This document shows positions 1 to 64,000 of a stretch of DNA of 64,000 bases, piece after piece (the stretch's first letter is position 1; each line of letters opens with the position of its first letter). The notes under the pieces were generated by a model, which saw only the letters and a list, made by a program, of their open reading frames with translations, was not told where the DNA came from and did not search any database. The stretch spans positions 1-64,000 of the forward strand of contig NZ_JAFBBG010000005.1 in NCBI RefSeq assembly GCF_016907055.1, written 5' to 3'. Source of the DNA: Paracholeplasma morum (GTDB lineage Bacteria > Bacillota_I > Bacilli_A > Acholeplasmatales > UBA5453). The position numbers were made by a program, and so were the translations under genes.

Positions 1-3000
1 CTTTAAACTTTACAACAGAAGTAACATTAGACAGAACATTCTTGAGTAAAGTCATCACTGTAACAGGTGTTGCAGGTAAGAATGGTTCAATCGTTTCAGG
101 AAATGGAAATAAGACGCTTGTAAGTGGACTTAACTCATTTAAAGTAGTGGTTCAATCAGAAGATGGAACCATGACTTCTGAATATGTACTTAATGTTTAC
201 GTCGTATCTAGCAATGCCGATATCACAAACATTCAAATCGATAAATTATCCGGATATACTTTCAATCCAACAGATTACGCCCAAGATTTAGGTGTGTTTA
301 ATTTTAGCGATTTTGACGGATCAATAGGCATTAGAATCAGTTATACTGACGCTTATGCGAAATTATACGTAGATGGCCAATTAAAATCAGCGGACTTATT
401 TGATTATGTATTAAAGACAGGGACAAACACCATCACGATTAAAGTGGTAGCCGAAGATGGGATCACAGAAGAGATTTACACATTAAACTACACAAGAAAC
501 ATAGCGAAGACAGAAAACAAACTATCAGACCTACAAGTGTTGGTGGGCGGTGTGAATCAGTTATTAGACTTTGACCCAGCAATAAACAGTTATACGGTGA
601 GAGTAGACAGAAGTGTCGCTTCTGTAAACTTAATAGCAACCGTCAATCCAAGTGATTTATCGACCGTCACAGGTGCAGGCACACAAGTCGTGAATGCCGG
701 TGTAGAAAACACCTATTCTATCGTGGTAACAGCGGAAAACGGGACACAAAACACCTATCAAGTGAAGGTAATCGCTAAAAACGATAACCACATGATCAAT
801 GACATAGAAATCACAGGGATTACGTATGATTTTAGTACACATGTAGGAATCTATGATTTAGGTAGTTTCTTATTTAGCAAAAAGACATTCGTCTTTACAG
901 TGACACAAGCAGACGCGTATCAAAAGTTATATGTTGATGGTGCATTGGTCACGTTAGATTCAAACAAACAATTCACCTATACGTTAAAACAAGGGATAAA
1001 CCAAATCACGATTCAATCAGAAAGTGAATACGGTACAAAAGGTACTTTATACACATATCAATACGAACAGCTAATTCCTTCTTCAAATGCAATCTTAAAG
1101 AGCATAAATGGTTCGATTGATGGCACAAACCGTCTAGCTGATTTAGTCATTGATAACATCATGACCATTCGTTTAGATAGAAGCTTTGCCGGTCGTCAAA
1201 TCAACTTAGTTGCTTTAGCCGATGAAAACGGCACAATCGTTAGCGGTAATGGTATAAAACCTTTACAACTAGGTAAAAACGAATTTAAGTTTGTTGTAAG
1301 ATCAGAAGATGGATTAAATGATGCAGAATACATTTTAAGTATTTATGTTGCTAATGATGATACAGATGTCAGCGGCATCAAGTTAAATAATCAATTGATT
1401 GACGATTTCGATAAACTGGTTTCTGACTATGAAATTAAAACACCTTTCAAGTGGAATACAACTCTGATTAACTTAGCTGTTTCCATGACCAATCCAAATC
1501 ATTATGCTTCAATAACAGGTACAGGCAATCAAAACTTATTTACCGGTGTTAACACATTTGACATTGTTATTAGATCTGAATACAGAACCCTTATTAACGA
1601 TGCTTCACAAGATGTCATCTATACAGTTACAGTTACTAAGAATGAAGCTTATAGCGATATAAACTTAGCTGACTTAGTCGTACTGGATAACAATGACAAT
1701 CCATTAACATTCGATAGCGTTGCTACTTATAAACCAGGCACCTATAACTACACCATCACATTGCCAAAAACGGCTTCTGTGACCAGTGTATTGATTGACC
1801 CTGTGTTAAAAGATGCTGCTAAACAAACCTTATCAGGCGATTATGGCGTTAAGACATTAACACCAGGTCTTGATGGTACAATTAAACAATCTTATACATT
1901 TGTAGTTACTGCAGAAGATGGTACATTCAGAGAATACTCAATTACTGTTTTACAAGGGACAACCTTAAGCAGTGACACAAGCATTAAGGGCGTTTCATTA
2001 AGAGACTTCTTCGCGAATGAATACTTAATTAATGACCAATCATTCGATTCATTGAAGACTAGATATGAAATCACAGTGCCTTATGGTGTAACAAACCTAA
2101 ATTTAACCGTTACGCCAAATGATTCAAAAGCAGTTGTATCAGGAAATGGTGAATATTCAATTGGAACTACTTTAACTATTACCTTCTATGTCACAGCTGA
2201 GGATAAGACAGAAGGCACAAGATATGAAATCGTCGTAACAAGAAATGCACCATCTAACGATGCGACATTAAAAGAACTCACTATTAGTTCACTCGATTCA
2301 ACTGTATTAGTTGGTGATGCTTCATTAACACCAACCAAACTAGTGTTTAATCCATCCACACTTGTATACCGAATAACACTTGATAGAACTCATGAATTCA
2401 TTGATATCAATGCGATTGCAAATCATGCAGGCGCAACCGTATCAGGAGATATTTCTACACAGTTCTTATTAGGTGGTGGAACAACTTCATTAAAGATTAC
2501 CGTTAAAGCTGAAGATAACAAGACTCAAAAGACATACTTTGTTTATGTCGATGTTAAGAACAGCGACATCGAAGTTGAAACACTAGAAGTATTAGGCTAT
2601 ACAGTGGCTTATGATAAAGAGACATTATTCTATGATTTAGGCATGGTAGCAATCGGTACTCAACACGTTGACATTGATGCAACCATATCTGATCCACATG
2701 GTACATTAACTGGTACTGGTAGATTCTTCTTAGTAGATGGCGAAAATTTATTTAAAGTTACAGCTACCTCAGAAGACAAGAGTAAGACCGTAACCTACAC
2801 CATTAGAGTTGAAAGACCTAAAGGTGGTGGAACTGGCCCAATCAGTACAGATAATAAACTATACGATTTACTAATCGAAGGTACTAAGAATAATTACCCA
2901 CTAAACTTTAATGAAAATACATTTGTATATGACATTGAGTTAGATTACAATGACGGACAGTTTAACTTAAACGCTATTAAAAACCCTAGAGCATCTGTAA

Positions 3001-6000
3001 CAGGTGCAGGATTCCATTCTCTACAACCTGGTCAAACTAAGGCAATCTTAGTCACAGTCACTGCAGAAGATGGGACAGTAGGCGTTACTTATACAGTTAA
3101 TGTCACAAGATCTCTGGGAGATAGCGACAACCAATTATCAGAGTTCTACATCATCGAAAACGGCATTAAACGTTTATTAGATGAAACGAAGACTTATCAA
3201 GAAGTCGTGATCGCTTCTAACACCACAGAAATTGAAATTGGTGCAACCGGTCCTTCTACAGCTAAGATTTCTGGTTTAGGTGTTGTGCCAATTGATACAA
3301 ACGATCAGTTCTTTACAGTAATCGTTACATCTGAAAATGGCAACCCTAAAGCTTACAATATTCGCGTGATGAAGGTAAGTTCAGATGCAACGCTTAAAGA
3401 TTTAACGGTATTAGATAATACGACTCAAACGCCTATTAACTATAATCCAGTGTTTGATCCAAATACCCTAAACTACAATATCGATTTAACAAGCTTCCCA
3501 CAAATCGTGGAAATTGAATTGATTGCTACTTCAAATAGCGTAGTTAAAGACATTACAGGATTAGGTGTTCATACACTTAAATCAGGTATTGGTATGACGA
3601 CTGACCGTTATTCAATCATAGTTACAGCAGAAGATGGTACAACCACTAAGACTTACACAGTAACCATCACTAGAAATATTGATCCAGAAGATAGTATCGC
3701 AATTGATGATCTATCACTTTATGGCGATACGATTCTATATCTAGGGAACGATAAGTATCCTACTGCACCAATCCAATTTACAGTTTCACAAAAGGAATAT
3801 GTAATCAATGTGCCTTATCAAACTCAAAAGGCAATGTTATATGTTTCTAACGCCAATGGGGCAAGTATATATGGTACAGGTGAGTACTCCCTAGCTACCA
3901 AAGAAACAGTCATTCTATTCTATATGGTTTCTAAGAGCGGATTAGTTCAAAGTGAAACGTATACTATTAGAGTAGTTAAGGCTGATCCAAGCACAGATAA
4001 CACACTTAAGTCATTAACAATGAATGGGTCACTTATCCCTGGATTTGATCCAACAAAGACAAGTTATACATTTAATGTTGATTCTGCGTTAGTTAGTCAA
4101 GTGAGCATTGGAGCAACCAAAAATGATCCATATTCAGTGTTATCTGGCGATCTAGGAAACGTTCCAATCGTACCAGGTAAAAACACCATTAATGTTACAG
4201 TCATTGCGGAAGATGGTACACCAAAGGTTTACTCAGTAACCATTAACAGTTTAAGTAATGATGCAAGTATTTACACATTAGGTGTTGAAAACTATTCAAT
4301 CACTCCTACATTCGACCCACTTAAGACAGTCTATCGATTAACAGTGGATTTCGATGTAACAATGGTAAATATTTACGCAACTTTCCATGAAAAAGCAACC
4401 GTATTTGGAACAGGTGCTAAGACCCTTAAAGTGGGTGTCAACCTATTCACGGTATACGCACGTTCAGAAGGTAATACTGAAGGTACTAGATATCAAATCG
4501 AAATTACTAGAACTGAACCAAGTAGTGATACTTCATTAAAATCCTTAACCGTAAAAGATAAGAATGGAAATGTATTATCATTCACTGGATCATTTAGTCC
4601 TGATACGAGAGATTACATCATTAACCTTAAAGAAGATGCGAATATCAACACAGTATTATTAGAAGCAGAAACCATGCATGCTAAGAGTAATGTATATGGT
4701 ATTGGTAACGTCTTATTAGGCGGATTTATTGATGGAAAATATCATACAATCGTTAAAGTTTCAGTTATGGCTGAAGATGGTACGGTTGGTGAATACTCAA
4801 TCAGTTTCTATCGTGGTGTTACATTAAGTGACTTAGCTGAAATTGAATCGCTTAACCTATTAGGTAGTGACTCAGTAAGCTATTTAGGAACATTAGAATC
4901 CTCATTAACTCAATTTGATGGTGTTACACAATCTTATACCATTACAGTGCCTTATTATGTTATGAACATGAACTTACAAGTTACTGCAGTAGGTACGGTT
5001 TATGGAAACGGCGTGAAGTTATTTGGAAACTCTAACGAGTTAACCTATAATTTATATGTAGTATCACAAAATGGATCTAATCAAACAGCAACATACATCA
5101 TTAGAGTCGTTAAAGAACAAGCAGAAGTGGATAACACTTTAAATAGTTTAACGGTTGATGGTGTATTGGTTAAAGGTTTTGATCCAGAAGTTAACGCATA
5201 TGTTATCACAATGCCAACACAATCAAGTAAAGATAACATCACCATTGGCGCAACCACAGATTCGAACGCGACCATTCAAGGGTTAGGCAATAAGCCTCTA
5301 CTTGCAGGAGAAAACGTATTCCCAATCTCCGTTATTGCCCAAACAGGCGAAGTTAATACTTACACATTAACCATCAACTATGTTCACTCTAACGCTTTAC
5401 TAGATACACTTCTAGTCAAGGGCGTTACAGGTGATACGTACGATGATGAATCTGCTATAACTTACTTTACACCAGACGAATTTGAAAGTTCTACCTTCAA
5501 GTATGTCGTTCAAGTAGGACCAAACACCACTAAGGTTAGATTAACTGGGACAACTGAAGACCAAGAGAGTGGCGCAAGAGTTTCAGGATTTAGAACTTAT
5601 GATTTCCCAATCAATCAAGAATCTAGAACCATTGAAATTGAAGTCACATCAGCAGATGGTCTCCAAACACAAATCTATGAAGTGGAATTAGTCAGAAACG
5701 GAAAACCTGACAACAACTCGAAACTAAACACATTGGTTGTTGAAGGACAAAGACTTGCATTTAACCCAACTACATACAGTTATTCATTAAGTGTTAACAA
5801 CAACACACCAAACATTCAACTCAGTGCACAAGCATTTAGTCCAAATGCAAAAGTGACTGTATTAGGGTATGAACAAGGCCAAGCACAGAATGAAATTTCA
5901 ATTGCAATCGATGATTTAAAAGCTGGTAACAACGTGGTTCTAATCAAAGTTGAAGCTGAAGATGGTTCAATGAGTTATTACCGTTTATCCATCAATAAAG

Positions 6001-6134
6001 ACGCTCAACCAGATTACTTATTAACCGTGTTGTTGATTGTGACATTCCTATTATGGGTGATCACAGTCGCATTCTTCTTACTCAAACTTTCCAGAAGTAA
6101 GAAAGAAGAAAACCGCAGAGGTATGATTATTTAA
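1..6134 (+). CDS. Giant surface protein of cadherin-like beta-sandwich repeats (5' partial)
   Basis: The frame is open from the window's first bases, so the visible protein (over 2030 residues) lacks its N-terminus; the TTG at position 42 is only an internal codon. About 21 units of 90-100 residues repeat the pattern 'FNP..xxY.(I/V)xxxR' followed by 'AEDGT..xY.(I/V)xVTRN', as in the cadherin-like beta-sandwich family (PF12733). The C-terminus carries one membrane helix (YLLTVLLIVTFLLWVITVAFF) and a basic tail (KLSRSKKEENRR), so the repeats should lie outside the cell with the tail in the cytoplasm. No LPXTG motif is present. Neighbours on the same strand are a degenerate GGDEF/EAL membrane protein and an AAA+ ATPase, which suggests a surface apparatus with an energised cytoplasmic side. 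Adhesion or stalk function is inference. Confidence 0.85.
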   Translation, partial: LNFTTEVTLDRTFLSKVITVTGVAGKNGSIVSGNGNKTLVSGLNSFKVVVQSEDGTMTSEYVLNVYVVSSNADITNIQIDKLSGYTFNPTDYAQDLGVFNFSDFDGSIGIRISYTDAYAKLYVDGQLKSADLFDYVLKTGTNTITIKVVAEDGITEEIYTLNYTRNIAKTENKLSDLQVLVGGVNQLLDFDPAINSYTVRVDRSVASVNLIATVNPSDLSTVTGAGTQVVNAGVENTYSIVVTAENGTQNTYQVKVIAKNDNHMINDIEITGITYDFSTHVGIYDLGSFLFSKKTFVFTVTQADAYQKLYVDGALVTLDSNKQFTYTLKQGINQITIQSESEYGTKGTLYTYQYEQLIPSSNAILKSINGSIDGTNRLADLVIDNIMTIRLDRSFAGRQINLVALADENGTIVSGNGIKPLQLGKNEFKFVVRSEDGLNDAEYILSIYVANDDTDVSGIKLNNQLIDDFDKLVSDYEIKTPFKWNTTLINLAVSMTNPNHYASITGTGNQNLFTGVNTFDIVIRSEYRTLINDASQDVIYTVTVTKNEAYSDINLADLVVLDNNDNPLTFDSVATYKPGTYNYTITLPKTASVTSVLIDPVLKDAAKQTLSGDYGVKTLTPGLDGTIKQSYTFVVTAEDGTFREYSITVLQGTTLSSDTSIKGVSLRDFFANEYLINDQSFDSLKTRYEITVPYGVTNLNLTVTPNDSKAVVSGNGEYSIGTTLTITFYVTAEDKTEGTRYEIVVTRNAPSNDATLKELTISSLDSTVLVGDASLTPTKLVFNPSTLVYRITLDRTHEFIDINAIANHAGATVSGDISTQFLLGGGTTSLKITVKAEDNKTQKTYFVYVDVKNSDIEVETLEVLGYTVAYDKETLFYDLGMVAIGTQHVDIDATISDPHGTLTGTGRFFLVDGENLFKVTATSEDKSKTVTYTIRVERPKGGGTGPISTDNKLYDLLIEGTKNNYPLNFNENTFVYDIELDYNDGQFNLNAIKNPRASVTGAGFHSLQPGQTKAILVTVTAEDGTVGVTYTVNVTRSLGDSDNQLSEFYIIENGIKRLLDETKTYQEVVIASNTTEIEIGATGPSTAKISGLGVVPIDTNDQFFTVIVTSENGNPKAYNIRVMKVSSDATLKDLTVLDNTTQTPINYNPVFDPNTLNYNIDLTSFPQIVEIELIATSNSVVKDITGLGVHTLKSGIGMTTDRYSIIVTAEDGTTTKTYTVTITRNIDPEDSIAIDDLSLYGDTILYLGNDKYPTAPIQFTVSQKEYVINVPYQTQKAMLYVSNANGASIYGTGEYSLATKETVILFYMVSKSGLVQSETYTIRVVKADPSTDNTLKSLTMNGSLIPGFDPTKTSYTFNVDSALVSQVSIGATKNDPYSVLSGDLGNVPIVPGKNTINVTVIAEDGTPKVYSVTINSLSNDASIYTLGVENYSITPTFDPLKTVYRLTVDFDVTMVNIYATFHEKATVFGTGAKTLKVGVNLFTVYARSEGNTEGTRYQIEITRTEPSSDTSLKSLTVKDKNGNVLSFTGSFSPDTRDYIINLKEDANINTVLLEAETMHAKSNVYGIGNVLLGGFIDGKYHTIVKVSVMAEDGTVGEYSISFYRGVTLSDLAEIESLNLLGSDSVSYLGTLESSLTQFDGVTQSYTITVPYYVMNMNLQVTAVGTVYGNGVKLFGNSNELTYNLYVVSQNGSNQTATYIIRVVKEQAEVDNTLNSLTVDGVLVKGFDPEVNAYVITMPTQSSKDNITIGATTDSNATIQGLGNKPLLAGENVFPISVIAQTGEVNTYTLTINYVHSNALLDTLLVKGVTGDTYDDESAITYFTPDEFESSTFKYVVQVGPNTTKVRLTGTTEDQESGARVSGFRTYDFPINQESRTIEIEVTSADGLQTQIYEVELVRNGKPDNNSKLNTLVVEGQRLAFNPTTYSYSLSVNNNTPNIQLSAQAFSPNAKVTVLGYEQGQAQNEISIAIDDLKAGNNVVLIKVEAEDGSMSYYRLSINKDAQPDYLLTVLLIVTFLLWVITVAFFLLKLSRSKKEENRRGMII

Positions 6135-6140
6135 GAGACT

Positions 6141-6167
6141 GCTAACAAGGCCGAAAGCCTTGTTAGC
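6141..6167 (+). other. Perfect 11-bp hairpin without a T tract
   Basis: An inverted repeat of 11 bp (GCTAACAAGGC and its complement) around a CGAAA loop begins six bases after the stop of the giant gene. There is no run of T behind it, so it is not a canonical intrinsic terminator. It could be an mRNA processing or stability element or a partial terminator between the giant gene and the three genes behind it. Confidence 0.6.
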
Positions 6168-6197
6168 TACTCAATACTAAAAAAAGAGAGGTAAACC

Positions 6198-7574
6198 ATG
6201 CTTATATTATTTTCAACAGTTGAAAACATTATCTTTTCAATTGTCATCTTATTAACATCTATTGCACTCATCGCTCTGCTATATTGGCTAATTAAGAAAG
6301 AACACACACGTTATAAAAACGATAAATACTTATCAGTCAGTGACGTAACAACCTTTGATGATTTATTAGACTTAGTGAGTTACCGTTTCACTAAACACAA
6401 TCAAGTATACTTTTCACTACTGTACTTAAGTATTGATCAGTTTGACCAAATTACTGAATACATCCACCCTGATGGGGTATATCAATACCTACAAAAAGTA
6501 GGACATTCCATTCGAATGATCCTATTTAGAGGGGCTAAGTTTGCACAATCACCAGAAAGAGAAACATTCTTAATTTATTTACCAGAACTATTAGATGAAG
6601 ACAAACTCATTCAAATTTGTCTTAAGTTTAAACAAGCTTCAGAAAAGAAAATGGTGATTTCCAATGACTTATCCATTCAAAGAAAAATCACGATTGGGGC
6701 AGTTAACTATCCTCAACATGGTTCTGGCTTAAATGAGTTACTTCTTAATCTTAAGAGCGCCTTATATTATGGCAAAAGAATGGGTGGAAATACCATTAGT
6801 ATTTACAATGATTCCATGAAACAAACCGAAGACACCTTAAAACACTATAAAGAAATGAAAGACGCACTTAAAAATAAAGAAGTTCAAATTAAGTTTGAAC
6901 CGCTTATGGAAAGTGAAGATTCTAAGTGTTATGGTATGTACACATTAGTATCTCAACAAAAAGGTAAAGAATTGATTTCATACCGTGAAATCATGCCTTT
7001 GTTGGAAACCACCGATGATGCATTTTGGTTTGGTCAATGGGTATTTGAAAAATCCCTTGAACACAGTTTTGATGTGTATAATACAATGAAAAACAAAGAG
7101 TATTATACATTCATTCCGGTGTCAGTATCACAACTAGAACAGACAGATATCGCGAACTACATGGATGTGGTAACTAAGAAGTACCAAATCGATCCAAGAA
7201 AAGTGGTATTGCATGTATTAGTAGCTAGACCAGCTTCATCCGAAATTAAACTCGTGAAGAACATCATTAACTTAAAGAATCTTGGATTCAAATTTAGCAT
7301 CGACTATCAAAAAGATTTAAGCATTCTAAAACAATTCATCAGCAACTTCAAGATTGATTTCTTAAGAATTAATGCTGAAGTTCTGGAAAAAGAATACGAT
7401 AATATCTTTAAACAGGTAAAAGATCAAGTTACATTAGTCGCAACTCATGTCGACAAAGAAACTCAAATACGTCTTATGGCAACCAAAGAAGTTCCATTTG
7501 TGGAAGGCTCCTATTTCGGAACCCCTCTTACAAAAGAAGAACTGTTACCATTTGTTACGAAGAATAGGTTATAG
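6198..7574 (+). CDS. Membrane protein with degenerate GGDEF and EAL domains
   Basis: The 458-residue protein starts with one membrane helix (about residues 8-30). A GGDEF fold follows (about 50-215), recognisable by 'FSLLYLSIDQFDQI' and by the typical C-terminal strand 'TIGAVNYPQHGSGLNELLLNLKSALYYGKRMGGN'-like region. The catalytic loop reads SPERE instead of GGDEF, so cyclase activity is unlikely. The C-terminal half (about 230-455) follows an EAL fold, but the EAL signature position reads MYTL and the metal ligands are not evident. It is therefore probably a receptor or scaffold, not an enzyme; whether it still binds c-di-GMP is open. An RBS (GAGAGGT) precedes the ATG. It lies in line with the giant repeat protein and the AAA+ ATPase. 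Confidence 0.75.
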   Translation: MLILFSTVENIIFSIVILLTSIALIALLYWLIKKEHTRYKNDKYLSVSDVTTFDDLLDLVSYRFTKHNQVYFSLLYLSIDQFDQITEYIHPDGVYQYLQKVGHSIRMILFRGAKFAQSPERETFLIYLPELLDEDKLIQICLKFKQASEKKMVISNDLSIQRKITIGAVNYPQHGSGLNELLLNLKSALYYGKRMGGNTISIYNDSMKQTEDTLKHYKEMKDALKNKEVQIKFEPLMESEDSKCYGMYTLVSQQKGKELISYREIMPLLETTDDAFWFGQWVFEKSLEHSFDVYNTMKNKEYYTFIPVSVSQLEQTDIANYMDVVTKKYQIDPRKVVLHVLVARPASSEIKLVKNIINLKNLGFKFSIDYQKDLSILKQFISNFKIDFLRINAEVLEKEYDNIFKQVKDQVTLVATHVDKETQIRLMATKEVPFVEGSYFGTPLTKEELLPFVTKNRL

Positions 7575-7584
7575 GTAGATAATA

Positions 7585-9117
7585 ATGGAAAAATTTGCAC
7601 AATGGTTTATAGAATTATTCAAACAAATAATGTCAAACATCTGGGACGGAATAGTCAGATTCTTTTCCCTTCTTGGTGAGAAACTATTCATTGAACCGAT
7701 TGAGTATATTCAAGAATTCTTATCTGCATCCAAAACGTTTGGACCAATCGACTGGGTATTTGCGATTCCATCATTAGTCATTCTGTTTTTCTTAACAGCT
7801 TTGATCACAGTACTTGTGATCCAACTGTTTAGAAGATACATTCGTTTTGTTAAAAAAGAAAAAGACAAAGAAGAACTCCTTCATGAAGTATCGGTACTTC
7901 ACTATGAAATTGAAAACCTATTAGATGAGAAAAATGCGATTATGGCATTGTCATCTGAACCAGCTTCTGGTGGTATTGTAAATGGCGAATCCAAAGGATC
8001 TAAGAAATCGAATGGGTTTGTTAAAAATAGATTCCCACTGTTATCACAAGTGGATGAAGCGTATCGCTATAACATTTTACAAACCGCTATGGTATCAGAA
8101 GATCAAGTGGGTCTAAATGAACTTGTGAAAAGATTTGTACACTTCTCAGCTTCTCAACTTGGCCTATACTATACAGAAAAAACAGCACGTATTTTCTTCT
8201 CAGGTATGGCAGCTTCAAAAACCATGGTTCTTGAAGGGATATCTGGGACAGGTAAAACCTCATTAGCGTACGCGATGGGGAAATTCTTCCAAAATGATGC
8301 TGCGATTATCTCGGTTCAACCATCTTGGCGTGATAGAGGTGAAATGCTTGGGTACTTTAACGAATTCACTAAGAAGTTTAATGAAACAGACTTCCTAAAA
8401 GCCGTGTATGAAACAACCTATCGTACTGACATTAATTTCATCGTTTTGGATGAAATGAACTTAGCGAGAGTAGAGTATTACTTCGCAGACTTCCTATCCT
8501 TATTAGAAATGCCAGATCCAAGTGAATGGCGCGTGAACTTAATCACAGACCAAATCGCTGAAGACCCAGCCCATTTAGAAAACGGTAAATTACTAATCCC
8601 ACAAAACGTTTGGTTTATTGGGACAGCTAACCGAGATGACTCAACGTTTGCGATTACCGATAAGGTTTATGACCGTGTTGCGTCCATCGAAATGAATGAT
8701 AAAGCAACCATATTTGATGCGAAACCAACCAAACCGGTTAAACTAAGCATTGAATACTTACACAGCCTATTTAAAGGTGCACAGTCAAACTATCAAATCA
8801 CTCAAAAAACGTTAGAGAACTTACAAAAGCTAGATGAGTTTATCATTGATAAATTTGCAATCGCCTTTGGTAACCGTATTAACAAGCAAATTCATCAATT
8901 CATCCCTGTATATGTTGCATGTGGTGGCGATGAAATTGAAGCACTAGACTATATGGTAAGCCGTAAGATTATTCGTAAGTTTGAATCCTTAAACGTTCCA
9001 TTCCTTAGAAACGAAATTGAAGAGTTAATCGTTGTATTAGATAAATTATTTGGCAAGCAAAACTTTACAGACAGTAAGAAGATGCTGAAGAGTTTCATCA
9101 AACAGTTTAACTGGTAG
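7585..9117 (+). CDS. Membrane-anchored McrB-like AAA+ ATPase
   Basis: The 510-residue protein has an N-terminal amphipathic region, a membrane helix at about residues 55-80 (VFAIPSLVILFFLTALITVL), a short coiled coil, and an AAA+ domain. Visible motifs are Walker A GISGTGKTS (about 216-224), Walker B FIVLDEMNLARVEYYFADFL (about 289-308), which is the McrB/dynein-related form, and a sensor segment FIGTANRDDSTF. Proteins of this class remodel partners with ATP and usually work with a downstream DUF2357 or McrC-like protein, and the next gene is of that kind. McrB itself has an N-terminal DNA-binding domain; here a membrane helix takes its place, so action at the membrane on the neighbouring surface proteins is inferred. 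Confidence 0.8.
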   Translation: MEKFAQWFIELFKQIMSNIWDGIVRFFSLLGEKLFIEPIEYIQEFLSASKTFGPIDWVFAIPSLVILFFLTALITVLVIQLFRRYIRFVKKEKDKEELLHEVSVLHYEIENLLDEKNAIMALSSEPASGGIVNGESKGSKKSNGFVKNRFPLLSQVDEAYRYNILQTAMVSEDQVGLNELVKRFVHFSASQLGLYYTEKTARIFFSGMAASKTMVLEGISGTGKTSLAYAMGKFFQNDAAIISVQPSWRDRGEMLGYFNEFTKKFNETDFLKAVYETTYRTDINFIVLDEMNLARVEYYFADFLSLLEMPDPSEWRVNLITDQIAEDPAHLENGKLLIPQNVWFIGTANRDDSTFAITDKVYDRVASIEMNDKATIFDAKPTKPVKLSIEYLHSLFKGAQSNYQITQKTLENLQKLDEFIIDKFAIAFGNRINKQIHQFIPVYVACGGDEIEALDYMVSRKIIRKFESLNVPFLRNEIEELIVVLDKLFGKQNFTDSKKMLKSFIKQFNW

Positions 9118-9122
9118 TATTT

Positions 9123-10955
9123 ATGAAATACAGATATGATTTAAACGACTTTCAAAAAATAATTTCTAAAGGAATCCAAGAAGCGGAAACCAAAGAGTTT
9201 TCAAACTATTTTTACCATGCCTTTTATCAAGGCAATAGAAACCTATATCAAAGACAAGATACAGAAAGAAAGAAGTTCGATGAAACGTGGATTAGCACGA
9301 TAGAGAGCTTTTTTCCGAGTATTGATAGAATTACCAGAAACATGCGTTCTGCCATTAAATATGAAGAAGAAATTCTTCCTATTGAAAAGATTAAACGCGT
9401 TGGAAGCACAGCCATTAAACACTTATCTAGCCATACCAATTTCATCAGAGAAATCGATGAAGATGGGGATGTTGTTGCCCAAAAACTCTTATCAGACCTT
9501 TCTGAAACAGAGTTTGGTATCTATGAAAATAGATTCATTATGACACTGGTATTTCGTTTAAGAGACTATACTTTTGAACGCATTAAGATCATCAAACAAG
9601 GCTTATATGCAAACCGTAAAACCAGACTGAACGTGGAATCACAATTCGAATTTGGTGATGCATCTTATAACATTCAGTTTAACGTTGAACAAAACGAATC
9701 CATCGTTCAACGTAAAACAGATGACCATAACATAATGGTTTTAGAAAAAGCTGAAAGACTTTATAAACTGATTTCGAATCTAACGAACTCAACATTTATC
9801 AAAACACTTAAGCACTATAAACCAGTAACACCACCGATTGTTAAAACCCAAATTATTCTAAAAAATACGGACTTTAAAAATGCTTATTTATTGTGGCTAT
9901 ACTTAGATAAGACTTTTCAACTGGAATATACATTGGAAGCCTCCAGTAGACAAAAGAGATTCAAACACGAATACATTAAACAACTTGACCAAGCGACGAT
10001 GTTGTTGCTATCGACTTTGTTGGTTAATGATCCTGTTGAAGAATCTAAAGACTCTTATATGCCAGTTAAATACAAAGAGACTAAACCAAAGATCTTGCAA
10101 ATGATGCCAGATGAGGTTGAAGTCAACCCAGACGTCTATGTCATTGAAAGACAACCGATGAATGAGTTCTACTTAAGTAAAATGCGTCAAATTCTTACAA
10201 AACAAGTTCAGGAAACTTATAATGTTGAGAATAAAGAACCAATTAAAGTCTATCTTAGAGAAGCTTTAGAAGACGCTACTTTGATTACGAATAGTCTTTA
10301 TGAATCATTCTTTAAATACAATACTGACGGAGACATCTTCTCAAGAATGATTATTGAAGATGACCCAGAAAAGGCTTTGCTAGAAGCGTATGAAAAACAA
10401 CGTGTCTCTACCATTGTTCGTGAAGTAAAACAAAAAGACTTTCAAAGAGCGATTGAACTAGAGAAAAAATGGAACACAGTCTTACTCCAAAAACAAGAAG
10501 CGCTATTAGCTAAAGAAGCGGAAACCTCTGAAGAACGTATCCTTAAACTCATCGAAGAGGAAAAGAAGAAATACGACAAAGAGACTAGAAGCGTGATTAC
10601 TAAAGCTCAAAGAGAACATCAAATTGAGATTAGAAAACAAAGACAAGAACTTCAAGCATTCAGAAAGAAACTGAACGATGAGCTAAAAGCTCAACGTCAG
10701 AAACTCAAAGAGGCTGAAAAGAAACGTATTGAAAAAGAAAGACTATTGTTGAAAAAACAAAAGGAAAAAGAAAAAGCTAAACTTCTAAAACAAAAAGAAA
10801 AAGAAGCAGAAGCAAAGAAAAAGGCTATTCTTAAACAGAAAGCAATGGTTGAGAAAAAACATCAAGTCAAACTCAAAGAATTAGCTACACCAAAACCAAG
10901 AAAGCCTAGAACAGTTAAACCAAAAGTAATCGAAAACGCAGTGACCAATGAATAG
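9123..10955 (+). CDS. DUF2357-like protein with long C-terminal coiled coil
   Basis: This 610-residue protein begins five bases after the AAA+ gene. The N-terminal third contains 'SAIKHLSSHTNFI' and 'FGIYENRFIMTLVFRLRDY', resembling the 'YENRF' signature of DUF2357 proteins that partner McrB-like ATPases. From about residue 440 to the end the protein is almost wholly K/E/Q/R (KKEKEKAKLLKQKEKEAEAK and similar), a long charged coiled coil. I see no complete PD-(D/E)XK nuclease motif of the sort found in McrC, so a structural or adaptor role with the upstream ATPase is the more cautious reading. The stop codon sits in the loop of a terminator-like hairpin. The family call rests on a short motif and is moderate. 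Confidence 0.6.
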   Translation: MKYRYDLNDFQKIISKGIQEAETKEFSNYFYHAFYQGNRNLYQRQDTERKKFDETWISTIESFFPSIDRITRNMRSAIKYEEEILPIEKIKRVGSTAIKHLSSHTNFIREIDEDGDVVAQKLLSDLSETEFGIYENRFIMTLVFRLRDYTFERIKIIKQGLYANRKTRLNVESQFEFGDASYNIQFNVEQNESIVQRKTDDHNIMVLEKAERLYKLISNLTNSTFIKTLKHYKPVTPPIVKTQIILKNTDFKNAYLLWLYLDKTFQLEYTLEASSRQKRFKHEYIKQLDQATMLLLSTLLVNDPVEESKDSYMPVKYKETKPKILQMMPDEVEVNPDVYVIERQPMNEFYLSKMRQILTKQVQETYNVENKEPIKVYLREALEDATLITNSLYESFFKYNTDGDIFSRMIIEDDPEKALLEAYEKQRVSTIVREVKQKDFQRAIELEKKWNTVLLQKQEALLAKEAETSEERILKLIEEEKKKYDKETRSVITKAQREHQIEIRKQRQELQAFRKKLNDELKAQRQKLKEAEKKRIEKERLLLKKQKEKEKAKLLKQKEKEAEAKKKAILKQKAMVEKKHQVKLKELATPKPRKPRTVKPKVIENAVTNE

Positions 10956-10965
10956 TTGGTCACTG
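10939..10965 (+). terminator. Hairpin overlapping the stop codon; probable terminator
   Basis: A perfect 10-bp stem (CAGTGACCAA and its complement) encloses a 7-base loop that contains the TAG stop of the DUF2357-like gene. It is followed by a weak T-rich stretch (TTTCTT). It most likely ends the cluster transcript ahead of the acetyltransferase gene. Confidence 0.55.
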
Positions 10966-10985
10966 TTTCTTCAAGGAGTGATTGT

Positions 10986-11747
10986 ATGAAAAAGAAGTTT
11001 TTTACCCAACTTAAACAAATGAATCTCAAAAGCACAGACAAACTCTTAATGCACGCCTCAATGAAGGCGATTGGTGGGGATGCCGATACGGTAATTGATA
11101 CTCTGGTTGAGTATTTCAATGAGGGTCTATTTATGATGCCTGCACATACTTGGAAAACGATTAATAGAGAAAACAATCACTTTGATCCAAAGACTGAACA
11201 AGCTTGTGTAGGTATCCTTTCTAATGTGTTTTTAAGACATCCTAAAAGCATAAGAACATTGCATCCGACACATTCTCTTGTGATGTCAGGAAAAATTAAC
11301 CCAGAGTGGATTACCGCGGAGGCAAGGTTTCATACGCCTACACCTAAAGAGGGGTTATATGGTAAACTCGCGGAGATGGATGGGTACATTTTATTAGTCG
11401 GTGTTGGGTTTGAACGAAATACGGTGATTCATGCGATTGAAGAATCGATGGATATTCCAAATCGATTTGCCAAAGAACCATTTAAAGTGACGATTCAAAA
11501 TGGGGATGAAGTGATTGAATCATTCATGTATAAACATGAGAACTTAGAGTTCCCCCATTTATCAGAAAACTTCTATCGTGTGTTACCTTCTTTAGACAAA
11601 CTGAATCTCATAGAATATCACACGTTAGGTAATGCATTGGTAATGAAGATGAGAGCTAAAGACTTATTTAATACAATAGAGTATTGGTTAAAAAAATACC
11701 CTTTGTTGTTTGATTCAAACTTGCCAATCGAAAATGATTTATTTTAA
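10986..11747 (+). CDS. AAC(3)-family aminoglycoside N-acetyltransferase-like protein
   Basis: Starts at the ATG at 10986 behind AAGGAG (10973-10978); the reading frame extends 30 bases further upstream but without an RBS. The product of about 253 residues matches the antibiotic N-acetyltransferase (AAC(3)/YokD) family: 'DKLLMHASMKAIG', 'FMMPAHTW', 'RTLHPTHSLVMSG', and 'ILLVGVGFERNTVIHAIEES', which correspond to the CoA-binding and active-site stretches of the family. Members acetylate the 3-amino group of aminoglycosides, but many chromosomal homologues have no proven antibiotic substrate. It is separated from the preceding cluster by a hairpin and appears monocistronic. Confidence 0.8.
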   Translation: MKKKFFTQLKQMNLKSTDKLLMHASMKAIGGDADTVIDTLVEYFNEGLFMMPAHTWKTINRENNHFDPKTEQACVGILSNVFLRHPKSIRTLHPTHSLVMSGKINPEWITAEARFHTPTPKEGLYGKLAEMDGYILLVGVGFERNTVIHAIEESMDIPNRFAKEPFKVTIQNGDEVIESFMYKHENLEFPHLSENFYRVLPSLDKLNLIEYHTLGNALVMKMRAKDLFNTIEYWLKKYPLLFDSNLPIENDLF

Positions 11748-11760
11748 TTGATTTATAGGG

Positions 11761-11766
11761 TATAAT
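11761..11766 (+). promoter_or_regulatory. Promoter -10 box
   Basis: TATAAT lies 25 bases before the ATG of the DUF898-like gene, in an AT-rich gap just after the acetyltransferase stop. No good -35 box is visible at the expected spacing. Confidence 0.5.
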
Positions 11767-11790
11767 TTAATTAAAAGGAGGCATTACACT

Positions 11791-12090
11791 ATGGAATCTA
11801 AATTTACAGGTGGTTTATTAGGTTTAATTGGTATCGGCATTTTATCAGGCATTATTGTGATTATCTCATTAGGGATTCTTACACCTTGGGCTGTTTGCAT
11901 TAGACAAGAATGGTATGCAAAACATACCTACATTGAAGGCAAACAGTTGGTGTTTGAAGGCAAAGCAATTGAACTTTTTGGTCAATTCATTAAATGGTTT
12001 TTCTTCACCATTATCACTTTAGGTATTTATGCATTTTGGCTAAACATTAAGATGCATGCATGGGTAGTCTCAAAAACTCGTTTTAGATAG
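11791..12090 (+). CDS. DUF898-like small membrane protein
   Basis: A 99-residue protein behind a strong RBS (AAAAGGAGG). It has two hydrophobic helices (about residues 8-32 and 66-86), each ending in the same kind of motif (SLGILTPWAVCIRQEW and TLGIYAFWLNIKMHAW). Between them sits a polar stretch with 'GKQLVFEGKAIELFGQFIKW'. These paired 'TLGIY.PW' motifs are typical of the DUF898 (YjgN-like) family, here in a minimal one-unit form. The function is unknown; an inner-membrane role is all that can be said. Confidence 0.65.
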   Translation: MESKFTGGLLGLIGIGILSGIIVIISLGILTPWAVCIRQEWYAKHTYIEGKQLVFEGKAIELFGQFIKWFFFTIITLGIYAFWLNIKMHAWVVSKTRFR

Positions 12091-12155
12091 GCATATCTTT
12101 TTATTATTTTCCGAGTACATGCTAAAATATAGCAAGGTATAAGGGGTGTATAAAG

Positions 12156-12497
12156 ATGTTTGATTTTTACGTTAAAGGACCAAATGCCAATGATTTAACT
12201 TATGAAGGCTATATCAAGAAAATAGAAGATGGCGAGAGCATTGTGCTTCTAGATGTCAGAAGCTATGATGCTTATAGAGTAGCACATATACCAGAGGCAA
12301 TCAGTTATCCATTTTCAGAGTTTATGAACATAGATAATGATTATCCAGATAGGGTTCAAACCTATGTGCTTTATTGTGATGAAGGCATCTTAAGTTATAG
12401 GGCATTAGAAATTATGAAAAAGATTGGCTATCAAAATGTCTATGATCTTCAAGGATTCCAGACTTGGCCATATGAAACAGAATCAGATTTTTTATAG
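12156..12497 (+). CDS. Rhodanese-domain protein
   Basis: A single rhodanese fold of 113 residues. 'VLLDVRSYDAYRVAHIPEA' is the conserved LDVR...GHIPGA-type segment, and 'YVLYCDEGILSYRALEIMKK' holds the catalytic cysteine in the active-site loop, followed by 'LQGFQTW', the usual C-terminal strand. Such cytoplasmic proteins carry sulphane sulphur for sulphur relay or detoxification. It has its own gap upstream and a clear terminator at its stop codon, so it is probably transcribed alone. Confidence 0.85.
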   Translation: MFDFYVKGPNANDLTYEGYIKKIEDGESIVLLDVRSYDAYRVAHIPEAISYPFSEFMNIDNDYPDRVQTYVLYCDEGILSYRALEIMKKIGYQNVYDLQGFQTWPYETESDFL

Positions 12498-12520
12498 ACT
12501 CTTAACCGAGTCTTTTTTTT
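12496..12520 (+). terminator. Intrinsic terminator of the rhodanese gene
   Basis: Stem AGACTC/GAGTCT with a 6-base loop followed by eight T. It begins within the last codon of the rhodanese gene. Confidence 0.85.
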
Positions 12521-12550
12521 GCTCTTAACAAATTAGATTAAGGGCTATGA

Positions 12551-12556
12551 TATAAT
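12551..12556 (+). promoter_or_regulatory. Promoter -10 box of the flavoprotein operon
   Basis: TATAAT is placed so that transcription would start near 12562. This excludes the in-frame ATG at 12555 as start codon and supports the ATG at 12579. Confidence 0.6.
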
Positions 12557-12578
12557 GATACCGTTAGGAAGTGATGTC

Positions 12579-13799
12579 ATGAGTAAAGTAGTAGTTGTTG
12601 GTGGTGGCGCATCGGGATTAGTATGTGCTATCACACTTAAAAAGCAAAATCATTCAGTAACATTAATTGAGAGAAATTCAAAACTAGGTAAAAAAATACT
12701 TGCGACAGGTAATGGAAGATGTAACTATACAAACATGAACGCAAGCGCTAATGACTATAATAATCCAGAGTTTGTTAAGAGCGTGTTTGATCAGTTTGGT
12801 GTTAAAGAAACGGTTGAGTTCTTTGAATCTTTAGGGATTGTTCCGAGAGTAGAAGACCTTGGCAAAACATACCCAATGTCTGAACAAGCAGCCAGCATCA
12901 CTGAAGTTTTAGCCTATGAAGCAGAACGTCTTGGTGTAAATATTCTCTTAGATACACAGGTGTTAAGTATCACACATAAAGACCATTATGAACTCAGTTT
13001 ATCCACAGGTAATAAGATGGTTTTTGATAAAGTTGTTTTATCTACTGGTGGAAAAGCTATGCCAATTAGTGGCTCAGATGGCTTTGGTTACTTACTCGCA
13101 AAGTCATTAAACCATACAGTAACAGACATTTTTCCAGCCCTTGTAAAACTCGAACTTAGAAGTCCCTATTTAAAGCAAATGGATGGCGTAAAGATTAAAG
13201 GAGACGTTTCTTTAATTCACGATAATCACATCATCCAAACAGAAAACGGGGATATTCTATTCACGAAATATGGAATTTCTGGTCCAACCATTTTACAAAT
13301 TTCAAGAAAGGCAAACGCCTTATTATTGGACCATCAAGCGATTTTCCTGAAAGTCAAACTGCTTAGTGGGATTGCCGAACAAAAGATACTCGAACGATTT
13401 GATGCACTACTAGAAAAAACCATTGAGTTTGCTTTAGTAGGGTTAGTTCATAAAAAGCTTATTCATCCACTATTAAGAGAAGCCGGTATCAAACATGATC
13501 ACACATTGGTCAAGGATGTTTCTAAAAAAGAATTGACTAAGATCACAAGACTCTTGTTTGATTGGCGTTTTATGGTTACAGGGTTTAAAGGTTTTGACGA
13601 GGCACAGGTGACTGCAGGCGGCGTTTCAACGGCTGAAGTTAACCCTGTGACGTTAGAGTCTTTGAAACATAAAGGGCTATACTTCACAGGTGAGCTTTTA
13701 GATATTGACGGTCTATGTGGAGGGTATAACCTACAATGGGCTTGGAGTAGTGGACGTGTAGCAGGACTACATGCAGGAGAAATCAATGATCAGAATTAG
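12579..13799 (+). CDS. HI0933/BaiN-family flavoprotein
   Basis: The start is taken at 12579, behind GGAAGTG. The protein of about 406 residues opens with the FAD-binding 'KVVVVGGGASGLVCAITL', followed by 'KKILATGNGRCNYTN', a family hallmark. The mid-region has 'FTKYGISGPTILQIS', and the C-terminus has 'TAGGVSTAEVNP' and 'GLYFTGELLDIDGLCGGYNL'. This is the YhiN/HI0933/BaiN family of FAD-dependent oxidoreductases; characterised relatives reduce C=C bonds, but the substrate here is unknown. The next flavoprotein gene overlaps it by 14 bases, so the two are co-translated. Confidence 0.85.
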   Translation: MSKVVVVGGGASGLVCAITLKKQNHSVTLIERNSKLGKKILATGNGRCNYTNMNASANDYNNPEFVKSVFDQFGVKETVEFFESLGIVPRVEDLGKTYPMSEQAASITEVLAYEAERLGVNILLDTQVLSITHKDHYELSLSTGNKMVFDKVVLSTGGKAMPISGSDGFGYLLAKSLNHTVTDIFPALVKLELRSPYLKQMDGVKIKGDVSLIHDNHIIQTENGDILFTKYGISGPTILQISRKANALLLDHQAIFLKVKLLSGIAEQKILERFDALLEKTIEFALVGLVHKKLIHPLLREAGIKHDHTLVKDVSKKELTKITRLLFDWRFMVTGFKGFDEAQVTAGGVSTAEVNPVTLESLKHKGLYFTGELLDIDGLCGGYNLQWAWSSGRVAGLHAGEINDQN

Positions 13800-15387
13800 T
13801 GAGATTAAAATTGATGTTAGAAAGATACAAGATAAGGCATCAGAAAAAGAAGTTTTGATTAGTACTTTGAGAAAGAAATTCATGGTTTTTGAACAAGATA
13901 TAAAAACCATGTCTATTTATAAAAAAGCAGTAGATGCTCGAAAGAAAGAACAAATCTATTATGTATATTCTGTTGATCTAGAATTGGTCGATGAAGAAAG
14001 AATTGTTAAAAGAACCCCTACTAATGTAGCCTATGTGACCCCATTTAAATATGAACCACTGATTAGTGGTACGTCTCCGTTGTCACATAGACCAGTTGTC
14101 GTTGGGTTTGGACCATCAGGCATTTTTGCGAGTCTATTACTCGCAAGACTAGGGTACCGCCCAATTGTCCTTGAACGTGGGTTGGATGTTGATAGAAGAA
14201 CAGAAGCGGTGAATAAGTTTTGGGCGGATGGTGTATTCACTGAATCGAGCACAATACTTTTTGGCGAAGGTGGTGCAGGTACATTTTCAGATGGGAAGTT
14301 AACCACCCTAATTAATGACTTAAGATGTCAATATGTACTAGAAGCCTTACACCAACACGGTGCAGATGAAGAAATTTTATATATGAGTAAACCTCATGTC
14401 GGTACCGATATTTTAAAAGGCATTATTAAGAATATTCGAAAAGAGATTATAGAACTTGGGGGAGAGGTTAGATTCAATTCTAAAGTTACCGACTTTGTGA
14501 TTGAAGATGGATCCCTTAAAGGCGTAATGATTAATAATGAAACATACCTAGAAACAGAAGTGTGTTTAATGGGGCTTGGACACAGTGCGAGAGACACCTT
14601 TTTGAAGATTTATGAGAAAGGCTTTACCATTAAGCAAAAAGCATTCTCACTAGGGGTACGAATCGAACACCCTCAAACCTTAATTAACGAGTCTCAATAC
14701 GGTGATTTTAAAGACTTTTTAAGACCTGCTGAATATAAACTCAGCTATAAGAGTAAAGACGGCAGAGGGGCTTATACGTTTTGTATGTGTCCTGGTGGTT
14801 ACGTGATGTGTGCATCTTCAGAACCTAATGGTTTAGTCACAAACGGTATGAGCGAATCTAAACGTGACGGAGAAAATGCAAACTCAGCGCTTTTGGTCAA
14901 TGTAATGCCTGAAGACTTTAAATCAGAACACCCACTTGCAGGCATGTATTTTCAAAGACAAATAGAACAAAAAGCTTTTCAAATGGCAGGTAACAATTAC
15001 CATGCCCCTATTCAACTTGTAAAAGACTTTTTAAATAACCGCATTTCAACCAAAATAGGCAGTGTTAAACCAACGTATCAACCTGGATATCAATTCGTTA
15101 ATTTGAATGATTTATTACCAGATTACGTATCTAAAACCTTAATGGAAGCAATCCTTGATTTTAATAAAAAGATCAATGGGTTTGGAATGGACGATGCCAT
15201 CTTAACAGGCGTAGAAACCAGAAGCTCATCCCCTATTCGTATCGAAAGAAATGAGTTAGGAGAGTCTAACATCAAAGGCATTTACCCTATGGGAGAAGGC
15301 GCAGGCTATGCTGGTGGGATTATGTCCAGTGCTGTAGATGGACTCAAACAAGCCGAAAATATTGTAAAAAAATACATAACACGATGA
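13786..15387 (+). CDS. COG2509-type FAD-dependent dehydrogenase
   Basis: The ATG at 13786 has AGGAG at 13775-13779; an ATG 15 bases earlier has no RBS. About 533 residues: an N-terminal alpha/beta domain (residues 1-90), then FAD binding 'VVVGFGPSGIFASLLLARLG', 'FGEGGAGTFSDGKLTT', and the C-terminal 'GIYPMGEGAGYAGGIMSSA', all typical of the uncharacterised COG2509 flavoprotein family. A redox function is clear from the fold; the substrate is not. It overlaps the HI0933-type gene and ends at a strong terminator, so the two form a two-gene operon. Confidence 0.85.
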   Translation: MIRISEIKIDVRKIQDKASEKEVLISTLRKKFMVFEQDIKTMSIYKKAVDARKKEQIYYVYSVDLELVDEERIVKRTPTNVAYVTPFKYEPLISGTSPLSHRPVVVGFGPSGIFASLLLARLGYRPIVLERGLDVDRRTEAVNKFWADGVFTESSTILFGEGGAGTFSDGKLTTLINDLRCQYVLEALHQHGADEEILYMSKPHVGTDILKGIIKNIRKEIIELGGEVRFNSKVTDFVIEDGSLKGVMINNETYLETEVCLMGLGHSARDTFLKIYEKGFTIKQKAFSLGVRIEHPQTLINESQYGDFKDFLRPAEYKLSYKSKDGRGAYTFCMCPGGYVMCASSEPNGLVTNGMSESKRDGENANSALLVNVMPEDFKSEHPLAGMYFQRQIEQKAFQMAGNNYHAPIQLVKDFLNNRISTKIGSVKPTYQPGYQFVNLNDLLPDYVSKTLMEAILDFNKKINGFGMDDAILTGVETRSSSPIRIERNELGESNIKGIYPMGEGAGYAGGIMSSAVDGLKQAENIVKKYITR

Positions 15388-15412
15388 AAAAAGCGGATTT
15401 CCGCTTTTTTTG
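15387..15412 (+). terminator. Intrinsic terminator
   Basis: AAAAAAGCGGA/TCCGCTTTTTTT hairpin with a 2-base centre directly after the TGA stop of the flavoprotein operon. Confidence 0.9.
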
Positions 15413-15434
15413 TTGTCAACATTCTGTATATTAA

Positions 15435-15480
15435 TTGACAATGTATTCTATACATGATAATCTAGTTTTGAATACTAGAT
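15435..15480 (+). promoter_or_regulatory. Promoter and operator-like palindrome before degV
   Basis: A perfect -35 box TTGACA (15435-15440) is followed by GATAAT (15456-15461) at a short 15-base spacing. The -10 box abuts an inverted repeat, ATCTAGT (15460-15466) and ACTAGAT (15474-15480), separated by 7 bases. A repressor bound there would cover the transcription start; no regulator is known. Confidence 0.45.
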
Positions 15481-15514
15481 ATGAAACACCATCAAACGTA
15501 TGGAGGATTATTTT

Positions 15515-16360
15515 ATGAAAGTAGCAATTATCACAGACTCTGGAGCAAACCTAAGTCAAAACTATGTATCACAACACAAAAACTTGTATGTTGTGCCACT
15601 AAACATCTTAATCGATGGAAAGGGTTATAAAGACCAAGTAGAAATTACACCGAAAGAAGTCTATGAAAAACTAGACACTCATCAAGTTTCAACCAGCTTG
15701 CCAGATGTAGATGATTTAGAAAATGCACTGAAAGACATCAAACAAAAAGGGTATGAAGCGGTTATTGTCATCAACATCTCATCAGGTTTATCGGGTACAT
15801 TTAATTCGTTTAGACTAGTGCTAGAAAACGAAAAAGACTTACAAGTCATTCACTATGACACAAAAACACTTGCAGCAGGTCAAGGTTATATTGTCGAATA
15901 TGCCCTTGAATTACTAGAAAAAAACACCCCACTGGATAAGATTGTTCCACTGCTGGACATCATGAGAAAACATGACTCCTTAGCGATTTACACAATCAAT
16001 ACGCTTAAGTATTTGAAACGTGGTGGAAGAATTGGTCGTGTTGAAGGCACCATCGGTGAATTATTACACATTAAACCGGTTATTACCGTTAATGAAGATG
16101 GGGTATATGTCACCTTAAGTAAGGCCATTGGCTTACAAAGATCCCTTTTAACTATGAAGGACCTTATCACTAAAAAGTTTTTAGGGACTCAAATCGATTT
16201 AACTATCCATTATGGTGAAGATGAAGAAAAAGCCAATCAACTCGCTTTAATGTTCCAAAAAACGTTAAACATTAGAAATATGACTGTATCTCCATTAACC
16301 CCAGTGTTAGGAATTCATACAGGCCCACAAATGTTTGCCTATATCGCACGCAAAGTATAA
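15515..16360 (+). CDS. DegV-family fatty-acid-binding protein
   Basis: The start at 15515 has GGAGG nine bases before it. The 281-residue product matches DegV throughout: 'VAIITDSGANLS' at the N-terminus, 'VSTSLPDVDDLENAL' (the TS.P ligand loop), 'VINISSGLSGTFNSF', and 'INTLKYLKRGGRIGRVEG'. Family members bind a long-chain fatty acid in the cleft between the domains; FakB-type members present it to the FakA kinase for phospholipid synthesis. No fakA is present here. It appears monocistronic between a promoter with an operator-like palindrome and a long hairpin. Confidence 0.85.
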   Translation: MKVAIITDSGANLSQNYVSQHKNLYVVPLNILIDGKGYKDQVEITPKEVYEKLDTHQVSTSLPDVDDLENALKDIKQKGYEAVIVINISSGLSGTFNSFRLVLENEKDLQVIHYDTKTLAAGQGYIVEYALELLEKNTPLDKIVPLLDIMRKHDSLAIYTINTLKYLKRGGRIGRVEGTIGELLHIKPVITVNEDGVYVTLSKAIGLQRSLLTMKDLITKKFLGTQIDLTIHYGEDEEKANQLALMFQKTLNIRNMTVSPLTPVLGIHTGPQMFAYIARKV

Positions 16361-16367
16361 AAATTAG

Positions 16368-16432
16368 GACTCACAGCAGAGGTTGGATTCATTATTTGAA
16401 TCAATCCCCACCTAGCTGTGGGTCTTTATTTT
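16368..16432 (+). terminator. Long imperfect hairpin, probable terminator
   Basis: Outer arms GACTCACAGC (16368-16377) and GCTGTGGGTC (16415-16424) pair with one wobble. An inner stem, GATTCA/TGAATC plus a bulged extension, closes on a small loop, and T-rich sequence follows. It ends the degV transcript, or may be a stable small RNA; the internal bulges are more elaborate than in the other terminators of this window. Confidence 0.5.
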
Positions 16433-16485
16433 ACACTAGTAAATATAAAATACTTTACCGTCTTTAATATTGGACTCCAATTCGG

Positions 16486-16491
16486 TATAAT
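16486..16491 (+). promoter_or_regulatory. Promoter -10 box of the GH13 gene
   Basis: TATAAT lies 20 bases before the ATG at 16511. It rules out the longer reading frame that starts at 16418, because that start would precede the transcript. Confidence 0.6.
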
Positions 16492-16510
16492 AGAGACAAG
16501 GAGTGATATT

Positions 16511-17809
16511 ATGGCAAAAGATACAAACGTGTCCTTAAGAAGCTTGAATATCTATCAAGTATTTTTAAGACAACACACTGAAGAAGGTACTTTCTTAAGT
16601 TTGATTAAAGATCTACCAAGAATAAAAACACTAGGAATGGATTATGTATACTTACTTCCAATACATCCAATTGGTGTTTTACAAAGAAAAGGTTCAGTAG
16701 GCAGCCCTTATTCGATTAAAGATTATAGAGGGATAAACAAAGACTACGGCACAGAAGAGGACTTTGTTAAGCTCATTAAGAGTGCAAACGAAGAAGGCTT
16801 AAAGATTATGATTGATGTTGTATTTAACCATACTTCACATGATGCGGTATTGTTAGAAGAACATCCTGAATGGTATTTTAGAAGAGACGGAAAACTCTCC
16901 GGTAAAGTAGGCGATTGGTGGGACATTACAGACCTTGATTTCTCTCATAGAGGATTATGGGACTATTTAATTGAAACACTCGTTAAATGGGCTAAATTAG
17001 GCGTTGATGGCTTTAGATGTGACGTTGCGCCAATGGTTCCACAAGCATTTTGGCTTGAAGCAAGAGAAGCAGTTAAGAAAGTTAACCCAAATGTCATTTG
17101 GTTATCAGAAACCATGCATGGTGAGTTTGTCAAATACATTAGAGACTCAGGATTTGATGCAATGAGTGACTCAGAAACCTATGAAGCATTTGATATTTGT
17201 TATGACTATGATATTCACCATGACTTCTTAGGTTATGTTGAAGGAAGAGCACCACTTAATGATTGGTTAAAAGCGATTCTACGTCAAGATTACATATTCC
17301 CCAAAAATTATGTTAAGCTAAGAAACCTAGAAAACCATGATCAAGAGCGAATTGCTCACCACGTAAAAGACCCACTAAAACTTTTAAACCTTACAGGAAC
17401 CTTATTCTTCCTTAAAGGTGCAACCATGATTTATGCAGGTCAAGAATATGGCGTTACTAAACGACCAGACCTTTTCGAAGTGGACAAAGTAGATTTCTCA
17501 ATCAAAAACACAGATATTAGAAACTTGATTCACCGTATGAGTCATTTAAAGAAAGACTCCTTATTCCAAACAGGTGTATTCAACATTCACCTTCAAAGCA
17601 TCGAAGCCGCAGTAATCAGTTTTGAAAACAAACAATCGATGACTTACGGTATCTTCAATCTAGGTCAAGTAAGTGGTGAAGTTGAAGTCACACTTCCTGA
17701 TGGAATTTATCAAAACATCTTATACCCAAACCAAGTAGAAGTTAAGCATGGTAAGTTAAAACTCACAGACAAACCAATGGTTCTATTCGGATTAAAACAA
17801 ACCCTATAA
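16511..17809 (+). CDS. GH13 alpha-amylase-family glycoside hydrolase
   Basis: Starts at 16511 behind AAGGAG (16498-16503). The 432-residue (beta/alpha)8 enzyme shows the four GH13 regions: 'DVVFNHTS' (about residue 102), 'DGFRCDVAP' with the nucleophile Asp (about 165), 'WLSETMHG' with the acid/base Glu (about 197), and 'LENHDQ' (about 275). There is no signal peptide, so it acts in the cytoplasm on imported or stored alpha-glucans or oligosaccharides. It is short for the family, lacking a large B domain and having only a small C-terminal beta domain. The exact substrate cannot be read from the sequence. It is flanked by its own promoter and a perfect terminator. Confidence 0.85.
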   Translation: MAKDTNVSLRSLNIYQVFLRQHTEEGTFLSLIKDLPRIKTLGMDYVYLLPIHPIGVLQRKGSVGSPYSIKDYRGINKDYGTEEDFVKLIKSANEEGLKIMIDVVFNHTSHDAVLLEEHPEWYFRRDGKLSGKVGDWWDITDLDFSHRGLWDYLIETLVKWAKLGVDGFRCDVAPMVPQAFWLEAREAVKKVNPNVIWLSETMHGEFVKYIRDSGFDAMSDSETYEAFDICYDYDIHHDFLGYVEGRAPLNDWLKAILRQDYIFPKNYVKLRNLENHDQERIAHHVKDPLKLLNLTGTLFFLKGATMIYAGQEYGVTKRPDLFEVDKVDFSIKNTDIRNLIHRMSHLKKDSLFQTGVFNIHLQSIEAAVISFENKQSMTYGIFNLGQVSGEVEVTLPDGIYQNILYPNQVEVKHGKLKLTDKPMVLFGLKQTL

Positions 17810-17814
17810 ATACT

Positions 17815-17838
17815 AAAACCCGTCAATTGACGGGTTTT
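17815..17838 (+). terminator. Intrinsic terminator of the GH13 gene
   Basis: A fully palindromic 24-base sequence (AAAACCCGTCAA and its complement) six bases after the stop codon; its 3' arm supplies the T run. Confidence 0.9.
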
Positions 17839-17852
17839 ATCATGGTCTAATG

Positions 17853-17881
17853 AAATAAAAAACGTCTCAATTTGAGACGTT
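17853..17881 (-). terminator. Intrinsic terminator of the tRNA-His/Gln unit
   Basis: Stem AACGTCTCAA/TTGAGACGTT (17861-17881). Read on the minus strand, it is followed by TTTTTTATTT and lies just downstream of the tRNA-Gln 3' end. Confidence 0.85.
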
Positions 17882-17891
17882 ATTTGTAGTA

Positions 17892-17965
17892 TGGCAGGGC
17901 TAGCTGGATTTGAACCAACGATGACGGAGTCAAAGTCCGTTGCCTTACCGCTTGGCTATAGCCCT
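17892..17965 (-). tRNA. tRNA-Gln (anticodon TTG)
   Basis: The minus strand folds as a 74-base cloverleaf: acceptor AGGGCTA/TAGCCCT, anticodon arm ACGGA-CTTTGAC-TCCGT with anticodon TTG, T arm GTTGG-TTCAAAT-CCAGC, and an encoded CCA end. It is the second gene of a two-tRNA unit behind tRNA-His. Confidence 0.95.
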
Positions 17966-17975
17966 ATATTTCGCA

Positions 17976-18052
17976 TGGGGCGGCTAAAGGGAGTTGAACC
18001 CTCCAATGTCGGAGCCACAATCCGATGTGTTAACCGCTTCACCATAACCGCC
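17976..18052 (-). tRNA. tRNA-His (anticodon GTG)
   Basis: The minus-strand cloverleaf has the extra 5' G (G-1) facing C73 that marks tRNA-His. Acceptor GCGGTTA/TAGCCGC, anticodon loop TTGTGGC with anticodon GTG, T loop TTCAACT, encoded CCA. It is first in the unit; tRNA-Gln follows 10 bases later. Confidence 0.95.
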
Positions 18053-18069
18053 ATCTATGCGCAAATATT

Positions 18070-18097
18070 ATTATACAATATTTTTTGGATATGTAAA
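18070..18097 (-). promoter_or_regulatory. Promoter of the tRNA-His/Gln unit
   Basis: On the minus strand TTTACA (complement of 18092-18097) and TATAAT (complement of 18070-18075) are separated by 16 bases, placing the transcription start a few bases before tRNA-His. Confidence 0.75.
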
Positions 18098-18186
18098 GAG
18101 ATAAATGTATTTTTTTTAACACGAAGTGATTTTCAGTGTTTTTTAAGCCGTTAATTTGTTATGATAGAGTGGATATGGAGGTACTT

Positions 18187-19074
18187 ATGAAACTGATTGG
18201 TAGGATATTTTACGGACTCTTAGTCGCGTTATTAGGATTTAATATATATGGATTGTCCCTATATCAAATGGAAGTTGAAGCTGTTACTAAATATGGTAAT
18301 AAAGCAGTATTAGAAGAAGATAATACTTTCTTTAAGAATATGTTTGATTTCTACACTGAAGACTATGTATTAGAACATAAAGAAGTCAAATCAGAAACCA
18401 ACCCTGTTGGGTATAGCGTTTATGTGTTTCAAGGCATAGCAAATGAAACCGACTATGTTCGTTTTCAAATTCAAGCCATGGAAGGCTTTAAGTATGACAA
18501 AGGGTTAGAATTGAGTTTGGTTGTTGAAGGACAAACGGATCCTATTAAGTATAGATTAATCGAATATGATACATTCGCTTATGTCAACTTACAACTTAAT
18601 AGCATTGTAAGTACTGAAGAGAAAGCCTTCAAAGACTTAATAGATTTTCAAGTTATCGCTTCATATAGTGAAAAAGTGGATAATAAAACAGAAACTAAGT
18701 CATCAGTTATCTATGATTTTGATGGAGTACTATTATTAGATAAAGAGAACATGAACTTATCTACTGAGTTAGTAACACCAGTAGATCCAGATGCTGAAAC
18801 ACCAGTTTATCCAACCCCAGAAAGCCTGGGATTAGTAGAAGCTGTTAGAATAAACCACTTTAAAGAGTTTAGTAAGATCTTATGGCGTAATATGCTTTTC
18901 TTCTTATTCGCAGTAGTATTTGTGACATACCTTGCGTTCTTTAGAAAAAAGAAGCCTTATGTTCGAAGACCTCAAAAACCAGAAGTCATCATTAATAACA
19001 ACATTAACGCTAGAACGATTACATCCGTTAGTGAAACAGATGAAACAGATGAAATAGATGAGAATGCAAAATAA
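18187..19074 (+). CDS. Membrane-anchored surface protein of unknown function
   Basis: The start at 18187 follows GGAGG; upstream in-frame codons have no RBS. About 295 residues: an N-terminal hydrophobic segment (about 5-22) that acts as signal or anchor, an extracytoplasmic domain of about 200 residues without a family I recognise, a second helix (NMLFFLFAVVFVTYLAFF, about 235-252) followed by RKKK, and an asparagine- and acid-rich cytoplasmic tail. The topology puts both ends inside. It shares only this layout with the other anchored surface proteins of the window. Confidence 0.7.
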   Translation: MKLIGRIFYGLLVALLGFNIYGLSLYQMEVEAVTKYGNKAVLEEDNTFFKNMFDFYTEDYVLEHKEVKSETNPVGYSVYVFQGIANETDYVRFQIQAMEGFKYDKGLELSLVVEGQTDPIKYRLIEYDTFAYVNLQLNSIVSTEEKAFKDLIDFQVIASYSEKVDNKTETKSSVIYDFDGVLLLDKENMNLSTELVTPVDPDAETPVYPTPESLGLVEAVRINHFKEFSKILWRNMLFFLFAVVFVTYLAFFRKKKPYVRRPQKPEVIINNNINARTITSVSETDETDEIDENAK

Positions 19075-19077
19075 ATC

Positions 19078-19106
19078 TTGAAGTATTTTAAAACGTGTGT
19101 TATATT
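19078..19106 (+). promoter_or_regulatory. Promoter of tRNA-Trp
   Basis: TTGAAG (19078-19083) and TATATT (19101-19106) with a 17-base spacer, 18 bases before the tRNA. Confidence 0.8.
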
Positions 19107-19123
19107 AATAATGCACGTTAATT

Positions 19124-19198
19124 AGGGACATGGTGTCAACGGTAGCACAGCGGTCTCCAAAACCGTTAGTACGGGTTCGAATCCTGTTGTCCCTGCCA
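19124..19198 (+). tRNA. tRNA-Trp (anticodon CCA)
   Basis: A 75-base cloverleaf: acceptor AGGGACA/TGTCCCT, anticodon loop CTCCAAA with anticodon CCA, T loop TTCGAAT, encoded CCA. It reads UGG only. Together with genes here that stop at TGA, this supports the standard code and argues against Mycoplasma or Spiroplasma. Confidence 0.95.
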
Positions 19199-19213
19199 TT
19201 AATAGCTTAAATC

Positions 19214-19242
19214 ACTCAAGTTTTCATAGCTTGAGTTTTTTT
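19214..19242 (+). terminator. Intrinsic terminator of tRNA-Trp
   Basis: ACTCAAG/CTTGAGT stem with a 9-base loop and seven T, 16 bases after the tRNA. Confidence 0.9.
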
Positions 19243-19288
19243 ATGTTCAAAAATCCTTTATTATAATATAAGACAGTGAGGTATCCCT

Positions 19289-19807
19289 ATGCGATTATTA
19301 TTCTCAATAGATACGAAAGACTATGATATTAACGGTATTGGTATAGTAAGACCTAGCGCTAGAAGTATTATCATAAAAGAGGGAAGGATTGCTTTAGTAC
19401 ATAGTCAAAAATACCATTACTATAAGTTTCCTGGTGGTGGGATTGAAAAACATGAAGCCCAAGAAGATGCGTTAGTTAGAGAAACTTTAGAAGAAGCTGG
19501 ACTAAAGGTTATCAAGGAATCTATCAAACCTTATGGGTATGTTCATAGAATTCAAAAAAGTATTCATGGAGATTGTGATTATTTCCTACAAGACAATTTT
19601 TATTACTTGTGTGATGTTGAAGATGAAATGATCACTCAAACGCTAGATGACTATGAAGCGGATGAAGGGTTTCAACTAGTTTGGATGGATCCGGTAGAGG
19701 CGATTAAAGCCAATAGAGAAATAGATCATGGTCCAAAACAACACAACATGATTGAAAGAGAGTCAAGGGTTCTAGAAATCTTACTAGAAGAAGGTTATTT
19801 TGAGTAG
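19289..19807 (+). CDS. Nudix hydrolase
   Basis: The 172-residue protein has one Nudix domain. The box 'GGIEKHEAQEDALVRETLEE' followed by AG fits G-x5-E-x7-RE-U-x-EE-x-G, with Thr at the first hydrophobic position, so the metal-binding glutamates are all present. Members cleave nucleoside diphosphates linked to another moiety; the substrate cannot be told from the sequence, and house-cleaning of modified nucleotides is common in the family. A TATAAT box (19262-19267) lies 22 bases before the ATG, so it is probably transcribed alone. Confidence 0.85.
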   Translation: MRLLFSIDTKDYDINGIGIVRPSARSIIIKEGRIALVHSQKYHYYKFPGGGIEKHEAQEDALVRETLEEAGLKVIKESIKPYGYVHRIQKSIHGDCDYFLQDNFYYLCDVEDEMITQTLDDYEADEGFQLVWMDPVEAIKANREIDHGPKQHNMIERESRVLEILLEEGYFE

Positions 19808-19887
19808 GGCAGTCTAGATTTTTCACAAAATGGGTCTAACAAACCCTAATTAAGTATGAGATAATGAAATAAAGGATGGTAGGTATT

Positions 19888-20286
19888 ATGAAAGTAGCAT
19901 TAATTGCACATGATAAGAAAAAACAAGATATTATCGATTTAGCTGTAAAGTATAAGGATATATTAAAGAACCATACTTTATATGCAACTGGCACAACCGG
20001 AACGCTTGTAATGGGAGAAACAGGGTTACCAATCAATAGAATGAAGTCAGGACCACTTGGTGGTGACCAACAAATCGGTTCAATGATTGCCGATAACCAA
20101 CTGGATTTAGTCATCTTTTTAAGAGACCCACTCACTGCACAACCCCATGAACCAGATGTATCTGCTTTACTGAGATTATGCGATGTATTCTCTATTCCTC
20201 TTGCAACCAATAAGTCTAGTGCAGAAATCATGTTAAAGGCTTTACAAGATAACTTAATCGTTAACCGTTATAAAAAAGGACTGTAG
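19888..20286 (+). CDS. mgsA: Methylglyoxal synthase
   Basis: Converts dihydroxyacetone phosphate to methylglyoxal and phosphate in the cytoplasm, a bypass that frees phosphate when sugar phosphates build up. The start at 19888 follows AGGATGG; a GTG/ATG 12 bases earlier is less likely. The 132-residue product is full length and shows '[10 protein letters not shown]', 'YATGTTG', '[17 protein letters not shown]', with the catalytic Asp region 'FLRDPL', and '[16 protein letters not shown]'. The next gene starts two bases after its stop, so the two form an operon. Confidence 0.95.
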
Positions 20287-20288
20287 GG

Positions 20289-20831
20289 ATGATTATCGAT
20301 CTCACGATGCTAATCGAAGATGGTATGGCGGTATATGAGGGTGACCCTGAAATGTCATTGACTGAGATTAACACCTTAGAAAAAGATGGATTTAGGAATC
20401 ACGTATTAACTACAAACATGCACGTAGGCACGCATGTAGACGGACTATCCCATATGTCAGTAATTAAAGATGACATCTCGGACATCAAACTTGAGCATTT
20501 GATCGGACCTGCTAAACTGGTAAGTGATCAAATGATTTATGAAGACGATGGTACAGAGATGTTACTAGTAGATATGCTTACAGATACGCTAAATGAGAAT
20601 TTCTTAGAAAGCATTCTTAAAAGCCAAGTCAAACTAATCGTCATAGAAAAGGATTCTGTGGATAAGTATCCTTATTCCATTCATAAACGATTATTTAAAA
20701 AAGGCATTCGCATTGTTGAGAATGCCATAGGGTTTAATCGGTTACGCGGGATAGAAACGTTTATGCTATATGTTATCCCACTAAAGATTAAAGCCGACTC
20801 AGCTTTATGTCGAGTATTTGTTAAAAAATAA
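20289..20831 (+). CDS. Cyclase-family metal-dependent hydrolase
   Basis: The 180-residue protein belongs to the cyclase / kynurenine formamidase-like family (PF04199). The metal-binding motif HxGTHxDxxxH is seen as 'HVGTHVDGLSH' at about residues 46-56, and 'LIVIEKDSVDKYP' and 'LYVIPLKIKAD' are in the usual places. Members hydrolyse amide or cyclic bonds; the substrate is unknown. It is somewhat short for the family. It follows mgsA by two bases and is probably co-transcribed. A link of function to methylglyoxal is not supported by anything in the sequence. Confidence 0.8.
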   Translation: MIIDLTMLIEDGMAVYEGDPEMSLTEINTLEKDGFRNHVLTTNMHVGTHVDGLSHMSVIKDDISDIKLEHLIGPAKLVSDQMIYEDDGTEMLLVDMLTDTLNENFLESILKSQVKLIVIEKDSVDKYPYSIHKRLFKKGIRIVENAIGFNRLRGIETFMLYVIPLKIKADSALCRVFVKK

Positions 20832-20846
20832 AAGTAAAATAAGAAT

Positions 20847-20880
20847 ATCACCTGTACGTATTATGTAGAGGTGATTTTTT
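20847..20880 (+). terminator. Terminator-like hairpin that contains the next gene's RBS
   Basis: ATCACCT (20847-20853) pairs with AGGTGAT (20869-20875), followed by six T. The 3' arm AGAGGTGAT is also the only good ribosome binding site for the ATG at 20882. The hairpin could end the mgsA transcript and, on any read-through RNA, hide the RBS of the surface protein gene. Confidence 0.7.
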
Positions 20881-20881
20881 A

Positions 20882-22429
20882 ATGAAGAAATTAATGATTT
20901 TTGTATTTTTATTATTGCTTGTTGGGGTGAATCAAGTCTCTGCAAGCACAGCCGGTGAGGGTAATACAGAAAGGCTACCTTATGGCAGAAACTATATCGA
21001 TTTTAGAAACTTTGAATATAAATCACACAATCGATATGGGATGATTAAAGAAACCAAAGTTAAACAAAACCAACTCTATACTTTGGTCGTTGGGCGTGAG
21101 TTTGTTGGGGATTATATCTACGAACAGGAAGAATATCCAGAGTTTAGATTAATTACTAAAACTAAAGATGAAGTAATGCCGTTTGAGATTGATTATGAGG
21201 CAGAATGTTGGCACCAAAGCTTTTTAATTGAAGAAGATGCGCTATTGATTACAGATCTATCTGTTCAAGCCATTAGCCTTAATGAAATTATCCTTTATGA
21301 AGGCAATTATGAGTCTTTTAGTGGGTATGAAATGTATCAGTCTTATGAACCATTAGTCAAAGAAGGGTATTATCTAGTCGATTATGATAATCCAGTAGAA
21401 ACAAGCTTGATTATGGCAACTCTGGGAATTAGCGATAACCATTCAACAAAAGACAAACTATCAACCAAAATCAATTTTGATGAGTATACAAACAGAACCA
21501 CCAAAATAGGGCAGTACTTAATCGAATATGAAGTCAAAGATGAAATGGCTAATGTCTCAATCTATAAGATGCACATACGTGTGGTTGATACTAAAAAGCC
21601 AGTCATAGAAGGTCCGTTATCTTATGTGATTAAAACAGAAGAAGATCACTTAACTGTAAATCAAATGCTTGAAAGACTAACCATAACAGATAATGTAGAT
21701 GAGTTATCGACAAAAGATATTGAGATCATTGAAGATACATATACCCCCAATAAGGGAAAAGTCGGAGAATTTGAGGTTACGATTAAAGTCAAAGACCAAT
21801 CCAATAATGAGACACAAACAAGCATAAAAGTCTCTGTTAGTGATACAAGATCTCCTAACATTACAGGACCATCGTCCTTATTCAGATACTTAAATGATCC
21901 AAAACTGACAGAAGAAGACATTAGAAAACTCTATCAAGCAACAGACAACGTTGATGGAGATATTACAGACCAGATTGTCATTGATTACGTTTCATACTTC
22001 CCCGACCGAATCGGTGTCTCAACGCTATTAATCAGAGCTACCGATTCGTCGGGTAATAAAACGGTTAAACAAGTAAGTGTTCACATCATCGATGATGTTA
22101 GTCCAGTAGTGGTTGCTTCATCGCCAGTTATCTCTAAAGCAGAGTTCGATAAAATGAGTCAAGAGGACATTGTTGAATGGTTCAAAAAAGATTTAGAGAG
22201 AAAAGGCGTTTACGCGAGTAATGTATCGGTTTTGCTGGATGAATCGAATATCAAAAACAAACAAGGGAAATCCTATGTTTACTTCGAATATGAAGTGAAT
22301 GGAGACATTCAGCAATCGAGACTAACCATAGAATCTAAAAAGGCCTTTAATCCAGGACTCATTATCCTAACGTCTCTTAGTGGTATAGCAATCACAACCG
22401 CATTTGTACTTTATAAAAAGAAACGATAA
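20882..22429 (+). CDS. Secreted, membrane-anchored protein with DUF5011-like Ig domains
   Basis: A 515-residue protein with a signal peptide (MKKLMIFVFLLLLVGVNQVSAS, about 22 residues), a unique N-terminal domain (to about 180), and three Ig-like beta domains of bacterial surface type: 'YEVKDEMANVSIYKMHIRVVDTKKPVI', 'DNVDELSTKDIEI...TIKVKDQSNNETQTSIKV', and 'DNVDGDITDQI...IRATDSSGNKTVKQVSVHI'. The C-terminal helix (GLIILTSLSGIAITTAFVLY) with KKKR anchors it. It lacks a sorting motif, consistent with a wall-less cell. A ligand-binding or adhesive role is inference. Its RBS lies in a hairpin arm. Confidence 0.75.
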   Translation: MKKLMIFVFLLLLVGVNQVSASTAGEGNTERLPYGRNYIDFRNFEYKSHNRYGMIKETKVKQNQLYTLVVGREFVGDYIYEQEEYPEFRLITKTKDEVMPFEIDYEAECWHQSFLIEEDALLITDLSVQAISLNEIILYEGNYESFSGYEMYQSYEPLVKEGYYLVDYDNPVETSLIMATLGISDNHSTKDKLSTKINFDEYTNRTTKIGQYLIEYEVKDEMANVSIYKMHIRVVDTKKPVIEGPLSYVIKTEEDHLTVNQMLERLTITDNVDELSTKDIEIIEDTYTPNKGKVGEFEVTIKVKDQSNNETQTSIKVSVSDTRSPNITGPSSLFRYLNDPKLTEEDIRKLYQATDNVDGDITDQIVIDYVSYFPDRIGVSTLLIRATDSSGNKTVKQVSVHIIDDVSPVVVASSPVISKAEFDKMSQEDIVEWFKKDLERKGVYASNVSVLLDESNIKNKQGKSYVYFEYEVNGDIQQSRLTIESKKAFNPGLIILTSLSGIAITTAFVLYKKKR

Positions 22430-22443
22430 CTAATTACTAATTG

Positions 22444-22477
22444 GAAAAGTTGACTTTAAGTTGACTTTTCTTTTTTT
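22444..22477 (+). terminator. Intrinsic terminator
   Basis: GAAAAGTTGAC pairs with GTTGACTTTTC through two G-T wobbles around TTTAA, followed by seven T, just after the Ig-domain protein gene. Confidence 0.8.
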
Positions 22478-22516
22478 AAAGTCTGTTGTGATATACTATA
22501 AATACTGGGTGATTTT

Positions 22517-24583
22517 ATGACAAAAAAGAAAAAACTATGGCTCTTTATGGGTCTGTTCTATGGCTTAAATATACTTAATACATATTTTGTAACAACCAAT
22601 TTCTTAAACAGGTATCTCGTGCCTTTTAGACGAAATGGTTTATTAGAGATTAATGCCTTTATTGGTAATTTCTTCGCACTGACCATTATCGTAATGATCG
22701 GCTTTTTATGCATACGTTCATTAAAAGGACGGATGAGGTTTTTAGTAATCACTACATTACTTTTAAACATTGGGGTATTTTCAATTGGAATATTCACTAA
22801 ATACTACCAAACAATGTTTTCAATTTATGAGTTGACACTCTTTAATAACCCAGCTAGTGAACTAGCCGGGTCAATCTTTGTTCAAGCCTTAACAGAGTTA
22901 TACCTATACTATAGAATTGTTGTGTTTATACCGTTTATTGTTTTATTAGTATTTTATATTGTTTTCTTTAGAACTTATAAAAATGAACGTTATGATGGGG
23001 TTATCTCAAGATACTTAGCTTTAATGAGTATTTGTGTGAGTTTAGTTTTTACAACCGCTACACTAGGGATTGTAAAAACACATATGGACCAAACCTGGCC
23101 AATCTCTGCAGAAAGAAGCTTATATGGAGTTCAAAGTGCAGGGTTATATAACTTCTATTTAGGACAGTTTATGGGATTCAATCTATCGAGTACAGATAAA
23201 ACAGTGCCTTCATTGAGCGTTTATGATCAATATAATAAAAATAAAGAAGCTTATACAAACTTCTTTAACGAAACATATGGCAGTACTTTATTAATAAACC
23301 AAACGAGTAATCTAACGATTGATCCGTCTTTATTAACTGGGGATTCATTAAACGGCATTTTAGAGGGGAAGAATATCGTTGTCGTCCACTTAGAGACCTT
23401 TAATAAGTTCTTACTGGACGAGTCTGGTCCTTATATGGACGAGAACTACTTCAAGACCTTAAAAGCCCTTTTAAAGGAGTCTTATGTACTAGATAACTTT
23501 TATACTAATGTAGGCATTGGGAATTCATCTGATGCAGAGTTTTCTACTATGACAGGGTTATACCCTCAAGGAGACACAACCATCTACTGGAAGTATAAAG
23601 ACAATAACTTTACATACCCTGCTTTACCAAAACTGTTTGATGGCTATTATAAAGCTTCACTCCATGGCGATGCTGGTTTGTTTTATAATCGTATGGAAGT
23701 ACACGAAAGTCTTTTAGGCTTTGATGACTACTTTTACTTTGATGAAAAAGAATCTAATTTCTCTGGCTCAAAGAATGGTTATTATGTGTTTGACGATCTT
23801 ATAGAGAAGAACACAAAGGAATCCCCATGGTTAAGCGATTTCGCATTATTAGACTGGACTAAGAGATTAGCGGATAATCATAACCCTTATTTCTTATACC
23901 CAATTACCATTCAACCACATACGCCTTACTTATATGATCCATACCCAAATCAATTTACAAGTGAAACATTAAGTGTGGACCCTACTACCTTAAGTTATCT
24001 AAACTATGAAACCTATTATGATGCTTTCTTTGATGAATTTATCGAGTATACCAAAACTCAAACCAATACCGTTTACTTCCTTTATGGAGACCACGGTTCT
24101 GGTATACCTAAGAAAGACTTAGAAGTACTACTAGGAAGAGAGTTATCTCTACTAGAATATAAACAAGAGATGATTAAAACCTTAGGGTTTATCTATGCCC
24201 CAGATGATGAAGACCAAACTAGTGAGATACCTAGAGGTCTAATCAAAGGCAATCAACCGCTCGTAAGAAGTCAAGTTGACTTCTTTAGAACGATTGTTGA
24301 GCTTTATGGCATTGATTATGATGGTCAGTATTATGGCGTAAACCTATTATCTACTGAACATACCTTTTCAATAGATACCAGGTCTTTTGACATTGTCACA
24401 GATGATTACTTTATGTTAGGTAAATACATCTATAGTGATAAAGAACCTAATGAATCCAATACCCGTTATCTAAGGAATACCGCACTGAAATCTCCCTATG
24501 ACCTATTTGAAGATATATTGTTGTTCAAAAAGAGAATGGATATCGCCCTTAATCTAAACCTCTATGAGAAATTAAAAAAATAA
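22517..24583 (+). CDS. LtaS-like membrane sulfatase / glycerol-phosphate transferase
   Basis: The 688-residue protein has about five N-terminal membrane helices (to about residue 195) and an extracellular sulfatase-fold domain, the layout of lipoteichoic acid synthase. Metal and catalytic landmarks: 'VVVHLETF' (Glu, about 290), 'NSSDAEFSTMTGLYP' (about 336-350), 'TIQPHTPY', and 'YGDHGSG' (about 525). LtaS moves glycerol-phosphate from phosphatidylglycerol to a growing chain through a Thr nucleophile; the aligned position here appears to be Ser. In a cell without peptidoglycan the product would more likely be a phosphoglycerol-modified glycolipid or lipoglycan than classical LTA, which is inference. 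Confidence 0.75.
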   Translation: MTKKKKLWLFMGLFYGLNILNTYFVTTNFLNRYLVPFRRNGLLEINAFIGNFFALTIIVMIGFLCIRSLKGRMRFLVITTLLLNIGVFSIGIFTKYYQTMFSIYELTLFNNPASELAGSIFVQALTELYLYYRIVVFIPFIVLLVFYIVFFRTYKNERYDGVISRYLALMSICVSLVFTTATLGIVKTHMDQTWPISAERSLYGVQSAGLYNFYLGQFMGFNLSSTDKTVPSLSVYDQYNKNKEAYTNFFNETYGSTLLINQTSNLTIDPSLLTGDSLNGILEGKNIVVVHLETFNKFLLDESGPYMDENYFKTLKALLKESYVLDNFYTNVGIGNSSDAEFSTMTGLYPQGDTTIYWKYKDNNFTYPALPKLFDGYYKASLHGDAGLFYNRMEVHESLLGFDDYFYFDEKESNFSGSKNGYYVFDDLIEKNTKESPWLSDFALLDWTKRLADNHNPYFLYPITIQPHTPYLYDPYPNQFTSETLSVDPTTLSYLNYETYYDAFFDEFIEYTKTQTNTVYFLYGDHGSGIPKKDLEVLLGRELSLLEYKQEMIKTLGFIYAPDDEDQTSEIPRGLIKGNQPLVRSQVDFFRTIVELYGIDYDGQYYGVNLLSTEHTFSIDTRSFDIVTDDYFMLGKYIYSDKEPNESNTRYLRNTALKSPYDLFEDILLFKKRMDIALNLNLYEKLKK

Positions 24584-24595
24584 TTGGAAATCGTA

Positions 24596-24624
24596 TTGAC
24601 ACATCTGACAAAATAAGATATAAT
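24596..24624 (+). promoter_or_regulatory. Consensus promoter of tRNA-Leu
   Basis: TTGACA (24596-24601), a 17-base spacer and TATAAT (24619-24624): a perfect sigma-70/SigA consensus just before the tRNA. Confidence 0.95.
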
Positions 24625-24633
24625 TCTTTTTGC

Positions 24634-24717
24634 GCGGATGTGGCGAAACTGGCAGACGCACTAGACTTAGGATCTAGCGCCTTAGGCGTGCAGGTTCAAC
24701 TCCTGTCATCCGCACCA
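24634..24717 (+). tRNA. tRNA-Leu (anticodon TAG)
   Basis: An 84-base class II tRNA: acceptor GCGGATG/CATCCGC, anticodon arm CTAGA-CTTAGGA-TCTAG with anticodon TAG, a long variable arm, encoded ACCA end. It marks the left edge of the defence island. Confidence 0.95.
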
Positions 24718-24729
24718 TATTGAATGCAT

Positions 24730-24762
24730 AGGTTTGATACAATTCGTATCAGGCCTTTTTTT
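24730..24762 (+). terminator. Intrinsic terminator of tRNA-Leu
   Basis: AGGTTTGATAC pairs with GTATCAGGCCT around AATTC, followed by seven T. Confidence 0.85.
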
Positions 24763-24765
24763 CAT

Positions 24766-24793
24766 GCAGAAAGGAAGATATTTCCCTATCTGC
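24766..24793. repeat. Small palindromic element, copy 1
   Basis: GCAGAAAGG (24766-24774) and CCTATCTGC (24785-24793) form an inverted repeat with one mismatch. The same arms recur at 41252-41275 just behind the Wadjet operon. It lies immediately past the tRNA-Leu terminator, at the island edge. Confidence 0.5.
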
Positions 24794-25126
24794 CAATTTC
24801 GTAATCGATAATTAGGTACAAAAACTATGCTTTATACTGACTAAAAGTACCTCGCTATCTAACCTTTTAACGATTATCAACCATTTACACGATTACTTTG
24901 AGATTGTAAGTCGAACGAATTCAAATTCCCAAAATGTGGAAATCAGCATATTATTGAAGTAGATTCTAACATAAATGGAAAAGAAGAAATGGTAAATCCT
25001 CTTTAGATTTTATATATTCAGATGTCAAATAAAAGTAAACATAAATCTAATATCTTAGATATTATAGGAAAACCCAGACAAAAATGTTATAATTTAATAA
25101 ATATACGTTTATAGGGTGGTGACAAT
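24794..25126. other. Intergenic stretch with a promoter and a possible gene remnant
   Basis: No intact gene is visible. At 24902-25006 a 34-codon open frame without a start reads FKFPKCGNQHIIEVDSNING, with cysteines spaced like half of a zinc ribbon, and may be a decayed gene end. At 25085-25093 is an extended -10 box (TGTTATAAT) that should drive the helicase gene. Confidence 0.4.
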
Positions 25127-28100
25127 TTGTCGATAGTACTTGATACCAAAAAAAAGGGTTCTGTAGGTGAATTTATAAAAGGGAACACTATAAAGAAAGC
25201 AAAGATTGATATATCATCATCTTTTTTTACGATTTATGCATATGATGAACTTAAAAATATCCTAGATGATTCTGCAAAAGTTAGATTCTTATTTAATGAA
25301 CCCACGTTTATCAAAAAATTAGAAAACAATCAAAAAGAGGTTAAAGAGTTTCAACTACGAATGAGAGAACGAGAAAAAGGAATATCTGAATTTCCGTACG
25401 AAATTGGTTTGAAGAATAATCTTGATCAAAACCAAATAGCTAATAGATGTTACCAGTTCCTAGCCAATAAAGCAGAGGTAAAATCAGTTTTAAGTTCAGG
25501 CATAATCGCTTCTAGCAATATTAGTGTACTTAATCCAAATGAAAAGAATTATTTAATATCCGGAAGTGGGATTAACTTCACACTTGATGGATTAGGGTAC
25601 TCCGATAGAATAAGATGGGATTTCAATACAGTATTAACGGATAAACATATCATTCAAGAATTTGAAACCTTTTTCGATTCTATATGGAATAATTCAACTT
25701 TAGTAGTTGATGTAAAAGAGACTCTTCTAGAACACATACAGAATCTTTATAAAGAAAATGCTCCAGAATTGGTGTATTATGTTACTTTATACCATTTGTT
25801 TAATGAAAAACTTATTAACATGGATGATATGGCTAGAATAAAGGAAAAAACAGGCATTCATAATACCAAAGTTTGGCAAATGCTCTATAACTTTCAGCAA
25901 GATGCTGCGGTTGGCGCAATCAAGAAGTTGGAACTGTATAATGGATGCATTATTGCCGATTCAGTAGGGTTAGGAAAAACATTTGAAGCATTAGCTGTTA
26001 TGAAATATTATGAACTTAGAAATTCAAGAGTATTAGTATTAGCACCAAAAAAACTCCGAGGAAATTGGATTGGCTTTAAACAAAACACAAAGCTAAATCC
26101 ACTAGTTGATGATCGATTTAACTATGATGTCTTGAATCATACAGATTTATCTAGAGAATATGGTTATTCTGGTGATATTGATTTGAATAAAGTCAATTGG
26201 GGAAATTATGATTTAGTTGTTATTGATGAATCCCATAATTTCAGAAACAACCCGGCACTTAAAGGTAAAAAAACAAGATACCAAAAATTGATGGAAGATA
26301 TTATCAAGAGTGGTGTAAAAACGAAAGTATTAATGCTTTCAGCGACACCTGTCAATAATCGACTTGCAGATTTAAAGAACCAAATCATGTTTATCACCGA
26401 AGATAGAGATGATGCTTTTAAAGACAACTTAAATATAGACAGTATCGAAAATACACTTAGGGTTGCTCAATATCGTTTTAGTGAATGGTCAAAGCTACCT
26501 AAAGAAGCTCAAACAACAGAAACTTTGTTACCTATGCTGGACTATAGTTTCTTTAATTTACTCAATACAGTCACCATCGCAAGAAGTAGAAAACATATCC
26601 AAAAATATTATGATACAAAAGACATTGGTGATTTTCCAAATAGACTAAAGCCTCTGTCGATAAAAACAGAAATTGATCAGAAACATAAGTTCCCAGAGTT
26701 AAATGAAGTCAACGGATTGATTTCCAAGTTAAACCTGCCAATTTACTCACCACTACTATACGTTATGCCTTCCAAGATGGATGAGTATGAAAAACTCTAT
26801 GAACAAGTTGTTAAAGGTGGGCAAGGTAGTTTTAAGCAATCAGACCGCGAACGAAATCTAGTCAATTTGATGCGCGTTAATATCTTGAAACGTTTGGAAA
26901 GCAGTGTACATTCTTTTAAACTAACGATTGAACGCATCAAAGACAAGATGGATGCAATGTTATCAAAAATCGAAGTTGGTTTAGATTATCAAGTTGATAT
27001 TGATGATGAAATCGATGATGAAGAAGTAGATGATCTCGAATTAGGGACCAAAGTTAAAGTTAAACTTAAAGATCTAGATATCATTAGATTGAAAGCTGAT
27101 TTAGAAGAAGATAAAGTTGCCTTGGAATACTTACTTCAGGTTTCATCCAAAGTAAAAATCGAAGATGATGCAAAGCTTCTAAAACTTAAAGAGCAAATCA
27201 CTGATAAAATTAAGCATCCTTTGAACCCAGGTAATAAGAAAATCATAGTATTTACGGCATTTGCTGATACAGCAGTGTACTTATATGACAATTTATCAAA
27301 TTGGTTATTAAGTGAGTTTGGAATCTATTCAGGTATTGTCACAGGCTCACAGGCTACGAAGACAAACGTTCTAAAAGCAAGAAATGATTTTGAAGAAATT
27401 CTTGCACATTTTTCACCGAAATCAAATAAAACCGCAGTGAAACAAGAGATAGATATATTGATTGCTACAGATTGTATTTCAGAAGGACAAAACCTTCAGG
27501 ATTGTGATTACTTGGTTAACTATGACATTCATTGGAACCCAGTAAGAATCATTCAGCGGTTTGGACGAATTGATCGAATTGGTTCTGAAAATAAAGACAT
27601 ACAACTCGTCAATTTCTGGCCTAATCTAGAACTTGATGAATATATCAATCTTGAATCACGTGTTAGAAATCGTATGATGATGGTAGATTTGTCTGCAACC
27701 GGTGAAGATGATTTACTGAATCCGGAAAGTAAGAACTTGAAATATCGTAAAGACCAATTAAAACAACTACAAGACGAAGTTGTCGATTTGGAGGACTTAT
27801 CCGGTGGAATCTCAATTACTGATTTGACGCTGGATGATTTCATGATGTCTTTAGATAAGTACCTGAAAGCACATCCTGGATTGCTAGAGTCATATCCTAC
27901 TGGTATATACGGTGTAACAAGCATTAATGATAAACTTAAAGATGATGCACATCCAGGAGTTATATTTTGTCTAAAGCAAAAGCATTTCAATGAAGCAGAT
28001 AAAGGACAAAACACTTTATATCCATACCATCTAGTTTATGTTAAAAACGATGGTAGCATTTTTGTAATAAATACAAACCCCAAAAAAATCCTCGATATCT

Positions 28101-28351
28101 ATAAAGCAATTTGTACTGGAAAAGATGAGATTATTAAGGAACTAGTGAATGAGTTTAACACTGAAACTAAAAATGGAAATAAAATGGAGAAATATACTTC
28201 ATTACTGGAAAAAGCAATTTTTGATATCAAAGGATATATCGAAGAAAAAGGTATTAAGTCACTATTTAGACTTGGCAAATCAACGATCCTTGATAATAAG
28301 GTAACTGGGTTAAATGATTTTGAATTAGTAACATTCTTGGTGATCAAATGA
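25127..28351 (+). CDS. SNF2-family helicase with N-terminal PLD-like domain
   Basis: The 1074-residue protein begins at a TTG behind GGGTGGTGA; an extended -10 box lies 34 bases upstream. The N-terminal 150 residues resemble the phospholipase-D-like domain that heads many defence-island SNF2 helicases. The SF2 motor shows 'IIADSVGLGKTFEAL' (about 276-290), 'LVVIDESHNFRN' (about 365), 'LMLSATPVNN' (about 403), and the C-terminal lobe 'IDILIATDCISEGQNLQDCD' (about 778) and 'QRFGRIDRIGS' (about 810). It should translocate on double-stranded DNA. DUF4391 overlaps its stop by four bases, followed by Mod, so it belongs with the type III-like restriction-modification group. Confidence 0.85.
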   Translation: MSIVLDTKKKGSVGEFIKGNTIKKAKIDISSSFFTIYAYDELKNILDDSAKVRFLFNEPTFIKKLENNQKEVKEFQLRMREREKGISEFPYEIGLKNNLDQNQIANRCYQFLANKAEVKSVLSSGIIASSNISVLNPNEKNYLISGSGINFTLDGLGYSDRIRWDFNTVLTDKHIIQEFETFFDSIWNNSTLVVDVKETLLEHIQNLYKENAPELVYYVTLYHLFNEKLINMDDMARIKEKTGIHNTKVWQMLYNFQQDAAVGAIKKLELYNGCIIADSVGLGKTFEALAVMKYYELRNSRVLVLAPKKLRGNWIGFKQNTKLNPLVDDRFNYDVLNHTDLSREYGYSGDIDLNKVNWGNYDLVVIDESHNFRNNPALKGKKTRYQKLMEDIIKSGVKTKVLMLSATPVNNRLADLKNQIMFITEDRDDAFKDNLNIDSIENTLRVAQYRFSEWSKLPKEAQTTETLLPMLDYSFFNLLNTVTIARSRKHIQKYYDTKDIGDFPNRLKPLSIKTEIDQKHKFPELNEVNGLISKLNLPIYSPLLYVMPSKMDEYEKLYEQVVKGGQGSFKQSDRERNLVNLMRVNILKRLESSVHSFKLTIERIKDKMDAMLSKIEVGLDYQVDIDDEIDDEEVDDLELGTKVKVKLKDLDIIRLKADLEEDKVALEYLLQVSSKVKIEDDAKLLKLKEQITDKIKHPLNPGNKKIIVFTAFADTAVYLYDNLSNWLLSEFGIYSGIVTGSQATKTNVLKARNDFEEILAHFSPKSNKTAVKQEIDILIATDCISEGQNLQDCDYLVNYDIHWNPVRIIQRFGRIDRIGSENKDIQLVNFWPNLELDEYINLESRVRNRMMMVDLSATGEDDLLNPESKNLKYRKDQLKQLQDEVVDLEDLSGGISITDLTLDDFMMSLDKYLKAHPGLLESYPTGIYGVTSINDKLKDDAHPGVIFCLKQKHFNEADKGQNTLYPYHLVYVKNDGSIFVINTNPKKILDIYKAICTGKDEIIKELVNEFNTETKNGNKMEKYTSLLEKAIFDIKGYIEEKGIKSLFRLGKSTILDNKVTGLNDFELVTFLVIK

Positions 28352-28935
28352 ACGATATTCTAGAGCATTTTCATATTCCTAGATCAGGAAAAACAAAACA
28401 ACGGATATCGGTAAAAGATATTATTGATCAACTTAATCCAACAGTTCAAGATAAAAAAGTATTAAATTCGGAAGTGAATTCGATTTATCTTGAAGGTGTA
28501 CTAGATGCACAAACACTCAGAATACCGTCTTATGTAAGTGATGAGCATTTATATGAAGCCATATATGTTCTTCAAGTCTCACTTAAGATAGAACTACATT
28601 TTTCGCTAATAAATGAAAAACTACATGCAGCATTTCCAAATCCACTTATCATCGTTTATTTAATAGCTGATAAATTAAGAGTGTCGCTTGCACCAAAACG
28701 AATTAATAAACTGACAAAGGATAAGTCTGTTATAGAATCAGTCTATTCTACAAGCACTTTTGTGATAGATGAAAAGCATCTCGATTTCATGGGTTTGCTT
28801 AATATGTCTGAAGTCAATGCGTTAAATCTAAAAGAATTTTATGATAAACTGACCGACATTATTTATTCAGAAAGATTAATCGAATTGATAGGGTCATTTC
28901 CTAGACAAATACCAAACACAATGAATTTGAAGTAA
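28348..28935 (+). CDS. DUF4391-family protein, cut short by an in-frame stop
   Basis: The ATG overlaps the helicase stop (ATGA). The 195 residues fit DUF4391, a family usually found between such a helicase and a Mod/Res pair: 'LDAQTLRIPSYVSDEHLYEAIYVLQVSLK', 'IVYLIADKLRVSLAPKRIN', 'FYDKLTDIIYSERLIELIG'. Full-length members end in a charged coiled coil. Here a TAA at 28933-28935 interrupts, yet the same frame stays open for 56 more codons of just such a coiled coil. The protein is thus either truncated and perhaps still folded, made by read-through, or inactive. The role of DUF4391 in restriction is not established. Confidence 0.7.
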   Translation: MNDILEHFHIPRSGKTKQRISVKDIIDQLNPTVQDKKVLNSEVNSIYLEGVLDAQTLRIPSYVSDEHLYEAIYVLQVSLKIELHFSLINEKLHAAFPNPLIIVYLIADKLRVSLAPKRINKLTKDKSVIESVYSTSTFVIDEKHLDFMGLLNMSEVNALNLKEFYDKLTDIIYSERLIELIGSFPRQIPNTMNLK

Positions 28936-29106
28936 TGCTTAAAGAAGATTGAGGATGAATTAAGTGTTTTGAATGAGTTGAAAAATAGATATAAACAAGT
29001 AACAATGATGTCCGAGAAGATGGATTATCACATGAAGATTAAAAATAAAGAGCATGAAATTGACAAATTCGTTTCGGATTTGAAGGAGGAACTGAGTAAT
29101 GAATAA
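28936..29106 (+). pseudogene. C-terminal coiled-coil part of DUF4391, beyond the in-frame stop
   Basis: In the same frame as the DUF4391 gene, directly after its TAA, 56 codons read as LKKIEDELSVLNELKNRYKQ and then MSEKMDYHMKIKNKEHEID and DLKEELSNE, ending in TAA at 29104-29106, eight bases inside mod. The heptad-like charged pattern matches the expected DUF4391 C-terminus. No start codon with an RBS serves it, so it is best read as the separated end of the same gene. Confidence 0.6.
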
Positions 29107-30943
29107 AATAGAAAGTACAAGTCTAGATTTAGAGAAACTCAATGTAGAAAAAGTCAAGGAATTGTTTCCCAATGTGGTTACTGAGGGTAAAATTGATTTT
29201 GACAAATTGAAAATCATCTTAGGTGATCAAGTTGATGATCGAGTAGAAAAATATCAATTCACTTGGAACGGTAAAAGCAGCACAATTAAGTTGGCACAAT
29301 CTCCATCTACTGGAACATTGATTCCTTCGAAAGATGATAGTAAAAACTGGGATAAGACAGGAAACTTATATATCGAAGGTGATAACCTTGAAGTGTTGAA
29401 GCAACTTCAAAAGACTTACTATGGAAAAATAAAAATTATCTATATTGATCCTCCCTATAATACAGGCGGAGATTTTGTCTATAGAGATGATTTTAAAGAT
29501 AATATTCAAAACTACAAGGAACAAACCAAACAAACATCAAGAGCAAATCCGGAAACTAACGGAAGATATCATACAGATTGGCTTAATATGATGTATTCAA
29601 GATTATTATTATCAAAAAACCTATTGATTGATGATGGTATAATATTTATTAGTATTGATGAAAATGAAATGAGAAATCTACAAATTATTTGCGATGAGAT
29701 ATTTGGGGAGCATAATAAAATTGGAGTCATTGTATGGAAAAATAGAACTACACCAAATGATGCAGCATATAATTTTGCTCAAACACATGAGTATGTTTTT
29801 ATTTATGCAAAGAATTCTGATAAAATACAGTTCAAGGGAATTTTGAAAGACATTTCAAACTATAAGAATCCTGATAAGGACCCTAATGGTCCATGGATAA
29901 AAGATAATCCATCAGCTGCAAGTGGATCTGAAAAAGATAGATTTGCTATAATTAACCCTTATACTAGTGAAGAATATTTCCCTCCAACTGGTAGATATTG
30001 GGCATTTTCTCAAAAAAGAGTTTCTGAATGGTACAAGTCTGGGAAGCTAGTATTTTCGAACGAAAAAGGGAAAAATTTCACTTTAAAGAAATATTTAAAT
30101 GAAATAAAAAGTGAAAAAAAGCCAATTGGGTCCTTATATGATGAAACTTTAACCATGCACGGTACAAAAGAATTTAGAAGTTTATTTTTTGATATTGCAG
30201 ATGCATTTAAATATCCCAAACCTTCAGCATTCATCAAGTATTTAATAGAACAAATTCCTGGTTCTGATTTAATCGTACTAGACTTTTTTTCTGGTTCTGC
30301 GACAACAGCACATGCTGTAATGAAATTAAACGCTGAAGATGGTGGTAATAGAAAGTTCATAATGGTCCAGTTGCCAGAATTAATCGATGAAACTACAAAG
30401 GCCTATACAGAAGGATACAAGAACATATGTGAAATTGGAAAAGAACGTATCCGTAGAGCTGGTGATCAAATCAAGCAAGATTTGATTGAAAAGAAAAACA
30501 AAGCTGGTCTTCTTGATGATAAAATCGTTGATCCAGAAATTTTTGATAATGGATTTAAAGTGTTCAAACTTGAATCTACGAATATCATTCCTTGGGATGG
30601 AACTATCAAATTTGATGAAGACACAATTTTTTCACAAACAGAAGTTATAAAAGAAGATAGAACAAGCCTTGATGTCTTATTCGAAATCATGCTTAAATAT
30701 GGTGTGTTCGACAAACCTGTTGAAGAGATTAAGGTTAATGGTAAAACAATGTATAGCATTGCCAAGGGTTATTTAATCGTATGTCTTGATAATAATATCT
30801 CACTAGAGGATGTTAAAGAAATTGGTAGATTAAAACCACGTAATGTGATTTTTAAAGACTCTGGATTTCTAAATGACAACGAAAAAATAAATGCGGTTTA
30901 TACTTTGGAAAAACTAGGTGTGGAAGAGATTAAGAGTATTTAG
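29099..30943 (+). CDS. mod: Type III restriction-modification Mod methyltransferase
   Basis: The 614-residue DNA adenine-N6 methyltransferase of beta class has the catalytic 'IDPPYNTGGDFVYRDDF' (about 114-130) before the AdoMet motif 'LDFFSGSATTAHAVMK' (about 393), the order usual for Mod. The target recognition region lies between (about 200-370). Its RBS is GAAGGAGG (29081-29088). It methylates the recognition site and, with Res, makes up a type III enzyme. Its stop overlaps by four bases the end of a gene on the other strand, and res lies 776 bases further on, an unusual separation. Confidence 0.9.
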   Translation: MNKIESTSLDLEKLNVEKVKELFPNVVTEGKIDFDKLKIILGDQVDDRVEKYQFTWNGKSSTIKLAQSPSTGTLIPSKDDSKNWDKTGNLYIEGDNLEVLKQLQKTYYGKIKIIYIDPPYNTGGDFVYRDDFKDNIQNYKEQTKQTSRANPETNGRYHTDWLNMMYSRLLLSKNLLIDDGIIFISIDENEMRNLQIICDEIFGEHNKIGVIVWKNRTTPNDAAYNFAQTHEYVFIYAKNSDKIQFKGILKDISNYKNPDKDPNGPWIKDNPSAASGSEKDRFAIINPYTSEEYFPPTGRYWAFSQKRVSEWYKSGKLVFSNEKGKNFTLKKYLNEIKSEKKPIGSLYDETLTMHGTKEFRSLFFDIADAFKYPKPSAFIKYLIEQIPGSDLIVLDFFSGSATTAHAVMKLNAEDGGNRKFIMVQLPELIDETTKAYTEGYKNICEIGKERIRRAGDQIKQDLIEKKNKAGLLDDKIVDPEIFDNGFKVFKLESTNIIPWDGTIKFDEDTIFSQTEVIKEDRTSLDVLFEIMLKYGVFDKPVEEIKVNGKTMYSIAKGYLIVCLDNNISLEDVKEIGRLKPRNVIFKDSGFLNDNEKINAVYTLEKLGVEEIKSI

Positions 30944-31533
30944 AAGAAGCCTTTTTGCAACATTATAATGCCGGTGTACGGAAAAAGTTCATGTAACATC
31001 TTTACATCAAAAGCAACAAAACTAGACGAATAATCTACGTTATGATTTATTGGCGCATACAATAAGTTACTGATAACTTGGCATGTTTTAATAGATGAAT
31101 CAAGTCTGATAAAGCCTTCATTTATATATTGAAATAATAATTTAAGATCAATTACAGCAAATTTGATAAAATCTGAAACTGAATCTAAATGATTCTTGTT
31201 TCCGTTAGTAATTCCATAAACCATATATTCAGCATCAATCTTGAAAAATTCAGACTCTTTTCGTTCATCATGCATGTTATAATCTCTTCTGTAACGAAGT
31301 GTAAAGTCATTGTAACTCTGGTATTTTTGGTCTCTAAACCTTTCCTGCACAGTTTTAATGTTGCCTTCAATGTCCTTTAGGATATAGTCTATTCCAGACT
31401 TTAAATCTAGTGCTTCAATTATTTCTTTTGGTACATCTTCTTTAATCCAATCTAATGCTTGGTATATTAGCGGAATTGCCAAAAATTTATGAATGTAATC
31501 AGTAAATCTTCTATCATCGGCGTAAATGGTCAT
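30940..31533 (-). CDS. Unassigned protein between mod and res, on the reverse strand
   Basis: The 197-residue product has a strong RBS (AGGAGG) on the minus strand and an extended -10 box (TGATATAAT) 35 bases before its ATG, so it is a real gene. I do not recognise the family with certainty. A central stretch 'QERFRDQKYQSYNDFTLRYRRD', then 'SEFFKIDAEYMVYGITNG', has spaced Asp, Glu and Lys residues in strand-like surroundings, which could be a PD-(D/E)XK-type core; this is only a guess. It converges on mod with a four-base overlap and diverges from res, so it can be expressed independently of both. A nuclease, an inhibitor or a cargo gene are all possible. Confidence 0.6.
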   Translation of the reverse strand: MTIYADDRRFTDYIHKFLAIPLIYQALDWIKEDVPKEIIEALDLKSGIDYILKDIEGNIKTVQERFRDQKYQSYNDFTLRYRRDYNMHDERKESEFFKIDAEYMVYGITNGNKNHLDSVSDFIKFAVIDLKLLFQYINEGFIRLDSSIKTCQVISNLLYAPINHNVDYSSSFVAFDVKMLHELFPYTGIIMLQKGFF

Positions 31534-31567
31534 TATTAAAGCCTCCTTAGTTAGATAGTATACTACG

Positions 31568-31576
31568 ATTATATCA
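31568..31576 (-). promoter_or_regulatory. Extended -10 promoter of the reverse-strand gene
   Basis: On the minus strand TGATATAAT, an extended -10 box, lies 35 bases before the ATG at 31533. The 186-base gap to res therefore carries two divergent promoters. Confidence 0.55.
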
Positions 31577-31681
31577 TATAAACTAATACTTAAAGTATGT
31601 TATTAATTATAAAAAAACTAGTCATGTGAAAATATAGATATTACTTAAAAAACTTTAATAACGGTAATAAACATACATTTC

Positions 31682-31687
31682 TATAAT
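31682..31687 (+). promoter_or_regulatory. -10 box of res
   Basis: TATAAT lies 33 bases before the TTG start of res; no clear -35 box is seen. It gives res, and perhaps Wadjet behind it, a promoter separate from mod. Confidence 0.45.
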
Positions 31688-31719
31688 ATTTTTAAATACA
31701 ATCATAGGGGTGATATTAA

Positions 31720-34716
31720 TTGAAACTTAAATTTATTGATCAACAATATCAAACTGATGCTGTTGAATCTATTGTGAATATATTTGAAGGGTCTAAAGTA
31801 AAAGACTCGCTTTTTACCATCGACATTTCTAAGGGTAAAGGATTAACCGAATTAGTTGAATATCGAACAGAAGGTGTTGGTGTAACTTATGAATTAGGGT
31901 ATGCCAACAAACTACTTTTAGATAATGCTGAATTATTAGCCAATGTTCGTAAGATACAAGAAAAAAATGGCATTCTAAAGAGTACGGATATTAATGGTAG
32001 AAACTTTACCATTGAAATGGAAACAGGAACCGGTAAAACATATGTATACACCAAGACTATCCTAGAACTCCATAAACGATATGGCTTTACAAAGTTTATT
32101 ATCGTTGTTCCTAGTATCGCCATTAAAGAAGGGGTTTATAAGAGTTTTCAAATCACAGAAGACCACTTTAAACTCAAATATGATAACGAGATTTATAACT
32201 ATTTCGTCTATGATTCGAGTAAATTAACTCAAATACAGACGTTTGCTACCAGTTCAAATATTGAGATCATGATTATCAATATCGACGCATTCAGAAAGAG
32301 TTTTGATGATCCTGAAAAAGAAACCAAAGCGAATATTATCCATCGTGCGAGTGATAAGTTAAGTGGTAATAAACCAATTGACTTAATTTCCAGTACAAAC
32401 CCTATTGTAATCATCGATGAGCCACAGTCTGTAGATAATACCCCTAAAGCTAAAGATGCGATTAAATCGTTAAATCCTTTATGCACATTACGCTATTCAG
32501 CAACACATCGTGAACTTTATAACTTAATGTACCGATTAACGCCTGTTGACGCCTATCAGGAGAACTTAGTTAAGCATATCGAAGTATCATCAATTCAAAG
32601 TGATGAAACAACAGCCAAACCATACGTTAAACTCATTTCAATTAATGACAAAAACGTTTATTCTGCAAAGTTGGAGATTAATATTCTTAAAAAGGATGGT
32701 TCAATCTCTAAAGGTACTGTAACTGCAAAAGTCGGTGAGGATTTATGGGAAAAATCTGGTGGTGTGGACTACTATAAAGATATGAATTACATCCTAGATG
32801 ATATTGGTACATTTGAAGATGTTGAATACATTTATTTTTCTAATGGCGTTACAGTGAATAAGGGTGAAGCAGTTGGTGAAGTCAATCAAGATGCTATTAA
32901 GAGAGCTCAAATAAGAGAAACTATTGAGTTACATTTAAAAAAAGAAGAAACGTATCTCAAACATGGTATTAAAGTATTAAGCTTATTTTTCATTGATCAG
33001 GTTAATAAGTATAGAATCTACGACGATAATGGGCTACAACAAAAAGGACAATATGCCATTTGGTTTGAAGAAGAGTTTAATAAGCTCATCAATGGTCGTT
33101 TTAAGCGACTAAAAGAAACTTACGGCAATTCTATATCATATGACCCTGAAAAGATTCATGACGGCTATTTCTCTGTTGATAATAAAGGCAGAGCAAAAGA
33201 TACAAAAGGTGATTCTATTGCTGATGAATCAACCTATGAACTTATAATGCGTGATAAAGAACGCCTATTAAGTATTGAAGAACCTAAACGTTTTATTTTC
33301 TCTCATTCAGCATTAAAAGAAGGATGGGATAATCCTAACGTTTTCCAAGTTTGTACGCTGGTAGAAACTCAAGACACCATGACTAAAAGACAAAAGATAG
33401 GTCGTGGGTTACGTATATGCGTTAACCAAGATGGAGATCGAGTCAATGAACCTAAATTTAATATTTTGAGTGTAGTTGCAAATGAATCCTATAAAGATTT
33501 TGCTAGTGGACTGCAAAGAGAACTTGAATCAGATGCAGGATATAAATTTGGAATTATTGAGAAAGTGAGTTTTGCTGGAATGGAACTTACAACACCTTAC
33601 GGCGTTGAAATTACCCTTACTCAAGAAGACTCAGCTAAAATCTATGCTCAACTGAAAACAAAAGGTTATCTAAAATCAAATGGAAGGATTGATGATAAGT
33701 TTTTTAGTGATGTCCAAAACAATGAATTTAAACTACCAGATGAGTACGCAGTTTTTCAAGATAAAGTGATAACAATGATAAAGAAGTTGTCACGTGAAAT
33801 TGAAATTAAGAATGCGAATGAGAAAATTAAAGTCAGCATCAATAAAAAGATATTCTTATCTGATGCATTTAAAGATATGTGGAATAGGATTAAGCGTAAA
33901 ACCGTTTATTCAGTAGAAATGGACATCGATAAGTTTAAAGAAGATGCCATTGATAAGTTAAAGGTAATGCCTAAAATCATAGCTGAAAAGATTGAACGTG
34001 AAAGAACGAAACTAAACATTACAAGTGGTGGTGTCATTCAAGAAGGATCCACACGATATGGTTCAGTTGGTGACATCAACGAGTTTGATAAAATCATTTA
34101 TCCAGACTTTATCAGAAGACTTCAAGATGCGACACACTTATTACGTTCTACCATTATTGAAATCATAAAAGAATCAGGTAGACTATCTGAGTTTTATGAC
34201 AATCCGGAGTCATTCATAAAGAACGTTTCTTCAATATTGAACCAGGTAAAAAAGTCAAACTTGTCAAAAGGACTAAAATACTATCAATCAGATGAATATT
34301 TTGTACAAGAGGATATTTTTGATGATACTGATCTTTATGGATATAAGGATAAAAACATCATTGATATTTCTGATGAGAAAAATGTATATGATCATGTTAT
34401 TTTTGATTCGACAATTGAAAAGCAATTTGCCATCGATGCAGAAGATGATGAAGATGTGACGCTTTATGCAAAACTTCCAAAGAGATTTACTGTTGATACG
34501 CCATTTGGTACTTATAATCCTGACTGGATTGTTGTAATACAGTCAAGTGGTGAAGATAAACTCTATTTTGTAGCTGAAACAAAAGGCTCTGAAAAGGATG
34601 AAGAATTGAGAGAAAGAGAAAGTAACAAGATTCTATGTGGTAGAAAACACTTTGAAGTGCTTGATAATGATGTTAAGTTTGAAGTTGTTAAAAATCTCAA
34701 AAGTTTAAAAATCTAA
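31720..34716 (+). CDS. res: Type III restriction endonuclease Res subunit
   Basis: The 998-residue protein starts at a TTG behind GGGGTGAT. SF2 helicase motifs: 'IEMETGTGKTYVYTK' (about 97-111), 'VIIDEPQSVDN' (about 230), 'RYSATH' (about 258), 'HSALKEGWDNPNVFQV' (about 529), 'QKIGRGLRICV' (about 556). The C-terminal nuclease is a PD-(D/E)XK domain, with 'NPDWIVVI' (about 932) and 'YFVAETKGS' (about 947). Res moves along DNA with Mod and cuts when two complexes meet. All motifs are intact, so restriction activity is expected if mod is expressed from its own unit. Confidence 0.9.
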   Translation: MKLKFIDQQYQTDAVESIVNIFEGSKVKDSLFTIDISKGKGLTELVEYRTEGVGVTYELGYANKLLLDNAELLANVRKIQEKNGILKSTDINGRNFTIEMETGTGKTYVYTKTILELHKRYGFTKFIIVVPSIAIKEGVYKSFQITEDHFKLKYDNEIYNYFVYDSSKLTQIQTFATSSNIEIMIINIDAFRKSFDDPEKETKANIIHRASDKLSGNKPIDLISSTNPIVIIDEPQSVDNTPKAKDAIKSLNPLCTLRYSATHRELYNLMYRLTPVDAYQENLVKHIEVSSIQSDETTAKPYVKLISINDKNVYSAKLEINILKKDGSISKGTVTAKVGEDLWEKSGGVDYYKDMNYILDDIGTFEDVEYIYFSNGVTVNKGEAVGEVNQDAIKRAQIRETIELHLKKEETYLKHGIKVLSLFFIDQVNKYRIYDDNGLQQKGQYAIWFEEEFNKLINGRFKRLKETYGNSISYDPEKIHDGYFSVDNKGRAKDTKGDSIADESTYELIMRDKERLLSIEEPKRFIFSHSALKEGWDNPNVFQVCTLVETQDTMTKRQKIGRGLRICVNQDGDRVNEPKFNILSVVANESYKDFASGLQRELESDAGYKFGIIEKVSFAGMELTTPYGVEITLTQEDSAKIYAQLKTKGYLKSNGRIDDKFFSDVQNNEFKLPDEYAVFQDKVITMIKKLSREIEIKNANEKIKVSINKKIFLSDAFKDMWNRIKRKTVYSVEMDIDKFKEDAIDKLKVMPKIIAEKIERERTKLNITSGGVIQEGSTRYGSVGDINEFDKIIYPDFIRRLQDATHLLRSTIIEIIKESGRLSEFYDNPESFIKNVSSILNQVKKSNLSKGLKYYQSDEYFVQEDIFDDTDLYGYKDKNIIDISDEKNVYDHVIFDSTIEKQFAIDAEDDEDVTLYAKLPKRFTVDTPFGTYNPDWIVVIQSSGEDKLYFVAETKGSEKDEELRERESNKILCGRKHFEVLDNDVKFEVVKNLKSLKI

Positions 34717-34737
34717 CTATATAAAAGGGAGGCAATG

Positions 34738-36132
34738 ATGAAAAATATTTTTGATGCCATAGACTATAAATTCTTTCAAGTTTTTTCTGGAGAGAATAGA
34801 CGAATCCATGCAGAGATAATCATGGTTGTCTCTGATTTTTTTAAGCATCATAACGCCTCCTATGTGGAAAAGGAAGACCTAGTAAATCACTTATCTGACT
34901 ACTTTAGTCAACGCAATTTCGATAACGTTCTTGATGACGAAGGCAATGACATCTCTAAATCAACACCTAGAGAAAAAGCACTTAGCAAGCTGAATCTCTT
35001 TAAAAGAAACGGTTGGTTAATCGAAGAAAAAGTTGAAAACTATGTCGATATCATTCAATTTGATGATAATGCATTAATCATCTTAAAAGCATTAGATGAT
35101 ATCAGTAGCAATTCTTCACCAAAAGAATATACAGGTTATATCTATGTCATTGATAGCTTGTTGAGAACATTTGATTATAATCAAGGTGTTTCTCTATTGG
35201 AACGTATTTATGATAATACTGAAACACTAATGAACCGTCTTAGAGGGCTCAATTCAAGCATTAAGAAGTACTTGACAAGACTCCTTAATGAAGATAGTGA
35301 AGACGCTGAAAAACTTTTAAAAACACTACTATACGACTATCAAGATAACATCATTAATAAGGCCTTTAGCAATTTGAAATTATCGGATAATCCAAGCAAG
35401 TATCAGAACCAAATCTTAACAAAACTTAATGAACTCAGATCCAAAGAAGGAATGGATAAACTCGTTCTAAATTATAAAAAGACTAAAAATTCTGATCAAC
35501 CAGAACTCGAGATAGAAAAGATTCTATTTGATCAGATCGATTATGTTTATAACATTATTGAAATGCTGCAACAAACCATTTCAATGATTGATATCAAGAA
35601 TGCCAAATATGTTAAATCATCCACATCTAAACTATCATTTATATTAAGTGAAAATTTTGATGTAGTAGGTAAGATTGAAAATATTCTTAAACTGATGAAG
35701 CATCAAAAAAATGATGAGTTCTATGGGGAAGCCTTTGGACTCTATAAAATGGGAACAATAGATTCTGAATCCTTATACAAGCCAAGGGTTTATAAAGAAC
35801 AGTTATCAGTTGTAGAGCTACAAGAAAAACCTGAAGTAGATCAAGCATATGTCGACAAGGTTGCTCAAAGACTTTTTAGAGATAATCGTTTTAGTATCAA
35901 AAAAATCAATGAGTATGTTCGACTACTGTTAGAGCATAAAACAAGGATTAAGTCATCGGACTTATTGATAAATAATAACGAAGATTTGACAAGGATGATT
36001 CTCATTCAACTCTATGCTCATCATGAACACATGTGCTATCGAACTGAAACAACAGATTCAAATGTTACTAATAATGGTATTGAGTATAAAGACTTTTTGA
36101 TTGTAAAGCGAGGTGAACAACATGGCAAATAA
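34738..36132 (+). CDS. jetA: Wadjet type II JetA (MksF-like)
   Basis: The ATG at 34738 sits five bases from AGGGAGG; the ATG three bases earlier is too close. The 464-residue protein is the kleisin-like subunit of the Wadjet/MksBEF-type condensin: 'NIFDAIDYKFFQVFSGENR' at the N-terminus, a winged-helix region, and long helices. JetA closes the JetC ring together with JetB. The system recognises and linearises small circular DNA, so it protects against plasmids. It follows res by 21 bases and jetB overlaps its end by 11 bases. The call rests mainly on the gene order with JetC and JetD, which are unmistakable. Confidence 0.85.
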   Translation: MKNIFDAIDYKFFQVFSGENRRIHAEIIMVVSDFFKHHNASYVEKEDLVNHLSDYFSQRNFDNVLDDEGNDISKSTPREKALSKLNLFKRNGWLIEEKVENYVDIIQFDDNALIILKALDDISSNSSPKEYTGYIYVIDSLLRTFDYNQGVSLLERIYDNTETLMNRLRGLNSSIKKYLTRLLNEDSEDAEKLLKTLLYDYQDNIINKAFSNLKLSDNPSKYQNQILTKLNELRSKEGMDKLVLNYKKTKNSDQPELEIEKILFDQIDYVYNIIEMLQQTISMIDIKNAKYVKSSTSKLSFILSENFDVVGKIENILKLMKHQKNDEFYGEAFGLYKMGTIDSESLYKPRVYKEQLSVVELQEKPEVDQAYVDKVAQRLFRDNRFSIKKINEYVRLLLEHKTRIKSSDLLINNNEDLTRMILIQLYAHHEHMCYRTETTDSNVTNNGIEYKDFLIVKRGEQHGK

Positions 36133-36761
36133 ACAAAGTGTAGGACTTACATTCTTTAATCAATTTCAAAAGTTAACTGAAACAGAAAAAGAAAAGTTTT
36201 TCTAGAATATGTAATAAGATTTTAGATAAGAACTTTTTAATTCGACAAAAAGAATCTGATAAAGAAGATTACTTCTTTGTTGTTGGCCACTTAACCTTGT
36301 TTCAAAACTATTTTATGTTGATGGATTACATGGTTACACACTATGAAGCTGATCAAATCGTTGCTTTAAGTACTGAGGCCAACAGAAATAGAACTAGATT
36401 AAGAAGAAACGATACAATCATGTTGCTAGTTTTAAGACTTTTATATCAAAAGAAATCTAAGGAAGCGACACAACTTAATCAGATATTAGTATCAATTAAA
36501 GATATTCAAGAAGAATTAGATCGCACAAGTCTTTTTAAAGGGAAAATCCCTAAAACGGAGTTACAAACAACAATGAGAATGCTTAAAAGTTATTCATTGA
36601 TTGATTTTCAATCTTCCAATCTAATTAACGATGATACGAGGGTAGAGATATATCCTTCTTTACTGCGTGTTGTTAACATTGATGATATGACAAAACTTGA
36701 AGCACAATTGAACGCATATTCTAATGGAGGTGATGATGATGAAGACGATGACCAAGATTAA
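36122..36761 (+). pseudogene. jetB: Wadjet JetB (MksE-like), frameshifted
   Basis: An ATG at 36122 behind GAGGTG opens a frame (MANKQSVGLTFFNQFQ and on) that hits TAG at 36203-36205. The natural continuation, RICNKILDKNFLIRQK and 'YFFVVGHLTLFQNYF', lies in another frame and runs to 36761. One extra base near the T5 run (36197-36201) or the adjoining A-rich run explains it. Joined, the product is about 212 residues, right for JetB, with an acidic tail (GGDDDEDDDQD) overlapping jetC. The 154-codon part from a TTG at 36297 has no RBS. A real mutation, a reversible slippage or a base-calling error would all look the same here. Confidence 0.75.
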
Positions 36762-39700
36762 ACTCATCAATTGGCATATCTTTGATAATCACACCATTGA
36801 TATCAATAATAACACTCTAATCACAGGTGAAAATGGGCATGGTAAATCAACGTTATTGGATGCTGTTAACTTCGTTTTAAGTGGTGCATCAGGCAAATTT
36901 AATCAAGCTGCAAATACCAACACAAAAAGAACAATTGAATCCTATGTAAAAGGTAAAACCGGTATTGAAGGTAAAACTTTTATTAGAGAACAAGAACAGA
37001 TTATTTCACATATTGCCCTAGAATTCTATGACAATTTAACTAAGAAGTATCTTACCATTGGTGTTGTTTTTGAACTACCTTTTTCTAAACACAAGAACCA
37101 TGGAACCTTTTATCATGTTAGTGATTCCAAGTTGCTAGAAGATTATTACATTTACAACCAGAACATTCTTGGCTTAAGTCAATTTAAACAAGCTGTGAAA
37201 GCTAAAGATAAGAACGTAAATACCTTTGAAACTAAACGTGATATTAAAACGATGATTAAGAGTACATTGGGTTTATCAAGTGACAAGTACTTTGACCTTT
37301 TACCTAAAGCTCTAGCCTTTCATCCTATCAACGAAGTTAATCAATTTGTTTATGATTTTTTACTTCCTGAAGATAGGGTAGACATAGAATCACTACAAAC
37401 AAATATTCATAGCTACCGTGAAGTCAGTAAGCTACTCAAAATAGAGAAGGAAAAACTTGATTTTCTTAAACCATTAGAGAATTTAGCAACTCAATACAAA
37501 GAGATACAATCGAATATAAACATACTAGACTATTTGAAAGTAGATTTAAAGTATGAAGCTATCGAAAGATCAATTGATAATAAAAATCAAAACTTAAGAG
37601 ATAAGAATTTAAACCATGATCAAGCATTAAGCGATCGATCTGAAATAGAGACAAAACTAATAGCAATTGAAACGAGTTTAAACGAGCTTCAGAAGAATGA
37701 TATGTCTTTACGCATAGATTCACTTGAAAAACAATTACAAGATGAGAAGCAAAAACTCACATTCGTTGAACATAAATTGAAGAATGTACTGGATATAGTC
37801 AAATCTGAGGTACAATTAGCGAAACGAATTGAGCTAGACTTTAACATTAAAGACCTATTAAATTCGAGTGGTCATCAGCAATTAGTGAGTGAGATCAAAG
37901 CATATGATCATCTGATTGATGAAAAAAAGGGCGAGTTAACTGTTGAAGTTTCAGAACGAAAAAAAGAATTAGATAAAGTGAACGATGTAAAAAATGAGCT
38001 TACAAGTCAGATTAAGAAACTAGAGTCTAATCGATTTACGTATGATTTCCATGTTGAATCCTTACTTGCGATATTGAAAGAAGAACTCGCCAAAGAGTTC
38101 AATAAAGATTATATTGATGTCAAACCACTATGCGAACTATTAGATATTGAAAAGGAAAATGACGAGTGGAGAAACGCAATTGAGGGTTATCTAAACACTC
38201 AACGTTTTGATATTGTCGTTGAACCTCAATATTTTAACAAAGCATTAGAAATTTATGAAAAACATAAATTCAAGAAAAAGATTCATGGGGTTGGACTAAT
38301 TAATACGAACAAGCTCAATGGATATGTTATGGAACAAAATACTTTGGCTTCCAAAGTCAATGGACTCAACGAATTTGCTAGACAAGCAGTGAATATGATT
38401 ATGGGTAAAGTCATTTGTGTCAACGATATTCAAGAACTCAAGTCACATTCACAGTCAATTACAGCTACTGGTATGACGTATAGAAATAACACTGCTAGAC
38501 AGATTAATCAAGCCATATGGGAAAGACCATTTATAGGTCAAAAGGCGATAGAAAAGCAACTCGAGAATGCAAGAGTAAAAGAAAAAGAACTTGACCAAGT
38601 CATAAACTCTCTTTCTAAAAAAATAAATGATTTAAGTAATAAAATCGATCAAATGAAACAATCTCGTATTAGAGAGCTTTTAAACATGCCTAATCATTTT
38701 AAAGACAAAGATGATCTCGAAATAAAAATGAACAGCTCACTTGAAGAATTGACCTTACTGAAAAAAGATAATGCTTGGCTAGAGATTGCCGAACGCATAA
38801 AACAAAAGAAAAATGAAAAACACGGTTTGGAAACTGAAAAAGATCTAGTAGTCAAAAGAATCGGCATTTTAGAAGATAATATAAAAAGCATAAAAGCTAC
38901 CATTACAATACTTACTGAAAGCTTATCAGACAAGTCTAATGCCTATGATGCTTTACCCGATATGAGCAAATATCTTTTACAAATTCAAGATAAGAAGAGA
39001 GCTTTAAAATTTGAAAATAATGAAAATCATGACAAGATGATACAAAGTATTCAAAACGAGAGTATTTCATTATCAAGATCCTTCTATAATCAAGAAGCCA
39101 AAATCATGGATTTGATGAAAGAATATACTCAAAAATATGATAATGGACAACTTATTCCAAATATTCATAACCTTAATGACTACTTGGATATCTATTATCG
39201 AATTAAAGGACGAAACATCATTGAGTTTGAGGACAGAGCAGCAATTGCTTTAAATGCATGTGAAAAATCATTTAAGGAAGATTTTCTATCCAAACTTAGA
39301 GAGAAAATACAAACAGCACAAGAGGGATTCTATCACCTTAACAAAGCACTTAAAACCAAACCTTTCGGTTCCGAAAAGGAAGTATATACTTTTACTTATT
39401 CAGGCAGTAATAACCCTAATTTTAGAGATTATTATTCGATCTTGCAGAGCTCAGAGGATTACGTATCGAAATCACTACTAGTTGAATCGCTAAGTGAGAA
39501 AAACCTTATTTTACTAAAGACTTTGTTTGAGACGTTGACTTCAGAGGACAAATCTGAAGCACAAGTTAAAAGAATTGCAGAGTTTACGGACTATCGCAAA
39601 TATATGGATTACGATATCAAAATTACAAATAGAAAAGATGAGACCTATTATTTTTCTAAAGTTAACAAAGAGAAAAGTGGTGGTGAAACACAGACTCCTT

Positions 39701-40002
39701 TTTATGTCATTATCGCATCATCTTTTCAACAGTTACTGGATTCATCAAGAAAAAATAGATCATCAGCATGTGTGGTTATGTTTGATGAAGCATTTAACAA
39801 CATGGACGAATCACGCATAGAAGCGATGATGGAATACTACAATGAATTAAATATTCAACTACTCATTGCTGTGCCACCTCAAAGACTTGTCAATATTGTG
39901 CCATATGTAGAGACAACACTCGGATTGATTAAATCTAACCACACTGTAGTTATACATAGTTGGATAGAACATCATCAGGAGGTCAAGAATGAAGAAATAT
40001 GA
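36739..40002 (+). CDS. jetC: Wadjet JetC, SMC-like ATPase (MksB-like)
   Basis: The ATG at 36739 lies eight bases from GGAGG (36726-36730); ATG codons at 36724, 36733 and 36736 are alternatives. About 1087 residues: an N-terminal head with Walker A 'TGENGHGKSTLLDAVNF' (about 28-44), two long coiled-coil arms around a hinge at the middle (about 470-620), and a C-terminal head with signature 'KEKSGGETQTPFYVII' (about 978) and Walker B 'VVMFDEAFNNMDE' (about 1011). As the motor of Wadjet it extrudes loops on circular DNA until JetD cuts. It overlaps jetB and jetD, so translation is coupled. Confidence 0.92.
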   Translation: MKTMTKIKLINWHIFDNHTIDINNNTLITGENGHGKSTLLDAVNFVLSGASGKFNQAANTNTKRTIESYVKGKTGIEGKTFIREQEQIISHIALEFYDNLTKKYLTIGVVFELPFSKHKNHGTFYHVSDSKLLEDYYIYNQNILGLSQFKQAVKAKDKNVNTFETKRDIKTMIKSTLGLSSDKYFDLLPKALAFHPINEVNQFVYDFLLPEDRVDIESLQTNIHSYREVSKLLKIEKEKLDFLKPLENLATQYKEIQSNINILDYLKVDLKYEAIERSIDNKNQNLRDKNLNHDQALSDRSEIETKLIAIETSLNELQKNDMSLRIDSLEKQLQDEKQKLTFVEHKLKNVLDIVKSEVQLAKRIELDFNIKDLLNSSGHQQLVSEIKAYDHLIDEKKGELTVEVSERKKELDKVNDVKNELTSQIKKLESNRFTYDFHVESLLAILKEELAKEFNKDYIDVKPLCELLDIEKENDEWRNAIEGYLNTQRFDIVVEPQYFNKALEIYEKHKFKKKIHGVGLINTNKLNGYVMEQNTLASKVNGLNEFARQAVNMIMGKVICVNDIQELKSHSQSITATGMTYRNNTARQINQAIWERPFIGQKAIEKQLENARVKEKELDQVINSLSKKINDLSNKIDQMKQSRIRELLNMPNHFKDKDDLEIKMNSSLEELTLLKKDNAWLEIAERIKQKKNEKHGLETEKDLVVKRIGILEDNIKSIKATITILTESLSDKSNAYDALPDMSKYLLQIQDKKRALKFENNENHDKMIQSIQNESISLSRSFYNQEAKIMDLMKEYTQKYDNGQLIPNIHNLNDYLDIYYRIKGRNIIEFEDRAAIALNACEKSFKEDFLSKLREKIQTAQEGFYHLNKALKTKPFGSEKEVYTFTYSGSNNPNFRDYYSILQSSEDYVSKSLLVESLSEKNLILLKTLFETLTSEDKSEAQVKRIAEFTDYRKYMDYDIKITNRKDETYYFSKVNKEKSGGETQTPFYVIIASSFQQLLDSSRKNRSSACVVMFDEAFNNMDESRIEAMMEYYNELNIQLLIAVPPQRLVNIVPYVETTLGLIKSNHTVVIHSWIEHHQEVKNEEI

Positions 40003-41173
40003 TATCTTGATTCTAAATGAACTCTTGGATAAGTACGAGCAAAGTAAGTTATCAAAAGAAGGATCAAATCGAAATATCCACAAATCTTTAAAAGCGAATC
40101 ATTCAATCTTAAGAGATTATTGGTCAGAGGACTCGTACCTTTATAAAGACCAAATCAATATGATACTTGATGAACTTGTCAGAAAAGACTTTGTATCCAT
40201 TCGTTTAAGTAAGAATAAAGAACTCGATTATATTGATCTTCGTGTCGAATCTGTTTCTGATATTTACAAGTTTTTAAAGAGATCGAATCCAGAAGTTGAC
40301 CGTACTGAATTGCTAGAATACTTGGCATCATATGTAAGTAGCAATCAAATAATACAAGAATTCATCATCTTCATAACAAATCGTCTAACAAAGTTTCAAA
40401 GTGTTCAAACCTATTTTGATAATTTGAAAGACCTAAAACTTTATATTAAAGCTATTGAAGCGATGTCGTCTCTAGAAGAAGATACATTAAAACGCAACTT
40501 CAGTAAGAGAGTATTTAATGACTCTAAATTATTTGAAAAAATAGAAAATAAAGTACTTAAGATTATTAGAGAATTCACAAACGAGGATAAAGATGATAAT
40601 GATGAATTGCTATCATTATATCATTTGGTTAAGACACCAACATTTGCATACATAAAAGGCAAACTTACGATAAAAGTTAAAAATCAAGTCATCGATTTAT
40701 CCAAATATGGTCATGAAATTGCTCTAAGTTCAAGCGCTTTATTAGATTTTGACGTAATGGAGGTTTCTACCAGAAAAGTAATTACTATTGAAAATCTTAC
40801 AACCTTCGTATCTTTTAACAATCCGGAGTATGTTATTGTCTATTTAGGCGGATTTCATAATAGTGTTAAGCGAAAACTATTAAGCAAGATTTATGGATAT
40901 AATAATGAAATTGAATTCTTTCATTTTGGTGATATCGATGCTGGTGGACTACTTATATTTGAAGATTTGGTATCAAAGACAAATATTCCATTTAGACCTT
41001 ATATGATGGATATTGCGACATTAGAGAACCATAAGGACTATTGGATGACACTTACTCAAAATGATAAGAAAAAACTAGAAAGTATGATAGATGGACGATT
41101 TGCTCAATTGGTTAAATATATGATTATAAATAATTGTAAATTAGAACAAGAGGCAATACAAAAAGCCGATTAG
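39989..41173 (+). CDS. jetD: Wadjet JetD, TOPRIM nuclease
   Basis: The 394-residue protein begins inside jetC (14-base overlap), behind AGGAGG. The C-terminal half is a DUF2220/TOPRIM domain: 'TIENLTTF' with the first acidic ligand (about 266), 'FHFGDIDAGGLLIFEDL' with the DxD pair (about 311), and a helical DUF3322-like N-terminal region that binds DNA. JetD makes the cut after loop extrusion stalls on a small circle. The catalytic residues look intact. A good terminator follows. Confidence 0.9.
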   Translation: MKKYDILILNELLDKYEQSKLSKEGSNRNIHKSLKANHSILRDYWSEDSYLYKDQINMILDELVRKDFVSIRLSKNKELDYIDLRVESVSDIYKFLKRSNPEVDRTELLEYLASYVSSNQIIQEFIIFITNRLTKFQSVQTYFDNLKDLKLYIKAIEAMSSLEEDTLKRNFSKRVFNDSKLFEKIENKVLKIIREFTNEDKDDNDELLSLYHLVKTPTFAYIKGKLTIKVKNQVIDLSKYGHEIALSSSALLDFDVMEVSTRKVITIENLTTFVSFNNPEYVIVYLGGFHNSVKRKLLSKIYGYNNEIEFFHFGDIDAGGLLIFEDLVSKTNIPFRPYMMDIATLENHKDYWMTLTQNDKKKLESMIDGRFAQLVKYMIINNCKLEQEAIQKAD

Positions 41174-41177
41174 CCTG

Positions 41178-41213
41178 GTGACCTAGCTCTTAATTGAGTT
41201 AAGTCGCTTTTTT
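41178..41213 (+). terminator. Terminator of the Wadjet operon
   Basis: GTGAC/GTCGC and AGCTC/GAGTT stems stack around TTAATT and are followed by six T, five bases after the jetD stop. Confidence 0.8.
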
Positions 41214-41251
41214 CTATATAAAACTTCATAAGTATCTGCAACAATATTCAA

Positions 41252-41407
41252 CAGAAAGGGTGAAAACCCTATCTGCATAAAAATGCAACATATAGGCTGA
41301 AAATCCCTATCAGCAGAAACTGGCAGAAAGGGCTTATATATAGGTATTGCATACCAACACGTTATCGCATGTTTGTAGGATAGGGCTTTTGACCTTGCCC
41401 TATTCCA
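41252..41407. repeat. Group of small palindromes sharing AGGG/CCCTAT cores
   Basis: Four fold-back units lie in 156 bases: CAGAAAGGG/CCCTATCTG (41252-41275, the same arms as at 24766-24793), ATAGG/CCTAT (41292-41310), a half unit GCAGAAAGGG (41323-41332), and GGATAGGGC/GCCCTATTCC (41377-41407, one bulge). They occupy the gap between jetD and the DUF6933 gene. The spacing and sequences are irregular, so it is not a CRISPR array. Confidence 0.55.
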
Positions 41408-41531
41408 AACAAATGCATCATCGTCAGCACTTGCCTATCTTCACTAAAAACTAAAAAAAGTGGTAAGCTATTACAGTTATTTTGATCAGTTTGAACACTT
41501 AATAATTCAAGGTACACATTCACTATTTTGG

Positions 41532-41537
41532 TATAAT
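41532..41537 (+). promoter_or_regulatory. -10 box of the DUF6933 gene
   Basis: TATAAT places the transcription start near 41544, which favours the ATG at 41561 over the GTG at 41546. Confidence 0.5.
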
Positions 41538-41560
41538 GAAGCTAAGTGAGGAATGAGACG

Positions 41561-42091
41561 ATGCACATACAATGTACTAAAACAATGCTAGATTATATAA
41601 AACCGAATGTTATAGAACATATCACGGAAAACGATATGTATGCTTGGCATGCACATCTAATTAAAAGAAGTGGAAAGAATCTACTCGTATTAATGTATGA
41701 TTTTTCAAGATTTACAGTTGTATTCTATGGGTTAAAGAAAAGTCACATTAAAGAACTCTATCCCATGATCAGTGTCGCTGTGATGAATTCTATGATGGAT
41801 GCTGGTATACCATTAGATGCAATAGGAGCCTATGTTGATAGACGACCTGAATCACTATCATTTAGCAAGACTAAGAATAGAACATTGGTTGCTAGGTTAA
41901 ATAAAGCAGTCGAAATGGCTGATCATATATTAGGCACTGATGGATATCACCCAGACTCTATTGAACAAAGACATGCGAGTTTATTTTGCAATGAGTTACT
42001 CGTTTGTGAAGATAATTATAAAGTCTTTTATTATCCAAAGAATAAGTTAAGAGAGTGCGCAAATGGACTGATAAGTAGTCACCTTATTTAA
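41561..42091 (+). CDS. DUF6933-family protein
   Basis: The start at 41561 is behind AGTGAGGA. The 176-residue protein reads 'IQCTKTMLDYIK', 'DMYAWHAHLIKRSGKNLLVLMYDFSRFTVVFYGLK', 'SFSKTKNRTLVARLNK', which fits the uncharacterised DUF6933 family. The conserved WHAH and the acid/Asn-rich core suggest an enzyme-like pocket, but no activity is known. It has its own promoter and terminator and stands alone between Wadjet and the next cluster, so it may be island cargo or an unrelated passenger. Confidence 0.6.
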   Translation: MHIQCTKTMLDYIKPNVIEHITENDMYAWHAHLIKRSGKNLLVLMYDFSRFTVVFYGLKKSHIKELYPMISVAVMNSMMDAGIPLDAIGAYVDRRPESLSFSKTKNRTLVARLNKAVEMADHILGTDGYHPDSIEQRHASLFCNELLVCEDNYKVFYYPKNKLRECANGLISSHLI

Positions 42092-42101
42092 GTAACGATT
42101 C

Positions 42102-42127
42102 AGATCAGAGCAATCAGGTCTTTTTTT
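42102..42127 (+). terminator. Terminator of the DUF6933 gene
   Basis: AGATC/GGTCT stem (one wobble) with a 10-base loop and seven T. Confidence 0.6.
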
Positions 42128-42371
42128 GCGTCTGTTATTTGACGCTTACATTTATATAGGAAAGAATGGTTTGAAGAAATGACCATTTCCTATAAAGATG
42201 GTTGAATTTGCTTTATTTCCATAGAGTGAGATCATAACATGAACGTATATAATGCATGGAATCAAAATACGTCCGATTCTCTAAACAGTATTAATATATG
42301 AACCAATAGTTCAATACAGTATTCTTAATCCTATCTTAAAATGGAGGTGTCAAAGAAAGAAGGGGAAGCAA
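42128..42371. other. Intergenic stretch with a palindrome
   Basis: No gene is visible. At 42154-42193 TATAGGAAAGAATGGT and ACCATTTCCTATA form an inverted repeat with a 3-base bulge, in style like the palindromes at 24.77 and 41.25 kb. The rest is AT-rich; AAGGGGAAG before 42372 is the RBS of the next gene. Confidence 0.45.
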
Positions 42372-42809
42372 ATGACAAGCAAGAACAAGTTATATAAAGT
42401 GACAGTTAAATGTGGACATGTAAAAAAGAATTATTACATACCAATTACATTTGCAATAAAGGCTGAAGATGGCAAAGAAGCAGCAGCAATTGCAAGATGG
42501 ATACCGAGAGTAAAACATCATAATAAAAATGCAGTTCTTGAATGTGTAGAAATTGATTATGATGAGTTTCAAGAAATCAACACTAAAAATAGAAGCAACC
42601 CATACTTAAAATGTTCAAGTAAACAAGAACAAAGATACCTCATTCCAAATATTGATGAATTGGTTGTTAACGAGGACGAACAAAAGAGAAATATGAAGCA
42701 AAAAACAGATAGAATTCAATACGTTTTAAAAAAACAAAAAATAGAACTACTTTGGACAGAAAAATTGATGCAACTCGGAAGAGAGGAGTATTCTTATCAA
42801 CTAACATAG
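42372..42809 (+). CDS. Small basic protein of unknown function
   Basis: The 145-residue protein begins behind AAGGGGAAG. I do not recognise the family. The N-terminal half (about 1-70) is a compact alpha/beta stretch, 'YKVTVKCGHVKKNYYIPITFAIKAEDGKEAAAIARWIPRVKHHNKN', with Cys-Gly-His and several His/Lys that could bind nucleic acid; the C-terminal half is lysine- and glutamine-rich and helical. It stands first in the run of genes that leads into the Ycf46-like cluster, just before two small HTH genes, so it may be an accessory or regulator of that cluster. This is inference from position. Confidence 0.55.
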   Translation: MTSKNKLYKVTVKCGHVKKNYYIPITFAIKAEDGKEAAAIARWIPRVKHHNKNAVLECVEIDYDEFQEINTKNRSNPYLKCSSKQEQRYLIPNIDELVVNEDEQKRNMKQKTDRIQYVLKKQKIELLWTEKLMQLGREEYSYQLT

Positions 42810-42835
42810 TTTATGGAATACAAGAAAACAACCAT

Positions 42836-43039
42836 ATGAATAAAGATGTTAAATTGCATTTTTATAAGAATTTAGACTACTTATGTAAAGCAAACCAAAT
42901 ATCAATTAACGATTTAAAAGTAGAACTAGGAATCAAAGGAGCAATCAAATCCCTAGAATCATTCATAAAGATTTGTAATTTCTTTGATGTTATTGCAGAT
43001 GATATTCTGTTTACTACTTTGAAAGACACTACCAAATAG
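42836..43039 (+). CDS. Small Cro/C1-type HTH-like protein
   Basis: Starting at the ATG at 42836, the product has 67 residues: 'FYKNLDYLCKANQISINDLKVELGIKGAIKSLESFIKICNFFDVIADDIL', which follows the XRE helix-turn-helix pattern (LxxLCKxNxISxxxL...LG). The turn is slightly shortened, so binding may be weakened. No strong RBS precedes it; translation could be coupled to the gene before. The promoter of the next HTH gene lies within its 3' end. Confidence 0.5.
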   Translation: MNKDVKLHFYKNLDYLCKANQISINDLKVELGIKGAIKSLESFIKICNFFDVIADDILFTTLKDTTK

Positions 43040-43047
43040 TGTATAAT
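43019..43047 (+). promoter_or_regulatory. Promoter of the XRE regulator
   Basis: TTGAAA (43019-43024), a 17-base spacer and TATAAT (43042-43047), inside the end of the preceding HTH gene; the start codon is 60 bases downstream. Confidence 0.75.
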
Positions 43048-43107
43048 CAAAGTGCCTTAATCATACAACTCAATGATCGAATACTTTCGTGAAAAGGAGA
43101 GAAACGT

Positions 43108-43347
43108 ATGATGAAAGGTGAAAAACAGGATAGATACCAATTGGACTTTTGGAGTATTGGAAACAATATCCGCAAAGTTAGGGAAGAAAGAGGTATATCT
43201 AAATTCGACCTAGCAAATGAATTGGGCTTAAGTGATGATCGTTCGATCTATTACTATGAAAATGGTGATAAATTGACGCTTCAGCGCATAGCACAAATCA
43301 GTAAAGTTCTTGGTGTCACTGTTGACAGCCTCCTAGTTTTTAACTAA
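43108..43347 (+). CDS. XRE-family transcriptional regulator
   Basis: A 79-residue protein with one HTH_3 domain: 'IGNNIRKVREERGISKFDLANELGLSDDRSIYYYENGDKLTLQRIAQISKVLGVTVDSLL'. The ATG at 43108 has AAGGAG eight bases before it. It has its own promoter and terminator and lies directly before the Ycf46-like AAA+ gene, as control genes of restriction and other defence loci often do. Repression of the downstream cluster is a reasonable inference; no operator is obvious. Confidence 0.8.
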   Translation: MMKGEKQDRYQLDFWSIGNNIRKVREERGISKFDLANELGLSDDRSIYYYENGDKLTLQRIAQISKVLGVTVDSLLVFN

Positions 43348-43362
43348 GGGGCTGTTTTATTT
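43326..43362 (+). terminator. Terminator of the XRE gene
   Basis: CAGCCTCCTAG pairs with CTAAGGGGCTG, overlapping the stop codon, followed by a T-rich tract. Confidence 0.75.
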
Positions 43363-43466
43363 TTTATCGTAAACACAGTTTAGACTAACTTTTGATGTCG
43401 AAATAGTATAAAATATTAATATAAGTAAACGATGAATATAAAAAATCATAAAAGGGGATATGAAAT

Positions 43467-45014
43467 ATGACACATTTTGAAGAAGAGTTTGAACTTTTAC
43501 TTAAATGCAAGACACCTTTAATTGAAGTTGTGACACATGAGTGGCAAAGATTACAGAGCTTACTAAATACAATCTCATCGACACAGATGACAAAATGGAA
43601 AAGATGGAATAGAGCTGTTGGCCTTATCGACAGTGAAGGTAATGTAGAACCGATTCAAGATCCATTGATGATCTTAAAAAAATTTAAAGATGAGAATGAA
43701 TCAAGCCATCTTATTCTTGAAAACTTTAATTTTTACTTACAAAACCCAGATGTAGTTAATCTGCTCTTTGAAATTGTTAAGATGAAGAAAATATTTAATA
43801 AGACAATTATCATTGAGTCGTCAGAACTATGTATACCTAATGCATTAGCAAAGGAAATTGTAGTTTTAAATATGCCATTACCAAACAAAAAATTCATTAA
43901 AAAGATAGCAGAAAGTGTCATTATTAACACTGAACTTGAATCGAAAAACTATGAAATCACTGATGAGTTATTGAGCAGTGTGTTAGGATTAACTACAACA
44001 GAAGTTAATCTTGCATTTCTCAAAGCAGCTGAAAAATTTGGTAAGTTAGATAATAGCGTTATCGACTATTTGATTACAGAAAAAGAACATATCATTAAAA
44101 AGGAAGGATTGCTAGAATATTATCGTGCAGAAGAGAGTATGGATAGTGTTGGTGGTTTGTATAACCTAAAAGAATGGTTAAAAGTTCGTGCAAACGCATT
44201 TACACCTAAAGCGCTTGAATACGGCATTGATACACCTAAAGGGGTTCTATTATTAGGGTTACCTGGATGTGGTAAGAGTCTTACAGCAAAAAGTATTGCT
44301 AAAACATGGAAATTTCCTTTATTAAGATTTGATCTTGGAAAAGTTTTCGGTGGTATTGTTGGTCAGAGTGAATCAAACATGAGGAAAGCACTTGATGTTG
44401 CAACTACAATCGCACCATGTGTGCTTTGGATTGATGAAATTGAGAAGGGGTTATCGGGTCTAAGTAGTTCTGATAGAACAGATGGTGGTACTGCATCAAG
44501 AGTCTTTGGGACATTACTCACTTGGATGCAAGAAAAAAAAGAACCAGTCTTTGTGGTTGCTACAGCTAATAATATCGAAAGTTTACCCCCAGAGTTACTT
44601 AGAAAAGGTAGATTTGATGAGATCTTTTTCGTAGATCTTCCTTCCAAAGAAGAAAGAAAAGAAATTCTTAGAATACATATTAGTGGGAAAAAAAGAGATC
44701 CTAAAAAATTTAATCTAGATTTACTAGCTGAAAAAACCAGCGGACTAACGGGTGCAGAAATCGGATCGATTATATCTGATGCATTATTCACATCTTTTTC
44801 AAATCAAAGTGATTTAACAGATAAAGACATTATTGATGAAAGAAATAAGATTACACCACTATCTACTGTGATGGCAGAAAAAATTACTTCAATCCGTTCT
44901 TGGGCAAAAAATAGAGCGAGAATGGCGGGAAACGAATTTAACGAAGAGCTTACTGGTACAGATAAAGTAGTAAGACTTAAGAGTGAAAGCTATAATCCGC
45001 TATTGGAGGACTAA
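43467..45014 (+). CDS. Ycf46-like AAA+ ATPase
   Basis: The 515-residue protein follows the Ycf46 plan from end to end. The N-terminal domain, 'ELLLKCKTPLIEVVTHEWQRL', 'PIQDPLMILKKF', 'VLNMPLPNKKFI', is Ycf46-specific. 'KKEGLLEYYRAEESMDSVGGL' leads into the AAA+ module with Walker A 'GLPGCGKSLTAKSIAK' (about 263), Walker B 'VLWIDEIEKGLSG' (about 317), and 'ELLRKGRFDEIFFVDLP' (about 376). Ycf46 was first named in algal plastids and cyanobacteria; its biochemical role is not settled. The start of the helicase gene overlaps its stop codon by one base (TAATG), so the two are coupled. As an FtsH/CDC48-related hexamer it probably remodels a protein or nucleoprotein. Confidence 0.85.
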   Translation: MTHFEEEFELLLKCKTPLIEVVTHEWQRLQSLLNTISSTQMTKWKRWNRAVGLIDSEGNVEPIQDPLMILKKFKDENESSHLILENFNFYLQNPDVVNLLFEIVKMKKIFNKTIIIESSELCIPNALAKEIVVLNMPLPNKKFIKKIAESVIINTELESKNYEITDELLSSVLGLTTTEVNLAFLKAAEKFGKLDNSVIDYLITEKEHIIKKEGLLEYYRAEESMDSVGGLYNLKEWLKVRANAFTPKALEYGIDTPKGVLLLGLPGCGKSLTAKSIAKTWKFPLLRFDLGKVFGGIVGQSESNMRKALDVATTIAPCVLWIDEIEKGLSGLSSSDRTDGGTASRVFGTLLTWMQEKKEPVFVVATANNIESLPPELLRKGRFDEIFFVDLPSKEERKEILRIHISGKKRDPKKFNLDLLAEKTSGLTGAEIGSIISDALFTSFSNQSDLTDKDIIDERNKITPLSTVMAEKITSIRSWAKNRARMAGNEFNEELTGTDKVVRLKSESYNPLLED

Positions 45015-47986
45015 TGGAAAATAAACAATACACACAGAAATCAAATACGATAAATCCCAAATATAAGATTAAAGATTTGTGCTATGAGGCAATTTATGGT
45101 CCTGCTTCTGGTGGAGCAAAGTCAACTGTAGCGGTGGATTATAGAAATTTCACATCATTTCTAAATAATGCTCATTATATTGCAAGTAAAAAAGAGGGAG
45201 TTTCTGCAAAATACACAAAAATTAACAAAGCTCATGAGTATCAATTAAATCATTGGATAAAGATTACTTCAACACAAAAACTAATTAAAGGTAAACTGGT
45301 TTCTGATGAAACTAAAATAAAAAATGCTATTGAATTCGATATCGAAGTAAACGATGTACCTTTGGAGACTATTGAAGTTAATGGCAAATCAGTCGAATTT
45401 ATCAGAATAGATCATAAAACACTTCTAATTGAAAAAACTGATGGTGAGATGGTTTTCAATCAAAATACTGAAATCCAACCAACGTTTGATCTTATTATAC
45501 CAACTAGTGTTATCTACAATGGTGACATGATTCCTGTCAAAGACAATCGTGCTGTAATAGAAAAATATAGTTATAATGAAGCAACACATCCAGAGTATCC
45601 CCAAATCATATACAAACTGACAAAAACAAATGATAAAGATCAACTCAATACGATCACAATTGAATTAGAAGATGATGATTCGCTGGATTTTTCAATCTAT
45701 GATGTGTTTTTTTCTGAAGATATCGAAAGCATCTATTTTAGAGATAATAAAAAGAAAGAATTCAAAATTGTAAGCAAACTAAAAGAATATGGACAACTAG
45801 TAATTAAGGTTGAGCAAAATGATCAAATTGAAGATAGGGGATTTGTATCAATAAAAAATAATACTTATCAACTTAGATGTCAAAAAAATGCTTTAAGCAT
45901 CCTAGTTGATCGTCCCAGCATTTACCACCATCCCTTGCTACTTTTAAGTGATGATAAGAGTAAGTCGTATTTAAGCAGATTCAACAATGTTTCGGCATTA
46001 TCAATTGATTATAAAGTGCTAACAGATTCTTCGAAAAAAGGTAACTCAATACAGCAACAATTTGTTCAAAAAACACTTCAAACCCCTGATTTTATGATTC
46101 TTGAAGGACCTCCAGGTAGTGGAAAAACCACAACAATCCTTGAGTTTATCTATCAAGCACTTAAAGATGGTAAAAAGGTTTTATTATGTGCATCGACTCA
46201 TGTTGCAATCGATAATGTTCTTGAAAAAATGCTTGAACATAAACAAAAAGATGAATTTCTAAGAGTCATTAATCCACTTAGGGTTGGAGATGAAGACAAT
46301 GTTTATGTGGAAGATGTAAAGCAATATAGCTACAAGAGATTAATGAGTGATGTACCTGACAACTATAAGGATATTGCTTTAGACAGTTTTAATTTGGTTT
46401 GTGGAACAACGATAGGAATCTTACAGTTTCCACCTTTTAAAGAACTTTTAGGTCACGAAAACAATACACAAAGTATTGATCCAATGTTTGACTATTTGAT
46501 CATTGACGAAGCTTCTAAAACAACATTTAACGAGTTTCTTGTTCCTGCGGTATTTGCAAAAAGATGGGTCATTGTTGGGGATGTTAAACAACTAGCACCA
46601 TACGTTGAAAAGAACGATTTAGTTCCAACTTTGATTTATTCTAAACCTCTGGATAATAGAGATCATCGAGAAGCCATCTATTTCTTAAAGCTAATTGAAA
46701 ATGAGAGAAAATGGATTAATAAAGTATTCATGATGTCGGGCTCGTCGATTAAGTACATTGATGCATTTATTAAAACAACCAATCTAATCGCAATAACGGA
46801 TACACATTTAAACAACATTGAAACAATAAATTCACATGATATCAGAAACTGCAGCGCAAAGTTGACTTTACTGTCTATACCAGACATGGTTATTATTGGT
46901 GAAGATGAACTTGTTAAAAAGGCTCTACCTTACATGAACAATCAATATCTAGTCTTGAGTCACAAAGAAAACATAGGTTCGTTTAAAGCTGAAATTTTCA
47001 AGGATTTTTCAATATTACATCATCGAAATCACGAACTTTATAGTTTGATTACAAAGTCATCTGAAGAGTACGGTAAAAAACTTGAAGATGAAATTATTTG
47101 GAGATTAATTCGTATGTACGAGCTTATTAACAACCGAGAAAGCAACAAAACGGTTGGCTATGATAATTACATTAGCAGTATTAAAAACTACTTAAACGAA
47201 GAAGATTCAAAAAATTATGATGACATAATAGCAACCATTTCTGAAATTGCCCTACCGTCAATTATTACTCTAATTCAAAACGGATTAAAAAAGAAATCAA
47301 ATAATCCTAAAAGAACTATATTAAACGAAGGGTTTTCAGATGAAGATCGAGTGAATCGGTTTGTATCATTAGAGTATCAGTACCGAATGCATCCAGAAAT
47401 CTCTGAGTTACCGCGTACTTACGTTTATGACAATAAAGCATTACAAGACGATACGAGATCTTATCTACAATTCGAATATATAGATACTAAGCGTCGTTTT
47501 GAAAGAAGACATATTACATGTGATACAGTTTATAAAAATCAAAACGAAAATGAAGCCAATGCGATTATGGAAGAACTAGATAAGTTCATTAAATTTGCAG
47601 CTAATAAAACCAGAAATTATGATTTAGCAGTACTTACCTTTTATAATGGCCAAGTCTTTCTACTTAGAAAAAAACTACAAAAAAGATTTAAAAACCAGAA
47701 TAAATTTAACTTTAAAGAAGGTAACGTAAGAATCACATTGAATAACGTAGATAAATTTCAAGGACAAGAAGCTGACATTGTTTATTTATCGATGGTTCAA
47801 AATGATCGAGTGGGATTTCTAGATTCAGTCAATCGTATGAATGTTGCAATAACTCGCGCTAAAGATAAAGTTATTTTATTTGGGAACGAAGACTTCTTCA
47901 AAAAACAAACAGACTCAGTTTTATTGAAACAGATTTATACACATGAATTTGCACCAATAAAAAGTGCAAACCCATTTAGGTGGTAA
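45014..47986 (+). CDS. UPF1-like superfamily 1 helicase
   Basis: The 990-residue protein has an N-terminal half (to about 345) without a recognised domain, then a SF1B (DNA2/NAM7/UPF1-type) helicase: Walker A 'LEGPPGSGKTTTILEFI' (about 364), 'ASTHVAIDNVLEKML', 'YLIIDEASKT' (about 496), 'VGDVKQLAPYV', 'YQYRMHPEIS' (about 788), 'DKFQGQEADIV' (about 914), and 'NRMNVAITRAKDKVI' (about 938). It unwinds RNA or DNA 5' to 3' in characterised relatives. About 250 residues are inserted between the motor lobes. It is translationally coupled to the Ycf46-like ATPase. Confidence 0.85.
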   Translation: MENKQYTQKSNTINPKYKIKDLCYEAIYGPASGGAKSTVAVDYRNFTSFLNNAHYIASKKEGVSAKYTKINKAHEYQLNHWIKITSTQKLIKGKLVSDETKIKNAIEFDIEVNDVPLETIEVNGKSVEFIRIDHKTLLIEKTDGEMVFNQNTEIQPTFDLIIPTSVIYNGDMIPVKDNRAVIEKYSYNEATHPEYPQIIYKLTKTNDKDQLNTITIELEDDDSLDFSIYDVFFSEDIESIYFRDNKKKEFKIVSKLKEYGQLVIKVEQNDQIEDRGFVSIKNNTYQLRCQKNALSILVDRPSIYHHPLLLLSDDKSKSYLSRFNNVSALSIDYKVLTDSSKKGNSIQQQFVQKTLQTPDFMILEGPPGSGKTTTILEFIYQALKDGKKVLLCASTHVAIDNVLEKMLEHKQKDEFLRVINPLRVGDEDNVYVEDVKQYSYKRLMSDVPDNYKDIALDSFNLVCGTTIGILQFPPFKELLGHENNTQSIDPMFDYLIIDEASKTTFNEFLVPAVFAKRWVIVGDVKQLAPYVEKNDLVPTLIYSKPLDNRDHREAIYFLKLIENERKWINKVFMMSGSSIKYIDAFIKTTNLIAITDTHLNNIETINSHDIRNCSAKLTLLSIPDMVIIGEDELVKKALPYMNNQYLVLSHKENIGSFKAEIFKDFSILHHRNHELYSLITKSSEEYGKKLEDEIIWRLIRMYELINNRESNKTVGYDNYISSIKNYLNEEDSKNYDDIIATISEIALPSIITLIQNGLKKKSNNPKRTILNEGFSDEDRVNRFVSLEYQYRMHPEISELPRTYVYDNKALQDDTRSYLQFEYIDTKRRFERRHITCDTVYKNQNENEANAIMEELDKFIKFAANKTRNYDLAVLTFYNGQVFLLRKKLQKRFKNQNKFNFKEGNVRITLNNVDKFQGQEADIVYLSMVQNDRVGFLDSVNRMNVAITRAKDKVILFGNEDFFKKQTDSVLLKQIYTHEFAPIKSANPFRW

Positions 47987-47998
47987 AGGAGTGATTCA

Positions 47999-49501
47999 AT
48001 GAGAATACTATATAAAACAACTGGAACACTAAGCAATTTCGAAGCAAAAGTTGATTTAAAACTTGATCGATCTCGAAATGATTTCAAGGCTTTATTGACT
48101 GAGATAAGTTCAGGTAATAAGATCGACACAATATTTAAATCCATTGCCATTTCCAATTCAATCGAGAAAATCTTGAAAAATAAAGGTTTTATTGATGCAA
48201 GTGGGAAACTAACAAAATCAGGCAAAGACTTTATCAATATTCCACGTTTAGAAGAAACAGAGTCAGGTACTTACTCTATTGATCATGTTGCATTACCAAT
48301 TGGAATTGAGATTGTACATTTCTTTTCTGCCATGAGAAGAACAATCTCTAATGAAAAAAGAGCTTCGTCCCAGTGGTATGTCCAAAATTTACTAACTCAA
48401 AATCAATTTGTAACAGATAGGAAAGATGAAATCGTTTATTTTAAAGAAGTTAGTTTACCTAAACAACTGAAAAGTGTCTTTAAAGGTGAGGACAAGAGCA
48501 CTGAAATCAATGTCAACTTAGTCGAAAAGACATATAGTATCGATAAGGGGACATGGCTTGACACTGGGGATAATCTATATTCAAAAGTACTATCATATGC
48601 TTATGATGTTCTCAAAAAAAATCCATATGGACGATTTGATTTAGTTCGAAATCTACTATACATTGACTCGCTGAAAGACTTTTCTGATCAAGAGCTTGTC
48701 ACTGGCGAACTTGATCGATATTCTTTTCAAGGTATAGAAGTGAGTAAGTTTCCACTATGCATTGATAAAGTAGCTATGGCTAAACAGTATGCATACCTTT
48801 ATATGTATTATCGTTTAAAAGATGATGCGATATATAGTTTTAAAGAAATGGATGAGATATTCCAAAACGAAGTTTTAACTAAGGATATATTTACTGAATC
48901 AGTTAAGCAAAATCATTCAATGCTAGAGTTCCAATACGATTATAACGGGTTTAAAGATAATCTAAGTGCAGATAAATTCAACAATCTATCTTATAAGTTA
49001 AGAGTTTTGGAAGAGTTCTTAGATTTAACTATTGTTGATAATGAGTTTTCTAGAGCAAGAAATTACTCAGATATCGTCAACAAATTTAAAACTACAATGT
49101 CTGGTTCATCTGTTCATCATTTATACATGGTGATGGGTTATCCTTTCGCCAAAAATGCTAAGACAAAAACACGTGAAATGGTAGAAGCATTTAAAAAAGA
49201 GTATGCAAACATTTCCATCGTCAAAAAAGGAAATGAGCAGCAAGAAAATGCTGAAATAGAAAACGATGTAAGAAAAATGGGAGTACTAGTCAAAAAAAAT
49301 TCAGCTATCAAGAGCGCTTTTCATGATCGCTATCTGGTTTTTGAACTTGAAAACAAGACATTTGAAGTCTACCTAGTCACTTGTGAAATTGGACAATTTT
49401 TCAACCCATCGACTAATCAACCCTTAGGCTCAATTTTTAAAGTTAATACACATGAAATCACAAAAGAGAATCACAACTTGATTCAATTGGTAAAGGAGTA
49501 A
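47999..49501 (+). CDS. Unassigned 500-residue protein with an HDRY motif near the C-terminus
   Basis: Starts behind AAAGGAGTG, 12 bases after the helicase. I do not recognise the overall family. The N-terminal 120 residues look like a winged-helix or wHTH region ('ISNSIEKILKNKGFIDASGKLTKSGKDFI'). The C-terminal end has 'AIKSAFHDRYLVFELENKTFEVYLVTCEIG', where HDRY followed by a hydrophobic strand resembles one half of a phospholipase-D-like active site with Arg in place of the usual Lys spacing. This is suggestive only. Its place in the coupled operon implies that it acts with the ATPase and helicase. Confidence 0.6.
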   Translation: MRILYKTTGTLSNFEAKVDLKLDRSRNDFKALLTEISSGNKIDTIFKSIAISNSIEKILKNKGFIDASGKLTKSGKDFINIPRLEETESGTYSIDHVALPIGIEIVHFFSAMRRTISNEKRASSQWYVQNLLTQNQFVTDRKDEIVYFKEVSLPKQLKSVFKGEDKSTEINVNLVEKTYSIDKGTWLDTGDNLYSKVLSYAYDVLKKNPYGRFDLVRNLLYIDSLKDFSDQELVTGELDRYSFQGIEVSKFPLCIDKVAMAKQYAYLYMYYRLKDDAIYSFKEMDEIFQNEVLTKDIFTESVKQNHSMLEFQYDYNGFKDNLSADKFNNLSYKLRVLEEFLDLTIVDNEFSRARNYSDIVNKFKTTMSGSSVHHLYMVMGYPFAKNAKTKTREMVEAFKKEYANISIVKKGNEQQENAEIENDVRKMGVLVKKNSAIKSAFHDRYLVFELENKTFEVYLVTCEIGQFFNPSTNQPLGSIFKVNTHEITKENHNLIQLVKE

Positions 49502-49505
49502 TCAT

Positions 49506-50873
49506 ATGATAAGAACAAGAGAGTTTTCAAATTTGGATAAAACAATTAAATATGGCTTTATCTATGATCATGAAAAAGTTAGTCCTATTACCATTGAAGA
49601 TGTTTTATCGGAAGTATCTAAAAGCATTTTAATTTACGATACAAAAGGGTCTGTATTTTATGAATTCGCATCAAAAGCATCAAAGTTAATGAACAATCCA
49701 AATATTGTTTATGCAGGACTTATCAATCATAAAATTCTTCAAGAACTTAAGAATAAAGGCATTGTATCTGGATTTTATCGCTCAACCTTAAAAGACATAG
49801 ATGTAGCAATAGCAATTGTCGACAAGACAAAAGCGTATTTGATTGTGGATTCTAAACATATTATTAGACTGAGCGATCAAAAAGTTTCATCTGAACTTTT
49901 TCAGTTTATTAATCACGTCTTATGGAGTCGTGCTGATTTTGAAGTATTGAACAATAACGCCCCAAAGAAAATAAGCGAAATCAGATTAAGTGTCGTCATT
50001 CCAACGTTTAACGCTTTGATAAGAAAATCAAAAATCAATGAAGAATTGTTGCTATTTGGAACAGAAGATTTCAATAATCCTCAGATGTCAATGTTATCTC
50101 AACCTAAAGATTTAGAAAAAGATGCCTATATCATTAATCAAAACATTTCAAGCTTATGTGGATTTAAAAACGAATTTTATATGAAATTGTTTGACGACGT
50201 CTATGCACCTATTGGCAATGATGTTAAACATTTAGTTATTGGAAGAAGTTTTAAAGAAGAAAAAATTAAATCTCTAATAGATAGAGACCTCTGGTTTGAT
50301 GGAAAAAAACGAGTTATTGAGAAAACAAAAGAATTCACTTCGACAGTTTATAAACCTCTTGATGAATATAAATCATTTAATCCAGATTTTGATCAGATCT
50401 ATAATCAACAAGTCAAAGAAAACTATGGAGTTGTAAAGATCAATGTCGATGTTAAGCCAATTATCATTGATTCTTCATATCAGTTAAGTGCGAAGTATAA
50501 AAAAAGGGCAGAGACAGAAAAACTACTATCTGAAAATTTAAGCAAACTAAAAAAGCTAACCGATGAAGATAATGCAAAAATTATTGATAGCATAATTAGT
50601 ACAAAGTTGCTATTAGAACGTATTAGAAAATACAATGAATTTTTAAGTCAAACAGAGTTTGGTGAAGAGACACTTAAGAATAAAAAAGCAAGTGTTTCAA
50701 AAATCAACGTAGGAAAAGAAGAAATTTCAGTCCCTCAAGAACTTTTAGGAAAACTATATACAAAATCAAATAAACAGTTCATGGCTTTAAAAGATGAAGA
50801 AAAAATTACCGAAGCTAATAAGTGGCTAAGTGAAAATAATCAAGAAGCAACATTGGTGCTTAGCAATGAATGA
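49506..50873 (+). CDS. Unassigned 455-residue protein
   Basis: Begins four bases after the previous gene. The first 150 residues ('SILIYDTKGSVFYEFASKAS', 'VAIAIVDKTKAYLIVDSKHIIRLSD', 'FQFINHVLWSRADFE') have the alternating strand-helix rhythm of a phospholipase-D-like or related nuclease fold, without the HxK motif. A helical stretch follows (about 330-400, 'ETEKLLSENLSKLKKLTDED'), and then a basic tail. I cannot name the family. The overlap with the DUF2997 gene (8 bases) shows that it belongs to the same translation unit. Confidence 0.6.
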   Translation: MIRTREFSNLDKTIKYGFIYDHEKVSPITIEDVLSEVSKSILIYDTKGSVFYEFASKASKLMNNPNIVYAGLINHKILQELKNKGIVSGFYRSTLKDIDVAIAIVDKTKAYLIVDSKHIIRLSDQKVSSELFQFINHVLWSRADFEVLNNNAPKKISEIRLSVVIPTFNALIRKSKINEELLLFGTEDFNNPQMSMLSQPKDLEKDAYIINQNISSLCGFKNEFYMKLFDDVYAPIGNDVKHLVIGRSFKEEKIKSLIDRDLWFDGKKRVIEKTKEFTSTVYKPLDEYKSFNPDFDQIYNQQVKENYGVVKINVDVKPIIIDSSYQLSAKYKKRAETEKLLSENLSKLKKLTDEDNAKIIDSIISTKLLLERIRKYNEFLSQTEFGEETLKNKKASVSKINVGKEEISVPQELLGKLYTKSNKQFMALKDEEKITEANKWLSENNQEATLVLSNE

Positions 50874-51063
50874 TAAGAAGATTAATGTAACCATTTCAAA
50901 AGATGCACAAATATATCTTGAAACTGATAACTTTAAAGGTGAATCTTGTGTTGAAGCAATCAAAGAACTTTTTGAACAATTTCTTGATATCGACAATTTT
51001 GAACATACTTCAGAGTTCTATGAAAAAGATGAAGAATTAAAAATTGAGGTGAATCTCAAGTGA
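50866..51063 (+). CDS. DUF2997 small protein
   Basis: The ATG at 50866 overlaps the preceding gene; a frame extension to 50830 is unlikely. The 65 residues read 'INVTISKDAQIYLETDNFKGESCVEAIKELFEQFL' and 'TSEFYEKDEEL', which is the DUF2997 pattern: a beta-hairpin, a conserved G-x-x-C, and an E(F/Y)Y near the end. DUF2997 genes are commonly found next to Ycf46, Ycf35-like and ferredoxin-like or activase-like genes, as here. The single conserved Cys might be a modification or iron-sulphur site. The function is unknown. Confidence 0.75.
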   Translation: MNDKKINVTISKDAQIYLETDNFKGESCVEAIKELFEQFLDIDNFEHTSEFYEKDEELKIEVNLK

Positions 51064-51593
51064 GCAGTATTGTAAGAAATATTAATTTGCATCTTATATG
51101 CGCAAGCAATCTATTACCTAAAGACGAAATGATCAATAGTTTTATGAACACCATTGATGAATTAAACATAAAAATCTCAAAGAACATTTTGGTGTTTGGT
51201 AACGGAAAAACCGCGAAAATAACGATGGGTGAACGCATTGTTATCCACACAGATTCGAACCAAATAAGTTCTATACAAAGTCAAATTGAACTTCTAAGAG
51301 AACTGTTTACAAGAAGAGCCTTAGTTTCACAAAAAAATTATCAAGACCAGTTACTCGAGCAATCATATCGTGCAAATCGCGAAAATCATGATGCAACTGA
51401 ACTTAGAAGTATCATTGATCAACTCGAAATGAAAATGGCTCAGTCAGAAGAAGCACTTAAGATTCAACAACTTCCATCATGTGAGGCTTTAGTTGAAGAG
51501 TTGAAAGTATCAGCAATTAATAAAGGATATGAAGTTGTACAAACTCAAAATAATGACAATGTCCAACTTCAATTTGTTAGGAGAACATATTGA
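51060..51593 (+). CDS. Small protein with Ycf35-like (DUF1257-like) C-terminus
   Basis: A GTG start overlaps the DUF2997 stop (GTGA). The 177 residues comprise an N-terminal alpha/beta part ('INLHLICASNLLPKDEMINSFMNTIDELNI'), a coiled coil (about 110-145), and a C-terminal segment, 'CEALVEELKVSAINKGYEVVQTQNNDNVQLQFVRR', that resembles the end of Ycf35/DUF1257 proteins, where a helix and two strands close with an Arg-Arg. The N-terminal part does not clearly match, so the assignment is tentative and leans on the DUF2997 and Ycf46 neighbours. Confidence 0.5.
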   Translation: MSSIVRNINLHLICASNLLPKDEMINSFMNTIDELNIKISKNILVFGNGKTAKITMGERIVIHTDSNQISSIQSQIELLRELFTRRALVSQKNYQDQLLEQSYRANRENHDATELRSIIDQLEMKMAQSEEALKIQQLPSCEALVEELKVSAINKGYEVVQTQNNDNVQLQFVRRTY

Positions 51594-52138
51594 GCACATA
51601 TAATATTCATCATATTGCACATAACTCTAAAATATATGGTCCTGGTGATCGAGATGTCATTTGGTTCAAAGGATGTACAATCAGATGCAAAGGATGCATT
51701 AATCCTCATCTATGGTCTTTTGATAAAGAAAATGAGATGGCATTATCTTCAGTGCTGAGTTCAATTAAAGCAAAAGAAATCACTCTACTTGGTGGTGAGC
51801 CTCTTGACCAAAAAGACTTATATGATTTGATCGTAGAATTGAAGCATAGAGATATAGGCGTGATTTTATTCACTGGTTATTCGTATATAAATCTTGATGA
51901 AAAAAAGCTTCAAACAGTAAAACTATGTGATGTAGTTATCTCTGAACCTTTTGAATTAGAAAAAAAAGATGATTCTCTTTACTTGAGGGGATCATCTAAT
52001 CAGATTATTACTTTCCATACGAATCGATATAATAAAATGGACTTTGAAGAAAGAACAGAATATGAGCTTGTCATTAATGATAAACTAGAGTTTAGAGGTA
52101 GAAAAGACATATCATTTATTGAAGCGTTATTGAAATAA
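51590..52138 (+). CDS. Radical SAM activase-like protein (4Fe-4S single-cluster domain)
   Basis: A TTG start overlaps the preceding stop (TTGA) and has AGGAG six bases before it. The 182 residues show the radical-SAM cluster motif CxxxCxxC as 'FKGCTIRCKGCINPHLW' (about 27-43), then 'ITLLGGEPLDQ' (the GGEP AdoMet motif) and 'DIGVILFTGYSY'. This is the compact form of NrdG/PflA-type activases, which install a glycyl radical or generate a 5'-deoxyadenosyl radical. No glycyl-radical enzyme is present nearby, so the target may be a partner in this operon, for instance the Cys-bearing DUF2997 protein; this is inference. It is the last gene of the coupled run. Confidence 0.8.
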   Translation: MSTYNIHHIAHNSKIYGPGDRDVIWFKGCTIRCKGCINPHLWSFDKENEMALSSVLSSIKAKEITLLGGEPLDQKDLYDLIVELKHRDIGVILFTGYSYINLDEKKLQTVKLCDVVISEPFELEKKDDSLYLRGSSNQIITFHTNRYNKMDFEERTEYELVINDKLEFRGRKDISFIEALLK

Positions 52139-52184
52139 TGAAACTTTATACACCTGAAATGTGATTTAATAGATGTTAATTAGA

Positions 52185-52190
52185 TATAAT
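52185..52190 (+). promoter_or_regulatory. -10 box before the HATPase gene
   Basis: TATAAT lies 53 bases before the ATG at 52244, in the 105-base gap. The HATPase gene may thus be expressed separately from the radical-SAM gene. Confidence 0.4.
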
Positions 52191-52243
52191 TCAAATATCA
52201 AGTTTTTAGTTAAATGAATATGAGTACAGGAGAATTTTAAATA

Positions 52244-55200
52244 ATGATTCAGTCATTTGTAGATTATTTTGATTTACAACACGCAAAAACAATTGAAGAA
52301 ATTGCAGACAAGATGCGTAACTTAAATCGTGCAATGAAATTGGGAAATACATATATTGATGAGATTCTATCAGACTTGTATTCAACTCCTACACACTTCA
52401 TTTTTGAATTATTGCAAAATGCAGATGATTCAAATGCAAAACATGTATATTTATCGCTTGAAGAGGATAGATTAATCTTTACTCATGATGGTGATCCATT
52501 TGATATTGAGGATATTAAAAGAATTTGTGCAGTTAATGACTCGGCTAAAAAAATGCGGAAAGGAAAAATTGGTCAGTTTGGAATTGGATTCAAATCGGTT
52601 TATAGTATATGCAAAACACCAGAAATTTTCTCTGGTGATTTTAAATTTAAAATTATAGATTATAGGGTTCCTGAAAAAATAAACTCGGATGAAAATTTTA
52701 CAAGTAAGACAAAAATCATCTTACCTTTCGAAAGTAGTATTTACACAAACGATGATATAAAAAGACAAATAAGCAACTCCTTAAAACTCTTAGATGAAGA
52801 TACATTGTTGTTCATTAACAGTATAACAAACATACATATTGAAGATAAAGAGTTTATTTCAAAAGAAAATAATACATTGTTCTCTGATAATGGTAAAAAC
52901 ATAATTAATACACAAATCAAAATCGGTACTAATATAGTGCATTATTTACTTTTTGAAATAGAATTTGAATTGCTAAATTCTAAAACTAACGAAATAGACA
53001 TTAAAAAGTGTCAAATAGCATATAAAATGGTTGATGGGAAAATAAACATGAATCAAGAAAGTACCAAGCTAATGGTTTTTTTTCCAACTCAACAAGATAC
53101 AAAGGTTAGGTTAAAAGTAAACGGACCATTCAAAACCCAAAAACATCGAGAATCTGTTGATTATGCTGATGGAGACAACAAGTATATACTAGAGCAGTTA
53201 GTTGAATTATACAAATATTCAATCTTAGAACTAAAGAGAATGAATCTACTAACATATGAAGTTATTTCACAATTACCAATAAAAAAGGTTAATTATTATA
53301 ACTGGGATTCTTTAAGCAATAGATATTTATTACAGACAAGATTATTTGAAGAAACAAAGGAATTATTCCAAAAAGAAGAGTTAATTAAAACAATAGATGG
53401 TGAATTTGTTGCTCACGATAAAGTTCTTTTACTGCGTAATTTTGGATTGCAAGATTTGCTATCTGAAAACGAGCTTAAACTTATATTTGGTAATAGATCA
53501 AAATGGATAAGCAAAAAAACTTTAAGTAGTGATAATTATGATGATCAAGAAGATAGAGGGGATTTATACGATTTTTTGACAAAAGAATTATTAATTCCAG
53601 ATTTATATTACAGATTATTTCTGAATAGTACGACAGATTATTTTTGGGATAAGGTAACGAATCAATGGCTTATAAAATTTTACAGATTTTCTCTATCCCA
53701 AATAGGTACATTATCAGATAGCAATTATAATCAGCTAAAAAATAGAAAATTCATACGACTAGGAAATGGATCAATGATAGCACCTATGGATTCAAATGGT
53801 GTTATAGTCGTTTTTTTACCAACTTCAGAAAACAATTATGACTCGAAAAAGGACATTCATAGGGATTTACTAAGTGATTCCACATCTCTAGAATTTTTTT
53901 CTAAAATCGGGATTAAGAAAGCATCTAATTTTGAATTTATAAAGAATGACATCGAAAAATATTTGTTAAATAGTATAAGTGTTACTGATTATATCGAATA
54001 TTTTGAAATGTTCATAGAAACTTTCATGAATTCCGGATTAGATGAAAAAAAAGACATCATTGCATATTTAAGTGATAAAAAAATATTTATAGACACGAAT
54101 AATAATAAACATATCGGAAAGGATATTCTAATACCTACGGATGACTTACTTAATCTTTATAACGGGTATGATGAAGTGATTTTTCTTAATAAAGAGGTAT
54201 ACGAGACTGTTTGCATGGATCTAGACTGTAATACTTATTTAGAAGAATTAGGGTTAAGAAAACACCCTAAAATCATTGAAACTAAGCGCACAATTCATTC
54301 GTTTTCATCATATTTTGCAGAAAATCATCCTGGTAAGGATATAAACTATTCACAAGGCGGTGGTGGTAGCGACTATTCTCTCGATGGTTTAGAATTCATT
54401 ATATCTAATATTAACCCCATATCATCAAAAATACTCTGGAGATTTTTATCTGCAATCGATTTAAAATACTCAGAGATAGAAATCAGCTATAAAGTTAAAT
54501 ATGGATCGTGGGAAAAACTCATTAAGAAGTCCTCTCTGACTGAAAAACTTAATGATTATTCATGGATATACTTCGAGAATAAAAAATGCAAGCCTTCTGA
54601 TGTTAGATATTCATCCATCAGTTTAATTTATTTACCACATCATTTTGTTTCCAGATTAGATTTCATAAAAGAAGCAACTTTGCCACCTGAAGTTGAACAA
54701 AGATTATTGTTATCAGAGGGTTATAGCAGCGAGGATATAAAAAATGCTTTCGAGTTGTTAGAACAAAAGAAAAAATCTGAACGACTTATGGAACTTAAGG
54801 GAGATTACTTATTAAATATACTTGAAAACACCTTAAATATTAATCTTAATGAAAAACAAAAAATTTCAATATATGCAATTGATTTTCGAGCATTATCAAT
54901 CCATTCAAACCAAAAAGTTATCTTTGATATTTTAAAGGCAAGTAAAAAGACAATTAAAGAATTTAATTCGATTTCAGAATTAAAATTTAATACATTTAGT
55001 TATTTTCAATCCCTTTTGAATCAACAACTATCAATAAATGAAAGAGGATGGAAATCTTCCCTGTATAACAAAATGATAGAAACAACAGATATTACAGAAC
55101 AAAGGCAATTCAGCAAGATGTTAACTCAATATGATCAATTTGAGTTTAATAATCTTTTCACTATTGAAACTGAACTTGACATTGAATTTGATTATGACAG

Positions 55201-55993
55201 TTTTTATAATTCAATCGATTTTCTTAAATACGACAAGTCAACAAAGATAATAAATCTGAATGAAAAGTATAATTTCAATAAAAGAGAATTTGATTGCAAA
55301 TTACTAGAGAATAACATATCCGATGAGAAAATAGACTTGTTTTTAAATATTGTGCATAATCAAAGTTATATGTATCTAGGGATGATAGATAATTTATTTG
55401 AAGAATATAAGAAATATTTAGATGTGATACCTAAAAAGATTGTCGATGATTCATCTTATATGGATATAACATTTAGAAAAGCTACAACAAAACCAGTTTA
55501 TATTGATAATCAAAGAGCAAGTAAAACCAGCACTAAGCAGGATATAGAAAGAAGTGAAAGAAGTAAATCTGCTTTTGGATTAAAAGCAGAAACAATTGTT
55601 TATAGATACTTGAATACTATAGCTGAAGGAGTTACCGAAATTGATTGGGTTTCTGAAAATGCAGACAAAGACATTTACCCAAATGGCAAAGCTGGACTTG
55701 GTTATGATTTTAAGTATAAACAAAATGAACTTACTTATTTTGTGGAAGTTAAAAGTAGTAAAAAATATTCAAAAAAATTGATTTTGACATTTTCAAAAAA
55801 CGAAATCAAGTTTGCACGAAAAGCAAATGAAAAATATTTGATATTTATATGCAATGGAACTGGAACACAGAATCCTAAAATTGAGTGTATAGATAATATT
55901 TTTATTAGCGATGAATTTGAAATTGCAATTTTTGGAGAAGGATTTGCAGCAACACCAAGTGGATTTGACATATATATCGAAATTGAAGATTAA
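52244..55993 (+). CDS. Sacsin-type HATPase fused to a DUF3883 PD-(D/E)XK domain
   Basis: The 1249-residue protein starts behind CAGGAGAA. Its N-terminus is an HSP90/sacsin-like GHKL ATPase: 'FIFELLQNADDSNAKHVYL' (N box, about 50-68), 'LIFTHDGDPFDIEDIK' (about 80), 'KGKIGQFGIGFKSVYSI' (about 107). The middle 900 residues are without a recognised domain. The C-terminus matches DUF3883: 'GLGYDFKYK' (about 1150) and 'YFVEVKSSKK' (about 1165), a D...ExK nuclease-type core. This NTP-driven layout with a nuclease end is typical of large anti-phage proteins. It stands 105 bases behind the radical-SAM gene and may be part of that system or an independent defence gene. Confidence 0.8.
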   Translation: MIQSFVDYFDLQHAKTIEEIADKMRNLNRAMKLGNTYIDEILSDLYSTPTHFIFELLQNADDSNAKHVYLSLEEDRLIFTHDGDPFDIEDIKRICAVNDSAKKMRKGKIGQFGIGFKSVYSICKTPEIFSGDFKFKIIDYRVPEKINSDENFTSKTKIILPFESSIYTNDDIKRQISNSLKLLDEDTLLFINSITNIHIEDKEFISKENNTLFSDNGKNIINTQIKIGTNIVHYLLFEIEFELLNSKTNEIDIKKCQIAYKMVDGKINMNQESTKLMVFFPTQQDTKVRLKVNGPFKTQKHRESVDYADGDNKYILEQLVELYKYSILELKRMNLLTYEVISQLPIKKVNYYNWDSLSNRYLLQTRLFEETKELFQKEELIKTIDGEFVAHDKVLLLRNFGLQDLLSENELKLIFGNRSKWISKKTLSSDNYDDQEDRGDLYDFLTKELLIPDLYYRLFLNSTTDYFWDKVTNQWLIKFYRFSLSQIGTLSDSNYNQLKNRKFIRLGNGSMIAPMDSNGVIVVFLPTSENNYDSKKDIHRDLLSDSTSLEFFSKIGIKKASNFEFIKNDIEKYLLNSISVTDYIEYFEMFIETFMNSGLDEKKDIIAYLSDKKIFIDTNNNKHIGKDILIPTDDLLNLYNGYDEVIFLNKEVYETVCMDLDCNTYLEELGLRKHPKIIETKRTIHSFSSYFAENHPGKDINYSQGGGGSDYSLDGLEFIISNINPISSKILWRFLSAIDLKYSEIEISYKVKYGSWEKLIKKSSLTEKLNDYSWIYFENKKCKPSDVRYSSISLIYLPHHFVSRLDFIKEATLPPEVEQRLLLSEGYSSEDIKNAFELLEQKKKSERLMELKGDYLLNILENTLNINLNEKQKISIYAIDFRALSIHSNQKVIFDILKASKKTIKEFNSISELKFNTFSYFQSLLNQQLSINERGWKSSLYNKMIETTDITEQRQFSKMLTQYDQFEFNNLFTIETELDIEFDYDSFYNSIDFLKYDKSTKIINLNEKYNFNKREFDCKLLENNISDEKIDLFLNIVHNQSYMYLGMIDNLFEEYKKYLDVIPKKIVDDSSYMDITFRKATTKPVYIDNQRASKTSTKQDIERSERSKSAFGLKAETIVYRYLNTIAEGVTEIDWVSENADKDIYPNGKAGLGYDFKYKQNELTYFVEVKSSKKYSKKLILTFSKNEIKFARKANEKYLIFICNGTGTQNPKIECIDNIFISDEFEIAIFGEGFAATPSGFDIYIEIED

Positions 55994-56190
55994 ATGTTTT
56001 GACTAGTAAAATGTCTTACTTATTGTGAACATATAATAACAAGAACAATTAGAGTGCTAAAATCTTCTAAAGGGTGCTGATTTGTATTAATTTAGGTAGC
56101 ATCACACAATTAGAATCTCATTTATACACTATCGAAGGAAATTACAGATGAAACATAAATATCAAAAAGTCATTGCATAGACAATCATTA
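55994..56190. other. Intergenic stretch without visible genes
   Basis: An AT-rich stretch of about 200 bases between the HATPase stop and the next promoter. I see no open frame of note, no clear terminator and no strong repeat. Confidence 0.6.
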
Positions 56191-56219
56191 TTGACATAAC
56201 TTTACAAAAAATATATATT
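56191..56219 (+). promoter_or_regulatory. Promoter of the abiF-like RNA
   Basis: TTGACA (56191-56196), a 17-base spacer and TATATT (56214-56219), placing the transcription start near 56226. Confidence 0.8.
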
Positions 56220-56225
56220 GTATGT

Positions 56226-56277
56226 AATAAAACTCTCCGCACCTCTTTCGAATGTGTCCCAGGAGAGATTTTTTTTT
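56226..56277 (+). ncRNA. Small structured RNA, probably of the abiF type
   Basis: Behind a near-perfect promoter a short transcript would begin near 56226 and stop at a CTCTCC/GGAGAG stem (56233-56267) with an inner CAC/GTG pairing, followed by nine T. Directly behind it is the start of an Abi_2-family gene. This order matches the published abiF RNA motif, a small RNA found upstream of abiF-type genes. I recall the motif only in outline, so the family call is an inference from structure and position. Confidence 0.55.
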
Positions 56278-56368
56278 GAAGAATAGCGTGGAAGTTAAAA
56301 ATTTCAAAACTCTTGATCAACAAATAGAGTTGCTCAAAGACAGAGGTTGCATAATTCAATTCGAATGA
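56276..56368 (+). pseudogene. N-terminal remnant of an Abi_2 (AbiD/AbiF) abortive-infection gene
   Basis: The frame reads VKNFKTLDQQIELLKDRGCI and then IQFE before TGA at 56366-56368. 'DQQIELLKDRGCII' is the characteristic N-terminus of Abi_2 proteins (PF07751), which continue for about 300 residues in intact genes. Nothing of the rest, such as the NYYRL and HEPN-type motifs, follows in any frame I could read. The gene is a decayed end left in the island. Confidence 0.6.
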
Positions 56369-56565
56369 TACTGAATCATAAAAAACAGTGATATCGAACC
56401 AAATATATACATAGCCAGAAGTCATACTACCCTATTATGACAAAAATGTATTCTGATATAGTTATATGTTACAATTAAATAAATAGCTAAAAAAACAACC
56501 ATCATCCAACATTATCATCAGCTATTATAATTGTTATTTATATTGATACAGAGAGGGATTAAGAA
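56369..56565. other. Intergenic stretch with a -10 box
   Basis: No gene is visible. A TATAAT (56525-56530) precedes the next gene by 36 bases; GAGAGGG before 56566 is its RBS. Confidence 0.45.
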
Positions 56566-56877
56566 ATGGACAAATTAACTACAATTAAGTTCTATTTATT
56601 TAATGGTTTTTGTTTATATTGCAGCAATAACTATGTTGCCCATAAGTACACGAAAGATGATTCTAATGGCTTTATTAGAGTGGATTATGTGACATCTATT
56701 TCTGACTATTTAAATGGGTTTGATGAAACAGAACCTGTCGATTCGCCATATCGCTTTGGCAATCATTCTATCAGTAAGCAAATTAAAGAGATTAGCCAAG
56801 CGGATGTAATAAACCTGTTTGGGATAGATGTTTTATCGGGAGCCTTATCACTATTTAAAAAAGAGTACACTCCATGA
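56566..56877 (+). CDS. Small protein of unknown function, partner of the PDDEXK gene
   Basis: The 103-residue protein has a good RBS (GAGAGGG). The sequence 'YLFNGFCLYCSNNYVAHKYTKDDSNGFIRVDYVTSISDYLNGF' is rich in Tyr and Asn and has a CxxC-like pair (FCLYC). I recognise no family. Its stop overlaps the next start (ATGA), so the two proteins are made together and probably act together; a specificity or antidote role for the nuclease behind it is a guess. Confidence 0.55.
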   Translation: MDKLTTIKFYLFNGFCLYCSNNYVAHKYTKDDSNGFIRVDYVTSISDYLNGFDETEPVDSPYRFGNHSISKQIKEISQADVINLFGIDVLSGALSLFKKEYTP

Positions 56878-58094
56878 AATCCATTATTATAAATAGAATG
56901 TATGCAGGAGAATACCTAACAAAAGAAATAGGCGGGGGAGAAGTGATTAACCTTCTGCATGCAGATGATCAAAAGAACTACTGTTTTATCAATCCTATAG
57001 GTATGATTAACCCTGAGTATGATGATTCTGTATGTGCTGTTGTGCATACAAGGCTATATGAAGCTGGGTGTTTTGAGGTTATAGGGGTTAGTATCATTGG
57101 AAAGTCTGGACAACTCTTTCATCCTAAAGGTTATTCCAAGAAAGATAGAGTCGCCTCAGCAGTAAACCAATTAAGAGCATATGAACGAAATAATCCCATT
57201 ACTTATGGAGGGTTTCCCTATGTGATGACCAATGAATCATGGCCGACCGTTAGTTTCGTATCAGAGAAGTTATTACGTCCAAAAACACTAATATATATCA
57301 TTGATAGTGCGTATGATAAGTCAATCAATCAAGAACTCACTATATGCCAAATGAGCGACAAAAGATTTGCTAGACAATCCCTTATAATGTACGTAGATGA
57401 TCTAAAGAACCCGAATTCCTATAGTAGTTTTATGGATATGATTAATAATGACGAATTGTGGTATGAAAAAACCATCACCGTTCACGACGGCATGAAAGAA
57501 CATAACCGGTTTAATTTTCTTACCCTAATTAATAAAGAAGATGATGAACTCGCATTCTCAAATATGTTCAATCATTTTTTTACAAACCACCCAAAGCTTT
57601 TCAAAGACTTTGCCCAAACGGTAATGAATCTAAAGATCAGTGAAGAGTTTTCCATTAAAAGAGAGTTTCATAATATCGATTTATGGGTAGAAGACGAAGA
57701 ATCTATTCTTGTCATCGAAAATAAGATTAAATCTGGGATTAACGGCGTGTCTAACAGACACGACTTTAGTGAAGATGGTCTTGTTCAATCGCAGTTATCA
57801 AAGTATTATGAATTCGCTATAAAAGAAGGAGAAAAACATAACAAGAAGGTATATTTGTATATATTTGTCCCAAATTATAATAAATTAGATTTATCCTCTT
57901 ATAGTGGCAGCAAACACTATAAAGTGATTCGATACAAAGAGATTCATGCCTTTCTAACCACAAAGACTGTTAAAGATGCTTACTATAATGATTTTTGTAA
58001 TGCCTTGTATAAACATACTAAAGACATTCCAATCGATTATAGTGAGATATTAATGAACTACTTAATCAAGCAAATTCAAAAACATGATAAATGA
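56874..58094 (+). CDS. PD-(D/E)XK nuclease (PDDEXK_4-like)
   Basis: The 406-residue protein has a C-terminal nuclease core: 'EFHNIDLWVEDEESILVIENKIKSGI' (about 263-288) gives Asp, then Glu-x-Lys in the order D-x14-ExK, followed by 'QLSKYYEFAI' and 'YLYIFVPNY', as in the PDDEXK_4 family (PF14281). The first 200 residues form an unassigned domain ('CFINPIGMINPEYDDSVCAVVHTRLYEAG'), possibly for target recognition. It is coupled to the 103-residue gene. Its place at the right end of the island suggests an anti-invader role; the target is unknown. Confidence 0.75.
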   Translation: MKSIIINRMYAGEYLTKEIGGGEVINLLHADDQKNYCFINPIGMINPEYDDSVCAVVHTRLYEAGCFEVIGVSIIGKSGQLFHPKGYSKKDRVASAVNQLRAYERNNPITYGGFPYVMTNESWPTVSFVSEKLLRPKTLIYIIDSAYDKSINQELTICQMSDKRFARQSLIMYVDDLKNPNSYSSFMDMINNDELWYEKTITVHDGMKEHNRFNFLTLINKEDDELAFSNMFNHFFTNHPKLFKDFAQTVMNLKISEEFSIKREFHNIDLWVEDEESILVIENKIKSGINGVSNRHDFSEDGLVQSQLSKYYEFAIKEGEKHNKKVYLYIFVPNYNKLDLSSYSGSKHYKVIRYKEIHAFLTTKTVKDAYYNDFCNALYKHTKDIPIDYSEILMNYLIKQIQKHDK

Positions 58095-58104
58095 AATTAA
58101 TGTG

Positions 58105-58133
58105 TGCCTCCATATCATAACGAGATGGAGGCA
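58105..58133 (+). terminator. Hairpin after the PDDEXK gene
   Basis: A perfect 9-bp stem TGCCTCCAT/ATGGAGGCA with an 11-base loop, 11 bases after the stop. The T tract is poor (TATTATGT), so termination may be weak. Confidence 0.6.
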
Positions 58134-58208
58134 TATTATGTATAGTACGTAGAGCTAACATGCTGTTTTTATTAAATTATGCATAATTATTCCAAATAGA
58201 TAAGTTAT

Positions 58209-58261
58209 TTATAATAAATATGAGCATTATTTATAATAATTAGATTACTCTATGTTATACT
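58209..58261 (+). promoter_or_regulatory. Promoter with two PerR/Fur-box-like sequences
   Basis: TTATAATAAATATGA (58209-58223) and TTATAATAATTAGAT (58231-58245) each agree with most of the PerR/Fur consensus TTATAATNATTATAA. They are spaced 22 bases apart, so a dimer at each would sit on the same face of the helix. The second overlaps the -35 zone of a promoter whose -10 box is TATACT (58256-58261). Iron- or peroxide-dependent repression of the metal ATPase operon is the likely role. Confidence 0.5.
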
Positions 58262-58279
58262 ACTTATGGAGGATTTTTT

Positions 58280-60115
58280 ATGAAAAACAACTTAAAACTT
58301 GAAACAGCATTTACTGTTATATCTGTAATATTGATTTTGACGGCAACCATATTTAAATCGTTATTGAATGAGACAACCTTAATGGTATTATATGGTTTAT
58401 CGTTTTTAATTGGTGGGTTTTATAAGGCTAAAGAAGGGGTCTTAGAAACCATCAAAAACAAGGCATTAAACGTAGAAATATTGATGATTATGGCCGCTCT
58501 TGGTGCGTTTGTTGTTAAAAACTACGCTGAAGGCGCCATTCTAATTTTCATTTTTGCACTATCTGGCTTACTCGAAGACTATGCCAATGCGAAGAGTGAA
58601 AAGGCATTTACAAGTCTCTTAAAACTTGCTCCTGAACAAGCCATCTTAATCAAAGATGGTAAAGAAGAAGTGATTGCGGCAAGCAAACTTACAATCAACG
58701 ATATTGTACTTGTGAAAGTGGGTTCATCTGTTCCAGCAGATGGCATTATCATCGACGGTAGTAGTTCTATAAATGAATCGATGATTACCGGAGAATCCGT
58801 TCCAGTTGATAAGGTTAAAGGCGATGCCGTATACTCAGGGACTTTAAACGTATCTTCAACTTTCCAAATGAAAGTTACGAAAGACATGAGCGAATCAACC
58901 GTACAAAAGATTATTGATTTCGTTCAAAGCGCTCATGATAATAAAACAGAAACAGAAACATTTATTGATAAGTTTGAACGTTATTATGTATATGTAGTTA
59001 TCGCTTTATCAGCATTAACGATGATTATTCCAAGTGTGTTCGATATTTGGAGCAGTGATGTCGCAATCTATAGAGGGATTGTTGTCTTAGTCGTTGGATC
59101 CCCATGTGCACTGGTTGCCTCGGTATCACCAGCTGTATTATCATCTTTATCAAATGCCTCAAGAAAAGGAATTTTGATTAAAGGTGGAAAACACTTAGAA
59201 AAACTAGCAGAAATCGATTCCGTCTTACTGGATAAGACCGGAACCATCACCGAAGGTAGACCACAAGTAGCTGAAATCTATTGCACAGAGTCAGACAAAT
59301 CTACTTTATGTGATGTTGTATATACCTTAGAAAAACAATCTACACACCCATTAGCAGGTGCGGTTGTAACTTATTTAAACGGCTCGAAAGATTTAGCCAT
59401 TAAGACCACTGAAATTCCTGGTAAGGGAATTGAAGCCAACTATGATAATCACTTATGGCAAGTAGGTAGATTTGATGTTGCAATATCAGAAGACTTAAGG
59501 GTGAGAATTGATGCCGCCCATAAGGATGGATATACAACTGTTTTCGTATCTAAAGACCAAACACTTATTGGATTTATTTCTTTAATTGATAAGATCAGAC
59601 CTAATGTTAAAGAATCCATTGGTGAACTTATTGAATTAGGGGTTAGACCGATTTTGCTAACAGGGGATAATCGCTATACAGCAGCAAATATCGCCAAAGA
59701 AGCTGGCATTAAGTATGTCTTAAGTGAGCTTCTTCCAGAAGACAAATTGAAACATGTTGAATCAATGAAAAAGAGCAATAAAACGGTAATGATGGTTGGT
59801 GATGGCATCAACGATGCGCCTGCACTCGCAAGTGCAGATGTTGGGGTTGCAATGGGTTCTGGCACAGACGTTTCACTAGAAACTGCGGATGTTGTATTCA
59901 TGAATAATAAGATAGAAAACATCGGAATCTCGATTAAGCTAGCTAGACGAATGAAGGTTATCGCAAGACAAAATATGTTCTTCTCGATTACTGTAATTGC
60001 ACTATTATTGATCTCGAACGTGTTCGGATTAATCAAGTTACCTCTAGGGGTTGTTGCCCATGAGGGATCAACTATTCTCGTTATTTTAAACAGTTTAAGA
60101 TTATTAAGAAAGTAG
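58280..60115 (+). CDS. P1B-4-type heavy-metal efflux ATPase
   Basis: The 611-residue P-type ATPase lacks an N-terminal metal-binding domain. Motifs: 'MITGESVPVDK' (about 171), 'VGSPCALVASVSPAVL' (about 273), 'LLDKTGTITEGRP' (about 317), 'STHPLAGAVV' (about 354), 'MVGDGINDAPALASADVG' (about 506), and near the C-terminus 'VVAHEGSTILVILNSLRLL'. SPC in place of CPC, together with HEGS/T in the last helix, marks subclass P1B-4, whose members (PfeT, CtpD, CzcP) export Fe(II), Co or Zn. The PerR/Fur-like upstream sites and the peroxiredoxin gene seven bases behind it favour iron efflux. Confidence 0.85.
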   Translation: MKNNLKLETAFTVISVILILTATIFKSLLNETTLMVLYGLSFLIGGFYKAKEGVLETIKNKALNVEILMIMAALGAFVVKNYAEGAILIFIFALSGLLEDYANAKSEKAFTSLLKLAPEQAILIKDGKEEVIAASKLTINDIVLVKVGSSVPADGIIIDGSSSINESMITGESVPVDKVKGDAVYSGTLNVSSTFQMKVTKDMSESTVQKIIDFVQSAHDNKTETETFIDKFERYYVYVVIALSALTMIIPSVFDIWSSDVAIYRGIVVLVVGSPCALVASVSPAVLSSLSNASRKGILIKGGKHLEKLAEIDSVLLDKTGTITEGRPQVAEIYCTESDKSTLCDVVYTLEKQSTHPLAGAVVTYLNGSKDLAIKTTEIPGKGIEANYDNHLWQVGRFDVAISEDLRVRIDAAHKDGYTTVFVSKDQTLIGFISLIDKIRPNVKESIGELIELGVRPILLTGDNRYTAANIAKEAGIKYVLSELLPEDKLKHVESMKKSNKTVMMVGDGINDAPALASADVGVAMGSGTDVSLETADVVFMNNKIENIGISIKLARRMKVIARQNMFFSITVIALLLISNVFGLIKLPLGVVAHEGSTILVILNSLRLLRK

Positions 60116-60122
60116 GGATATT

Positions 60123-60581
60123 ATGCTAGAAGTAGGGATGAAACCAAAGGATTTCCAGTTGAAGGATGCTTTTGGTAAAACACATAAATTAAGTGATTAT
60201 TTAGGAAAGAAAGTTGTTTTATACTTTTATCCAAAAGACAATACGCCTGGGTGTACAACCCAGGCTTGTAGTTTTAGAGACATCTATCAAGAACTTACCA
60301 ATGAGAATGTAGTCTTGTTAGGAATTAGCACGGATGATGCGATGAGTCATAAGAATTTTATAGAATCTTATAATCTTCCATTTGTTCTATTAAGTGACCC
60401 GGATCATGAAGTCTCATCTTATTTTGGTTCATATGGCGAAAAAAACCTGTACGGCAAAATTACGATTGGAATGAAGCGTAGCACATTTATTTTGAACGAA
60501 GAAGGCGTCATCGAAAAAGTTTTCAAGAAGGCAAGTGCAAAAACAAATGCTAGTGCGGTTTTGACCTTTATTAAGGGGTAG
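60123..60581 (+). CDS. bcp: Bcp-type thiol peroxidase (peroxiredoxin)
   Basis: The 152-residue peroxiredoxin begins seven bases after the metal ATPase. 'LYFYPKDNTPGCTTQACSFRD' carries the peroxidatic Cys and a second Cys five residues on, the atypical 2-Cys arrangement of BCP/PrxQ; the catalytic Thr and Pro are in place, and Arg near 'GMKRSTFIL' completes the site. It reduces hydroperoxides in the cytoplasm with thioredoxin-type donors. Co-transcription with a probable iron exporter makes sense because both limit Fenton chemistry. Confidence 0.9.
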   Translation: MLEVGMKPKDFQLKDAFGKTHKLSDYLGKKVVLYFYPKDNTPGCTTQACSFRDIYQELTNENVVLLGISTDDAMSHKNFIESYNLPFVLLSDPDHEVSSYFGSYGEKNLYGKITIGMKRSTFILNEEGVIEKVFKKASAKTNASAVLTFIKG

Positions 60582-60633
60582 ATTAGAAAGTTTTTAATAT
60601 ACGATAATATTCACATTTCGCGCTTTTATGAGG

Positions 60634-60662
60634 TTGCATAAATATTTGTTTTAAGTTATAAT
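60634..60662 (+). promoter_or_regulatory. Promoter of nifJ
   Basis: TTGCAT (60634-60639), a 17-base spacer and TATAAT (60657-60662). The leader then contains a small palindrome TTATTCT/AGAATAA (60674-60690) directly before the RBS AAAGGAGG (60694-60701), possibly an operator or a stabilising hairpin. Confidence 0.75.
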
Positions 60663-60707
60663 CTCATTGCGGGTTATTCTAAAAGAATAAGCAAAAGGAG
60701 GATAAAA

Positions 60708-63700
60708 ATGGCTGATAAAAAAGTTATCAAGTCAATGGACGGCGCTGAAGCTGCATCGTATGTAGCGTATGCGTTGACCGAAGTAGCGGGTATCTATCCA
60801 ATTACACCATCTACACCAATCGGTCAAAACGTTGACTTATGGGCTTCTCAAGGTAAGAAGAATATCTTTGGTATGCCAGTTAAAGTCGTTGAAATGCAAA
60901 GTGAAGCCGGAGCTGCCGGAACTGTTCACGGATCATTACAAACTGGGTTACTAACCACATCTTTTACGGCATCACAAGGTCTCTTGCTTAAACTGCCAAA
61001 CATGTATAAGATCGCTGGTCAATTATTGCCAGGGGTTATCCATGTCGCTGCACGTTCAATCGCAGCACAAGCACTATCTATCTTTGGTGACCACCAAGAC
61101 GTGATGGCTGCAAGACAAACAGGGTGGGCTTTACTAGCTTCAAACTCTGTACAAGAAGTAATGGATTTAGGTGGAATTGCACACTTAGCTGCAATTAAAG
61201 GTACAGTACCATTCTTACATTTCTTTGACGGGTTTAGAACTTCACACGAAGTTAATACAGTTGAAGTAATGGACTATAGTGTATTCGATCGTCTTTTAGA
61301 CAGAGAAGCATTAAAGAAATTTAGAGATGGTGCATTAAACCCTGCACACCCTAAGACACGTGGTACGGCACAAAATGATGACGTATATTTCCAAACACGT
61401 ACATTACAAGCATCAAAATATGCTGCTATTCCTGACATTGTCAATGAATACATGCAAGAAATATCTAAAGTAACAGGTCGTCCTTATGCACCATTCAATT
61501 ACTATGGGGATCCAGAAGCAACAGATGTAATCGTAGCGATGGGTTCAGTAGTTGAAACTGCTAAAGAAACCATCGACTTCTTAACTCGTCAAGGTAAAAA
61601 AGTTGGTATGGTATCTGTTCATCTATTTAGACCATTTTCAGAAAAATACTTCTTTGCAGCAATGCCAAAGAGTGTTAAGAGAATCGCAGTTCTTGATAGA
61701 ACAATCGAACCAGGCAGCACAGGAGAACCATTATACCTAGATGTTAAATCTATGTTCTATGGCAGAGATCATCAACCTACCATCATCGGTGGTATCTATG
61801 GATTATCTTCTAAAGATACAACCCCTAACATGGTTAATGCAGTGTTCAAAAACCTTGCTGGCGAACAAAAAGACCACTTCACAGTTGGTATCAATGATGA
61901 CGTTACTCACACATCCATTGACTTCTCTGAAAATGTCGACGTAACAGACAAAGAAACTACTGAGTTATTATTCTTCGGATTAGGTTCTGACGGTACCGTT
62001 GGGGCTTCTAAGAATATCGTTAAGATCATCGGGGACAACACAAGCTTAAACTCACAAGCCTATGCAGCTTATGACTCTAAAAAAGCGGGTGGGGTTACAC
62101 GTATGCACTTACGTTTCAGTCCACATGTAATCAAATCTACTTACCTAGTTAATAATCCACATTTCGTATCTTGTTCAGCTGATACATACTTACAAAAATA
62201 CGATATGGTTAAAGGATTACGTCAAGGCGGTAAATTCTTATTAAATACACAAGTAGGCAAAGATGAGATCGAAGCCTTCTTGCCAAATAAAGTAAAACGT
62301 CAATTAGCACAAAAGAATGCTAAATTCTACATCATCAATGCTGTAGACTTAGCTTATGAAATTGGATTAGGAAGAAGAACTAATACAATCATGCAAAGTG
62401 CGCAATTACGTTTACTAGATCACATCATGCCATTTGCAAAAGCAGAAGAACTTATGAAGAAATATGCAGAAAAATCTTACGGACGTAAGGGTGAAGCAAT
62501 TCTTCAAATGAACTACGCTGCGATTGAAGCTGGATACAAACACTTAGTTGAAGTAGAAGTTAAGCCTGAATGGGCATTCTTAGAAGACGAAGTGGTTGAG
62601 GCTCAAGACCGTCCATCATTCGTTAAGAATATCGCTGATATCGTTAACGCTATTGAAGGGGATTCACTTCCAGTTTCAGCATTCTTAGGTTATGAAGATG
62701 GTCATATGGATAACGGTTCTGCCGCTTATGAAAAACGTGGTATTGCAAACTTCATTCCAGGTTGGAGAGAAGAAAACTGTATCCAATGTAACCAATGCGT
62801 ATTCGCATGTCCACATGCTGTTATCCGCGCATTCTTAGCAACTGAAGAAGAAGTAGCAAACGCTCCTGAAGGTTCTAAGTTCTTACAAGCTAAAGGTAAA
62901 GGTCTTGACCAATACAAATACACCATCCAAGTTTCAACACTTGATTGTACAGAATGTGGTGTGTGCGTTGAGGTTTGTCCAGCACCTGGTAAAGCTTTAT
63001 TCATGACACCAATCGGACCAGAACTAAGTGCTGGTTCACAACAAATCGCTGACTACTTCTTCAATGAAGTAACATATAAGAATATTGGTAATGATAACGT
63101 CAAGAACGTTAACTTCAATAAACCATTATTCGAATTCTCTGGCGCATGTGCTGGTTGCGGTGAAACACCTTATATTAAAGCGATTACCCAATTATTTGGG
63201 GAACGTATGATCTTAGCGAATGCTACAGGTTGTACATCGATTTATGGTGCATCATTCCCTGCTACACCATACACAACACTTCCAAATGGTAGAGGTCCAG
63301 CTTGGGCTAACTCACTATTCGAAGATAACGCTGAATTCGGTTTCGGTATGAGAATTGCATACGAAACGATGAGAGATAGAATCCACAACCTATTTGCTAA
63401 CCATTTAAGCGAAATGCCTGAATCCTTAAAGGAATTAGCATCAAGCTGGTTAGAAAATAGAGCATCTGGTGAAATCACTCAAGCGCTTGCTCCAAAACTT
63501 GAAGCTGAACTAGAAAAAGTTAATGCACCTTATGCTAAGGAATTACTAGAACTTAAAGATTACTTTGTTCGTGTGAGCCAATGGATCATGGGTGGAGACG
63601 GTTGGGCTTATGATATCGGTTATGGTGGTATCGACCACGTTATCGCTAATAACGAAGATGTTAACATCCTAATTCTAGACACTGAAGTTTACTCTAACAC

Positions 63701-64000
63701 TGGTGGTCAATCATCTAAATCTGCACCAAGTGCTGCAATTGCAAAATTCGCTGCATCCGGTAAGAAGACTAAGAAGAAAGACTTAGCTGCAATCGCTATG
63801 AGTTATGGTCACGTTTATGTTGCCCAAATCTCTCACGGTGCATCACCAGCTCAAGTTATCAAGACTTTAAAAGAAGCTGAATCATACAATGGTCCATCTC
63901 TGGTTATTGCTTACTCACCATGTATTGAACATGGTATCAAGGGTGGCTTAACTCAATCTGCATCTCAAGCTAAACTTGCTACAGAATGCGGATACTGGCC
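60708..64000 (+). CDS. nifJ: Pyruvate:ferredoxin (flavodoxin) oxidoreductase, 3' partial
   Basis: Oxidises pyruvate with CoA to acetyl-CoA and CO2 and passes electrons to ferredoxin or flavodoxin. About 1097 residues are visible; the family has about 1170-1200, so the end lies beyond the window. Domain order is as in single-chain PFOR: domain I 'SMDGAEAASYVAYALTEVAG', the CoA-binding domain III, an inserted ferredoxin-like domain with two clusters 'CIQCNQCVFACPH' (about 690) and 'CTECGVCVEVCPAPG' (about 747), a third cluster with 'CAGCGETPY' (about 815), and TPP binding 'GGDGWAYDIGYGGIDHV' (about 962) with 'TEVYSNTGGQSSKSAP'. It implies fermentative, oxygen-sensitive pyruvate metabolism. Confidence 0.95.
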   Translation, partial: MADKKVIKSMDGAEAASYVAYALTEVAGIYPITPSTPIGQNVDLWASQGKKNIFGMPVKVVEMQSEAGAAGTVHGSLQTGLLTTSFTASQGLLLKLPNMYKIAGQLLPGVIHVAARSIAAQALSIFGDHQDVMAARQTGWALLASNSVQEVMDLGGIAHLAAIKGTVPFLHFFDGFRTSHEVNTVEVMDYSVFDRLLDREALKKFRDGALNPAHPKTRGTAQNDDVYFQTRTLQASKYAAIPDIVNEYMQEISKVTGRPYAPFNYYGDPEATDVIVAMGSVVETAKETIDFLTRQGKKVGMVSVHLFRPFSEKYFFAAMPKSVKRIAVLDRTIEPGSTGEPLYLDVKSMFYGRDHQPTIIGGIYGLSSKDTTPNMVNAVFKNLAGEQKDHFTVGINDDVTHTSIDFSENVDVTDKETTELLFFGLGSDGTVGASKNIVKIIGDNTSLNSQAYAAYDSKKAGGVTRMHLRFSPHVIKSTYLVNNPHFVSCSADTYLQKYDMVKGLRQGGKFLLNTQVGKDEIEAFLPNKVKRQLAQKNAKFYIINAVDLAYEIGLGRRTNTIMQSAQLRLLDHIMPFAKAEELMKKYAEKSYGRKGEAILQMNYAAIEAGYKHLVEVEVKPEWAFLEDEVVEAQDRPSFVKNIADIVNAIEGDSLPVSAFLGYEDGHMDNGSAAYEKRGIANFIPGWREENCIQCNQCVFACPHAVIRAFLATEEEVANAPEGSKFLQAKGKGLDQYKYTIQVSTLDCTECGVCVEVCPAPGKALFMTPIGPELSAGSQQIADYFFNEVTYKNIGNDNVKNVNFNKPLFEFSGACAGCGETPYIKAITQLFGERMILANATGCTSIYGASFPATPYTTLPNGRGPAWANSLFEDNAEFGFGMRIAYETMRDRIHNLFANHLSEMPESLKELASSWLENRASGEITQALAPKLEAELEKVNAPYAKELLELKDYFVRVSQWIMGGDGWAYDIGYGGIDHVIANNEDVNILILDTEVYSNTGGQSSKSAPSAAIAKFAASGKKTKKKDLAAIAMSYGHVYVAQISHGASPAQVIKTLKEAESYNGPSLVIAYSPCIEHGIKGGLTQSASQAKLATECGYW

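Follow-up and report, generated by a model that had tools for sequence, protein, structure and literature searches.

Gene content of the cassette

The DNA analysed here, referred to as the window, is a stretch of 64,000 nucleotides from Paracholeplasma morum. Between positions 43467 and 52138 it carries seven genes packed with short gaps or overlaps, and re-inspection of the open reading frames and junctions bore out this arrangement and, the Ycf35-like call aside, the domain calls of the preliminary description, which had seen here one tightly packed, NTP-driven gene set within a defence island. The conserved unit comprises ten genes, all on the forward strand: this cluster, the two HTH genes ahead of it and a further gene at 42372. 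The latter, the first gene of the cassette (42372..42809), encodes a 145-aa accessory protein with a weak DUF7644-like similarity, seen in Pfam only below the cut-off, and shares 27% identity with a homologue at the equivalent position in G095 (L007:1239-1682). It is followed by the gene for a small HTH-like protein (42752..43039), which has no Pfam match, is likely to begin further downstream than the listed TTG, is kept in the partial copy L012 and has an equivalent in G095 that was assigned by reading. The gene for a Cro/CI-type HTH regulator (43108..43347; HTH_3, 2.6e-9) comes next and is paralleled by an HTH gene at the equivalent position in G095; both HTH genes, already recognized ahead of the cluster, are retained as cassette members.

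The cluster proper opens with a Ycf46-type AAA+ ATPase (43467..45014; Pfam AAA, 1.7e-31), joined by a TAATG junction to a UPF1-like SF1 helicase (45014..47986; AAA_11 at 1e-32, AAA_12 at 1e-35). The helicase has intact motifs (GPPGSGKT, IIDEAS, GDVKQL and NVAITRAK) and no kinase domain in Pfam searches. It scores 256 bits against MkoA, in pieces, whereas a true MkoA scores 920 bits over its full length, and a tree of helicases places it in the sister group of MkoA, making Mokosh its nearest named relative. Among the matches listed from a scan of GTDB contigs, the helicases of loci L012-L023 reach E <=1e-42, the remainder lying at 1e-15 and worse. The trio of helicase, wHTH protein and PLD protein ranges from Bacteroidota to Vibrio plasmids and is present wherever a locus offers enough sequence, and in every trio locus the wHTH protein follows the helicase.

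The next two large proteins, initially regarded as unassigned, are identified by sequence homology as the wHTH and divergent PLD-like partners of this trio. The 500-aa wHTH protein (47999..49501) is homologous across the trio loci (2.8e-10), its N-terminus being recovered by hhalign at 1.6e-8. Its C-terminal domain bears an HDRY motif (H442-D443-R444), and the corresponding HDR[YF] is found in 5/5 long forms of the wHTH protein versus 0/8 short forms. This domain has no match in Pfam and a PDB search returned nothing credible, and a nuclease role for it is therefore a guess. The 455-aa protein (49506..50873) is homologous at its C-terminus to the third genes of L013, L014 and L016 (5e-6), which in turn match active PLD proteins (1e-11); the best PLD match of its N-terminal half, 0.066, is not significant by sequence. 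It lacks the catalytic HxKx4D motifs, and as far as sequence can tell the HKD motifs have been lost throughout the present branch, with the PLD catalytic motif in 0/6 proteins as against 8/8 elsewhere; it is in this branch that the wHTH protein instead has the HDR[YF]. Only domain-wise comparison was informative for these proteins, hhalign with thin full-length alignments being uninformative, and the AlphaFold models (mean pLDDT 41 for the 455-aa and 39 for the 500-aa protein) are too poor for confirmation of the fold. Homologues of the 455-aa protein in phages or plasmids were not recovered by tblastn, nor did scans of viral_contigs with three alignments yield homologues; weak matches in G465 and G398 were dismissed on account of their ordinary chromosomal neighbourhoods.

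The remaining three genes overlap one another. The first encodes a small DUF2997 protein (50866..51063; 6.1e-7, above the Pfam cut-off), for which the ATG at 50866 is a more likely start than the listed GTG at 50830. Counted from this ATG it contains an invariant G-x-x-C (G25, C28), both residues being present in 7/7 aligned sequences; a weak DUF2997 match in L098 (G282) was set aside, having no related genes nearby. In the literature searched, DUF2997 is named only by a 2014 ferredoxin review and a 2026 Prochlorococcus preprint. A GTGA-type overlap leads to the gene for a 177-aa protein (51060..51593), kept in G095 and G074. The view of this protein as Ycf35-like draws only on its position beside DUF2997, which fits DUF1257 (Ycf35), and on a weak C-terminal resemblance; the protein has no Pfam match and its hhalign comparison with DUF1257 (0.31) is not significant. 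After a TTGA-type overlap the cluster ends with an NrdG-type radical-SAM enzyme (51590..52138; Fer4_12 at 7.1e-27, Radical_SAM at 1e-7) with the CxxxCxxC cysteines at C29, C33 and C36 and 52-54% identity to the copies in G095 and G074. The Ycf46 ATPase is 46% identical to the Ycf46 of L015 and 49% to that of G315/L097, and has full-length matches of 36-39% in cyanobacterial and Bacillota plasmids.

Distribution, mobility and partner exchange

A search of the order found the cassette in 3/150 genomes, and it is missing from all six genus mates that were searched. The set is not fixed in the lineage, nor is it a housekeeping one, and the joint occurrence envisaged for its genes was found: the full set, in the same gene order, recurs in G095, from another family, and partial sets occur in G074 and L012. 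Since the whole order is repeated in G095 and the last four genes in G074, a member of a third family, the clustering goes beyond chance. The partial copy in L012/G521, which belongs to a different order, shows 94.1% nucleotide and about 96% protein identity, whereas chromosomal genes compared with G521 show 56-58% protein identity. Its DNA homology begins at 42296, just upstream of the 145-aa gene, and the copy starts directly after serine recombinases. L012 is a MAG contig, for which mis-binning is possible; taken at the level of sequence, its similarity reflects recent transfer. These copies across families and orders, the disparity in identity and the adjoining recombinases together mark the unit as a mobile cassette, which sits in a defence island here and next to DISARM-like genes elsewhere. 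A tRNA-Leu was rejected as the site of attachment, as its 3' end (16-30 bases) does not recur in the window.

Comparison of the trio loci reveals that the regulatory partner of the trio varies. It is a TerY-P kinase triad in L016 and an RtcR-CARF partner on Vibrio and Pontibrevibacter plasmids, while Ycf46 or DUF2997 lies beside the trio in L015 and L013, and the cassette itself unites a Ycf46-type AAA+ ATPase and DUF2997 in one cluster with the 177-aa protein and the radical-SAM enzyme. Conversely, the Ycf46 module can stand apart from the trio: it is found on plasmids, in phages and next to an injection system, and is therefore not specific to defence.

Proposed function and rival explanations

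The reading that we regard as probable, though well short of assured, is that of a defence cassette spread by horizontal transfer, with a Mokosh-like helicase-wHTH-PLD core coupled to a control module of Ycf46, DUF2997, the 177-aa protein and the radical-SAM enzyme. Defence genes flank the cassette on both sides and also lie near the G095 copy. We infer a defence role, complex formation by the products and a nuclease role for the HDR domain. The helicase would move along RNA or ssDNA that is damaged or stems from phage, driving the nuclease through the wHTH protein. Because the PLD active site has been lost in the present branch, the HDR[YF] domain of the 500-aa protein would be the likely catalytic site, and the dead PLD protein might be a scaffold or sensor. 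The slot held elsewhere by a kinase (Mokosh, TerY-P) or by CARF/RtcR would here be taken by the Ycf46 module. The AAA+ ring would most likely remodel or gate the helicase-nuclease complex, and the radical-SAM enzyme could introduce a post-translational change that licenses or releases this complex, the DUF2997 G-x-x-C being the best candidate for a substrate whose identity is speculative. A more specific version, to which we give a small chance, holds that the enzyme equips the G-x-x-C with a radical or with a Gly/Cys cross-link, and that the DUF2997 so modified, handled by the Ycf46 ring, acts as a switch arming a helicase-coupled nuclease, the catalytic site of which would have shifted from the dead PLD protein to the HDR[YF] domain. 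If true, an immune nuclease would here be activated by radical chemistry, and the plastid Ycf46 and DUF2997 families would gain their first function.

Among the alternatives, it is unlikely, though deserving of consideration, that the cassette serves the replication, maintenance or counter-defence of a mobile element that carries it. The serine recombinases of the L012 copy and the abundance of Ycf46 relatives in plasmids and phages (phrog_8638) are consistent with such a role, but the neighbours of the trio loci are Wadjet, RM, Tiamat, DISARM-like or cas genes. Of the named relatives, the closest are Mokosh, a defence system, and CoCoNuT, which is predicted to be one. We consider it improbable that two independent units have come together by chance, the one a Mokosh-like trio and the other a Ycf46-DUF2997-radical-SAM module that performs a separate function. 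Both are found by themselves, as bare trios in Halobacillus and Bacteroidota and as stand-alone modules on Paenibacillus, Paenarthrobacter and Rhodococcus plasmids; however, the two sets of genes are interleaved, Ycf46 preceding the helicase and DUF2997 to radical SAM following the PLD-like gene, with overlaps of 1-8 bases, and this interleaving is shared by G095 and fits the partial copies in two Bacteroidota contigs. An operon for metabolism or stress repair, combining NrdG-like activation of a glycyl-radical enzyme with RNA repair, is very doubtful: NrdG is the closest relative of the radical-SAM enzyme, and the RtcR-like regulators of relatives suggest that RNA damage may be sensed, but the distribution is sporadic, Pfam finds no gene for NrdD or another glycyl-radical enzyme in the cluster, and the score against NrdG TIGR02491, 94 bits, lies under the equivalog cut-off of 126.1, on which ground a housekeeping NrdG role was rejected. 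Least credible of all is a larger system with the 1249-aa GHKL/DUF3883 protein (52244-55993) as its effector, as first suggested, for although its gene lies on the same strand after a gap of 105 bases, the protein matches TmtA of the one-gene system Tiamat almost end to end (710 bits, residues 14-1222) and is absent from both other loci showing the 3' flank, G095 and G074, where other genes follow the radical-SAM gene.

The helicase-wHTH-PLD core of Mokosh-like defence accepts interchangeable control modules, be they a kinase, a CARF regulator or an AAA+/radical-SAM set, and in one branch of the trio the nuclease site that was there at first appears to have been lost, with a new domain now present. 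Ycf46 and DUF2997, conserved in cyanobacteria and plastids for unexplained reasons, are tied by the cassette to a tractable bacterial setting, and their biochemistry hence becomes testable outside photosynthesis. Should the radical-SAM enzyme be required, radical chemistry would serve immunity in a way seldom seen, the known case being the viperins, which make nucleotide analogues.

Relationship to named systems

The earlier statement that no described system has this gene set stands insofar as PADLOC and NCBIfam gave no complete-system match and the literature searched holds no description of the full set; it requires qualification in that the helicase is a relative of MkoA and CnuH and its partners are the wHTH and PLD elements of that class. 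It is the combination of this helicase core with Ycf46, DUF2997 and a radical-SAM enzyme that appears undescribed. IetAS was rejected, the IetA score of 92 bits against an NCBIfam cut-off of 510 reflecting generic AAA similarity, and the domain matches of the cluster include no candidate for IetS.

In type I Mokosh, too, wHTH and PLD elements come after a UPF1-like helicase. Parts of MkoB show remote homology, its N-terminus to the 500-aa family (5.6e-4) and its PLD domain to the third-gene PLDs (0.005), MkoB giving no direct match for either the 500-aa or the 455-aa protein. Mokosh has the wHTH and PLD joined in a single protein, MkoB, whereas the cassette splits them between two proteins; MkoA fuses a kinase to the helicase, which here stands without one; and the cassette has lost the PLD catalytic motif and added the Ycf46, DUF2997, 177-aa and radical-SAM genes. 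CoCoNuT CnuH/CnuE (Type II/III) shows the same succession of a UPF1-like helicase and an elongated wHTH-effector protein, often with TerY-P or RtcR (PMC11090510), and precisely these optional modules accompany relatives of the cassette. In contrast to CoCoNuT, a scan of the cassette proteins found no McrB-like GTPase (CnuB), CnuC, McrC or HEPN; the AAA+ partner is Ycf46, joined by a radical-SAM enzyme, a class that PMC11090510 does not mention. Synechocystis has DUF2997 clustered with ycf35 and a ferredoxin (PMC4284462), and the cyanobacterial and plastid set of Ycf46, Ycf35 (DUF1257) and DUF2997 has the AAA+ family and DUF2997 in common with the cassette; it has neither helicase nor PLD, while the cassette has a radical-SAM enzyme and a 177-aa protein that is not provably DUF1257. 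The stand-alone plasmid loci of Ycf46, DUF1257, DUF2997 and, in some cases, radical SAM lack the helicase, wHTH and PLD genes, but share with the cassette both the genes of the module and their neighbourhood.

Anatomy and mobility of the cassette

Ten genes in the window (42372-52138) form a cassette that we predict, with considerable confidence, to serve immunity. They encode, in order, a 145-residue protein, two HTH proteins, a Ycf46-type AAA+ ATPase, an SF1 helicase (AAA_11/AAA_12), proteins of 500 and 455 residues, DUF2997, a 177-residue protein and an NrdG-like radical-SAM protein. The seven ORFs with tight junctions are present just as the preliminary description had them. Pfam recognized the ATPase, the helicase, DUF2997 and the radical-SAM protein; the 500-, 455- and 177-residue proteins matched no family above threshold in Pfam and further family libraries, and the last is an unproven candidate Ycf35. 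The 1249-residue GHKL protein encoded directly downstream (52244-55993), previously counted as part of the system, proved to be TmtA of Tiamat, a separate known system: the match (710 bits) is nearly full length, with a sacsin-like N-terminus and NOV_C at the end.

Related loci are few, and the counts from the GTDB-wide helicase scan are lower bounds. The 500-residue protein was recovered in two further genomes in a search of 150 genomes of the order. G095, from another family, carries all ten genes in the same order, and G074 retains the final four up to a contig end. Because genes other than Tiamat come after radical SAM in both G095 and G074, Tiamat lies outside the unit. In G095 the protein following radical SAM (L006, 10785-11381) reads as vWA-like, with no Pfam match; it is possibly an optional part of the module.

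The cassette had been placed in a defence rather than a housekeeping setting, and this is borne out by the defence genes around it in both lineages. In the window, downstream of a tRNA-Leu (24634), a defence island (25127-41173) precedes it; upstream lie a Snf2-type helicase gene (HKD+Snf2 model, C3a139) with a DUF4391 gene, a type III RM system (Mod and Res; 29099-30943 and 31720-34716) and Wadjet JetA/C/D (34735-41173). The G095 copy lies close to a PDC-S60 gene, a DNA methyltransferase, DISARM genes resembling DrmA/DrmB, and UvrD-like helicases.

A contig of G521 (HGW-Tenericutes-1), a genome of another order, is identical in sequence to locus L012 and shows 94.1% nucleotide identity to the window from 42296 onward. 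In L012 the homologous stretch starts about 15 bases beyond a pair of serine recombinase genes (4380-7269), which are a likely carrier element. Since chromosomal proteins of G521 and the window genome are only 56-58% identical, the cassette was transferred recently, unless the L012 MAG contig is mis-binned. It was not found in the genus mates searched. These comparisons establish both the anatomy and the mobility of the cassette.

The helicase-wHTH-PLD trio

Among the matches listed in a helicase scan across GTDB, loci L012-L023 stood at E <= 1e-42 over up to 750 residues, with a sharp break below them to all other listed matches (1e-15 and worse). Every one of these loci with enough sequence encodes the helicase, a 349-538-residue protein and a PLD-type protein in this order, and the trio is also present on Vibrio and Pontibrevibacter plasmids. 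Profile searches, run against about 1,740 background ORFs, joined the 500-residue protein in a chain to all its counterparts: the window group reached L013/L014/L016 at 2.8e-10, and the second proteins of these loci reached the short forms at about 1e-10. Its N-terminus aligned to relatives in trio loci at 1.6e-8 (hhalign). In L013 and L014 the third gene product matched a profile of active PLD proteins (4.9e-10 and 1.7e-15), and searches in the opposite direction gave E-values as low as 8e-12. The 455-residue protein matched the C-terminus of this group at 5e-6. For its N-terminal half the best match to PLD-type proteins was 0.066, so that PLD kinship is suggestive in this region. AlphaFold models of the 500- and 455-residue proteins were too low in quality to use.

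Each of the eight third-gene products from the Bacteroidota and Vibrio branches has two intact HxKx4D motifs, and the six from the window's branch have none; HDR[YF] ends the second trio protein in 5/5 long forms and 0/8 short forms. Given this reverse distribution, the simplest reading of the sequences would be that the PLD protein lost its original active site and that a different domain took its place. The HDR[YF] domain found no match in PDB or Pfam.

Partners of the trio and the radical-SAM module

The fourth partner of the trio differs among relatives. In a Treponema rumen MAG (L016 8906-19877) the trio occurs with kinase, vWA and PP2C genes, a TerY-P-like triad. On proteobacterial plasmids the partner is an RtcR-type CARF-AAA-HTH protein (693 bits), and in L103, L104 and L105 (Vibrio and Pontibrevibacter) the two form a compact four-gene unit, one adjoined by cas1/cas2; the wHTH protein of these units is not covered by any PADLOC model. 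No fourth partner was found in the Halobacillus and several Bacteroidota trio loci. On a Bacteroidia contig (L015) the helicase is preceded by a Ycf46 gene, and on a Saprospiraceae contig (L013) a DUF2997 gene comes after the PLD-like one, which ties the module to the trio in two phyla, both contigs being incomplete.

The module also stands alone (Ycf46, DUF1257 or a small gene without a family, DUF2997, radical SAM) in Paenibacillus, Paenarthrobacter, Rhodococcus plasmids and the genome G315. Cargo genes often lie near the ends of satellite phage elements, and a Ycf46-type ATPase is encoded near one end of the Streptococcus satellite phage Javan368 (L112 5683-7260). On a Treponema succinifaciens plasmid (L099 9330-11485) radical-SAM and Ycf46-like genes lie between the VgrG/baseplate genes of a contractile injection system. 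The G-x-x-C motif of DUF2997 is invariant in the alignment, making this protein a candidate substrate; in cyanobacteria DUF2997 is paired with ycf35 and a ferredoxin (PMC4284462).

A ClpB-type AAA+ protein and an NrdG-like radical-SAM protein likewise occur together on Rhizobium (L113 6181-16277) and Photobacterium (L114 2942-8582) plasmids, with either a kinase-DUF4011-UPF1 helicase-MTES_1575 nuclease protein or a PIN nuclease. This independent association suggests that the pairing of AAA+ and radical-SAM proteins with a helicase or nuclease has a function and had more than one origin. We envisage a helicase-coupled nuclease at the core of the cassette, which the AAA+ ring would gate and a radical-SAM modification would license.

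Kinship with Mokosh and CoCoNuT

The gene set as a whole has no description in the family libraries or in the openly accessible literature searched. Its kinship with Mokosh and CoCoNuT is established. In the tree the trio helicases group together, with Mokosh MkoA as the nearest named sister, and the window falls in a six-locus group (support 86/98). The best outside matches of the 500-residue N-terminal profile were true MkoB proteins of L108 and L109 (5.6e-4 and 5.5e-3), and MkoB therefore looks, from these alignments, like a fusion of the proteins encoded by two genes in the window. Typically, the gene after a UPF1-like helicase of this class encodes an elongated wHTH protein that carries an effector (CnuE), and TerY-P or RtcR genes often come after it as well (PMC11090510); the trio architecture and the partners found here agree with that class. 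Mokosh has a kinase, whereas the cassette has none and is without an MkoB match, and CoCoNuT has a GTPase that the cassette lacks, so that it belongs to neither. The cassette probably works like both.
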